Source of the DNA: a bacterium | GTDB lineage: Bacteria; Hydrothermota; Hydrothermia; UBA1063 | Length of the DNA stretch: 33,070 nt | Direction of reading: 5' to 3' | Assembly: GCA_030019025.1 (NCBI GenBank) | Contig: JASEFR010000017.1 | Location: forward strand, 5,117 to 38,186 | In this document: piece by piece, positions 1 to 33,070 of the stretch | How positions within the stretch are numbered: position 1 is the stretch's first letter | Layout of the letters: each line of letters starts with the position of its first letter | Notes under the pieces: generated by a model | Told to the model about the DNA's origin: nothing | What the model saw: the letters and a program-made list of their open reading frames with translations, nothing else | The model's database searches: none | Translations under genes and position numbers: made by a program

Positions 1-31
1 AATGAAGATCCAACCTTGGCTTCCGCATCAT
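1..31 (-). CDS. Start of a gene downstream of lptB (partial, possibly rpoN)
   Basis: Two consecutive ATG codons (minus strand, 31-29 and 28-26) overlap the TGA stop of lptB, and the frame stays open to the window edge, giving only MMRKPRLDLH. A start overlapping the lptB stop suggests translational coupling in one operon. In many diderms the gene after lptB is rpoN (sigma-54), but ten residues cannot confirm this; the identity is a guess from gene order. Confidence 0.3.
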   Translation of the reverse strand, partial: MMRKPRLDLH

Positions 32-750
32 AACCTAAACCTCTCCCCCAGGTAGATTTTCCTTGCCTCCTCGTTATTTATAAGATCGTAACTACTGCCC
101 TCAATAAGAATCTCACCCTTATATATTATATAAGCTCTGCCCGTAATTTCAAGTGTTTCCCTCACATTGTGATCTGTTATCAAAACCCCTATGTCCATGT
201 CTTTAAGGCCGAGAATGATGTCCTGGATTTCCTGCCTTGTTTTAGGATCCACCCCAGTAAAAGGTTCGTCAAGGAGCAAAATTTTAGGGTTTAAAGAGAG
301 AGCTCTTGCCACTTCTAACCTTCTTCTTTCTCCACCCGAGAGAGTATAGGCGAGTTGATCTTTAAGATGGTAGATTTCCATCATCTTTAAATACTTCTCT
401 GCGGTAGCCCTTGCTTCTTCTTTTGGAACACCACGGTATTCGAGAATGGCAAAGACATTATCAAAAACCGTTAACTTTTGAAAAACCGAAGGCTCCTGAG
501 GAAGATAGGAAATTCCAAGGCGTGCTCTTTGATACATGGGCTTATTCGTAATCTCCACATCGTCAAGAAAAATTCGCCCTTTATCGGGCCTTACCTCCCC
601 CATAATCATGTAAAAAGTCGTGGTCTTGCCAGCTCCATTAGGCCCAAGAAGTCCGACAATCTCTCCACTCTTTACCTCAACGGTAACCCCATTTACCACT
701 TTCTTGTTCCCGTAAGATTTGTGCAAATCAATTGCCTTCAGTACCGCCAT
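28..750 (-). CDS. lptB: LPS export ABC transporter ATP-binding protein LptB
   Basis: Cytoplasmic ATPase that powers extraction of lipopolysaccharide from the inner membrane with LptF/LptG/LptC. The 240-residue length is normal for LptB. Visible motifs are Walker A GPNGAGKT (36-43), the Q-loop PQEPSVF (Q85), the signature LSGGE (137-141), Walker B ILLLDEP (157-163) and the H-loop histidine in ITDHNVRET (H194). The extended GERRRLEVARAL signature region and the FTGVDP segment are typical of LptB rather than amino-acid importers. Its start lies inside the 3' end of the OstA-like gene (23-nt overlap), so the two are almost certainly co-translated, and its stop overlaps the next ATG. Family assignment is firm; the LPS substrate is inferred from the family and the OstA neighbour. 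Confidence 0.93.
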   Translation of the reverse strand: MAVLKAIDLHKSYGNKKVVNGVTVEVKSGEIVGLLGPNGAGKTTTFYMIMGEVRPDKGRIFLDDVEITNKPMYQRARLGISYLPQEPSVFQKLTVFDNVFAILEYRGVPKEEARATAEKYLKMMEIYHLKDQLAYTLSGGERRRLEVARALSLNPKILLLDEPFTGVDPKTRQEIQDIILGLKDMDIGVLITDHNVRETLEITGRAYIIYKGEILIEGSSYDLINNEEARKIYLGERFRL

Positions 751-1612
751 TTTCCGTTTCCTCTTTATAATACCCTTTAACTCTTGAGGCTCTAAACCAC
801 CTTAAACTATCGGTACCCTCTGCATAGAAATAAAGAGAATCTCCTTCAAGATAGATCTCTTTCCCCCCTTCTTTATTAATAAGTGAGGGGGATTCAAAGG
901 CTACCAAGCGTTCTATTTTGTTTTCCTCAGTTAAGTAAAGATTTATCACATCCCCTTTTACAACAGTAGTGGTATTTTTGACCCATGCATTTTTCAAAAG
1001 TTCTGCATACTTGTGGTTTCTCATATAAACAAGTGAATCTCCCTCACCCTCAAAATCCTTTCCCGTTATTCTCACACCCTTTGAAGCATGAAGAACCGAA
1101 TCGCTATAAAGGTAGTAATGAGATTTCAGAATCACCGTATCTTTTCCTCCAAAATAGGTTATAGAGGAATTCCCTTTCGCTTCAATCATGTCCTTCTTTA
1201 GCAGAACTTCTTCAGCGGCAGACTCAATGGAATCTTTCATACTTCTAAGAAAAACGTTCCCGTAGGCAAGTACTTCATTCTCCTTCAAAACGACCGAATC
1301 ACTCTTCAAAAATTCGCCAGCCCCTGTAATTTCACAATTCCCATAACCCATAAAAATTTTCTCCCTTTCATAAATTTTTGCAAAGCCACAACGTAGATTC
1401 CTTTCACCTTGTATACCCTGAACAGGTCCAGAGAGCTCCATTATACCCTCTTCCTGATAATATACAGCGACAGGGGAAATAATTAATGTGTTAGAATCTC
1501 TTACAACAACCCCGCCGTAAAAGGTAATTAATTCTTTCCCACCTTCTCTTATTATCTTCATCTCGCCACTCTCAACTTTATACAAAAACAAAGAAACAAG
1601 CAGAAAAAACAT
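728..1612 (-). CDS. OstA/LptA-like periplasmic LPS transport protein
   Basis: A 294-residue exported protein starting with a short hydrophobic signal segment (FFLLVSLFLY) and followed by repeated beta-strand units of the OstA/LptA/LptD-N type, such as GGVVVRDSNTLIISPVAVYY and later GNVFLRSMKDSIES and GVRITGKDFEGEGDSL. These form the beta-jellyroll bridge carrying LPS across the periplasm. It is longer than E. coli LptA (about 185 aa), so it could combine LptA- and LptC-like parts; I cannot separate these. It sits directly upstream of lptB with a 23-nt overlap, the classic lptA-lptB order. No good ribosome-binding site is seen before the 1612 ATG, and Met18 (MKIIREGG) is a weaker alternative that would lose the signal segment. 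Confidence 0.72.
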   Translation of the reverse strand: MFFLLVSLFLYKVESGEMKIIREGGKELITFYGGVVVRDSNTLIISPVAVYYQEEGIMELSGPVQGIQGERNLRCGFAKIYEREKIFMGYGNCEITGAGEFLKSDSVVLKENEVLAYGNVFLRSMKDSIESAAEEVLLKKDMIEAKGNSSITYFGGKDTVILKSHYYLYSDSVLHASKGVRITGKDFEGEGDSLVYMRNHKYAELLKNAWVKNTTTVVKGDVINLYLTEENKIERLVAFESPSLINKEGGKEIYLEGDSLYFYAEGTDSLRWFRASRVKGYYKEETENGGTEGN

Positions 1613-1931
1613 GATATAATTTTATTGCCTGCAACTTAAAGTTCAAAGAAAAAGCTCCCCCTAAAAAATCTGGTTGAAGATCTCAAGTTTATTAATAATT
1701 TACAGGTCAAGGAAAACGGCGAGCGTACTGCATCGTTATGATTTCCAAAAAAGCTTGATTAATAAAAGGAGATTCACTGTAAATGAAAGTTGTGGAAAAG
1801 CAGAGAGTAAAAGGAAGAGCGATGAAGATACCGAAACAGGGACACACTAAACATGGGATTGAATAATTATCTTGTGAAGCAAAACCCATCAGATTGTGAA
1901 ATCTCCAAAGAAAGGCGAAATTTTACTAACC
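1613..1931. other. Intergenic stretch with no convincing gene
   Basis: About 320 bases between the OstA-like gene and the lipoprotein gene. A 60-codon minus-strand frame (1707-1889) has cysteine-rich composition and no Shine-Dalgarno sequence and looks accidental. On the plus strand a 27-codon frame (1783-1866) follows an AAAAGGAG sequence at 1774-1781 region and encodes a basic peptide, MKVVEKQRVKG..., but nothing else supports it. No terminator or repeat was recognised. Confidence 0.3.
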
Positions 1932-2417
1932 TCAGTCTAAGTATAGTTTCCATTCCACCTTTTTCAAAATCCCCTGTTCAACATAGAAATTGACCTCACT
2001 CCCCGCTTCCGTTGTGTAAATCAAAAGCGTTTCAGACTCCATAGCGGGAACTCCGAACAATTTTTTAATTTTCTCGACCTTATCACCAAGTTTTATGTAG
2101 TTCAATTTGATTCCCCTATCCTCTACCCTTAAATAAAAGACAACTGATTTACCAAAAGTTGGACTTTCGTATCTTTTTAACACGCATCCCCTGTAATACT
2201 CGGTGATCACATAATCTCTCACCCCTTCGCAATGTGGATTCTCAACCTGTATAGTCTCGGCTCTTTCAACCTTTCCCAGCAACCTAAATGAAGAAGGATT
2301 GTAAAAGTCCACTCCTGCTACCCCTTTTTCTGAAAACTTTTCCAATCTTTCAGAAGGTCTTTCCTTCCTTGAACATCCAAATACAAAGAGAAATACAAAC
2401 AAGAGAAAATATCTCAT
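1932..2417 (-). CDS. Small lipoprotein, unknown function
   Basis: Starting at the second methionine gives a clear lipoprotein signal: MRYFLLFVFLFVFGCSRKE, with a lipobox ending in FGC and the modified cysteine at residue 15. The start at 2417 is preferred over the longer frame beginning at 2435 because GAGGAGG lies 6 nt upstream and the extra codons belong to the 3' end of the broken permease gene. The mature part (about 145 aa) has no family I recognise; it includes LGDKVEKIKKLFGVPAMES, reminiscent of SmpA/BamE-like or beta-lactamase-inhibitor-like 'GDs...V...lG.P' repeats, but the match is too weak to name. It lies 10 nt after the permease remnant, so it was probably the last gene of that operon. 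Confidence 0.6.
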   Translation of the reverse strand: MRYFLLFVFLFVFGCSRKERPSERLEKFSEKGVAGVDFYNPSSFRLLGKVERAETIQVENPHCEGVRDYVITEYYRGCVLKRYESPTFGKSVVFYLRVEDRGIKLNYIKLGDKVEKIKKLFGVPAMESETLLIYTTEAGSEVNFYVEQGILKKVEWKLYLD

Positions 2418-2427
2418 TAACGCCTCC

Positions 2428-2730
2428 TCATTCATACCTTAAAGCCTCAGAAAGGTTCAATCTGCTGGCTTTTATTGCGGGGAAAACACCCGCTAAAATG
2501 CACACCATAGTGGAAAAAGGGGTTCCTGCCCCGCGCCAAGGAATTCAAAACGAGGTTCAAGTCTAAAAAGAGGAACGGTAATACCCGCCGCAATAACCCC
2601 AATTCCTACACAACAAAGTCCTCCAACAATGCAGATAATCACACTTTCAATTAAAAACTGCAAAAAATATCCTTTCTTCTCGCTCCTGCTGCCATCCGAA
2701 CACCAATTTCTGAAGTCCTTATCTAAGTTA
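2428..2730 (-). pseudogene. Decayed FtsX/MacB-type ABC transporter permease, C-terminal part
   Basis: Three pieces in different frames reconstruct the C-terminal part of a MacB/FtsX-family permease. First comes IRTSEIGVRMAAGARRKDIF, the conserved cytoplasmic segment, around 2660-2720. After a shift near a run of T come FLIESVIICIVGG and GIGVIAAG, a transmembrane helix. After another shift come AGVFPAIKASRLNLSEALRYE and the TGA stop at 2428-2430, the hallmark MacB ending. At least two frameshifts break the gene, no ATP-binding partner is present nearby, and the N-terminal half is missing. Family assignment is strong from the motifs; the gene is almost certainly non-functional unless the sequence has indel errors. 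Confidence 0.75.
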
Positions 2731-2998
2731 TATTTGACGCTTTTTTCACCGATGTAACTATTTAAAATCCGCTGAGGATTTAGCGGCCGTGCAAAACAAC
2801 CCCCCACAGCTCCCTCACTGGCATTTACAGGGCTTACAGAAAAGTTAAACTCAAGATCTATTCCAAGATAAGTTACGAGTTTCTCACTTAAACTTATCAG
2901 ACTTTTGTACCTTTTCAGATTCTCTTCTGACCACGAAGAGAAACGAACCCGGGGATAATAAATACCCCTGTGGATTTGGTGTTCAAACTTAGCATTTT
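2731..2998 (-). other. Open frame without start upstream of the permease remnant
   Basis: The minus-strand frame is open from a TAA near 2998 down to 2493 but has no ATG before 2807. The translation begins KNAKFEHQIHRGIYY, runs through SWSEENLKRYKSLISLSEKLV and NASEGAVGGCFARPLN, and then merges out of frame with the permease remnant. It has protein-like composition, but I do not recognise a family and it does not match the large periplasmic domain of MacB that should be here. It is probably a fragment of another gene joined by deletion. Confidence 0.3.
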
Positions 2999-3105
2999 TT
3001 TAGTTCTGAAGGGAGGGAAAAAGAACACTTTGATTGTTTTGAAGAGAGATTCTGATTGCATCCTAAAGGGACAATGTTATTCCTATAATTAAGATGCATA
3101 TTCCT

Positions 3106-3154
3106 AAAAATTTTAGAGTCATTAGCCAGGAAGGGAAAAGGCTAATGACTCTAA
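3106..3154 (-). terminator. Intrinsic terminator after the M23 peptidase pseudogene
   Basis: A perfect 15-bp inverted repeat (TTAGAGTCATTAGCC at 3113-3127 with its complement at 3140-3154) encloses a 12-nt loop. Read on the minus strand, the stem is followed within 2 nt by TTTTT (3110-3106), the pattern of a Rho-independent terminator. It begins 10 nt after the stop codon of the M23 gene at 3165, so it fits as that gene's terminator. No T-run follows on the plus strand. Confidence 0.65.
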
Positions 3155-3164
3155 GAAGTAAAAA

Positions 3165-3656
3165 TTAAATTTCGCAGAAGGTGCCTCTGGTTACATACTG
3201 ACCGACGCAACCATTGGGCCTCTACGCAACCCCGTATTTTCTCAATTCCCAATGAAGGTGAGGACCTGTTGATACCCCTGTGCAACGCACCAATCGTTTG
3301 ATTGAATCGGGGTAAAGACTGACCCACTCTAACATAAATTGCGCTTAAATGAGCATATCTTGTCTCCCACCCTGCAGAATAAGCACTGTGGTCAATATAA
3401 ATTGCATTTCCATAACCGCTTACTCAACCTGCAACTGTTACCCTGCCCCTTCCAGCATTACCCACACCTCTCCCAGTGGGAGCAACGATATCCGTCCCAT
3501 AATGGTATTTATACTCTCCAGTAACAGGATGAATTTTCCAACCAACTGTTGAGGTTATTGTTCCACTAATGGGGCATCCGAAGGCACTGGCGATACCTAC
3601 AAACAAGAGAGTTATTACTAACATTATTGCAAGTTTTAAGACCCTCTTACTACACC
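3165..3656 (-). pseudogene. M23-family peptidase pseudogene (LytM-like), several lesions
   Basis: The remains of a secreted zinc endopeptidase that would cut peptidoglycan cross-bridges. A hydrophobic export signal (LAIMLVITLLFVGIASAFG) leads into the catalytic domain, with the zinc motif HYGTD (HxxxD), then YAHLS, then HLHWE (HxH), and an ending GQYVTRGTFCEI. The frame is broken by a TGA at 3424-3426, where the family expects Trp in VAGWVSGYG. A shift near 3285 precedes STGPHLHWELRKYG, and another near 3218 yields a TAG. The start is also doubtful: the SD AAAGGAGGT (about 3653-3661) is followed by GTGTAGTAAG, as if GTGAGTAAG had gained two bases. The zinc ligands themselves are intact, showing decay is recent. 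Confidence 0.8.
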
Positions 3657-4099
3657 TCCTTTTTAAGCTAACATAATTTGCGCAAATTTCGTGCCAAAAT
3701 TGTCTTTTTTTATATTCTTTTCGGGTTTAGACTTAAAAGTTCGAGCCCTTTGTGGGTGTCAAAATTTTCACACCCCCTTCCCAAAACTAACGTGAATAGA
3801 CATACTCTCAAAATCCAGCTACCAACGAGATTTAGCATCAACACTTTATTAAAAAAGTTGCTAATGCAGAATTTTCCACGAACCGATATGACAAATCCGT
3901 GAATATATGCTAACTAATTCTCACTACTTCCACCCCAAATGCAACTTAAATCCTTAAAAAACCTATAACGTCAAAGCCTCAATAATGTACATACGACCAA
4001 GTGGCTAATGTTATAAAACCGCTCAGATTTAATATTGGCACTATGTAACCTCTTTTAATCCTTGAAGTTACTTCGCTCTCTAAATGAAAGTTGGTAATA
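3625..4099. other. Intergenic, 14-bp palindrome, no gene seen
   Basis: About 475 bases without a supportable gene. A plus-strand frame at 3678-3902 has no SD and unremarkable composition. A perfect 14-bp palindrome, AATTTGCGCAAATT (3675-3688), lies 20-30 nt upstream of the M23 pseudogene's Shine-Dalgarno and could be an operator; there is no partner gene to support this. Confidence 0.3.
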
Positions 4100-6367
4100 T
4101 TAATCAAAAACTACAAACTTTCCCTTCCTAACTATTTTGTCTCCCTGAGTAAGTCTGTAGAAATAGACCCCCTTTTCTACGTTTAAACTGATTTCCGCTT
4201 CACGCCTTCCATCCAGATAAACCCTTTTCACTACCCTTCCCATAACATCATGAACCACAAGGGTGACGTTCTTAAGGTTTCTGTCAGCCTTTACAATGAG
4301 TTTCTTACCCTGATTGTAAATCTTCAAATCCAAAGCGGCAAGCGGACCATTCTCTCCAGAGGTAGTCTGTCTAATGACCGCAGTAGGTGTTTGGTACGTG
4401 GAAGCAGAAGTATACCTCTGTGACCACCCACCACCGGGAGGAACGATGGCAGAAAGGAAGTGAGCCATAGAATCAGTAAAAGTCTCGTAATTAAAAGTAT
4501 CACTGAACTCAATTCTGTAATAGCCCTGATTGAGATTAGAATATCTTGAGAGTTTCAGGGTGTTTCCAGTGCTGTGTTCCTTAACCTCAATCGTTAGATC
4601 AACGGGGGCCTGAAAAGATGCGACATATAAACTCTCCATTACTGCATATCCATTACCAAAATAGATAGTGTCAGGATAAAAGAGATACAAAACGTAAGAA
4701 TTAGCAAGGAGAATTGAAGGATTGGAATAGGTCGAAGTATCAGTATACCTATTGGACCAACCGCCATCAGGGGGCGTAAGAATACCATTAAAATAGATCT
4801 GTTCATCTACACCCTGATCGGGAACGGTGTCATTAATTTGAAAAACTGTATAACCTGAAGAAACCCCCGTTTGTCTATTAGAGGCCAAAACCTCACCAGT
4901 ATTCCTGTTTTTAACCTCAAGGATGAAATCTGCGGGCGACTGAGAAGAGGCTACATAAAGACTACAAACCACAGTAAATAAGGAATCACCAATCAGTGTG
5001 TCAGGGTAAGACACAAACACCACATAGGACGTATCACTTAGGTTAGTTCTAACAGTGGTGGGGGTAGAATAGGTTGATGCGTAGGCATATCTATTAGACC
5101 ACCCACCACCAGGAGGTGCTAAAACGGATAGGAAATAAACCTGATAATCATATCCACTATCGGGAAGGGAAATGGTTGGATCAAGTCCAAAAGTCTTTAT
5201 CCAGTATCCAGAAGAGATATTTGACACACGCTCACTGTAGAGGACATTTCCGGTTCCACGGTGTTTTATTTCAAAAATAAGATCGGCTGGAGCTTGAGTT
5301 GGCGCAATATAAAAACTATCCTGAACTGTAAAATTCGAATCAGCATAGACCTCCGTAGGATAAGACTTGTAAACCACGTGAGAAGTATCAATATAAGAAG
5401 TATCAGTAGGCACACTTTTGACCTTTGTGGGAAGCAATCTCGTTGAAACGTAGGCATATCTATTGTCCCAGTTACCACCTGCAGGCACAACATAAGTCAC
5501 AAAATAGACATAATAATCGTAGCCGCTATCCGGTAAAGAAATTGTAGAATCACTCCCAAAGGTCTTTATCCAGTATCCAGAAGTAAGATTAGAAACCCTT
5601 TGTTGGTAAAGCACCGTTCCAGAAGAATAGGACTTTATTTCAAAAATCACATCGGCAGGGGCCTGAAATGCAGGAATATAGATGCTATCACGAACGGTGA
5701 AATTTGTATTGGCATCTACACTGTCTGGATAATTGGTGTGACATACAAAAGAAGGATAAGATAAACCCAAATGCTTACACAACCCCTTAGTGTAAGCATA
5801 GGCCTGCCTCTCCACGTGAGCATACCAGTTGTATTTGTACCTCCAGGACTCGTTATAACTACCAGCATAGTCAATAAAAGAACCTTCACCAAGAATTGCC
5901 GGCATCGTTGTATTTCGCAAAACGTAGTAGTCTGCAGTTTTTGCCCCACGGTCATTGTATCCATACGCCCTCACAAGCTCGACATGCGTAGAATCTCTCA
6001 AATTAAAACTGTTAGAACTGCCGTAAATGTAACAATAGGTCTCAGTACCCTGGACGGTGCCGTCATAAGCATTCTGGTGAATTGAAATGAATCTATCAAA
6101 GGAGTTGGAATTGGCATAATTTACCCTCGCCTCTAAGGAGACATCTACGTCTGAAGTCCTCGTCATCTCAACGCTGGTGACATTAGGAACCTGAATCATA
6201 AATTCCTTAGCCTTTAGCGCAACATCTAAATTAGCTTCCTTTTCGGTGTAATAACTGCCCGTTGCACCAGGATCACTACCACCATGCCCGGGGTCCAGAC
6301 AAATGGTCCAGGCAAAAAGAGGACCCGCCCAAAAAGCTAAAAGTATATAAGTAACAAACCTCCTCAT
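4100..6367 (-). CDS. Secreted N-acetylmuramoyl-L-alanine amidase with repeats and sorting tail
   Basis: A 755-residue secreted amidase that cleaves the muramoyl-alanine bond of peptidoglycan. After a signal peptide (1-19) comes an Amidase_3 domain (about 20-205) with all the expected zinc/catalytic residues: H28 in DPGHGG, E42 in TEKEANL, H97 in FISIHQNA and E161 in LGEGSFID. Then come four degenerate repeats of about 110 residues (roughly 207-655), each with a 'YPD...F.V..S.Y' opening, 'QAPAD...E.K...G' and 'PPGGGWSNRY' near the end. They resemble beta-sandwich adhesion/substrate-binding modules. The last 75 residues (VHDVMGRVVKRV..., ...GVYFYRLTQGDKIVRKGKFVV) form a Por-secretion-type C-terminal tail. 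Thirty nucleotides separate it from the upstream propeller gene. A GGTTTATTATGAGG context gives no strong SD, but ATG 6367 is the only start giving a signal peptide. Confidence 0.88.
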   Translation of the reverse strand: MRRFVTYILLAFWAGPLFAWTICLDPGHGGSDPGATGSYYTEKEANLDVALKAKEFMIQVPNVTSVEMTRTSDVDVSLEARVNYANSNSFDRFISIHQNAYDGTVQGTETYCYIYGSSNSFNLRDSTHVELVRAYGYNDRGAKTADYYVLRNTTMPAILGEGSFIDYAGSYNESWRYKYNWYAHVERQAYAYTKGLCKHLGLSYPSFVCHTNYPDSVDANTNFTVRDSIYIPAFQAPADVIFEIKSYSSGTVLYQQRVSNLTSGYWIKTFGSDSTISLPDSGYDYYVYFVTYVVPAGGNWDNRYAYVSTRLLPTKVKSVPTDTSYIDTSHVVYKSYPTEVYADSNFTVQDSFYIAPTQAPADLIFEIKHRGTGNVLYSERVSNISSGYWIKTFGLDPTISLPDSGYDYQVYFLSVLAPPGGGWSNRYAYASTYSTPTTVRTNLSDTSYVVFVSYPDTLIGDSLFTVVCSLYVASSQSPADFILEVKNRNTGEVLASNRQTGVSSGYTVFQINDTVPDQGVDEQIYFNGILTPPDGGWSNRYTDTSTYSNPSILLANSYVLYLFYPDTIYFGNGYAVMESLYVASFQAPVDLTIEVKEHSTGNTLKLSRYSNLNQGYYRIEFSDTFNYETFTDSMAHFLSAIVPPGGGWSQRYTSASTYQTPTAVIRQTTSGENGPLAALDLKIYNQGKKLIVKADRNLKNVTLVVHDVMGRVVKRVYLDGRREAEISLNVEKGVYFYRLTQGDKIVRKGKFVVFD

Positions 6368-6397
6368 AATAAACCCCCATTTGCCGAGAATCCCACC

Positions 6398-7264
6398 TCA
6401 CCTTAATAATTTACCAAAATTAACGTACCCTAAACTACCCTCTGGGGTGCAGAAATAAACTCTCTTTCCGTCTGGGGAAAAGAAGGGTTTTAATTCCGAA
6501 ACATCTTTAGAACTGGTAAGTTTCTTTACGAACTTCTCAGCAACGGAATAAACGTAGATCTCTGAGGAAATTATGTCATATCCATTATCTTGAGAAATGT
6601 TAAAAATAAGCAAATTGCCATCTGGAGACCAGGAAGGATTATTCCCCTTCGAAACAAAAATACTTTCACCGCTACCTATGTCGTATATGAAGATTCCTTT
6701 GCTTATTTCATTGTATGCGATGAATCGCCCATTGGGAGAGAACAAGGGTGCGAAAAAGACTCCATCATCGGTAATCTTTTTCTTATTCCCATCCCAGTCA
6801 ATTAGGTAAATCTGATCATCCTCTTGAAAGGCGAATAACTTGGCTTCAGGCGAATAATCTATGTAGTAGCTCCTGACTCCATCTATAGTGGTTTTTAAAT
6901 TTCCAAGGGTATCGACAATATGGAGAACTCCACCAAAGGTATAAGCCAGCAATGAATCGTCGATCCAAACAGGGAAGCCAACCTTTTCTGAGTGCTCTAC
7001 AATAACTTTTTCACTCCCATCGAAGTGAAGCAACTTGATCTTATCGTAATCGGCATATAGAATCTTATCCCTGTTCGGCGAAAGGGCAAGCTTAAAGGCA
7101 TTCCCTTCAGCAATTTTTTTAACATCACCCGATTTAACATTGTAGAGATAGATCCCCTGATATTTAGGACCAGAAAGGATCAGCTCCTCGTTGGACTTTG
7201 CACCGACCAGGATATAAAAGTTTGAGAGTTTAATGAGACTACACACCAATAATAAGGACACCAT
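6398..7264 (-). CDS. TolB-like WD40/PD40 beta-propeller protein, exported
   Basis: A 288-residue protein with an N-terminal hydrophobic segment (MVSLLLVCSLIKLSNFYILV) followed by PD40-type propeller blades. The telltale units are ALSPNRDKILYADYD, YSPEAKLFAFQED, FSPNGRFIAYNE, WSPDGNLLIFN and FSPDGKRVYF, each ending in a short strand such as IYLIDWDGNKKKI. Such propellers (TolB C-terminal type) bind protein partners or ligands in the periplasm; no catalytic residues are expected. A strong Shine-Dalgarno AAAAGGAGGG sits 5 nt before ATG 7264. It is the first gene of a two-gene unit with the amidase, suggesting a role at the cell wall, but the partner is unknown. Confidence 0.72.
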   Translation of the reverse strand: MVSLLLVCSLIKLSNFYILVGAKSNEELILSGPKYQGIYLYNVKSGDVKKIAEGNAFKLALSPNRDKILYADYDKIKLLHFDGSEKVIVEHSEKVGFPVWIDDSLLAYTFGGVLHIVDTLGNLKTTIDGVRSYYIDYSPEAKLFAFQEDDQIYLIDWDGNKKKITDDGVFFAPLFSPNGRFIAYNEISKGIFIYDIGSGESIFVSKGNNPSWSPDGNLLIFNISQDNGYDIISSEIYVYSVAEKFVKKLTSSKDVSELKPFFSPDGKRVYFCTPEGSLGYVNFGKLLR

Positions 7265-7710
7265 AAAACCCTCCTTTTAAACTAAAGCTTACCCCCAAAC
7301 ATATAATGAAAGAACAGAATAATAATAATGTATTTTTTGACCACGTTCAATAAAAACCGCTGCATAAAAGCCTGAGAATGGAGAAATAAATATTCACCTG
7401 TGCAACAAAATACGGAGAATTCCAAATGCTCTCATTCCTTGTCTATACAGGCAAAAGAGCCAGCATCACATCTTGAAAAACGTCGCTTTTATGAATAAAG
7501 TTAAAGGCTGGAAAAACTTTTACCAAATTTCCAAAGTTAATGGGTTTTCTACCACATAACTGAATAGAAAAATGGAAAACGCAAAGTTTAACTAAAATTA
7601 TCTATTTTAGATAGCACCGTAAACCAAATACACCTCGTGAATTTGCATTAACTGAATATCGTACGACGGGTCAAAAATTTTATACCCATCATATGTTTTA
7701 AAATATCAGC
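7265..7710. other. Divergent intergenic region, nothing recognised
   Basis: About 445 bases between the divergently transcribed propeller and sirtuin genes. It must hold promoters for both directions, but I see no pair of -35/-10 boxes good enough to mark. It is AT-rich with no repeats, RNA structure or open frame of interest. Confidence 0.35.
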
Positions 7711-8448
7711 ATGTCCGACGAAGTCACCAAATTAAAGCAACTCATCTTAAAAGCCCGATGTATGATGGTCCTTACAGGAGCGGGAATTTCAAAAGACAGC
7801 GGAATTCCAACGTTCAGGGGTAAAGATGGGTGGTATAAAAATCACCCACCTGAAGAGCTTGCAACCCCCACGGCTTTCAGTAAAAACCCCACTTTCGTCT
7901 GGGAATGGTACAACTACAGAAGGAAAATTATCTTATCTGCATCGCCAAATGAAGCACATTATAAAATAGCGGAACTCGAGAAGCATTTCCCCTGCTTTTT
8001 GCTTGTCACCCAGAATGTGGATTCATTACACAGAAAGGCTGGTTCTAAGAAAATAGTGGAACTTCACGGAAATATTTTCAGAACAAGATGCACAAAATGC
8101 GATATTGAGTTTCCTGAAGATTACAAAATATTCAAGGACGAAGAACTTCCCCCGAAATGTCCACATTGTGGAGGAATTTTGAGGCCATCAGTTGTGTGGT
8201 ACGGTGAATCTCTTAATCCCTACGATATAGAGCGGGCCTTCTCTTTCGCAAAAAAGGCAGATTTAATCCTGGTTGTGGGAACAAGTGGCATTGTTTATCC
8301 TGCTGCAATGCTCCCCTCTATTGTAAAATCTCACGGTGGTATTGTTGTTGAAATTAATCCCGATACAACCCCTATAAGTGAGATTGCAGATTTAAAAATA
8401 AAAGAGGGCGCCAAAAGCGCCCTCTCAAAATTAACATGGGACTTTTGA
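7711..8448 (+). CDS. cobB: NAD-dependent protein deacylase, sirtuin (CobB/SIRT5 type)
   Basis: Removes acyl groups from lysine side chains using NAD+, giving nicotinamide and O-acyl-ADP-ribose. The 245 residues carry the complete Sir2 set: GAGISKDSGIPTFR (23-36), TQNVDSLH (100-107), the catalytic His in ELHG (H119), two zinc-binding Cys pairs (C127/C130 and C150/C153), VVGTS (188-192) and EINP (214-217). Y67 and R70 in EWYNYRR match the YxxR pair that lets class III sirtuins (CobB, SIRT5) accept succinyl and malonyl groups, so desuccinylase activity is plausible. There is no clear SD before ATG 7711, so it may be leaderless or weakly translated. Its last 20 codons double as a terminator for the convergent gene. 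Confidence 0.93.
   Translation: MSDEVTKLKQLILKARCMMVLTGAGISKDSGIPTFRGKDGWYKNHPPEELATPTAFSKNPTFVWEWYNYRRKIILSASPNEAHYKIAELEKHFPCFLLVTQNVDSLHRKAGSKKIVELHGNIFRTRCTKCDIEFPEDYKIFKDEELPPKCPHCGGILRPSVVWYGESLNPYDIERAFSFAKKADLILVVGTSGIVYPAAMLPSIVKSHGGIVVEINPDTTPISEIADLKIKEGAKSALSKLTWDF
8393..8425 (-). terminator. Intrinsic terminator inside the sirtuin 3' end, serving the convergent lipoprotein gene
   Basis: AGAGGGCGC (8403-8411) pairs perfectly with GCGCCCTCT (8417-8425) around a 5-nt loop. On the minus strand the GC-rich 9-bp stem is followed directly by TTTTATTTTT, a textbook terminator for the gene ending at 8451. On the plus strand the same bases encode the sirtuin residues KEGAKSALS and no T-run follows. 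Confidence 0.72.
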
Positions 8449-8450
8449 AA

Positions 8451-9458
8451 TCAATTTTGACCTATTCTTAAAAGGAACATTCTAAGCATTTCTATCACAT
8501 CCTCACTGGTTTCCTGTGCTTCATAATGGAAGGAAGTGTAGAGAAGACTTCCTCCATTATTAAAGGGCCTTGCGAGAACAGCTAAAGGTGCACCAGTAAT
8601 GTTTGCACCACCTGATGTGGAGATATCTGCCTTTAATAATGACTTAACATCAGGCTTCACACTGTCAATTACGACCCATCCATCATGGTCAAACACTATT
8701 GTAACCGAGTCTTTTCCAATCTGACTCTTTAATACATCATCAACTATTTCAGCCTCTACCGTGCCTCTCGAACCTGTGCCATAGTCACCATTATCGTCGT
8801 AAAGGAAAATCTTATCCGAAAGTCCCAGAGAATCAATTACCCAGTACTGCTAGTCTGAGGCATAGATGTTACCACCCTGCTGGACATATTCATTTAAAGT
8901 GGCAGAGCTAATAGGAGGAATTGCAGCATTACAGTTAAATGCAAGAAGATCAAATTTTCTGAGTGTTTCAAGGTCAGCAGGGAAATTTCCAGGATCATAG
9001 AGAACATAACCACTTGCGCTGTCATCCGGAGAATTTATTCTGCTTATACCTATTTGTTCAAATATAGCTTGAATAGAATCAAAAGCACCAAGCATCACAG
9101 CTATTTTAAAATTCGTGTTATTAATGAGAATGAATGGTGCAGAAGAAGGAAAAAGCTCCCTTACCTCACCTTCAGAAAGATTCAAACAAACTTCAGTTTT
9201 AAATATACCTCCATCAATCACGATGGTTCTTTCTCCTGCTGGAACATCCACTCTGAAAAAACCGTTTCTGTCTGTATATCCGGAATAGGACGGAGCCCCA
9301 TTATCGTAGATGTGCACCCCAGGAGCAGGAAGTGCGTCAGAAAGATACACATACCCTGTTACTGTAGCCATTTCTGTTTCCTCAATTTCGCCACTTCTAC
9401 AAGAGATAGCCCCTATAAGAAAGACAGGTATTACAATTTTGGCGACCCACCTTACCAT
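8451..9458 (-). pseudogene. Lipoprotein with peptidase-regulatory-like domain, split by one amber codon
   Basis: A 335-residue lipoprotein frame with a single in-frame TAG at 8850-8852. The N-terminal part (202 aa) has a signal ending in LIGAISC (Cys20), a carboxypeptidase-regulatory-like beta-sandwich (TVTGYVYLSDALPAPGVHIY..., ...GYTDRNGFFRVDVPAGERTI), then a domain with LLAFNCNAA and YVQQGGNIYASD. Immediately after the stop the frame continues as QYWVIDSLGLSDKIFLYDD and ends with LYTSFHYEAQETSEDVIEML. The C-terminal architecture (QQGGNIYASD, SLLYTSFHYEAQ) resembles a GATase-like surface domain. TAG probably replaced a TGG (Trp): SD-W-QYW. It has a good SD (AAGGAGG) before ATG 9458. With no other lesion it could be a fresh mutation, a sequencing error or suppressible. 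Confidence 0.72.
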
Positions 9459-9749
9459 CCCTTACCTCCTTGTCAGTGCAAATTATAAACTTAATATAGT
9501 AATTGTCCCAAATACCAAAAGATAACATGGAGACTGATAACCCTTATTTCTTTCCATTATAAGCAATGATTAAATATCTACCCTCATGGGATATAATTAC
9601 TTAATCTTTGGAAATTGTACGACATACTGCATTCCCTCATTTTTGTAGATAATAAGGATGCAGTATGTCGCGTTTTTCTTTCCCTGTATTTTTGAGGAAA
9701 CCTGAACATTTCAAGTAGATTACTTTTGAGGAACACCGTATCTTACTCA
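9459..9749. other. Intergenic with a 13-bp inverted repeat
   Basis: About 290 bases with no gene. The notable element is CGACATACTGCAT at 9620-9632 and its exact complement at 9658-9670, separated by 25 nt, with GTTTTTCTTT on the right. It could be a terminator with a long loop, a small terminal-repeat element, or a protein-binding site; no gene on the plus strand needs a terminator here. Confidence 0.4.
9620..9670. repeat. Inverted repeat, 13-bp arms, 25-nt spacer
   Basis: CGACATACTGCAT and its perfect complement ATGCAGTATGTCG frame an AT-rich spacer. The arms are longer and the loop larger than a usual terminator, though a T-rich run (CGTTTTTCTTT) follows on the plus strand. Confidence 0.6.
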
Positions 9750-10325
9750 CTATATATCCAGCACTATATCCTCAAGTCTCCTCTTAGGAACGTGGTGAAT
9801 GTCATTTTCATCACGCCAGTACTTTATATCCCCTTCAGGGCCCACTTCTTCAATTACAACCTTTTCCCTGGGCTTGCCAATGGCAATCGCATAAATAATC
9901 TCGTATTTATCAGGAATTTTAAAAAGTTCCCTGATTTTATCTCCGTTCAAGGAACCCATTATACAGCCACCAAGTCCTTTCTCAACGGCACCAAGTAAGA
10001 TAGACTGCGTTGCAAGGCCGGCATCAATCAAATAGTTCTTAGAAACTCCCTTCTCTGCAAGAACGATGATATAAGCAGGTGGCCTCTCACCAACCTCTGG
10101 CCCAGCCCAATCCTTAAGGTAGGCGGCCCAGGTAACATTCTGAAAAATCAATTCGCACCTTTCAGGGGTATTGACAATGATATACCTCAGTGGCTGCAAG
10201 TTCATACTGGAGGGAGAAAGCCTCGCAAGATCTACAAGCTCTAATAACATTTCTCGACTTATCTTATAATCTTCATAATACCTTCTGTAACTGCGATTTT
10301 TAACGATAAGTTCCTTTAACATCAC
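9750..10325 (-). CDS. Nitroreductase-family FMN-dependent oxidoreductase
   Basis: A 191-residue flavoprotein of the nitroreductase superfamily, which uses FMN and NAD(P)H to reduce nitro groups, quinones or related acceptors; the physiological substrate is unknown. Visible family motifs are the FMN-phosphate-binding NRSYRRYYED (10-19), ARLSPSSMNLQPLRY (34-48), the DAGLATQSILLGAVEKGLGG helix region (101-120), CIMGSL (121-126) and IPDKYEIIYAIAIGKPREK. Length is normal for the short subgroup that works as a homodimer. An AAAAGGAGG sequence lies just before the tandem ATGs (10325 and 10322); either could be used. It is probably a single-gene unit, with a degraded GNAT gene directly upstream on the same strand. 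Confidence 0.88.
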   Translation of the reverse strand: MMLKELIVKNRSYRRYYEDYKISREMLLELVDLARLSPSSMNLQPLRYIIVNTPERCELIFQNVTWAAYLKDWAGPEVGERPPAYIIVLAEKGVSKNYLIDAGLATQSILLGAVEKGLGGCIMGSLNGDKIRELFKIPDKYEIIYAIAIGKPREKVVIEEVGPEGDIKYWRDENDIHHVPKRRLEDIVLDI

Positions 10326-10354
10326 AGCCTCCTTTTATAAAATTTTATACATTC

Positions 10355-10655
10355 TCAAAAATAAAGGCAAATGCCTCTACCTAAAGGAATATGAAACTTT
10401 ACCTTCTCTTCAAATCCAAGACTTCCATAAAAGTTTATTGCATTCACATTTTCTTCTTCTACATCGAGAACAATTCTTTTACTTCCGCATCTTTTTACTT
10501 CTTCCTCAGCCATTTGCATAAGCGCCTTAAACATACGGTAAATAGGACGAAGAAAGTAAAAACAATTTTACGAAATCATGAACATCCTCCGGTAAACCCT
10601 GGCAAACAGTTAGCATAGCCCTTATCCCGGTTAAATTATAAATTTCAAAGAATAA
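10355..10655 (-). pseudogene. GNAT N-acetyltransferase pseudogene with the middle deleted
   Basis: The minus strand reads EIYNLTGIRAMLTVC, LPEDVHDFVKLFLLS and SSYLPYV, the N-terminus of a GNAT-like protein. It then reads out of frame into FKALMQMAEEEVKRCGSKRI, VLDVEEENVNAINFYGSLGF and a TGA stop at 10355-10357. The second piece is the classic GNAT C-terminus (acetyl-CoA pantetheine helix, then 'NA..FY.slGF'). The central part that should carry the substrate-binding strands and the R/Q-x-x-G-x-G/A loop is missing, so roughly 90 or more residues were deleted at the joint near 10530. No start codon survives. Confidence 0.72.
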
Positions 10656-10833
10656 TAAAGCAAAATCGCTTGAACCCGCTCTTCATTAAACTCTGTACTT
10701 TTCGAGGGTCTTAGAGAACGACCGTTTCAACTCGAAAGAAATCTTGCGTTTACCGAATAAAGATTTACAAAAAACTTATCTTTTGGCCAATCAAATGTTT
10801 CATAACCGAAGATTATTACAAATCTATAAAAAC

Positions 10834-11352
10834 CTACTCGGCACTCACCTTCCCAGGCGTGTAAGTGAATACCAAAACTCCAAGCTTGGCATTAATACCC
10901 ATCACAGGAGTTGCAACACGAATAATATTGGCATCTGCCGAAACAGTCACATCATCCACCTCCAAAATTTCAGCAGGATAATAATCTGCAAATTTCTGCC
11001 CCTGCAACTTCTTATCCGTAGCTAAAACAATTACACCCTGAGGATCTACAAGAAGTATTTCTTTGAAGCCCTTTTCCTGAACAAGCCTTTCCATATAATC
11101 ATTGATCTGTTCGTAATTTCCTTTAATCATCTCCTTCCTGATAGCCCAGGTCAAAGGCAAAGCAACGACTTTCAGGAGCTCCTGAGTGCTCTCATTCACC
11201 ATAAGCTGTGCCTTTTCAACCATTACAACTTCTTTCTCTTTTACCGTCTTTTCCATCTGCCTCACCTTCATGTAGCCCCAGAGGTACATCCCTGCAGCTA
11301 CAATGATGAGAATGAACACCAGATACCAGCAGAAGCCCAGTTTTTTAGCCAT
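10834..11352 (-). CDS. Membrane-anchored sensor-like protein with one TM helix
   Basis: A 172-residue protein with one N-terminal transmembrane helix (FCWYLVFILIIVAAGMYLWGY), an amphipathic stretch (QMEKTVKEKEVVMVEKAQLM) and an extracytoplasmic domain ending in a PAS/sCACHE-like core: GFKEILLVDPQGVIVLATDKK, then YYPAEILEVDD and RVATPVMGINAKLGVLVFTYT. Such domains bind small ligands in histidine kinases and chemoreceptors, but no cytoplasmic output domain follows, so it may be a stand-alone sensor or a truncated receptor. ATG 11352 is preferred over the GTG at 11358 because AGAGGAGG ends 5 nt upstream of it. Confidence 0.6.
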   Translation of the reverse strand: MAKKLGFCWYLVFILIIVAAGMYLWGYMKVRQMEKTVKEKEVVMVEKAQLMVNESTQELLKVVALPLTWAIRKEMIKGNYEQINDYMERLVQEKGFKEILLVDPQGVIVLATDKKLQGQKFADYYPAEILEVDDVTVSADANIIRVATPVMGINAKLGVLVFTYTPGKVSAE

Positions 11353-11533
11353 ATACACCTCCTCTAACTTTCAAATAATTATACATCCCCGTGAAAATAA
11401 AATCCATGTACCTCACAAGATCCTTTCCTTTAGCGGAAACAAGAGACTTCTCAAATCTACAAATCCCCAAGTTAAAAAAACTCGATCCACCCCCCTCTGC
11501 CCAAACTCCCGAAAGCCCACCACTTAAAAATCT
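11345..11533 (-). other. Unexplained open frame overlapping the sensor start
   Basis: A minus-strand frame of about 63 codons runs into a TAA at 11345-11347, overlapping the start of the sensor gene. It reads LSGGLSGVWAEGGGSSFFNL and GICRFEKSLVSAKGKDLVRY, then MDFIFTGMYNYLKVRGGVYG. It looks protein-like and would be translationally coupled, but it has no ATG near its upstream end and I know no family. The other two frames of the same strand are also partly open. It could be a remnant of the 3' end of an earlier gene. Confidence 0.2.
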
Positions 11534-11675
11534 CCTTTAAAAAGTTTTTCTTAGCCCACCCTTTGCTTCACCTTAAGTCTCCGGAAATGGATATTTCCAA
11601 TCAGACCAGCAATAGCCCCCAAAAGCTACAAGCAATATTCAAACAAAACTTAACCTTAACCCGATTAAGATTCTC
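11534..11675. other. Short intergenic stretch
   Basis: No gene, repeat or terminator recognised between the unexplained frame and the lamin-tail protein gene. Confidence 0.3.
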
Positions 11676-13592
11676 TCATTTTACCACAATAATTCTCAAA
11701 AACTTCCCTTCTTTCCTGTTTACAAGGAAATAAAGTCCGCTTTCCAGCGCAGTGTTGACCCTCCTTCCGTCCGGTCCAAAAATTTCATAGCCATCTTTAT
11801 CCATCCCTTCAAAATCCTTTACCGACAAAATCAATATTCTCCTTGATGATTTTCCTTCAGAGTATACCATGCTTTCTCCGATTGAAAGGGCTACAGAATT
11901 TACTGCACCTGGCGTTCCATAGGGAGCCTCTGATGCAGCCCAGCTTTCAGCGAGAGTATTGTCATAATATGGACTTATGAGTTCAAGAGAAGGCCCACCA
12001 CCATCCGGCTCTGTAGGCCAGGGAGATGCATCGTCATATGACACGATGTCCACTGTGGAATCACTATTATCAACAAGCTTTACCCACTCTCCACTATTGG
12101 AGAGCTGAACACTATCACCTATGTTTATTAAAATTTCATCCCCATCTGTAAGGTATGTCTGATATTCGGCTTTCGAAAGCAAAGAATCAACATTTCTTGC
12201 AAAGACCACAAAGTAATTCGGGGGAACTTTTGTACCGGCAGGCACATGGGCTACCTTCTCAGGCGTGTTGTCCATAAGATACCATCCCGACATATCAACG
12301 GTATCGGTGGTGGCGTTCCAGACTTCCACGTATTCCAAGCATGAATCATCACCCCAGGAGGCATCTGGATTATACATTATCTCATTTATAACAATACCGG
12401 CATTAACTTCCCCTCCTGGAGCTGATACCGTATAACTCAAAGTGTCTGAATATGTTACAGCACCCGAATCATCCTTTGCCACCACATAATATGAAATGGC
12501 AGTACCCTGTGGATATCTGCCAATATTAAAATAAAAGGTATCCCCCTCTTGTAGAAAGTGGTAAGAAGGTGTATAAGAACTGCTATTTACCGAGAAATAC
12601 ATAGAATCAGTTAAAAGTCCATGGTCGTCTGTTATCGTAGCCCTCACAACCACAGAGTCCGTGTCCGTTGGTAATGAAGGAATATGCCGAAGATTTGAAA
12701 TAACGGGTGGATTATTTTGCTGTGCTTCCACTTCTGCAAGCCAGAGGCATAGGTTAAGTGTAAGCGTAGAATCCTGATAAGTATACCATCCATCATATAG
12801 GTTATCCCCCGGATCCCCTGTTCCATCATCAACAGGTGACGAGTCACCAAAGCCTCCAATTCTTCCATTCCCGTAGGTACCCGTAAATACTATTACATTC
12901 TGTGTACTTCCCAATGGTTCTCCATCCTTCCATATATGCCCCTGGAGTGAAGGGTTTATATCGGTCTTCAGCACAGCGACGTCACCTTGCCAGTAGCCGA
13001 ATGTGTCAACATCACCTATTGGCCCGTGTATAATGGGATCGGTGGGATCAGTGTTCACATTGGTAAATGAATCACTTATGGAGTTATTCGGCTCACCGGT
13101 TATGTTAAAATGAACGCCAAAAATGTTTTCAAATGCTGCATTAAAAACCCTTGGTGAGTCCCACCCGTCATTATCCCTATCGGAAGCATTGTGGTCAGCG
13201 ATCATCAAAAACCCACCTCCATTATACACAAAGTCAACTATAGCCTGAACTTCGGCAGATGATAACGGATTTTGCGGTTCAACCATAACGAAGACATCAA
13301 AATTTGATAAATCTAATGGGCTTGATGTTCCGTAAGTAATTGCACTATCAGGTGGAAGGGTTACTACTTCGTGGCCAAGTCTGTAAAGGGCATAGCCCCA
13401 GGATGAAATTGCTCTATCCCAATCGGTAGGTGATGTGGGATTCGGTGGCTGTGGGTAGGGATAATCACTATCTATAATCCAGTCAGCATTTCCGGCGGTT
13501 TCATTTTTCGTGTAATCAAAAAGGAATCTGGCTGCATCAAGCCCGCTGGAGCAAAGCATAATACCAACGATAATTGCAGTGCAACGGTGCAT
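11676..13592 (-). CDS. Large secreted protein: GATase-like, Ig-like and lamin-tail (LTD) domains, sorting tail
   Basis: A 638-residue exported protein. After a signal peptide (1-20) comes a GATase/IFT52-like alpha/beta domain (about 22-290: RFLFDYTKNETAGNADW, FDVFVMVEPQNPLSS, GGGFLMIADHNASDRDNDG). A beta-sandwich Ig-like module follows (about 293-390: NPPVISNLRHIPSLPTD, ISYYVVAKDDSGAV). A lamin-tail domain spans about 398-560 (IVINEIMYNPDASWGDD, CLEYVEVWNATTDTVDM, SGWYLMDN) and ends with APYGTPGAVNS, the LTD hallmark. The final 70 residues (YEIFGPDGRRVNTALESGLYF..., IIVVK) form a Por-secretion-type tail. Such proteins are displayed on the surface; their role is unknown. A GGGAGG Shine-Dalgarno precedes ATG 13592 by 6 nt. 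Confidence 0.85.
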   Translation of the reverse strand: MHRCTAIIVGIMLCSSGLDAARFLFDYTKNETAGNADWIIDSDYPYPQPPNPTSPTDWDRAISSWGYALYRLGHEVVTLPPDSAITYGTSSPLDLSNFDVFVMVEPQNPLSSAEVQAIVDFVYNGGGFLMIADHNASDRDNDGWDSPRVFNAAFENIFGVHFNITGEPNNSISDSFTNVNTDPTDPIIHGPIGDVDTFGYWQGDVAVLKTDINPSLQGHIWKDGEPLGSTQNVIVFTGTYGNGRIGGFGDSSPVDDGTGDPGDNLYDGWYTYQDSTLTLNLCLWLAEVEAQQNNPPVISNLRHIPSLPTDTDSVVVRATITDDHGLLTDSMYFSVNSSSYTPSYHFLQEGDTFYFNIGRYPQGTAISYYVVAKDDSGAVTYSDTLSYTVSAPGGEVNAGIVINEIMYNPDASWGDDSCLEYVEVWNATTDTVDMSGWYLMDNTPEKVAHVPAGTKVPPNYFVVFARNVDSLLSKAEYQTYLTDGDEILINIGDSVQLSNSGEWVKLVDNSDSTVDIVSYDDASPWPTEPDGGGPSLELISPYYDNTLAESWAASEAPYGTPGAVNSVALSIGESMVYSEGKSSRRILILSVKDFEGMDKDGYEIFGPDGRRVNTALESGLYFLVNRKEGKFLRIIVVK

Positions 13593-13735
13593 AAATACCT
13601 CCCATCAATCTTTCAAGGTTGAAAGTATAATGTTTCCACTGCCATTTCTGCAAGCTCGCAAGCTCAATTCCCGTTTTATACTTAAAGGTAATGTATACTT
13701 TTTTAAAAACAATCTTTCAAGCCATTCTTTTTATC
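13593..13735. other. Short intergenic stretch
   Basis: About 140 AT-rich bases upstream of the lamin-tail gene and downstream of the truncated fragment. It must hold the promoter of the lamin-tail gene, but no box is clear. Confidence 0.35.
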
Positions 13736-13905
13736 TCAATCAACCCTGAATGCATACACCTTTGAGAACCTCACATTACCAACCTTATCAACTGCTGCCA
13801 CGTAGAACTCAACAACAGAATTTTGCCCTACCCGTATTTCTGCTTCAAAGGGCTCCTCACTTAAACCATATCCTCCCACAGGTTTAATCCCCGGGCTTTA
13901 TAATA
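13736..13905 (-). pseudogene. 3' fragment of a secreted beta-sandwich protein, cut by the RM island
   Basis: The minus strand is open from about 13905 to a TGA at 13736-13738 and reads GIKPVGGYGLSEEPFEAEIR, VGQNSVVEFYVAAVDKVGNV and RFSKVYAFRVD. The 'YVAAVDKVGN' strand and ending are typical of the last Ig/FN3-like module of a large secreted protein. There is no start and no upstream continuation: within about 35 bases the plus-strand restriction island begins with different base composition. I infer that arrival of the island truncated the gene. Confidence 0.6.
13899..13904 (+). promoter_or_regulatory. Candidate -10 box for the hsdM operon
   Basis: TATAAT lies 35 nt before the hsdM start and is the only consensus -10 in the neighbourhood; no good -35 box sits 16-18 nt upstream. 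Also, GAGAGGT (13926-13932) acts as the hsdM Shine-Dalgarno. Confidence 0.4.
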
Positions 13906-13939
13906 ATGTACAAATCCAGAGAAATGAGAGGTATTTTAT

Positions 13940-15532
13940 ATGGCCCTTGACGTTAAAGCCCTTGAAAACTGGCTATGGGAGGCGGCCTGTTCCATTCGCG
14001 GGCCGGTTGACGCCCCAAAATTCAAAGATTACATCCTCCCGCTTGTCTTCCTGAAGCGACTTTCAGACGTTTTTGAGGACGAACTTAACCGACTTGCTGA
14101 AGAATTTGGTGGCCGAGCAGCAGCAGAACGAATAGTAGAAAGTGAACGCGAACAGGGCACAATTGCACAAGGACGTGGCTCTGTGCGCTTTTACATTCCC
14201 GAAAAGGCACGCTGGGAAGCCATCCGCACTCACGGGCAAGCAGGACTCGGGCAATTTCTCACCGACGCTGTGAGGGCTGTGGCTCAGGATAACCCGCGTC
14301 TTCAGGGCGTCATTGACATCGTGGACTTCAACGCCACAGCTGCCGGACAGCGCATTGTATCCGATGAGTATCTGGCCCTTTTGGTTAATGCACTTTCGCG
14401 TCATAGGCTGGGGCTTTACGATGTAGAACCGGACATCCTTGGACGAGCCTATGAATACTTACTGCGTAAGTTCTCGGAGGGACAGGGGCAGAGCGCTGGA
14501 GAGTTCTATACTCCGCGGGAGGTAGCCATCCTTATGGCCCACATTCTGGAGCCCGAGCCCGGCATGACAGTTTACGATCCTGCCTGCGGATCAGGAGGCT
14601 TGCTCATAAAGTGTCATCTACGCCTTCTGGAAACGCACGGGGAGGAGCAAAACGGCCGACGTCGTCTACCGCCGAAACACGCACCCCTTCGCCTCTATGG
14701 CCAGGAGATCAACCCCACCACCTTTGCCATGGCCCGAATGAACGCGGTCATCCACGACATGGAGGCCGATATCCGCTTAGGTGATACCATGCGCAACCCT
14801 GCCTTCAAGGACAAGGCAGGCAGGCTGGAGCGTTTTGATCTGGTAGTAGCCAATCCCATGTGGAACCAGAACTTCCCCACCGAGATTTATGAAAACGACC
14901 CTTACGAGCGCTTCTCTTTCGGCGTTCCGCCATCCTCCAGCGCCGACTGGGGCTGGCTTCAGCACATGCTCGCCTCCCTCAAAGATCAGGGCCGTATGGC
15001 GGTAGTACTGGATACAGGTGCGGTTTCACGGGGGAGCGGCAACCAGGGCTCAAACCGCGAGCGCGACATCCGCAAGGCTTTTGTGGAGCGCGACCTCATC
15101 GAAGCTGTGGTGTTACTTCCCGAGAACCTGTTTTACAACACCACCGCACCCGGCATCATTCTGGTAATCAACAGAAAGAAGAAGCATCCAGGCCAGATCA
15201 TGCTCATCAACGCCTCCAAACTCTTCGCCAAAGGCCGGCCCAAGAACTACCTGGCCGAGGAGCACATCAAAAAGATCGCCGGCCTCTATCACGAGTGGAA
15301 AGCCGAGGAAGGCCTTTCTGCCATCATCACCAACGAAGAGGCGGCCCGCAATGATTATAACCTCTCACCCAGCAGGTATGTGGTGACCAACGACAAAGAA
15401 GAGGTCCTGCCCTTGGAGGAGGCAGTGGTGCTGTTGCGGGAGGCTGAGGAGGAGCGTGCCCAAGCTGATGCGCAGCTTAAGGAAGTGTTGCGGGTGTTGG
15501 GTTTAGGAGGACTCAATGCCAAAGATTCATGA
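13940..15532 (+). CDS. hsdM: Type I restriction-modification DNA methyltransferase subunit HsdM
   Basis: Adenine-N6 methylase subunit that, with HsdS, methylates host DNA at the HsdS-specified site. The 530-residue length is usual. The N-terminal helical HsdM_N domain (ALDVKALENWLWEAACSIRG, DYILPLVFLKRLSDVFEDEL) is followed by GEFYTPREV (187-195), the SAM-binding motif I DPACGSGG (213-220), LYGQEINPTTFAMARMN (252-268) and the catalytic motif IV as NPMW (305-308). NPMW instead of NPPF occurs in one HsdM branch. The C-terminal helices (VLPLEEAVVLLREAEEERAQ) contact HsdS. It heads the operon and overlaps the next gene by 17 nt. GC content is clearly higher than in the flanking genes, indicating transfer. 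Confidence 0.95.
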   Translation: MALDVKALENWLWEAACSIRGPVDAPKFKDYILPLVFLKRLSDVFEDELNRLAEEFGGRAAAERIVESEREQGTIAQGRGSVRFYIPEKARWEAIRTHGQAGLGQFLTDAVRAVAQDNPRLQGVIDIVDFNATAAGQRIVSDEYLALLVNALSRHRLGLYDVEPDILGRAYEYLLRKFSEGQGQSAGEFYTPREVAILMAHILEPEPGMTVYDPACGSGGLLIKCHLRLLETHGEEQNGRRRLPPKHAPLRLYGQEINPTTFAMARMNAVIHDMEADIRLGDTMRNPAFKDKAGRLERFDLVVANPMWNQNFPTEIYENDPYERFSFGVPPSSSADWGWLQHMLASLKDQGRMAVVLDTGAVSRGSGNQGSNRERDIRKAFVERDLIEAVVLLPENLFYNTTAPGIILVINRKKKHPGQIMLINASKLFAKGRPKNYLAEEHIKKIAGLYHEWKAEEGLSAIITNEEAARNDYNLSPSRYVVTNDKEEVLPLEEAVVLLREAEEERAQADAQLKEVLRVLGLGGLNAKDS

Positions 15533-16871
15533 GAGCGAAAGCGAAACCCTGGAGTTTAAACGTCAGTGGACGGACAGGGCTTTGGAGGATCTGGCCGCCT
15601 TCGCCAATACTGAGGGAGGGGTCCTTCTGATCGGCGTTCGAGAAGACGGTGAAGTTGTTGGAGCGAAGTCTGATGATAAGGAACTTCAACGCATAGCCAA
15701 TCTGATTGCTTCTCATTTGGGCATAACGCCCTCCTTGGAAGTGGCGGAGATCGAAGGCCATTCCGTGATTAAGATCCGGGTGGAGCCCGCGCCTTATTTG
15801 GTAAGCTATGGAGGCCGATACCTTCGCCGAGTAGGCACTACCAACCGAGACTTCGCGCCGCAGGAACTGGCCCGCCACATTCTAAACCGTTCCGATCGCC
15901 ATTGGGACGGGCTTCCGAGCGAATGGAGTATTGAAAAAGTCGACGGAGAAGCCATCGCCTATTTTGCACGCCTTGCCCTTGACAGGCTTCCACAGATTGA
16001 TCCAGCTGAACCTGAACATGTCCTGCAAAATCTTGGCCTTCTCAGCGAAGGTCGGCTCAGCCATGCGGGAGTTTTACTCTTTGCTAAACATCCGCAGCGC
16101 CTCTTCCCTCTGGCGCAAGTACGGATCGGTATCTTTCGAGGGGATCACATCCTGGACAGTCACGATTTTCAGGGCACGCTGTGGCAACAGCTGGATGGTG
16201 CCCTTGAGCGTTTCAGGCAGATACTCAAAGTGCGTTTTGATATTCAGGTGGAGAAACCTTCACTGGAGGGGCTTCAACGCCGGGAGGTCTGGGAATATCC
16301 GTTAGAAGCCCTGCGGGAAGCGGTGGTGAACGCCCTCATTCATCGAGACTACACCTATCCGGCGGATATCCAGATTCGCCTCGAAGAAGATCGCCTTGAG
16401 ATCTGGAGTCCGGGCGAACTACCTCCACCTCTTACACCGGAGGCACTTTACGGGCCTCACGCCTCGGTATTGCGCAACCCCCTCATCGCACAGGCCTTCT
16501 ACTTTGCCGGCATCATTGAACGCTGGGGAACGGGCACCACGCGCATCGTAAATCTCTGTCGCGAGCAGGGGCTGCCGGAGCCCGAATTCGCCAACTGGCA
16601 AGGAGGTGTCCGTGTTACCTTTCTGAAAGACCCTTACACGCCGGAGCGGCTCCGTAAGATGGGGCTGAACGATCGGCAAATCAAAGCTGTGCTATATGTG
16701 AAGGAACGGGGAAGCATCAGCAATCGGGAGTATCAGGCACTAACAGGGGTCAGGGAAAGGACGGCTACCAGTGAACTGGGGCAACTGGTAGCGCTTGGTG
16801 TTTTCGAACGCATCGGCACCACAGGCCGAGGAACGCGCTATGGCGCAAGAAAGCCGCAAAAGGCGCAATGA
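15516..16871 (+). CDS. AlbA_2 (Schlafen-like) ATP-binding putative regulator
   Basis: A 451-residue protein. It has an AlbA_2/Schlafen N-terminal domain (ESETLEFKRQ 8-17, AFANTEGGVLLIGV 28-41, RYLRRVGTTN 101-110), often proposed to bind nucleic acid. A GHKL-type ATP-binding segment follows (EAVVNALIHRDY 268-279, WSPGELPPPLTP 297-308, ERWGTGTTRI 335-344). A C-terminal winged-helix part starts near 375 (LNDRQIKAVLYVKERG, ISNREYQALTGV). This architecture is common in proteins annotated as ATP-dependent DNA helicase-related or transcriptional regulators near restriction systems; the exact role is not known, and control of RM expression is an inference. GGAGG sits 6 nt before ATG 15516, inside hsdM, so translation is coupled. 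Confidence 0.82.
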   Translation: MPKIHESESETLEFKRQWTDRALEDLAAFANTEGGVLLIGVREDGEVVGAKSDDKELQRIANLIASHLGITPSLEVAEIEGHSVIKIRVEPAPYLVSYGGRYLRRVGTTNRDFAPQELARHILNRSDRHWDGLPSEWSIEKVDGEAIAYFARLALDRLPQIDPAEPEHVLQNLGLLSEGRLSHAGVLLFAKHPQRLFPLAQVRIGIFRGDHILDSHDFQGTLWQQLDGALERFRQILKVRFDIQVEKPSLEGLQRREVWEYPLEALREAVVNALIHRDYTYPADIQIRLEEDRLEIWSPGELPPPLTPEALYGPHASVLRNPLIAQAFYFAGIIERWGTGTTRIVNLCREQGLPEPEFANWQGGVRVTFLKDPYTPERLRKMGLNDRQIKAVLYVKERGSISNREYQALTGVRERTATSELGQLVALGVFERIGTTGRGTRYGARKPQKAQ

Positions 16872-16975
16872 AGGCGCAGCAATGGAGCAAAAGGCGCGTG
16901 AAAGGATGCAAGGAGTGTTCGGAAATGGCTCAAAGGGGACTTAAAGGGGACACAAAGGGGACAAAAGAGCCATGA
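16868..16975 (+). CDS. Mini-ORF (35 aa) bridging the AlbA_2 gene and hsdS by ATGA overlaps
   Basis: The ATG at 16868 overlaps the TGA of the AlbA_2 gene (ATGA), and its own TGA at 16973 overlaps the ATG of hsdS (ATGA). The peptide MKAQQWSKRRVKGCKECSEM... is very basic with two cysteines (KGCKEC). Its second half is made from three copies of an 11-bp unit (AAAGGGGAC plus 2 nt). Double ATGA overlap would let ribosomes pass from one gene to the next, so it may be a translational bridge rather than a functional protein. It is not recognised as a family. The chance of a spurious frame is real. Confidence 0.4.
   Translation: MKAQQWSKRRVKGCKECSEMAQRGLKGDTKGTKEP
16932..16962 (+). repeat. Three exact AAAGGGGAC repeats, period 11, just before hsdS
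   Basis: AAAGGGGAC occurs at 16932-16940, 16943-16951 and 16954-16962. Each contains a GGGGA Shine-Dalgarno-like core, and the last lies 9 nt before the hsdS start. Copy-number change of such a repeat could alter spacing or frame of the mini-ORF. Confidence 0.75.
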
Positions 16976-18279
16976 CAGGAAAGGAACAGGGCAAAGCTTG
17001 GAACAACAATACCTTAGATCTCCCCGAAGGCTACCGCATGACCGAGCTCGGACCATTGCCCGAGGAGTGGCGGGTGGTGAGGTTGGGGGAGGTGGTAAGT
17101 TTAACTAAAGGGCGAAAGCCGCCTAAACTGTTGAACGCTTATGTTGCTGGGGCTTTGCCATACTTGACAGCTGACTATTTTCGTACAGGGGCTGCCAGCG
17201 GGTGGGTTCCGGTTGAATGCTTATCTCGCATGCCACTCTGTTCCCGAGAGGATGTAGTGCTCATCTGGGACGGCTCAAAAGCTGGACAAGTTTTTACAGG
17301 TCTTGACGGAGTCCTCGCATCCACCATGGTTCGGGTTACGCCTACAGAAGACCTCCGTCAGGACTATCTTTTTTTCCTCCTTTCCATTCAGTTTGAGCTG
17401 TTAAACACGCAAACAACAGGGTCAACTATTCCCCATGTCAATAAGGAGCTTTTCCACAATCTTTTCATCCCCCTTCCCCCGCTCCCCGAGCAGCGCGCCA
17501 TTGCCCACGTCCTGCACGCGGTGCAGGAGGCGAAGGAGACTACCGAGCGGGTCATCGCCGCTGCGCGGGAGCTGAAAAGGAGCCTCATGCGCCACCTCTT
17601 CACCTACGGCCCCGTGCCCGTGGACCAGGCCGACCAGGTTCCCCTGCAGGAGACCGAAATCGGCCCCATCCCAGCGCACTGGCGGGTGGTGAGGCTGGGG
17701 GAGGTGGTAAGTTTAACTAAAGGGCGAAAGCCGCCTAAACTGTTGAACGCTTATGTTGCTGGGGCTTTGCCATACTTGACAGCTGACTATTTTCGTACAG
17801 GGGCTGCCAGCGGGTGGGTTCCGGTTGAATGCTTATCTCGCATGCCACTCTGTTCCCGAGAGGATGTAGTGCTCATCTGGGACGGCTCAAAAGCTGGACA
17901 AGTTTTTACAGGTCTTGACGGAGTCCTCGCATCCACCATGGTTCGGGTTACGCCTACAGAAGACCTCCGTCAGGACTATCTTTTTTTCCTCCTTTCCATT
18001 CAGTTTGAGCTGTTAAACACGCAAACAACAGGGTCAACTATTCCCCATGTCAATAAGGAGCTTTTCCACAATCTTTTCATCCCCCTTCCCCCGCTCCCCG
18101 AGCAGCAGGAAATCGCCCGCATCCTGCGCGCGGTGGACGAAAAAATCCAGGCCGAAGAAAGGCGAAAGGAGGCGCTGGAGGGGCTCTTCAAGGCGCTGCT
18201 GCACCATCTGATGACCGCCAGGGTGCGATTGCCCAAGGAATTCATTGCCCGGTTTGAGGAGGTGACCAACCATGAGTAA
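16972..18279 (+). CDS. hsdS: Type I RM specificity subunit HsdS with two identical TRDs
   Basis: HsdS chooses the DNA target of the type I enzyme; each target-recognition domain (TRD) reads one half-site. In this 435-residue protein TRD1 (33-174) and TRD2 (237-378) are identical in sequence, both beginning WRVVRLGEVVSLTKGRK and ending IPLPPLPEQ. They are joined by a central helical spacer (RAIAHVLHAVQEAKETTERV...) and followed by a C-terminal helical region (QEIARILRAVDEKIQAEERR). Normal HsdS has two different TRDs giving an asymmetric bipartite site; this one should read the same half-site twice, in opposite orientation, giving a palindromic bipartite site. Overlap is 4 nt with the mini-ORF and 8 nt with the DUF262 gene. 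An internal start at Met23 is possible. Confidence 0.93.
   Translation: MTGKEQGKAWNNNTLDLPEGYRMTELGPLPEEWRVVRLGEVVSLTKGRKPPKLLNAYVAGALPYLTADYFRTGAASGWVPVECLSRMPLCSREDVVLIWDGSKAGQVFTGLDGVLASTMVRVTPTEDLRQDYLFFLLSIQFELLNTQTTGSTIPHVNKELFHNLFIPLPPLPEQRAIAHVLHAVQEAKETTERVIAAARELKRSLMRHLFTYGPVPVDQADQVPLQETEIGPIPAHWRVVRLGEVVSLTKGRKPPKLLNAYVAGALPYLTADYFRTGAASGWVPVECLSRMPLCSREDVVLIWDGSKAGQVFTGLDGVLASTMVRVTPTEDLRQDYLFFLLSIQFELLNTQTTGSTIPHVNKELFHNLFIPLPPLPEQQEIARILRAVDEKIQAEERRKEALEGLFKALLHHLMTARVRLPKEFIARFEEVTNHE
17068..17494 (+). repeat. Direct repeat copy 1: TRD1 of hsdS
   Basis: 427 bp identical to 17680-18106 except T17083 versus C17695 (offset 612). The ends fall exactly in the conserved flanks WRVVRLG and LPEQ. 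Near-perfect identity including silent positions means a recent duplication or gene conversion. Confidence 0.95.
17680..18106 (+). repeat. Direct repeat copy 2: TRD2 of hsdS
   Basis: Second copy of the 427-bp TRD sequence; see the first copy. Immediately outside both ends the sequences diverge (CGCGCC versus CAGGAA on the right), so the surrounding spacer helices are not duplicated. Confidence 0.95.
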
Positions 18280-20041
18280 CCTGCTTTTCAAAAAGGTGGA
18301 TTACACCGTAGGAAAACTGCTGGAAGATATCGCAATTGGGGAAATCGGGCTGCCGGACATCCAGCGGCCCTTTGTATGGGACACTAGCCAGGTGCGTGAC
18401 CTCTTTGATTCCATGTACCGTGGTTATCCCATCGGCACCCTGCTCTTTTGGGAAAATGGCTATCCCGGCGAACACCGCATCATCGGGGTGGACAACAAGC
18501 AAAAGGTCCCCCACCTGCTCATCGTAGACGGCCAGCAACGCCTTACCGCGCTTTACGCGGTGATGAAGGGCGTGCCCATTGTGGACAAAGATTTCCAACA
18601 ACGCCGGTTACGCATTGCCTTCAACCCGGTAGAAGAGAAGTTCGAGGTCACCAACACAGCCATCGAACGCAGTCCGGAATGGATTCCCGACATCAGCGTG
18701 CTCTGGCAAACCGACTTTGATCAGTATGCTTTCGTCTCCGAGATTATGGAGCGCCTGGCCGAGCGCCACCTGCCCACCCCCGAAGACCGCAAACGGATTC
18801 CAAAGGCGATCCAGCGGTTGGTCAACCTCATCAACTACCCGCTGACCGCGCTGGAAATCTCGGTCAACGCCACGGAGGAACAGGTTTCGGAGATTTTCGT
18901 GCGCATCAACAGCCGTGGCCGCACCCTCAACCAGGCGGATTTCATCCTCACGCTGATGTCCGTCTTCTGGGATGAAGGCCGCAAAGAACTGGAAGACTTT
19001 GCCCGCCGGGCCAAGCAGCCCTCGGCGGATAACTGCCCATCTCCTTATAATCCGTACTTTCAGCCGTCGCCGGACCAACTGCTACGTGTGGATGTCGCCC
19101 TGGCCTTCCGCCGCGCCCGGTTGGAGCATGTCTATTCCATCCTGCGGGGCAAAGACTTGCAGACCGGCGAATTTTCGCCCGAACGCCGCGATGTCCAGTT
19201 TGCGCTCTTGCAAGAAGCCCAGGCCAAAGTGCTGGACCTGCAGAACTGGCACGAATTTCTTAAAGTGATCAAGCGGGCTGGATACATCCACCCCAAGATG
19301 ATTACCTCCGAAACGGCGCTGGTCTACACCTATGCCCTATGGCTCATTGGCAGCCGGGATTTTAGAATGGATCTCTCTAATCTTCGCGACCTAATGGCCC
19401 GGTGGTTCTTCATGAGCTCCCTCACCGGCCGCTACACCTCTTCCCCTGAGACGCGTATGGACCAGGATTTGGCCATGCTGCGCAATTTGTCCCGTGAGGA
19501 AGATTTCGTACGGGTCCTCGAGCACGAGATGGCCGCGGTGCTGACTCAGGACTACTGGAAGGTGACGTTGCCCAACGAACTGGCCACCGCATCGGCCCGA
19601 AACACCGGGCAATCTGCCTATTTCGCCGCTCTGTGCATCCTTGACGCGCCCGTGCTATATTCACGCATGAAGGTTCGCGACCTGCTGGACCCTTCTACTC
19701 ACGCCAGGAAACAGGCCCTGGAACGCCACCATCTATTTCCCCGAGGATATCTGCAGAGTCAGGGCATTACCGACCCCCGTGACATCAACCAAGTAGCCAA
19801 TTATGCGCTGGTGGAATGGTACGACAACATTGACATCAGCGATCAACCGCCGGCTGAATACGCGCCCCAATACGAAGCGCGCTTTAGCAGCGACGAGTTG
19901 CGGGAAATGTACGAGTTCCACGCCCTGCCCGAAGGATGGTACACCATGGATTACGAGACGTTTTTGGAAGAGCGCCGCAAACGCATGGCCGCCATCATTC
20001 GGCGGGGTTTCGAACGCCTTTCACAGGGACAGATATGCTAG
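18272..20041 (+). CDS. DUF262/GmrSD-like putative nucleotide-dependent DNase
   Basis: A 589-residue protein with a DUF262 N-terminal domain: DIQRPFVWDTSQVRDLFDSM (29-48), GYPIGTLLFW (51-60) and the hallmark LIVDGQQRLTAL (83-94), the proposed nucleotide-binding loop of GmrS. The middle (about 120-440) is the helical part with VRINSRGRTLNQADF. Near the C-terminus RHHLFPRGYLQSQ (from about 485) and INQVANYALVEW resemble the H...N beta-beta-alpha nuclease motif of GmrD/DUF1524. GmrSD, BrxU and SspE relatives cleave modified or phage DNA. Placed between hsdS and hsdR, it overlaps hsdS by 8 nt, so it is made with the RM subunits. Whether it attacks modified DNA, and how it spares DNA methylated by HsdM, is unknown. 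Confidence 0.85.
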   Translation: MSNLLFKKVDYTVGKLLEDIAIGEIGLPDIQRPFVWDTSQVRDLFDSMYRGYPIGTLLFWENGYPGEHRIIGVDNKQKVPHLLIVDGQQRLTALYAVMKGVPIVDKDFQQRRLRIAFNPVEEKFEVTNTAIERSPEWIPDISVLWQTDFDQYAFVSEIMERLAERHLPTPEDRKRIPKAIQRLVNLINYPLTALEISVNATEEQVSEIFVRINSRGRTLNQADFILTLMSVFWDEGRKELEDFARRAKQPSADNCPSPYNPYFQPSPDQLLRVDVALAFRRARLEHVYSILRGKDLQTGEFSPERRDVQFALLQEAQAKVLDLQNWHEFLKVIKRAGYIHPKMITSETALVYTYALWLIGSRDFRMDLSNLRDLMARWFFMSSLTGRYTSSPETRMDQDLAMLRNLSREEDFVRVLEHEMAAVLTQDYWKVTLPNELATASARNTGQSAYFAALCILDAPVLYSRMKVRDLLDPSTHARKQALERHHLFPRGYLQSQGITDPRDINQVANYALVEWYDNIDISDQPPAEYAPQYEARFSSDELREMYEFHALPEGWYTMDYETFLEERRKRMAAIIRRGFERLSQGQIC

Positions 20042-20086
20042 CCACAATCAATATGGGTAGATGTCGGCGTGGCCCTATAATCAATT

Positions 20087-20114
20087 TTGGCGCACAGCGT
20101 TTCGCCGCCATAAT
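20087..20114 (+). promoter_or_regulatory. Candidate internal promoter for hsdR
   Basis: TTGGCG (20087-20092) and CATAAT (20109-20114) with 16-nt spacing lie in the 144-bp gap before hsdR, the only real gap in the operon. TGGCG/CGCCA (20088-20092, 20106-20110) is an inverted repeat overlapping both boxes and could bind a repressor, allowing hsdR to be expressed later than the methylase. Inference only. Confidence 0.35.
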
Positions 20115-20185
20115 CTCTATATATCGCATTATATATACACATGTGGGAATACACGGAAATGCGACAAAAACCTCGGAGGCAGCCC

Positions 20186-23083
20186 ATGACCCTCGGGAGT
20201 GAACGGAAAGCAGTTCAAAACCCCTTCCTTCGCTATGCCCAGGAGGTGGGTTGGAAGTATCTTCCTCCAGAGGAAGCCCTGCGCCTTCGAGGTGGTGAGG
20301 ACAGCCCGATTTTAAGAACAGTTTTGATAGAACAGCTCCAGCGGCTTAACCCCGGTGCGGTAGATTCGGTAGCCAAAGCTGAAGAAATTATCGCCCGATT
20401 GGTGCGTGTAAGGCCCAACATTGAAGGGAACCTTGAAGCCTGGGAATATCTCAAAGGGCTTAAGACGGTCTTCGTAGAGGCCGAACGAAGAGAGAAAAAC
20501 ATCCGCCTTATTGATCCAAAGAATGTAGAAGCCAATACCTTCCACATCACGGACGAGTTTCGCTTCATTTCGGGTCACACCGGTATCCGAGCCGACATTG
20601 TACTCCTTGTCAATGGGATCCCCGTTGTTGTAGTGGAAACTAAGGCTGCCACTCGGTCTGAAGGGATCGCCGAGGCCTTTGACCAGATTCGCCGCTACCA
20701 CGAGCAGGGACCAGAACTTATGGCCCAAGCCCAGCTCTTCGCCCTCACCCATCTGGTCAGGTTCTTCTATGGCCCTACCTGGAACCTTTCCCGTAAGGCA
20801 CTGTTTAACTGGAAGGACGAGCAGGCAGGGGACTTTGAAACCTTAGTTAAGACTTTTTTGGCACCTCGCCGGTTGCTGCGTTTACTTACAGATTATATTC
20901 TCTTCGTTAGAAAGGATGGTGAACTTTCCAAGGCAGTACTCAGACCTCACCAGATGAGAGCAGCTGAGAAGGTGATCGTCAGGGCTGCTGATCCGGAGAA
21001 GCGGCGTGGTCTTATCTGGCATACTCAGGGGTCCGGTAAAACATACACCATGATCACAGTAGCCAAGTTGCTCTTAGAAGACCCTCATTTTGAGAACCCC
21101 ACGGTGCTCATGATAGTGGACCGCAATGAACTCCAGCAGCAGCTCTTCCAGAACCTGGAATCAGTGGGATTTAATCGAGTTGTTGTAGCTCAAAGCAAGC
21201 GTCACCTGCGCGACCTCCTGAAGCATGACACCCGGGGGCTGATTGTCTCAATGATCCACAAATTTGACGACGCTGATGCCAATCTAAACACTAGAAAAAA
21301 CATCTTTGTACTTGTGGATGAAGCCCACCGCTCCACCGGTGCTAACCTGGGGAACTATCTGATGGGTGCACTGCCCAACGCCACATTCATCGGCTTTACC
21401 GGCACACCTGTTGACAAAACAAGCCACGGAAAGGGCACCTTCAAGGTTTTCGGCGGTGGAGATCCTGGTGGTTATCTTGATAAGTATTCCATTCGCGAAT
21501 CTATCGAAGACGGTTCAACGGTCCCACTTCATTATCAGATGGCTCCCAACGATCTTGTGGTGGACCGAGAGGCGATGGAAAAAGAATTCTGGTCAGCAGC
21601 TGAACTTGAGGGCGTGGCCGACGTAGAAGAACTAAACCGTGTTCTTGACCGGGCTGTCACCCTTAAGAACATGCTCAAAAACCCTGACCGGATTGAGAAA
21701 ATCGCCGCTTTTGTGGCGGACCACTTCCGAAAATATGTGGAACCCATGGGCTACAAGGCCTTTCTGGTAGCGGTAGACCGCGAGGCTTGCTGTTTCTATA
21801 AAGAAGCACTCAATCATTACCTACCATCTGAGATGAGTCAGGTACTCATCAGTCGCGGGTATAACGATCCACCCCACATGCGGCGCTACCACATAAATGA
21901 AGAGGAAGAAGCTTCTATCCGCAGGGCTTTCCGTAAACCTGATGAAAACCCCAAGATCATAATTGTTACCGATAAGCTTCTTACCGGATACGATGCGCCC
22001 ATACTGTACTGCATATATCTGGACAAGCCTATGAGAGACCATGTACTGCTACAGGCTATCGCCCGTGTCAACCGTCCCTATGAAGACGAACAAGGCCGTC
22101 GTAAGACAAGCGGTTTGATCGTTGACTTCCTTGGCATCTTTAATAATCTGGAGCGCGCACTTGCATTTGACTCAAAAGATGTGGAAGGGGTCGTTCAGGG
22201 GCTGGAGGTATTGCAATCCCACTTTTCGGATATGATGCTTGAAGCACGGGAAAAATATCTTCCAATAGCTCAAGGGAAAAACGAAGACAAGGCCGCGGAA
22301 GCTGTTTTACTTTATTTTCGGGACAAAGAAATCCGCGAAAAATTCTATCGATTCTTCCGCGAACTTGAAGAAACCTACGAAATTCTCTCACCAGATCCAT
22401 TTCTTCGCCCTTATCTGGAGGATTACCAGAAGCTGGTAAACATGTATCGTCTCCTAAGAGGCGCTTACGAACCAGGCGTGCCAGTAGACAAGTCATTCCT
22501 GCATAAGACTGCTCAAATCGTGCAAAAACACACAACTACAGAAACAATACACGAACCGCACAAAACCTATGAAATCGGGGCTGGAGCGCTTCTGGCTTTG
22601 ACTAAAAACGATAAACCCGACACAGTAAAGGTGTTCAACCTTCTTAAAGAACTATATCGACTCGTTGAACTTGAAGGTAAAAAGGAACCCTATCTCATTC
22701 CCATCGGGGAGCGAGCAGAGGCTATTCGTCGTGCCTTTGAAGAACGACAACTTGACAGTCAGCAGGCTTTAGAACAACTTTCAGAACTGGTTCATGACAT
22801 TCAGGAAGCACAGACACAGCGACAGAAAAGTGAACTCTCACCGGAAGCTTTTGCTGTAGCCTGGTGGCTAAGAGTGCAAAAGGGAATTGACGCAAAACAG
22901 GCTGAAAAGCTGGCCGCTTCTTTGGAACCCGCCTTCCGAGACTTTCCCCACTGGGCTGTAAGTGCAACTCATGAGCGTGAACTACGCAAAAAGATTTACA
23001 AAGAGCTAATCAACGCGGGTATAAAGGATGTGGTTGCCTGGACCGACGAGATGTTCACCTTACTCCGAAAGGCTACGACATGA
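20186..23083 (+). CDS. hsdR: Type I restriction endonuclease/translocase subunit HsdR
   Basis: Motor and nuclease subunit that pulls unmethylated DNA and cuts it at a distance. Start 20186 (965 aa) is preferred over the longer frame from 20141 because GGAGG lies 6 nt before it. The nuclease domain shows RADIVLLVNGIPVVVVETKAA, with D137, E151 and K153 of the PD-(D/E)XK fold. The SF2 helicase core carries Walker A TQGSGKT (280-286), DEAH (378-381), TGTP (405-408), then TDKLLTGYDAP and LLQAIARVNRPYE for motifs V-VI. Further C-terminal helices bind HsdM/S. GC content is lower than in hsdM-hsdS-DUF262, suggesting a different origin for this half of the island. It ends in a 4-nt ATGA overlap with the next gene. 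Confidence 0.95.
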   Translation: MTLGSERKAVQNPFLRYAQEVGWKYLPPEEALRLRGGEDSPILRTVLIEQLQRLNPGAVDSVAKAEEIIARLVRVRPNIEGNLEAWEYLKGLKTVFVEAERREKNIRLIDPKNVEANTFHITDEFRFISGHTGIRADIVLLVNGIPVVVVETKAATRSEGIAEAFDQIRRYHEQGPELMAQAQLFALTHLVRFFYGPTWNLSRKALFNWKDEQAGDFETLVKTFLAPRRLLRLLTDYILFVRKDGELSKAVLRPHQMRAAEKVIVRAADPEKRRGLIWHTQGSGKTYTMITVAKLLLEDPHFENPTVLMIVDRNELQQQLFQNLESVGFNRVVVAQSKRHLRDLLKHDTRGLIVSMIHKFDDADANLNTRKNIFVLVDEAHRSTGANLGNYLMGALPNATFIGFTGTPVDKTSHGKGTFKVFGGGDPGGYLDKYSIRESIEDGSTVPLHYQMAPNDLVVDREAMEKEFWSAAELEGVADVEELNRVLDRAVTLKNMLKNPDRIEKIAAFVADHFRKYVEPMGYKAFLVAVDREACCFYKEALNHYLPSEMSQVLISRGYNDPPHMRRYHINEEEEASIRRAFRKPDENPKIIIVTDKLLTGYDAPILYCIYLDKPMRDHVLLQAIARVNRPYEDEQGRRKTSGLIVDFLGIFNNLERALAFDSKDVEGVVQGLEVLQSHFSDMMLEAREKYLPIAQGKNEDKAAEAVLLYFRDKEIREKFYRFFRELEETYEILSPDPFLRPYLEDYQKLVNMYRLLRGAYEPGVPVDKSFLHKTAQIVQKHTTTETIHEPHKTYEIGAGALLALTKNDKPDTVKVFNLLKELYRLVELEGKKEPYLIPIGERAEAIRRAFEERQLDSQQALEQLSELVHDIQEAQTQRQKSELSPEAFAVAWWLRVQKGIDAKQAEKLAASLEPAFRDFPHWAVSATHERELRKKIYKELINAGIKDVVAWTDEMFTLLRKATT

Positions 23084-23403
23084 AGAAAAACAAAAACAAT
23101 CCAATAGAAACTTTTCATGAAAATGTTACCCGGGATATCCTTATTGCTGAGGTACTCACCTGGGCTCGGCGTGTAGGCGTGGAAGATCGACTGCGAGAAA
23201 TTCAAATTCGCCCCATGAAGCAAAAGTGGGCAAGCATATCCACCCGAGGAAGACTTACCTTGAATCTTGAACTTTTGAACCAGCCTGCTTCATTTCGCCA
23301 TGAAGTCATCGTGCACGAACTCGTACACCTCAAGCTCGGGTACGGTGCTCACAATAAGCTTTTTAAAGCCCTTGTGCGAGCAATTCTTCACCAAACCACA
23401 TAG
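23080..23403 (+). CDS. YgjP-like (DUF45) zinc metallopeptidase, short form
   Basis: A 107-residue protein with HELVH (79-83) and a third ligand H91 in YGAHNKLF, as in the YgjP/SprT-type zincin domain; the preceding RLTLNLELLNQPASFRHEVI is the usual strand-helix leading into the zinc site. It is much shorter than E. coli YgjP (about 235 aa), keeping only the C-terminal zinc-binding half. Genes of this family often follow hsdR; their role in RM is unknown, perhaps proteolytic control of HsdR. Start ATG overlaps the hsdR stop (ATGA), so it is translationally coupled and ends the island's operon. Confidence 0.8.
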   Translation: MKKNKNNPIETFHENVTRDILIAEVLTWARRVGVEDRLREIQIRPMKQKWASISTRGRLTLNLELLNQPASFRHEVIVHELVHLKLGYGAHNKLFKALVRAILHQTT

Positions 23404-23421
23404 ATATTGAGCCTATCCTTT

Positions 23422-25356
23422 TTACGATCCCCCGATTTTTAGCCTGTGCTCTGCTGCTTCTAAAATGGCTTTGAGAAGTTCAGAATAAGACATTCCAGCA
23501 ATACCTGCCATCTTTGCAAGATGTCCGTCCCAACACCAGCCGGGATTGGGATTTACCTCAAGGAGTTTAGGATTACCTTCTGCATCAAGCCTCCAGTCAA
23601 ATCGGCAGTAATCTTTGCAATCCAGCCTCTCAAACAGCCTCAAACAACACCCCACAATGAATTTTTCTGTTTCCTCTGGAAGATTGGCGCGTATAGACTT
23701 AATGTTCCAGTAGGGAGAATCCGGAAGCCACTTGGCTTCGTACCCGCATATTTTGGGAAGCTCAGGCGGTAGAGCCGAGTAATCTTCCTCAATAACAGGC
23801 AAAACTCTGTAATCTTCTGGGGGATTCCCAATGATTCCCACGCTCAGATCTTTCCCCGTAAGGAATTCTTCCACTAAAATTGGTTTATCATAACCAAATT
23901 TTTTCCGAACTTCGGAAATTGTAGTCAAGAGTTCTTCAAAACTGTTTGCAACACTCTTTTGCGTAATTCCAAAACTTGAATCTCCAAAGTTGGGTTTCAC
24001 GATGACTGGAAAACTTAAAGGAAGCTCAAATATTATGTCTTCAGGGTTTATAAGAACGGCAGAAGGTACGGGGATTCCCATTTCTCTTGCAACACCGCGC
24101 ACGAGGGATTTGTCGTAACAATTAATAAGTGCCCGTGGCCCTGAACCAGTGTATGGAATACCAAGCATTTCCAGCAAAGCTGGTATATGGGCCTCCTTCC
24201 GTGGGTCGTTGTAATAACCTTCATCACACAAGTTAAATACGAAATCTATCTTGGGTTTCAGTTTCATCAGGTCATTAATCAGGGTATCATGATTGGTCAG
24301 GTAGGTAAAATTATATCCTTTAAGCTCCCTTAGAGCGTCCTTCAGTTGATCAATCGTGTAGAGGTCATCATCATCAAAAACACTTAAGGGCTTAAGTGGA
24401 TCTGGCTTCTGTGGATCGCCGAGAAGGACGACTACATTCCTGGTTGCCTTCGTTTCCTTCTTTTTAACCGGTGTCCATTGCTTTTTAGCCACAGCAGTCA
24501 CAACGATTCTTCTTTCCATCATCCCCAAATCCTGCTTCCTTTGAGAATCAGGTGAGATTTCTCCGTGAAACGTTACGTCACTGAAACCCACAGTTTTTAA
24601 AAGCTCGCTCAGGCTATCATGAGTATAAAGCCTTTCTGCATAAAACTGGTCTGCTATAACGCCTTTTTCCACATGAGTAATTATTTCTCTTGATATTAAA
24701 CGCTGTTTGTCCAGGGAAAGATAGCGCTCCCTGCAAACAAAATACTTTTTGTCTAACCACTCCCACGATCTGGGCTGAAAGTTTTCCCTCAGATATTCAC
24801 CATTAGCTACATCTATAAGAAGCCTTCCCCAGGGTTTGAGAACTCTGAAAACCTCTTTTAGAACTCTAAGATCCTCCTGAATCGTCTCAAAATAGCCAAA
24901 GCTGTTTCCCAGAATTAGCACAACATCAAAAGTATCAGGTGGATACGGCAGTTTTCTGGCATCTCCTTCCCTAAATTTGACATTTAAGTTTTCCTTTTTC
25001 GCCTGTGTTTTTGCCTTTTGAATCAGGTAGTGTGACCGGTCTAATCCTTCAACATTTTGAAAACCGCGCCTTGCCAGTTCTAAAGAATGACGGCCCTGTC
25101 CGCAGCATAAATCCAGAATTTTATCGTCTGGTGAAAGTCTGAGGATTTCCGAGAATATATCCACCTCCGCCTTAGTGATAAGCATATCATCCACCACATC
25201 TGCATCCGTTTTCAGGTAGAGTGAATTGAAAATCCGTCGCCACCAGTCTGGTGGCACCTGTTCTTCCACGTTAACCACAGGGCCGAGACACCTGGGGCCT
25301 TTTTCATTGACTGCCCTTTTTCGGACTATTTTAGGCTTGGATAATTTTTCATCCAT
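23422..25356 (-). CDS. Methyltransferase fused to a D-Ala-D-Ala-ligase-like ATP-grasp enzyme
   Basis: A 644-residue two-part enzyme. Residues about 35-290 are a class I SAM-dependent methyltransferase (DLCCGQGRHSLELA 82-95, GLDRSHYLIQKAK, DVVLILGNSFGYF 144-156). Residues about 307-635 are an ATP-grasp ligase like D-Ala-D-Ala ligase (FNLCDEG 374-380, IPYTGSGP 400-407, KPNFGDSSFGI 454-464, LLEVNPNPG 598-606). In Ddl the end motif is usually EINT-PG; here NPNPG, so substrate specificity may differ. Ligase plus methyltransferase in one chain suggests synthesis of a modified dipeptide or small peptide-like metabolite rather than cell-wall D-Ala-D-Ala; the substrate is unknown. AGGGGGT precedes ATG 25356. 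It converges on the RM island with an 18-nt gap. Confidence 0.82.
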   Translation of the reverse strand: MDEKLSKPKIVRKRAVNEKGPRCLGPVVNVEEQVPPDWWRRIFNSLYLKTDADVVDDMLITKAEVDIFSEILRLSPDDKILDLCCGQGRHSLELARRGFQNVEGLDRSHYLIQKAKTQAKKENLNVKFREGDARKLPYPPDTFDVVLILGNSFGYFETIQEDLRVLKEVFRVLKPWGRLLIDVANGEYLRENFQPRSWEWLDKKYFVCRERYLSLDKQRLISREIITHVEKGVIADQFYAERLYTHDSLSELLKTVGFSDVTFHGEISPDSQRKQDLGMMERRIVVTAVAKKQWTPVKKKETKATRNVVVLLGDPQKPDPLKPLSVFDDDDLYTIDQLKDALRELKGYNFTYLTNHDTLINDLMKLKPKIDFVFNLCDEGYYNDPRKEAHIPALLEMLGIPYTGSGPRALINCYDKSLVRGVAREMGIPVPSAVLINPEDIIFELPLSFPVIVKPNFGDSSFGITQKSVANSFEELLTTISEVRKKFGYDKPILVEEFLTGKDLSVGIIGNPPEDYRVLPVIEEDYSALPPELPKICGYEAKWLPDSPYWNIKSIRANLPEETEKFIVGCCLRLFERLDCKDYCRFDWRLDAEGNPKLLEVNPNPGWCWDGHLAKMAGIAGMSYSELLKAILEAAEHRLKIGGS

Positions 25357-25409
25357 ATTTTACCCCCTGAAGGGTGATGTATAGCCTGAGTTTATAGGAA
25401 TATTTAAAG

Positions 25410-25494
25410 TTTCGCCGTAAGGCGAAATCTGATTAGAAAAGGCGGCAAACTTGCGTCTACCGCCAGGTAACGGTATTTCCTCGTCCATCTAATC
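25410..25494 (-). promoter_or_regulatory. Possible structured 5' leader of the methyltransferase-ligase gene
   Basis: Within the leader, GATTAGA (25431-25437) pairs with TCTAATC (25488-25494). GGCGG (25441-25445) pairs with CCGCC (25460-25464), and TACCG (25458-25462) with CGGTA (25471-25475), the last two mutually exclusive. TTTCGCC/GGCGAAA (25410-25416, 25421-25427) is a tight hairpin with a GTAA loop. It resembles a switchable RNA but matches no riboswitch class I know. Confidence 0.3.
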
Positions 25495-25699
25495 CCCCGC
25501 CAATGTAAGTGCTTTATTATAATCTTCACCTTTTGAAAAAAAGCAAGTTTTACTTCCTGCGTTTTCCAGGCCTTTCAGCATGCTTATCATTCAAATTTTG
25601 AAAACTTCGTTTGTAACTTTTCCAAAATTTGACAAAAGCCGGCATTGTAAACAAAAATGTGTCAAGGGGAGGGAAAGCTCCTTTGGGGGAGAGATAAAA
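25495..25699. other. Intergenic with a long AT inverted repeat
   Basis: About 200 bases without a gene. TCAAATTTTG (25591-25600) and CAAAATTTGA (25623-25632) form a 10-bp inverted repeat extending by AAAA/TTTT with one bulge. It borders the transposase remnant and could be a leftover transposon end or a terminator-like hairpin. Confidence 0.35.
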
Positions 25700-26140
25700 A
25701 TGACTAACAGGTCAATCACAAAAAATTTTTAAGGGATAAAAGAAGAAATTTTAAGGGAGAAGCGAGCGGAATATTCAAGGGAGCATCAAGAGACAGAGAA
25801 GAACGGGGATTACACAGGAAATCCAAGGACGATAGTAGGAGAGATATACCGTGATATTTTTTACACGAAGGAAAAGATGTGGAAAACGATTATTCAGGGC
25901 TCTAAGGAACCAAAGATTAAAGAGAATAAAGATGATAATAAGCGATGATTCAAGAGAATTGAGAGAGGCGATAGGAGATGAATTTCCAGAGGCAAAGCAT
26001 CAATTATTCCGGTTTCATTTAAAGATAAATATAAACAACCGGGTAAGAAAAAGAGATTTGGGAAAAATACTATAAGACCTAAATGAAATAATCAAGGCCA
26101 ATGGAAATCGGAAGGAGAAAAGAAGTTAACAGAGTTCATA
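25700..26140 (+). pseudogene. Decayed IS256/Mutator-family transposase
   Basis: The plus strand reads EEILREKRAEYSREHQETEKN and TGNPRTIVGEIYRDIFYTKE, then after a frameshift LRNQRLKRIKMIISDDSREL, REAIGDEFPEAKHQLFRFHL and KININNRVRKRDLG. The 'SDDSRELREAI...FPEAKHQLFRFHLK' block is diagnostic for the catalytic core of IS256/Mutator transposases (the DD region and HLKRN-like helix). Large parts are missing, including the upstream DDE aspartate region and the C-terminal glutamate. Stop codons and shifts show it is dead. Terminal inverted repeats were not identified. Confidence 0.75.
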
Positions 26141-26159
26141 TTATCCACCGCTATACGTT

Positions 26160-26166
26160 GTTAGCT
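26160..26166 (+). other. GTTAGCT core site at the left end of the membrane-protein cassette
   Basis: GTTAGCT fits the integron R' consensus GTTRRRY, as does GTTAGGC at 27118-27124. On the minus strand this is AGCTAACAACGTATAGCGG, like the R'' arm of an attC that would follow the membrane-protein gene; its other half appears to be lost at the transposase remnant. Weak evidence on its own. Confidence 0.3.
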
Positions 26167-26174
26167 AATACCCA

Positions 26175-27002
26175 TCACTTTTTCTCCTTTGTGGATTCTA
26201 CCAGTTGTATCTTTTTAAAAGAAAGGATGAGAGCATAGATAGAGATAAAGACCAAGGGGAGATGTAACACTCCATTCCACCACAAAATATCGGGCTTAAT
26301 CAAAAAATTCTCTACCATATTCCAGAAACCAATGATTATTCCAGCGAGGCTTGTAACCCTAAGGGTTACGATATTAACCTTGGGATAATAAAAAGTGAGT
26401 ATTCCAAGATATACAGGCGTCATGGTACAAAAGGCTAAACCCGCTGGGTTTGTGAATAAATAAACAAGATTAAAATCAGGTTTCATTGATTCAAGGTTTA
26501 CTGGATACCAGAAGGCTAAAAATGCTAATGGGACAACCCAATATCTTGTAATAGGTAGTTTTTGAGGAGTGAAATTATTTTTATTAACAGATGCCTCCCA
26601 GAACCAGAAGATGGAAACAAGTATCATGAGGATGAAATTACCTGTCACCATTCCAAAACCATATTTATCGGTTATCGCGATACCTTGAAGAAATGCAAAA
26701 AGAAGATAATTAATACCAACATAAAAAGAAAAGATTCTGCCAATTCGATTTCCATACAAAATTAAAGCAAAAACTAAAATAATTGGAATAATTTTGAAAA
26801 CAGGATACAAAGGAGAGCAAAATCTAAGCAAGGAATTCTGGCGTATATGTCTTATAATTTCACCTATTTTAGAAGGATCAAATCCTTTTGTAACAATCGG
26901 TGGACTTATCGTTCCGACCAGAATAAAAAGAACTAAAAACCACCATTTACGAGTTATTAATTCAAGTGTCCCTTGAATTTTTTCAAGATTTTCTTTTTTC
27001 AT
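26175..27002 (-). CDS. Multi-spanning inner-membrane protein, unknown function
   Basis: A 275-residue protein, most of it transmembrane: about eight hydrophobic helices can be read, e.g. WWFLVLFILVGTISPP, IIPIILVFALILYG, YLLFAFLQGIAI, FILMILVSIFWFWE, WVVPLAFLAFWYPV and FISIYALILSFKK. No known transporter motif is recognised. ATG 27002 is chosen over a GTG at 27011 since GGGAGG sits 8 nt before it. The gene lies between two integron-like core sites (26160 and 27034-27124) on the minus strand, downstream of the type III operon, as one cassette would. It could be an accessory gene captured with the RM genes; its job is unknown. Confidence 0.6.
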   Translation of the reverse strand: MKKENLEKIQGTLELITRKWWFLVLFILVGTISPPIVTKGFDPSKIGEIIRHIRQNSLLRFCSPLYPVFKIIPIILVFALILYGNRIGRIFSFYVGINYLLFAFLQGIAITDKYGFGMVTGNFILMILVSIFWFWEASVNKNNFTPQKLPITRYWVVPLAFLAFWYPVNLESMKPDFNLVYLFTNPAGLAFCTMTPVYLGILTFYYPKVNIVTLRVTSLAGIIIGFWNMVENFLIKPDILWWNGVLHLPLVFISIYALILSFKKIQLVESTKEKK

Positions 27003-27033
27003 AATCTTCACCTCCCTTGATTAATCCGATTGC

Positions 27034-27124
27034 GTATAACATTTTGCGGACATACGAAGTCCCGACGATACTCGGGATTTGGGCGGAGGTGCGAAGCACC
27101 GTAGCCGTATGTCTGCTGTTAGGC
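27034..27124 (-). other. Integron attC-like recombination site at the end of res
   Basis: A 91-bp imperfect palindrome bounded by GTATAAC (close to RYYYAAC) and GTTAGGC (a perfect GTTRRRY). TAACA (27037-27041) pairs with TGTTA (27117-27121). After a TTTT bulge, GCGGACATACG (27046-27056) pairs with CGTATGTCTGC (27106-27116) with one G-T. The centre holds two more hairpins, TCCCGA/TCGGGA (27060-27065, 27072-27077) and GGTGC-GAA-GCACC (27088-27100). Extra-helical bases on one arm are typical of attC. The res stop codon (TAA) is part of the GCCTAAC core, as in many cassettes. No integrase gene is in the window. Confidence 0.5.
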
Positions 27125-29956
27125 GACATCAGCCGTATTGTCTCTCTCACAATCTTCAAGATAGAGTTTTCCACTCCAATCTTTCTCTCGTAAGTATAAA
27201 TATACCCATCTATTGTTAGTGGCTTTGCTCACAGCCTCGCACCACTTTAAAGCAGCGATATTCTTATCAGGAACCTGAATCTCCTCCCTTCCCTTGGTTT
27301 CAATAAGATAATACCCATGATTTGTTTTCACAATAAAATCTGGATAGAACTTCCTCCATTTCCTTTCTCTTGAATCATAATAGGTGATTTTTAATCCCAC
27401 TATATTTGGTATGTTTTTTATGAAGGATATTACATCATCAGCCATTGTTAAAAAGTTTACGAAATCAGCCTCCATATTATTATCCACTGGTGAGGAAGGA
27501 ATTCTTACCTCTTCATCGTCCTCATAAGCAATTCTAACAAATAAGCTCTTTTCTGAGTCAGCAAACTCTTTTGTCCAAGGAAAGCTATCAAGTTCCTCTA
27601 CCTTAATGACCTGCTTCAATTCCACCTCTGTTGAAAAAACGGGATTACTTATCAATGGTTTAGCAAACTCTATTATTTCCATTTTGATCTGCGAATACCA
27701 ACCCTTTACCGATAGAAATCTCAATACAGCATCATCTAATTCAACAGGTTCGTCAAAAAGCTTTTCTGAAATATAGTTCTCTAAAGCATTAAGAAGTAAA
27801 TTAAAAGAATTCGGGAGAGGTATTTCTTCCTGTAAATCTCTTGCTAGTTGAGTTAGTCGTATAATAGAAACATCATATGCCAATGCCTCTATCTCCCCTT
27901 CATCCAAGGTCTGCCCTTTCAAGTCAATAACCTCGTAGTCATATTTTTTCTTGAATTCATCAATTTCAGCTAGCTTATAAACATTTGATGGCAACTTTGA
28001 AAAGATCTCCTTTATAATAGCTTCAACATCTATATTCTCGTTGAAAGATAGAAATTCCGCTTTTGGGATCTCAAACTTCAATTCTTCTTCTGCTTCTATT
28101 CGAGGATTAAACGATACAAAGAACTCTTTTGGAGCTTCTGGAATTTTTATACCTTCAAGCCGTTCAAGGTCATCCAAAACCTTAATGAGATTGGGAGGCC
28201 CCACAACCTCCAAAATATTTACCCATTTTTCTACATTAACACCTTCTTCTGGAAAAAGTTTTCTTAATCCCCTCCCTATGACCTGCTCCGGCAGTATCTC
28301 CCTTTCAGAAGCATAAGATCTAAGCCCTAAAATCACTGTAACCGAGCGGACATCCCAACCTTCGTTCAGCATCATAACGCTGGATATAACCTCTATAGGG
28401 TTATAGGGATCATCAAGTTTCCTTACAAGCTCTACAGCAAGCTCCTTATCAATATCCCTTTCTTCACCGTTTATCCGAATCTTTGATACAATCTCCTTTC
28501 CTTTTTCTTTTAATCTTGTTTTCCATTCATCAAGTTCTGAATGAACAAGCATCATGTTTGATGAATCAATGTCAGGTTCTTCAAGCAGTTTTTCATAAAT
28601 TGCTTCTGCATTTGATATTTCATCTGCCATTATGAATAGAACAGATTTTCTTCCAAGTTCTCTTAATTTCTCTTTATGTTTTCTCCATCTATCTAAAGCA
28701 GCCTTTATGTAGGGTATAAAGTCGTCTATGCTAAAACCTTTTTTGATGGGTGGAGCATCATGGACTATAACCTTTGCTGGATATTTCACAATTCCAGTTT
28801 GCAATGCTTCTCTTAAAGAAAAATCTACAATTATCCACGGAAACAAAGCCCCTTTTTCATCCTTTGGGGTTGCAGTAAAATCAAGTTCCATAAAGATGCC
28901 TTTAGAGTGATTTGAAAGCATAGCCTCGTGTAAACTCCAGAGATAATTCTGCCAACTGCTTTCCTCCCTGTGTATGTGATGGGCTTCATCTTTCAGAATC
29001 ATAAGGTTAGGATAGTTATTTAGTATTTCCCACAGTTTAATCGATTTTGCTTTGTATGGTTCACTTCCAGGATAAGGAATATCAAACAATGGGGTTATAA
29101 TATCTTCTTCTTTCTTCCTTTTCTCTCTAAAACCTATCTGATGGATATTTGTTACAAATATCACGCTCTCATCATCCGGTGGCGGGAACCTATCAGCATC
29201 TGAAAACGTATCCCTTGTGATCACTTGAACTTTAAAATTTCTTTTCCACTCTTCCGGAATAAGGTGGAATTCCTCATATATTGATAAATCCTCAAGGTCT
29301 TTCCTTAGCCTGTCGTAAACTATTATGTTCGGCGCTACAAAAAGAAAGAATCTCGTGTATTTCTCTCTATCCTCATAAAGGTAGTTGAAAAATGACCATA
29401 CAGTTAGGAGAGCCATCGCAAGGGTTTTTCCTGAGCCTGTTGCCATTCTAAAAGCAAATCTTGGATATTTATCGTATTCTTCGTATCCTGAAAGTTTGAA
29501 AGCACCATATTCATTCAAAAGTTCACTAACTTTCGTGATTCCTTTAACTTCATATAAATAAATCAGCGTTTCAACAGCCTCCCGTTGGGAGAACCAGAAT
29601 ACTTTGTCTCTTGGCTGTTCAAACCAGAAATTAAGTAAATATCTCGTCGTATCAGTTACGTTCGGATATCCCTCCTCTCTCCATCTCTTGACTTCTAATC
29701 TTAAATTATTTACGCAGACAGCCTCCGATGGGAACCTTGCATAAGGATCCCCATTCTTTCTCTGCTCATTAGCCCATGCAATACCGTTTAAGATGTATTC
29801 TCTGAACTTCCTTTTAACATTATCAAGATATGGATCCTCAATTCTGATTTCCTTAGGATAAGGTTCAAGAATTGAATCAGGGTGGATGAAAGTTATGTCT
29901 GATGAGGGCTTTCTCACCTCAAATGTCATAACATCTTTTTTCTTTTTTCTTGACAT
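27119..29956 (-). CDS. res: Type III restriction enzyme Res subunit (SF2 helicase + PD-ExK nuclease)
   Basis: Res moves along DNA from its target and cuts when two complexes meet. The start at 29956 (945 aa) is preferred because AAGGGAGA lies just upstream and the longer frame (to 30082) would overlap the preceding gene by 124 nt. Motifs in order: FRMATGSGKT with Walker A at 171-178, then LKDEAHH (DEAH box), LDFTATP (motif III), VMMLNEGWDVRSV (motif V), QVIGRGLRK (motif VI). The nuclease domain near the C-terminus reads YPDFIVK...YYLIETKG, with D873, E886 and K888 of PD-ExK. It is the last gene of the operon, 2 nt after the PIN-TM gene, and its stop codon lies inside the attC-like site. Confidence 0.93.
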   Translation of the reverse strand: MSRKKKKDVMTFEVRKPSSDITFIHPDSILEPYPKEIRIEDPYLDNVKRKFREYILNGIAWANEQRKNGDPYARFPSEAVCVNNLRLEVKRWREEGYPNVTDTTRYLLNFWFEQPRDKVFWFSQREAVETLIYLYEVKGITKVSELLNEYGAFKLSGYEEYDKYPRFAFRMATGSGKTLAMALLTVWSFFNYLYEDREKYTRFFLFVAPNIIVYDRLRKDLEDLSIYEEFHLIPEEWKRNFKVQVITRDTFSDADRFPPPDDESVIFVTNIHQIGFREKRKKEEDIITPLFDIPYPGSEPYKAKSIKLWEILNNYPNLMILKDEAHHIHREESSWQNYLWSLHEAMLSNHSKGIFMELDFTATPKDEKGALFPWIIVDFSLREALQTGIVKYPAKVIVHDAPPIKKGFSIDDFIPYIKAALDRWRKHKEKLRELGRKSVLFIMADEISNAEAIYEKLLEEPDIDSSNMMLVHSELDEWKTRLKEKGKEIVSKIRINGEERDIDKELAVELVRKLDDPYNPIEVISSVMMLNEGWDVRSVTVILGLRSYASEREILPEQVIGRGLRKLFPEEGVNVEKWVNILEVVGPPNLIKVLDDLERLEGIKIPEAPKEFFVSFNPRIEAEEELKFEIPKAEFLSFNENIDVEAIIKEIFSKLPSNVYKLAEIDEFKKKYDYEVIDLKGQTLDEGEIEALAYDVSIIRLTQLARDLQEEIPLPNSFNLLLNALENYISEKLFDEPVELDDAVLRFLSVKGWYSQIKMEIIEFAKPLISNPVFSTEVELKQVIKVEELDSFPWTKEFADSEKSLFVRIAYEDDEEVRIPSSPVDNNMEADFVNFLTMADDVISFIKNIPNIVGLKITYYDSRERKWRKFYPDFIVKTNHGYYLIETKGREEIQVPDKNIAALKWCEAVSKATNNRWVYLYLREKDWSGKLYLEDCERDNTADVA

Positions 29957-29958
29957 TT

Positions 29959-31860
29959 TTATTCTCCCTTCAAAAATCCTTTTATTCTCTTCACAAGAAA
30001 CTGTTTGCTCTGTTTGACTGTTATTCCTAACGCTCCCAAAATAAATAAAATAACTGTGAAAACTATGCTGATAGCCTTCCATATCGTTCCCTTCAAAAGT
30101 AACGATAATACAAGTAAAATAATTCCAAGCGATAGACTAAACCAGATTATCATTGTGGCGTATTTTTGTGCTCTTCTAGAGAGTTTTTCTTCTCTTTCCT
30201 TCTCCTTTCTTTTCATTTGTTCTAGTTCTTCACGGGTTTTTTCGTGGCTCCGTCTTTCCTCTTCGTATTTCTGCGATGCTCTTTGTTCAATTTCCTGCAG
30301 AATTTCAATAGCTGTTTTAGGAGATATAGCTTCTGGATCACCCAAGTTTTTTTTATCTAAAAGTTCTCGCGCAATTTGAGAATCACGCAGAAGAATGAAA
30401 TCTTCCTCGGTTATATTTCCTTCTGTTAAAAGTTTTTTAATCTCTGAATACCACTTTTCCATAAATTCGCCACTGTCTCGTAGAATAGCCATAGACATTG
30501 AAATGAGAGTCATAGGCATTATTTCTTGAACCTTGACAGGATCATTAAGCCATACCATTGTACCCAAGAAAATATCAGTTATGCATGGTGGGATATAAAA
30601 ACCCCGCGGAGATTTTTCTTTATGAAATACACTAGAAGCATAGGCAAGACCGGCATTAGAAGTGATAAAGATACATTTTGCCTGTTTAAGATTAATTGGT
30701 TTACTTCCTTGCCAGAGCTGATATATAGCCGAAATTGATTGTACGTCTCTTTCTATTGTGAGTTCTTTTTCACAATACACAAAGCTAGGATTTTTCTCAT
30801 AAATTTCTCTTATATAATTTTTCAGCTTATTCCTATCTATGCTATATTCAGGCTTTTCTTGAGGAGTAAGTTCAATTTCTATACCTATATTTAACAAATT
30901 ATCTTTTAATTTATCACTAATCAATATAATATCGGATTGATGAAAACCTTTTTCTTTAAAATGCCTCAAGGACAAGCTTGCTTTTGACGGATCATACGCG
31001 GGGCTATCTATCCATTTATAACAGTCATCCAAAATATCCATTACTTCCTCATAAGTATGTTGAAAAATGCGAAGTTTAATTCCTTCCTCTTTCAATTTAT
31101 TTATAAAATTCTTATATATTTCTTTCATCTCTTCTCCTTCTCCACCTATAAGTCGCAAAATTATTCTTGTATCTAGATATACTTTTAGTCCTTTTAATTT
31201 AGTCTTTATTGCATTCTGATCGTATAAAATAATATTTGAAAGCAAATACCCTGTTGCAACATTTTGAAGGAGCGACCATCCATCCTTATCATTCTCGTAC
31301 ATATAAAGAATCACTCTGTTGACAATAAACAACTCTTCACGTTTTTCAGAAATTATCGTTCTTTTAAGAACATCTAAGCCTTCAATTTCGCTGGTAAGCG
31401 CGGATGGACCAAAACTATTTAAATAATTTATAAGAGCATTTTTTATTCGATCTTCTGTAATCGACTTTTGAGGGAAAATATTACTGGCGTGCGCTGCTAT
31501 TATTTTGATTAAATTATTAACGGAACGTTCGGCACTATTGACATTAAATACGTATTTACTAAGTTCTTCTTCTTTAATGTAATATGTATGTTGCGTTTTC
31601 TCTAAAAGTTTTCTTTTTCTAGCTCTATTTAACAATGATAAGAGTGGATGATAAGGAATCTTAAGACCAAATTCTTCTTCAATTTCTTTGGAAATACGAT
31701 TTACAAATTCAGAGGTTTCATCTATAGATGAATAATTTTTTCTTCTAAAAAATTCAGCTAAAAAGTAGAGATATATATCCAATAAATCCTTACCTTCCTT
31801 ATCCCATAGTACCTTAAGATACGCCAAACTTACCAAGGTTTTTTCTGATGCCTGCTCCAT
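29959..31860 (-). CDS. PIN-like nuclease with coiled coil and two C-terminal TM helices
   Basis: A 633-residue protein inserted between mod and res. Residues 65-110 look like a small helix-turn-helix-like segment (LKIPYHPLLSLLNRARKRKL). Residues about 222-440 resemble a PIN-like domain: GLKVYLDTRIILRL with D230, HTYEEVMDILDD with E271/E272, IERDVQSISAIYQL with D372, and CIFITSNAGLA with S401/N402, the four expected acidic/polar positions. A long coiled coil (about 520-565: QEIEQRASQKYEEERRSHEK, REELEQMKRKEKEREEKL) leads to two TM helices (571-589 and 594-613) and a basic tail. It suggests a membrane-anchored RNase or DNase effector. It lies 7 nt after mod and 2 nt before res. I know no named family for the whole protein. 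Confidence 0.6.
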   Translation of the reverse strand: MEQASEKTLVSLAYLKVLWDKEGKDLLDIYLYFLAEFFRRKNYSSIDETSEFVNRISKEIEEEFGLKIPYHPLLSLLNRARKRKLLEKTQHTYYIKEEELSKYVFNVNSAERSVNNLIKIIAAHASNIFPQKSITEDRIKNALINYLNSFGPSALTSEIEGLDVLKRTIISEKREELFIVNRVILYMYENDKDGWSLLQNVATGYLLSNIILYDQNAIKTKLKGLKVYLDTRIILRLIGGEGEEMKEIYKNFINKLKEEGIKLRIFQHTYEEVMDILDDCYKWIDSPAYDPSKASLSLRHFKEKGFHQSDIILISDKLKDNLLNIGIEIELTPQEKPEYSIDRNKLKNYIREIYEKNPSFVYCEKELTIERDVQSISAIYQLWQGSKPINLKQAKCIFITSNAGLAYASSVFHKEKSPRGFYIPPCITDIFLGTMVWLNDPVKVQEIMPMTLISMSMAILRDSGEFMEKWYSEIKKLLTEGNITEEDFILLRDSQIARELLDKKNLGDPEAISPKTAIEILQEIEQRASQKYEEERRSHEKTREELEQMKRKEKEREEKLSRRAQKYATMIIWFSLSLGIILLVLSLLLKGTIWKAISIVFTVILFILGALGITVKQSKQFLVKRIKGFLKGE

Positions 31861-31867
31861 CGTTTTT

Positions 31868-33070
31868 TCAACCCCTCACATTAACCATAATCTCCTTTGA
31901 AGTCTCTCCGCCAAATATGTCCGTTATCTTAACCACGACTCTGTAGGTTCCTGATCGCTCATAAGTATGGGTCGCCTTAACAATCACATTCCCTTCTCCA
32001 GGTTTTTTATCAAAACTTACAAAATCATGTTTGAAGACAGCCCCATCGTAATTCCAGTCTACAGCCCAGTAGTTTATGAGCGGAAGGAAATACTTCTGTC
32101 TTTCTTGGTCGCTTTTTGCTTCTTGAATTCTCTTTCTTATCTCCTCTTCAAGTTCCTCATAGCCGTGTGGAAGCTCCACCCAAAAGTCCTTAATTTCAAT
32201 TTCCACTTTTAGTCCGTCCTCCTTTACTTCAAGCCACACATACCCCGGCTCTATAAACCTCAGATGCTTCCTTACTTCCTCATCAAAGGCATATTCAAGC
32301 CTTGCAACCTTTGATAAATCAAGGTTGTATCTCTTCATAACTTCGTCAAGTTTTCCAATAGGTGGAATGTGCAAGAGCTTTAACTTAACATCCTGCATCT
32401 CCCATAAATCTTTGGCCCTCTCAAAAGTATCAGGTGCCCAGTCCCATCCGAGGATCACGAGAGTCCATCCATCTCTGTAGAAAGGTGTTTCTTTAAATTC
32501 CTTAATAACTTCGTGGATCTCAGCAGGTGTCACCGGAAAGTTCGCCTGACCAACATGAATTATTTCTCTCTCCTTCTCTCTTAAGCCGTGAAGATACTTA
32601 AATACTTGCCTCATCGGAGATGCCCCGTAAAGATTCAGAATCAGATTAATAACATCCACTCTGTTATACATCTTATCCGTCATGTAGTTTGCTATGGTCA
32701 CGTGGTAGAAAGGCCTTACAGGCTTTCTATAAAGGGGTCTTTTGCTCTCGTCCTCAACCTTTACGCCGAGTGCCATTGAATTCGCTATATCCAAAAGCCT
32801 CTTTCTCGTTACATGAATCGCATACTTTGACATATCACAGCATACCCATCTTCTTCCAAGTTTCTCAGCAACTGCCGCAAGAGTCCCAGACCCACAGAAG
32901 AAGTCAGCCACGATGTCGCCTTCGTTTGAAGATGCCAGAATAATGCGTTCAAGGAGCTTTTCGGGTTTTTGGGTGGGATAGTTTAAATTTTCCTCAGCAT
33001 TTGGCCTTAAATATGGTATCTCCCACCAATCTTCAGGGATTTTGCCTTCAGGGTGTATCTCCCTTACAAA
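31868..33070 (-). CDS. mod: Type III DNA methyltransferase Mod, C-terminal part (5' end outside window)
   Basis: Adenine methyltransferase and specificity subunit of the type III system. The 400 visible codons continue open past the window edge, so the gene starts to the right and the catalytic DPPY motif is not visible. Visible parts are YPTQKPEKLLERIILASSNE, the conserved Mod segment, and IVADFFCGSGTLAAVAEKLG, the SAM-binding motif I, then GRRWVCCDMSKYAIH. The middle (FKETPFYRDGWTLVILGWDW) belongs to the Mod C-terminal region. The last 60 residues (HDFVSFDKKPGEGNVIVKAT, ERSGTYRVVVKITDIFGGET) look like a PKD-type beta-sandwich, unusual for a cytoplasmic methylase. Mod is first in the mod-PIN/TM-res operon. 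Confidence 0.88.
   Translation of the reverse strand, partial: FVREIHPEGKIPEDWWEIPYLRPNAEENLNYPTQKPEKLLERIILASSNEGDIVADFFCGSGTLAAVAEKLGRRWVCCDMSKYAIHVTRKRLLDIANSMALGVKVEDESKRPLYRKPVRPFYHVTIANYMTDKMYNRVDVINLILNLYGASPMRQVFKYLHGLREKEREIIHVGQANFPVTPAEIHEVIKEFKETPFYRDGWTLVILGWDWAPDTFERAKDLWEMQDVKLKLLHIPPIGKLDEVMKRYNLDLSKVARLEYAFDEEVRKHLRFIEPGYVWLEVKEDGLKVEIEIKDFWVELPHGYEELEEEIRKRIQEAKSDQERQKYFLPLINYWAVDWNYDGAVFKHDFVSFDKKPGEGNVIVKATHTYERSGTYRVVVKITDIFGGETSKEIMVNVRG

Follow-up and report, generated by a model that had tools for sequence, protein, structure and literature searches.

The window (the whole stretch of 33,070 nucleotides analysed, at the right-hand end of C17, a contig of a 1.73 Mb draft genome) ends in a type III-like restriction operon whose methylase gene mod and restriction gene res are separated by the gene of a large protein, here called X (Table 1). 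With a confidence only slightly better than even, we conclude that X is an independent, membrane-held abortive-infection RNase of the PIN type that uses the restriction operon for its expression and spread.

Table 1. Features of the mod-X-res operon, same-strand restriction genes within 500 nt of X, and contents of the mod-res slot in relatives.
Place	Feature	Position	Strand	Basis
Window	X, 633 aa; PIN-domain protein with two C-terminal hydrophobic segments	29959..31860	minus	
Window	mod, 3' part, 400 aa; type III-like DNA methyltransferase	31868..33070	minus	
Window	res, 945 aa; type III-like restriction helicase-nuclease near the BPTD_3080 family	27119..29956	minus	
Window	possible winged-helix domain, X residues 25-105	31546..31788	minus	Z ≤ 7.8
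Window	PIN domain with D230, E272, D372 and N402, X residues 224-440	30541..31191	minus	model and alignment
Window	part of long helix, probable coiled coil, X residues 514-570	30151..30321	minus	model
Window	first hydrophobic segment, X residues 571-589	30094..30150	minus	Kyte-Doolittle mean 2.72 (19 residues)
Window	second hydrophobic segment, X residues 597-615	30016..30072	minus	Kyte-Doolittle mean 2.68
Window	attC-like recombination site, 93 bases, beyond res; res stop codon inside the first core	27033..27125	minus	
Window	type III neighbour of X, same strand			
L022	X overlaps hsdS by 17 nt; hsdM-like gene upstream, hsdR downstream			
L050	X after hsdS, 490 nt			
L053	X fragment before hsdR, 271 nt			
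L073	X 71 nt after hsdR of hsdMSR			
L026	X 68 nt after a TdeIII-type endonuclease gene			
L118	slot: methylase, Csa1-like and BrxC/D-like genes			
L119	slot: methylase and BrxC/D-like genes			
L121	slot: MNT-HepT between two mod pieces, then a 23S_rRNA_IVP-family gene, then res	1485-4612		
L125	slot: NYN			
L135	slot: BRO-N			
L143	slot: GIY-YIG			
L123, L124	slots: proteins without a Pfam match at E ≤ 0.01			
L133	slot: small ORFs			

The minus-strand order is mod-X-res with gaps of 7 nt (mod/X) and 2 nt (X/res), as the first-pass annotation had given them. The listed start of res is an ATG at 30082, which overlaps X, and the reading frame is open that far; a start at 29956 fits the L018 homologue (MSRKKKK in one, MPRKRKS in the other) and leaves the gap of 2 nt. 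Shine-Dalgarno-like stretches for X and res lie within the last codons of the preceding gene. The tight, co-directional placement of the three genes makes their coexpression likely, as that annotation had argued from the spacing. The end of C17, which is also the right end of the window, cuts mod, whose N-terminal 272 aa are found at the start of contig C11 (C11:1-816). The hallmarks of a type III system are present, with X separating them: mod matches an N6/N4 methylase (Pfam N6_N4_Mtase, 5.4e-27; PADLOC MTase_III, 4.3e-41) and res matches ResIII (Pfam, 2.1e-14; PADLOC REase_III, 3.8e-21). Res scores 274.7 bits with the NCBIfam BPTD_3080 restriction family, under its cut-off of 800 bits. X is the most A+T-rich of the three genes (G+C 0.325, against 0.428 for mod and 0.369 for res). 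Elsewhere in the window, a type I restriction operon on the plus strand (13940-23083) holds a GmrSD_N (DUF262) gene between hsdS and hsdR (18272-20041, overlapping hsdS by 8 nt), and at 23422-25356 a methyltransferase domain and a D-Ala-D-Ala ligase-like ATP-grasp domain are fused in one protein.

An AlphaFold2 model of the whole of X, built from 7 sequences, has a mean pLDDT of 70.4, and a model of the PIN part alone, from 6 sequences, has a pLDDT of 87.8 and a pTM of 0.88. Foldseek found no match in the PDB at E ≤ 0.001 with either the whole or the domain model (best E 0.17 and 0.027, respectively), and its top rows for the whole model were non-PIN proteins. A second aligner, re-ranking the Foldseek list, matched the whole model with VapC2 over 128 residues at 2.7 Å (Z 10.8) and the PIN domain model alone with VapC (Z 10.6), and superposed residues 224-440 on VapC and other PIN proteins. 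Most of the structural neighbours listed are VapC-type toxins, protein-only RNase P, or exosome and SMG6 PIN domains; RohQ and PcrIIC1 are the exceptions. The alignment with VapC upholds the PIN-like fold that had been proposed from the sequence, Foldseek E-values being weak. Residues 25-105 resemble VanR/PadR- and MarR-type regulators with Z up to 7.8, a value below 8 that may reflect merely a common arrangement.

PIN domains carry an acidic motif of D, E and D plus a fourth residue, D, N, S or T. An acidic quartet had been suggested for X with two candidates each at the second and fourth positions (E271/E272 and S401/N402), and the alignment confirms it as D230, E272, D372 and N402, E272 and N402 being the conserved ones. 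D230, E272 and D372 do not vary among the 25 aligned sequences, of which X is one; at position 402, 22 of them have N and 3 have D, and T400 is present in 23. X thus has two features of the PIN superfamily, an α/β/α fold and conserved acidic residues, and on the model we regard its PIN reading as sound, the metal-dependent nuclease activity typical of the superfamily being predicted. A single helix spans residues 514-588 in the model, and its length makes a coiled coil at residues 514-570 probable. At least two C-terminal hydrophobic segments are found in 24 of the 25 sequences, again with X among them; the sole sequence without the two segments, L003, ends beside an IS. Both the coiled coil and the pair of C-terminal transmembrane helices read earlier from the sequence are in agreement with these data.

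The X family has no name in the libraries searched. The Pfam PIN model scores 12.8 bits on X against a cut-off of 23.6, and the weak matches in Pfam, NCBIfam and PHROGs fall mostly at the coiled-coil/membrane end, none of them above any given cut-off. No model of PADLOC-DB (2023) matched X at E ≤ 1, giving no link there to a known defence system. Six PDB sequences matched at E ≤ 1, the best two (0.011 and 0.02) being prefoldin, at residues 472-553. Partial matches to X occur within longer proteins in G388, G115, G151, G169, G666 and G949. Proteins of 639-792 aa in L054, L055, L058, L059, L078 and L085 match the X profile weakly and may form a wider superfamily with it.

X is rare and scattered. 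It is present in 11 of 72,556 plasmid records, the same 11 being recovered with two other queries and 10 of them with a third, and two queries found it in none of 50,697 phage records. Neighbourhoods were covered for 6 of the 11 plasmids, one of six Enterococcus plasmids included, and in these X has no restriction genes nearby, the exception being the L005 copy described below. DNA similarity to the Klebsiella copy identified X in 2 of 5,426 E. coli genomes, both times amid P2-like prophage genes. One of these copies lies between Ogr-like and late control D genes; the second is flanked by tail-fibre assembly and tail sheath genes, the position at which P2 carries fun(Z). Both positions differ from the cos-proximal hotspot of P2-like phages, placed between gpA and gpQ in the accessible part of PMC9122126.

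A profile search at E ≤ 0.001 detected X in 6 of 147 genomes of the phylum and in 15 of 390 relatives across the domain, overlapping sets that do not give clean prevalences. Three further phylum searches by profile detected it in 10 of 398, 4 of 400 and 3 of 45 genomes, sets centred on X-holding genomes and likewise not clean prevalences; all these counts include fragments, partial matches and the centre genomes. A single-sequence search of 40 relatives found X in none, scans of viral contigs with X or small alignments each yielded one locus or none, and a scan of genome contigs yielded 3. By record name X occurs in at least six phyla (Bacillota, Pseudomonadota, Bacteroidota, Actinomycetota, Nitrospinota and Stahlbacteria). 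Broken copies occur, that of G541 for instance being split into three; the L053 and L032 sequences are fragments, and the profile score of L031 is the same as that of L029.

Most of the 28 X loci show no restriction gene nearby. In six of them X has a restriction gene of type I, II or III no more than 500 nt away on its own strand, a lower bound because detection was by BLAST against only 18 reference proteins (two mod and two res among them) and several loci have a short flank on one side (L024, L028, L031, L049, L050, L053, L073 and L074). X is embedded in a restriction operon in the window, by mod and res, and in L022, between hsdM- and hsdS-like genes. Five of the six restriction-adjacent loci could be placed on a 25-row tree of X and need five changes on it, a count that carries no shuffle control and that suggests independent joins of X to restriction genes. 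Built without L053, L032, L031 and the fragments L075-L077, this tree has several long branches and leaves 8 of its 22 inner branches open; its group table, with 7 labelled rows only, was uninformative (2 changes against a shuffled mean of 1.9).

Across the X loci no neighbours recurred beyond restriction genes, recombinase or transposase genes, shared phage genes and one weak match, between long proteins at two loci. With no recurring partner beside it, X seems to need no fixed partner. Defence-type genes near X comprise a SAVED/nucleotidyltransferase locus in L002 and AbiJ_NTD4 in L022. The type I operon of L022 (2748-16744) has several extra genes between its hsdM-like gene and hsdS, including AbiJ_NTD4 and X; others among them we take, by eye, to be RhuM-like, Fic-like and nucleotidyltransferase-like. 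A gene in L072 is, also by eye, presumably MTase-like.

Res of the window has matches at E ≤ 0.001 in 85 of 390 relatives. For a census of the mod-res junction we used 35 loci from the better full-length matches (two loci each from G282 and G079), short or broken matches in G028, G143, G121 and one in G117 being left out. No mod was found in the available bases of 12 loci; the remaining 23, to which the window does not belong, were resolved, having a co-oriented mod no more than 7 kb upstream of res. In 9 of the 23, one or more co-directional ORFs of at least 80 aa separate mod from res (Table 1), so that the earlier statement that type III systems normally contain mod and res alone is too strong for this Res family. 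X itself occupies the slot in none of the 23 other resolved loci. By BLAST against the two mod and two res references, mod and res adjoin X in one of the 27 other X loci, L005, where X is divergent from them. Homologues nearly always lacking mod/res neighbours was an outcome that the first-pass annotation had itself named as refuting, and we reject a fixed three-gene system.

The contents of the slot vary, and the protein in the L123 slot is presumably MBL-like, as judged by eye. In L120 (1112-5188) an AbiEi-AbiEii pair identified by Pfam stands directly before res, overlapping it by 23 nt at the listed starts, and in L122 (2913-7052) a pair that we take by eye to be of the AbiEi/AbiEii type runs into res with an overlap of 23 nt, also at the listed starts. 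RhuM precedes res in L136. No mod was seen upstream in these three loci. Two plasmid loci outside the census have DUF3800 (L090) and nothing (L089) between mod and res. In the closest relative, G034, whose Res is 73% identical, mod and res are 3 nt apart with nothing between them. From the comparison of these loci the mod-res junction of this Res family appears as a recurrent cargo slot, by a count that has no background from other operons. Given the X-free operon of G034 and the varied slot contents, a clean insertion of X is probable, at a junction open to other genes too.

The position of X could also mean that it is guarded in the manner of PrrC, the Mod/Res complex keeping X inactive until a phage that blocks or outlasts restriction frees it to stop translation. 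We consider this, the main rival reading, unlikely, while granting it a real chance. The narrow gaps of 7 nt and 2 nt around the embedded gene, with their apparent translational coupling, are consistent with it, as are the type I, II or III genes near X in six of 28 loci and the five changes among 25 tree rows. Most of the 28 loci have no restriction gene nearby, which makes restriction proteins unlikely as a general silencer, and the slot is filled by very different genes in relatives, as expected for cargo. Moreover, types I, II and III share, to our knowledge, no single subunit to which X could bind.

A precedent for such a guard is PrrC of EcoPrrI (type Ic), like X a predicted RNase encoded within a restriction operon and a possible back-up when restriction fails, and the idea of toxins in type I and III systems has already been published (PMC12707154, PMC3506569). 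PrrC is, according to the latter, an ABC ATPase with an anticodon nuclease domain in a type I system (PMC3506569), whereas X is a PIN protein with hydrophobic segments in which the Pfam scan matched neither of those two domains, and it lies here in a type III operon and mostly has no restriction genes nearby. In the same accessible text Makarova et al. 2012 propose toxin-like genes in type I and III restriction loci, naming HEPN, Sir2, ParB and REase-fold domains, and name PIN-type RNases in operons of restriction-like nucleases and helicases with COG1517 proteins (PMC3506569). These loci resemble ours in having swappable toxins inside restriction operons, type III included; they differ in that the accessible text has no mention that we found of a membrane PIN protein between mod and res.

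We favour instead the view that X acts autonomously. Gene order, predicted fold, conserved residues and hydrophobic segments are read from the sequence and the model, as are the standalone occurrence of X, the several kinds of restriction operon beside it and the X-free close relative of mod-res. The autonomous reading is supported by the PIN fold with its conserved residues and hydrophobic segments, by the copies without restriction genes and the lack of a recurrent partner, and also by the defence-type neighbours, the X-free G034 operon and the higher A+T content of X than of mod and res. The N-terminal half of X would be sensing or regulatory, the PIN domain would act as an RNase in the cytoplasm, and the C-terminal coiled coil and membrane hairpin would hold the protein at the inner membrane, in a presumed topology. 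The gene would spread by horizontal transfer and would here have entered the mod-res junction of a type III-like operon, where X is probably translated together with mod and res. The protein most likely stays latent at the membrane until infection, the presumed trigger, activates it independently of Mod and Res; activated X would then cut RNA and the infected cell would stop growing, with RNA as substrate, growth arrest and phage defence all proposed on these grounds. Of the two roles first suggested for X, an abortive-infection layer remains plausible and a regulator of Res is less likely, an independent gene being favoured. Against this autonomous reading stand the weak Foldseek and Pfam PIN matches, the lack of a PADLOC match and an activity that is only predicted, and the six of 28 loci with same-strand restriction genes within 500 nt could reflect a real functional link. 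RNA is not a certain substrate either, as PIN-like nucleases act on DNA too, for example Exo1, at rank 9 in the Foldseek list of the domain model.

If DNA were the substrate, X might cut phage DNA during its injection without cell suicide, as a membrane-held entry defence. SNIPE, a single-gene defence in which a nuclease is joined to a membrane anchor, shows that such a principle is feasible (PMC13190303), and the DNA cutting of PIN-like nucleases such as Exo1 fits the idea. We nevertheless think it quite unlikely for X: SNIPE combines GIY-YIG with DUF4041 and an N-terminal membrane segment (PMC13190303, accessible part), whereas X is a PIN protein with hydrophobic segments at the opposite end, the Pfam scan matched neither DUF4041 nor GIY-YIG in it, and its best structural neighbours are mostly RNases.

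It is improbable that X mainly stabilises its mobile carrier as an addiction gene with little to do with phages, although it has a patchy distribution, often on mobile elements (plasmids, prophages and possibly an integron-like cassette) and PIN toxins are common in toxin-antitoxin pairs. No small antitoxin-like neighbour recurs across the X loci, no VapB-type antitoxin gene stands beside X in the window (its neighbours are mod and res), and broken copies such as that of G541 exist. VapC shares the PIN fold and acidic active-site residues with X, and differs in being a small single-domain protein of about 130 aa that lacks the hydrophobic segments and the extra N-terminal half. Least probable of all is a functionless passenger whose reading frame happens to remain open after a chance insertion; among the loci examined the mod-X-res arrangement is confined to this genome and the A+T-rich gene may be recent, yet its catalytic residues and both hydrophobic segments are intact and ribosome-binding-like stretches for X and res are kept at the junctions.

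The operon as a whole may be one integron-like cassette that measures at least about 6.9 kb (837 bases on C11 and 6,038 in the window, the gap between C17 and C11 not being closed), its left end being the less certain. An attC-like site follows res (Table 1), and a search of 135 genomes found related sites in 17, that of the window included. A site model, trained on 7 rows including the window's, scores the window site at 93.5 bits and matches the window once, L153 at two spaced sites, L156 three times and L157 twice, with ORFs between the sites in L153 and L156. The cassette-opening bases GTTAGGCGACATCA, directly ahead of mod on C11, when reverse-complemented match at 14 of 14 positions the stretch that runs from the end of res into the start of the site. 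This complementarity hallmark is seen for both neighbouring-site pairs in L156, partly in L153 and not in L157. The left end of the operon has GTTAGGCG and a perfect 14-nt inverted repeat, whose fold is more stable than all shuffles (z -4.6, 0 of 200 as stable); the fold of the 3' attC-like site has a z of only -1.69 (8 of 200 as stable). At E ≤ 1 the site model had no match in L025, the operon left end, or in L018. An Rfam search of 23000-33070 gave one sub-threshold match. Across the phylum attC-like sites sharing a conserved inner portion are widespread, those of L151-L159 among them, and some form short arrays (L153 and L156).

The operon is thus like integron cassettes in its attC-like site, complementary to the cassette-opening bases, and in the tandem of similar sites in some relatives, and unlike them in holding three genes in about 6.9 kb or more, with no model site at its left end and no intact integrase found here. 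The contig gap, the single model-matching site and the lack of an intact integrase are the weak points of the cassette reading. As an alternative, the operon could be a tRNA-borne island with a Xer-like recombinase: beside mod on C11 lies a 167-aa C-terminal remnant of a tyrosine recombinase that scores 123.6 bits with the integron-integrase model, in two stretches (cut-off 265), and is outscored there by the XerA, XerD and XerC models, and a tRNA-Asn is close to mod on the same contig. The inverted repeat, recombinase remnant and tRNA-Asn lie upstream of mod at L025:842-1927, an arrangement that suggests an integration site.

Like the first-pass annotation, which knew of no description of such a system, we found none of a PIN/membrane protein in a type III operon in the open-access literature searched, and the Res family name (BPTD_3080) returned no paper there. 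That literature yielded no account of the X family, of its occurrence within restriction operons of several kinds, of the mod-res slot as counted here or of the integron-like frame.

A broader reading, to which we give little credence, is that BPTD_3080-type III systems use their mod-res junction as an effector slot, with the restriction complex serving as shared sensor or silencer of swappable toxins (MNT-HepT and the membrane PIN nuclease, perhaps also AbiE, NYN and further ones), and that whole loaded operons can travel as integron-like cassettes. The copies in P2-like prophages make the X family testable in ordinary E. coli, and the mod-res junction offers a countable case for whether the toxins of restriction operons are functional partners or mere cargo.

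Follow-up and report, generated by a model that had tools for sequence, protein, structure and literature searches.

A probable attC-like recombination site closing a mod-X-res restriction cassette in an integron-like platform whose integrase lacks the I2 insertion

The window – the whole stretch of DNA analysed here, 33,070 nucleotides – ends at the end of its contig (C17), inside a row of restriction genes that we refer to as mod-X-res and that are all read from the minus strand. The downstream member, res (27119–30082), encodes a type III-like restriction helicase/nuclease (Pfam ResIII, 2e-14; REase_III in PADLOC) with a weak TnsA-like nuclease domain (Pfam, 5e-4), and would be the last gene of the cassette described below; a homologous restriction-type gene is present in genome G056. 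Upstream of it lies X (29959–31860), coding for a 633-residue protein with no assigned function, a weak DUF2207_C match only, and a single homologue in the phylum (33% identical). Of the third gene, mod (31868–33070), which encodes a type III-like DNA methyltransferase (N6_N4_Mtase), the C-terminal part is present, because the contig ends within the gene. A type I restriction operon occupies positions 13940–23083 on the plus strand, with hsdM, a Schlafen/AlbA-type gene, hsdS, a GmrSD-like gene and hsdR all in one direction.

The stop codon of res falls within a folded element at 27027–27131 that has the anatomy of an integron attC site, and that consists, in gene direction (minus strand), of an R'' core, a body and an R' core. 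Read directly, the letters 27034–27124 have GTATAAC at 27034–27040 and GTTAGGC at 27118–27124, the latter containing the res TAA (minus strand, 27119–27121). The R'' core TGATGTCGCCTAAC (27118–27131, minus) forms the end of the restriction cassette, and the R' core G^TTATACGCAATCG (27027–27040, minus) the start of the next one, with the crossover placed after the G by analogy with integrons. Between them the first arm of the main stem, GCGGACATACG (27046–27056), pairs with the second, CGTATGTCTGC (27106–27116), over 11 bp with one G-T. A 5-nt unpaired spacer, ATTTT (27041–27045), lies opposite a 1-nt spacer (27117), and the body holds two inner hairpins, AAGT...ATTT at about 27057–27080, whose bottom strand has a conserved G-T pair, and GGTGC-GAA-GCACC at 27088–27100. 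Folded as DNA, the plus strand reaches -22.1 kcal/mol against -12.9 +/- 2.35 for shuffled sequences (z -3.9; equalled by 0 of 200), and the minus strand -16.7 kcal/mol (z -2.6); the better-folding plus strand is thus the 'bottom' strand of the site. The 91-bp imperfect palindrome of the first-pass annotation, with its two cores, 11-bp stem and two inner hairpins, is therefore confirmed by direct reading and by the fold, as is its coincidence with the res stop.

The first-pass annotation also placed a second core, GTTAGCT, at 26160, and proposed that the membrane-protein gene lying between the two (26175–27011, minus), which starts just past the site and is a candidate for the next cassette, forms a cassette by itself. 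The heptamer is present at 26160 and the site is not: the local fold is unremarkable (z -0.6 and +0.3) and an unfiltered search with our covariance model (R1) finds nothing nearby, so this candidate was rejected. Because no site exists there, the reading of the membrane-protein gene, an open reading frame with no Pfam match and with no R1 match to its left, as a cassette is not supported.

At the level of BLAST the site has no second copy in its own genome, and relatives are found in 17 of a set of 147 WOR-3/Stahlbacteria genomes, its own included. An Rfam search of the site gave no match at the gathering threshold, and only chance matches at a relaxed one, and a plasmid collection screened by DNA similarity to the site gave none. 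The covariance model reaches further, with sites in 66 of the 147 genomes. R1 scores the site at 27027–27131 with 96.2 bits (E 6e-24), a value that is not independent evidence by itself because this site is among the 13 used to build the model. In this genome R1 finds seven further sites, all on contig C9 and all in the same direction. The family also occurs in Nitrospirota, Caldisericum, Bipolaricaulota, Dehalococcoidia and archaea; some of these phylum labels may be binning errors, because most of the loci are MAG contigs.

The fold is conserved across the family. In the site alignment (A1), both partners vary at ten base pairs. Paired cells make up 94.5%, compensatory cells number 36 against 11.9 in shuffled alignments, the covariation score is 0.400 against 0.181, and none of these last three values was reached in 500 shuffles. 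The main stem corresponds to helix 3 of A1, with compensatory changes in 7 of its 10 pairs, inner hairpin 1 to columns 31–35 with 53–57 (98.5% of cells paired), and inner hairpin 2 to helices 5–6. The stem is mostly uninterrupted (at least 8 of 10 pairs in 92 of 114 sites), and asymmetric spacers are typical, 1–2 nt and 5–6 nt being the commonest lengths among the 114. The R'' core ends in AAC in 98 of the 114 sites and the R' core starts with GTT in 92, with the strict consensus RYYYAAC / GTTRRRY matched by only 36 R'' and 38 R' cores. A repeated variant R'' core, TAATTATTATC in place of ..TAAC, was seen in L091 (7120–7133 and 11390–11403) and also in L015 and L018. When folded as DNA, 112 of 122 sites have a bottom strand that is more stable than the top strand (p 3e-19), a bias likely caused by conserved bottom-strand G-T pairs that become A-C mismatches on the top strand.

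Sites of this family are organized in one-way arrays. Among 66 sites at 21 loci (20 array loci and the window), every locus has a single orientation, and genes point in the direction of the sites in 60 of 62 cassettes, which have a median length of 1,163 bp. The ends of the cassettes are informative. Comparing 14 nt from each edge, the two ends of the same cassette are complementary at 9.18 of 14 positions; the cores facing each other within a site reach 7.47, no better than the 7.44 of random pairs. The same-cassette value was reached in 0 of 10,000 permutations, and the pattern is repeated in the loci outside WOR-3 (9.1 against 6.67; 0 of 20,000). The test is biased, if anything, against this outcome, because R1 pairs the cores of one site. 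The R'-side core of a site thus matches the end of the next cassette rather than its partner core in the same site, and such own-end complementarity is the hallmark of circulating cassettes whose site consists of their own two ends. A 2.1-kb methyltransferase cassette is common to a WOR-3 locus (L096, 8023–10110) and a Caldisericum locus (L111, 1866–3911), the two copies being 69.6% identical, with similarity dropping around the flanking sites. Restriction and methylation cassettes recur in these arrays. Three same-genus relatives were compared as possible empty sites; one has a site and none has a strong integrase match, and no empty site was obtained.

The same logic of matching ends links the restriction operon to a second contig. 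The operon end TGATGTCGCCTAAC (27131–27118) has an exact complement, GTTAGGCGACATCA, on contig C11 (823–836, minus), just ahead of the start codon of a type III-like mod gene that is truncated by the C11 end. All 14 of 14 positions agree, a match reached by none of 12,616 core pairs drawn from different loci, and the two mod pieces are successive parts of one PADLOC model (PDLC03633; positions 24–253 on C11 and 268–365 on C17). C17 and C11 are thus probably neighbours, with mod-X-res a single cassette of at least about 6.8 kb, the join being inferred. Ahead of the cassette start, C11 carries two palindromes resembling an attI, and a tyrosine integrase that is broken. The objection of the first-pass annotation that a restriction operon would be too large for a cassette is countered by these complementary ends; the attI-like junction and the integrase remnant also support the very large cassette.

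Contig C9 of the same genome has the same layout as C11, with attI-like sequence and a broken integrase. Both integrases of this genome are pseudogenes, and the platform here therefore looks decayed. The regions upstream of the two broken integrases (L081, 8428–9900, on C9; L031, 840–1900, on C11) are alike, which suggests that the platform was duplicated, and the C11 platform adjoins an apparent tRNA-Asn gene. Elsewhere in WOR-3, intact relatives of the integrase head arrays, lying upstream of them in the same direction. The attI-like element usually lies between the integrase stop and the first cassette, and consists of two palindromes of the type ATATCCGAA..TTCGGATAT followed by GAACGA and GTTA; the two-palindrome form is present in most of 21 loci. 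The junction with the first cassette (G^TT) is 45–180 bp past the integrase in most of 22 loci, the exceptions being L103, where it is 1.4 kb away, and a few loci with no clear junction. In many loci the start of the first cassette matches its own attC end at 12–13 of 14 positions.

Integrase and sites also go together at the level of genomes. Within WOR-3 the integrase occurs in 13 genomes, all of which have sites; of the 134 others, 53 do (Fisher p 1.5e-5), so that 53 genomes have sites with no strong integrase match. Among 12 genomes of other phyla, sites are present in 6 of 6 with an integrase of this type, carrying the HARP-like region described below, and in 0 of 6 lacking it. Intact relatives, mostly 55–70% identical, also head arrays in Nitrospirota, Desulfobacterota, Bipolaricaulota, Caldisericum, Marinimicrobia, Spirochaetota and archaeal MAGs, and many of these integrase loci have sites downstream in the expected orientation. 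Four Patescibacteria-type loci (L130, L132, L134 and L135) have an integrase lacking both the HARP-like region and I2, with sites upstream and pointing away in the classical layout. A relative with 40% identity that includes the HARP-like region is encoded on a finished Chryseobacterium plasmid from an isolate (NZ_CP041688), followed by a cassette-like gene row in which R1 finds no site. On this plasmid (L172, 8900–17005) the HARP-type integrase is followed by small genes, an IS110 element, a group II intron and four copies of a 282-nt hairpin-rich repeat, some hairpins of which look attC-like by eye.

The integrase comprises a SAM-like core-binding domain and a Phage_integrase domain. Against the integron integrase model it scores about 218–225 bits, below the cutoff of 265, with a match split in two, and the alignment shows that the IntI-specific I2 insertion is absent between its two halves. 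The intact proteins pass the XerA/integron model NF040815 (236–244 bits; cutoff 220). No IntI above the TIGR02249 cutoff was found in any of the 147 WOR-3 genomes, in a search that gave 508 bits for IntI1 and near full-length matches of 354–454 bits in other genomes. The nearest solved structure, by sequence and by fold, is IntI4 (2A3V). In the tree, the IntI sequences group as one clade (100/100) that nests with other recombinases lacking I2 (97/93). Next to it lies the core clade of HARP-type integrases (92/67), and XerC/D is far from both (100/99); the exact branching order is tentative because several long branches were flagged. As a separate observation, true IntIs at L175–L177, L184, L185 and L191 are 434–502 residues long, and in most of them an N-terminal extension re-matches the core-binding region.

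The first 75 residues of the integrase are predicted to fold alone with confidence (pLDDT 90), and weakly resemble, by profile and by fold, the HARP domain of SMARCAL1 and the N-terminal region of XPB. Pfam detects this HARP-like region (PF07443) in 11 of 20 members at E values up to 1 (best 8e-5), and the structural matches are likewise weak (4O66: profile E 0.05; Foldseek probability 0.89, E 0.12). The HARP domain is described as necessary for fork reversal in SMARCAL1 and UvsW (PMC4666394), and the region is therefore proposed as a reader of folded DNA.

Taken together, the comparisons make it highly probable that a cassette of roughly 6.8 kb, mod-X-res, has its attC-like recombination site at 27027–27131, within an integron-like platform; all of the evidence is comparative. 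Such a platform has three parts: a tyrosine integrase of XerA/IntI type in which I2 is absent and an N-terminal HARP-like domain is usual; a double-stranded attI past the 3' end of the integrase gene, with two palindromes and then GAACGA^GTTA; and a one-way array in which each cassette ends in a folded site. The bottom strand of the site would fold and undergo integrase cleavage at G^TT, and one strand would be exchanged with attI. The choice of strand would come from the G-T pairs and the 5-nt/1-nt spacer asymmetry, not from extrahelical bases, and the HARP-like domain would aid recognition of the folded DNA.

A first alternative is a classical integron remnant (CALIN), with ordinary attC sites that are mobilised in trans by a normal IntI encoded on a different replicon or in a different species. 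Most reported archaeal integrons are IntI-less clusters (PMC9668308), and true IntI is present in some genomes that have the I2-less system. We nonetheless regard this explanation as unlikely, for the search that detects IntI where it is present finds none above the cutoff in the 147 WOR-3 genomes, and the arrays are headed by an I2-less integrase with a matching attI. Moreover, L''/L' boxes with one extrahelical base and symmetric spacers of 4–6 nt on both sides are found in 0 of 114 sites, against 3 of 3 class 1 attC sites – a yardstick of three sites only, picked by a similar rule-based scan – and R1 does not find class 1 attC.

Palindromic, often intergenic sequences scattered through many genomes could instead be dispersed repeats, or MITE/IS ends, that insert near stop codons. 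Such elements would not be expected to form arrays of one strict orientation, to have ends that match cassette by cassette, or to come with an attI-like junction and a tyrosine integrase, and the single BLAST-level copy in the own genome also speaks against them; the matching-ends test already largely refutes this reading, which we judge very improbable. Slighter still is the chance that the site acts as RNA, terminating the upstream gene or forming a structure at its 3' end. Its folding and its position at gene ends would suit that role, but in 112 of 122 sites the strand that would be RNA is the less stable one when folded as DNA, Rfam gives no match, and the complementarity links ends that are kilobases apart.

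The attC-like reading of the site bears on how integrons arose. Escudero et al. (PMC4792948) posed a chicken-and-egg paradox, asking how, given that I2 recognises the extrahelical bases of attC, selection could have favoured one in the absence of the other, and noted that I2 had not been identified elsewhere. A cassette system missing both I2 and the extrahelical bases, and run by close relatives of IntI, would be the intermediate type sought and would make the paradox testable; the I2-less system is a candidate for such an intermediate state or for a sister solution, and may show what integrons were before I2 and extrahelical bases evolved. More speculatively, and with somewhat less than even confidence, we propose that the platforms preserve a pre-I2 integron grade, one with folded single-stranded cassette sites and arrays but neither I2 nor extrahelical bases, and that classical IntI arose within it by gaining both together, the HARP-like domain being an alternative solution for reading attC. 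Surveys that demand the domain specific to IntI would overlook a network of integron-like gene exchange in many bacterial phyla and some archaea, and could tally I2-less arrays as orphan clusters. In a search covering published open-licence full texts we found no paper describing I2-less integron integrases with cassette arrays.

The platform shares with the classical IntI integrons, both class 1 and chromosomal, palindromic sites that fold and whose R''/R' cores end in AAC/GTT, one-way arrays, cassette starts that complement their own ends, an attI junction and a favoured bottom strand. Its distinguishing features are an integrase with no I2 and, usually, a HARP-like N-terminus, sites with neither extrahelical bases at the L-box position nor symmetric 5–6 nt spacers, and a double-palindrome attI past the 3' end of the integrase gene. 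Judged from its sequences, the platform is not a classical integron, because the phylum has no IntI above the cutoff, the integrase no I2 and the sites no canonical L boxes; the first-pass label of an attC-like integron site thus stands for the anatomy and falls for the classical system. The joint absence of I2 and its partner bases is what one would expect under co-evolution. The archaeal integrons (PMC9668308) resemble our arrays in being attC arrays in archaeal MAGs, mostly lacking IntI, and some of those IntI-less arrays might belong to the I2-less system; the IntIs reported there carry the additional domain, unlike the I2-less integrase of the arrays described here. An 'integron-like' subgroup of tyrosine recombinases has been named (PMC8138268), whose insertion-less members are not tied to cassette arrays or a HARP-like domain in the excerpted text of that source. 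The XerA/XerCD recombinases (NF040815, 'site-specific tyrosine recombinase/integron integrase') have the same core domains and also lack I2, but the integrase described here heads cassette arrays with an attI and is set apart from XerC/D in the tree (100/99).
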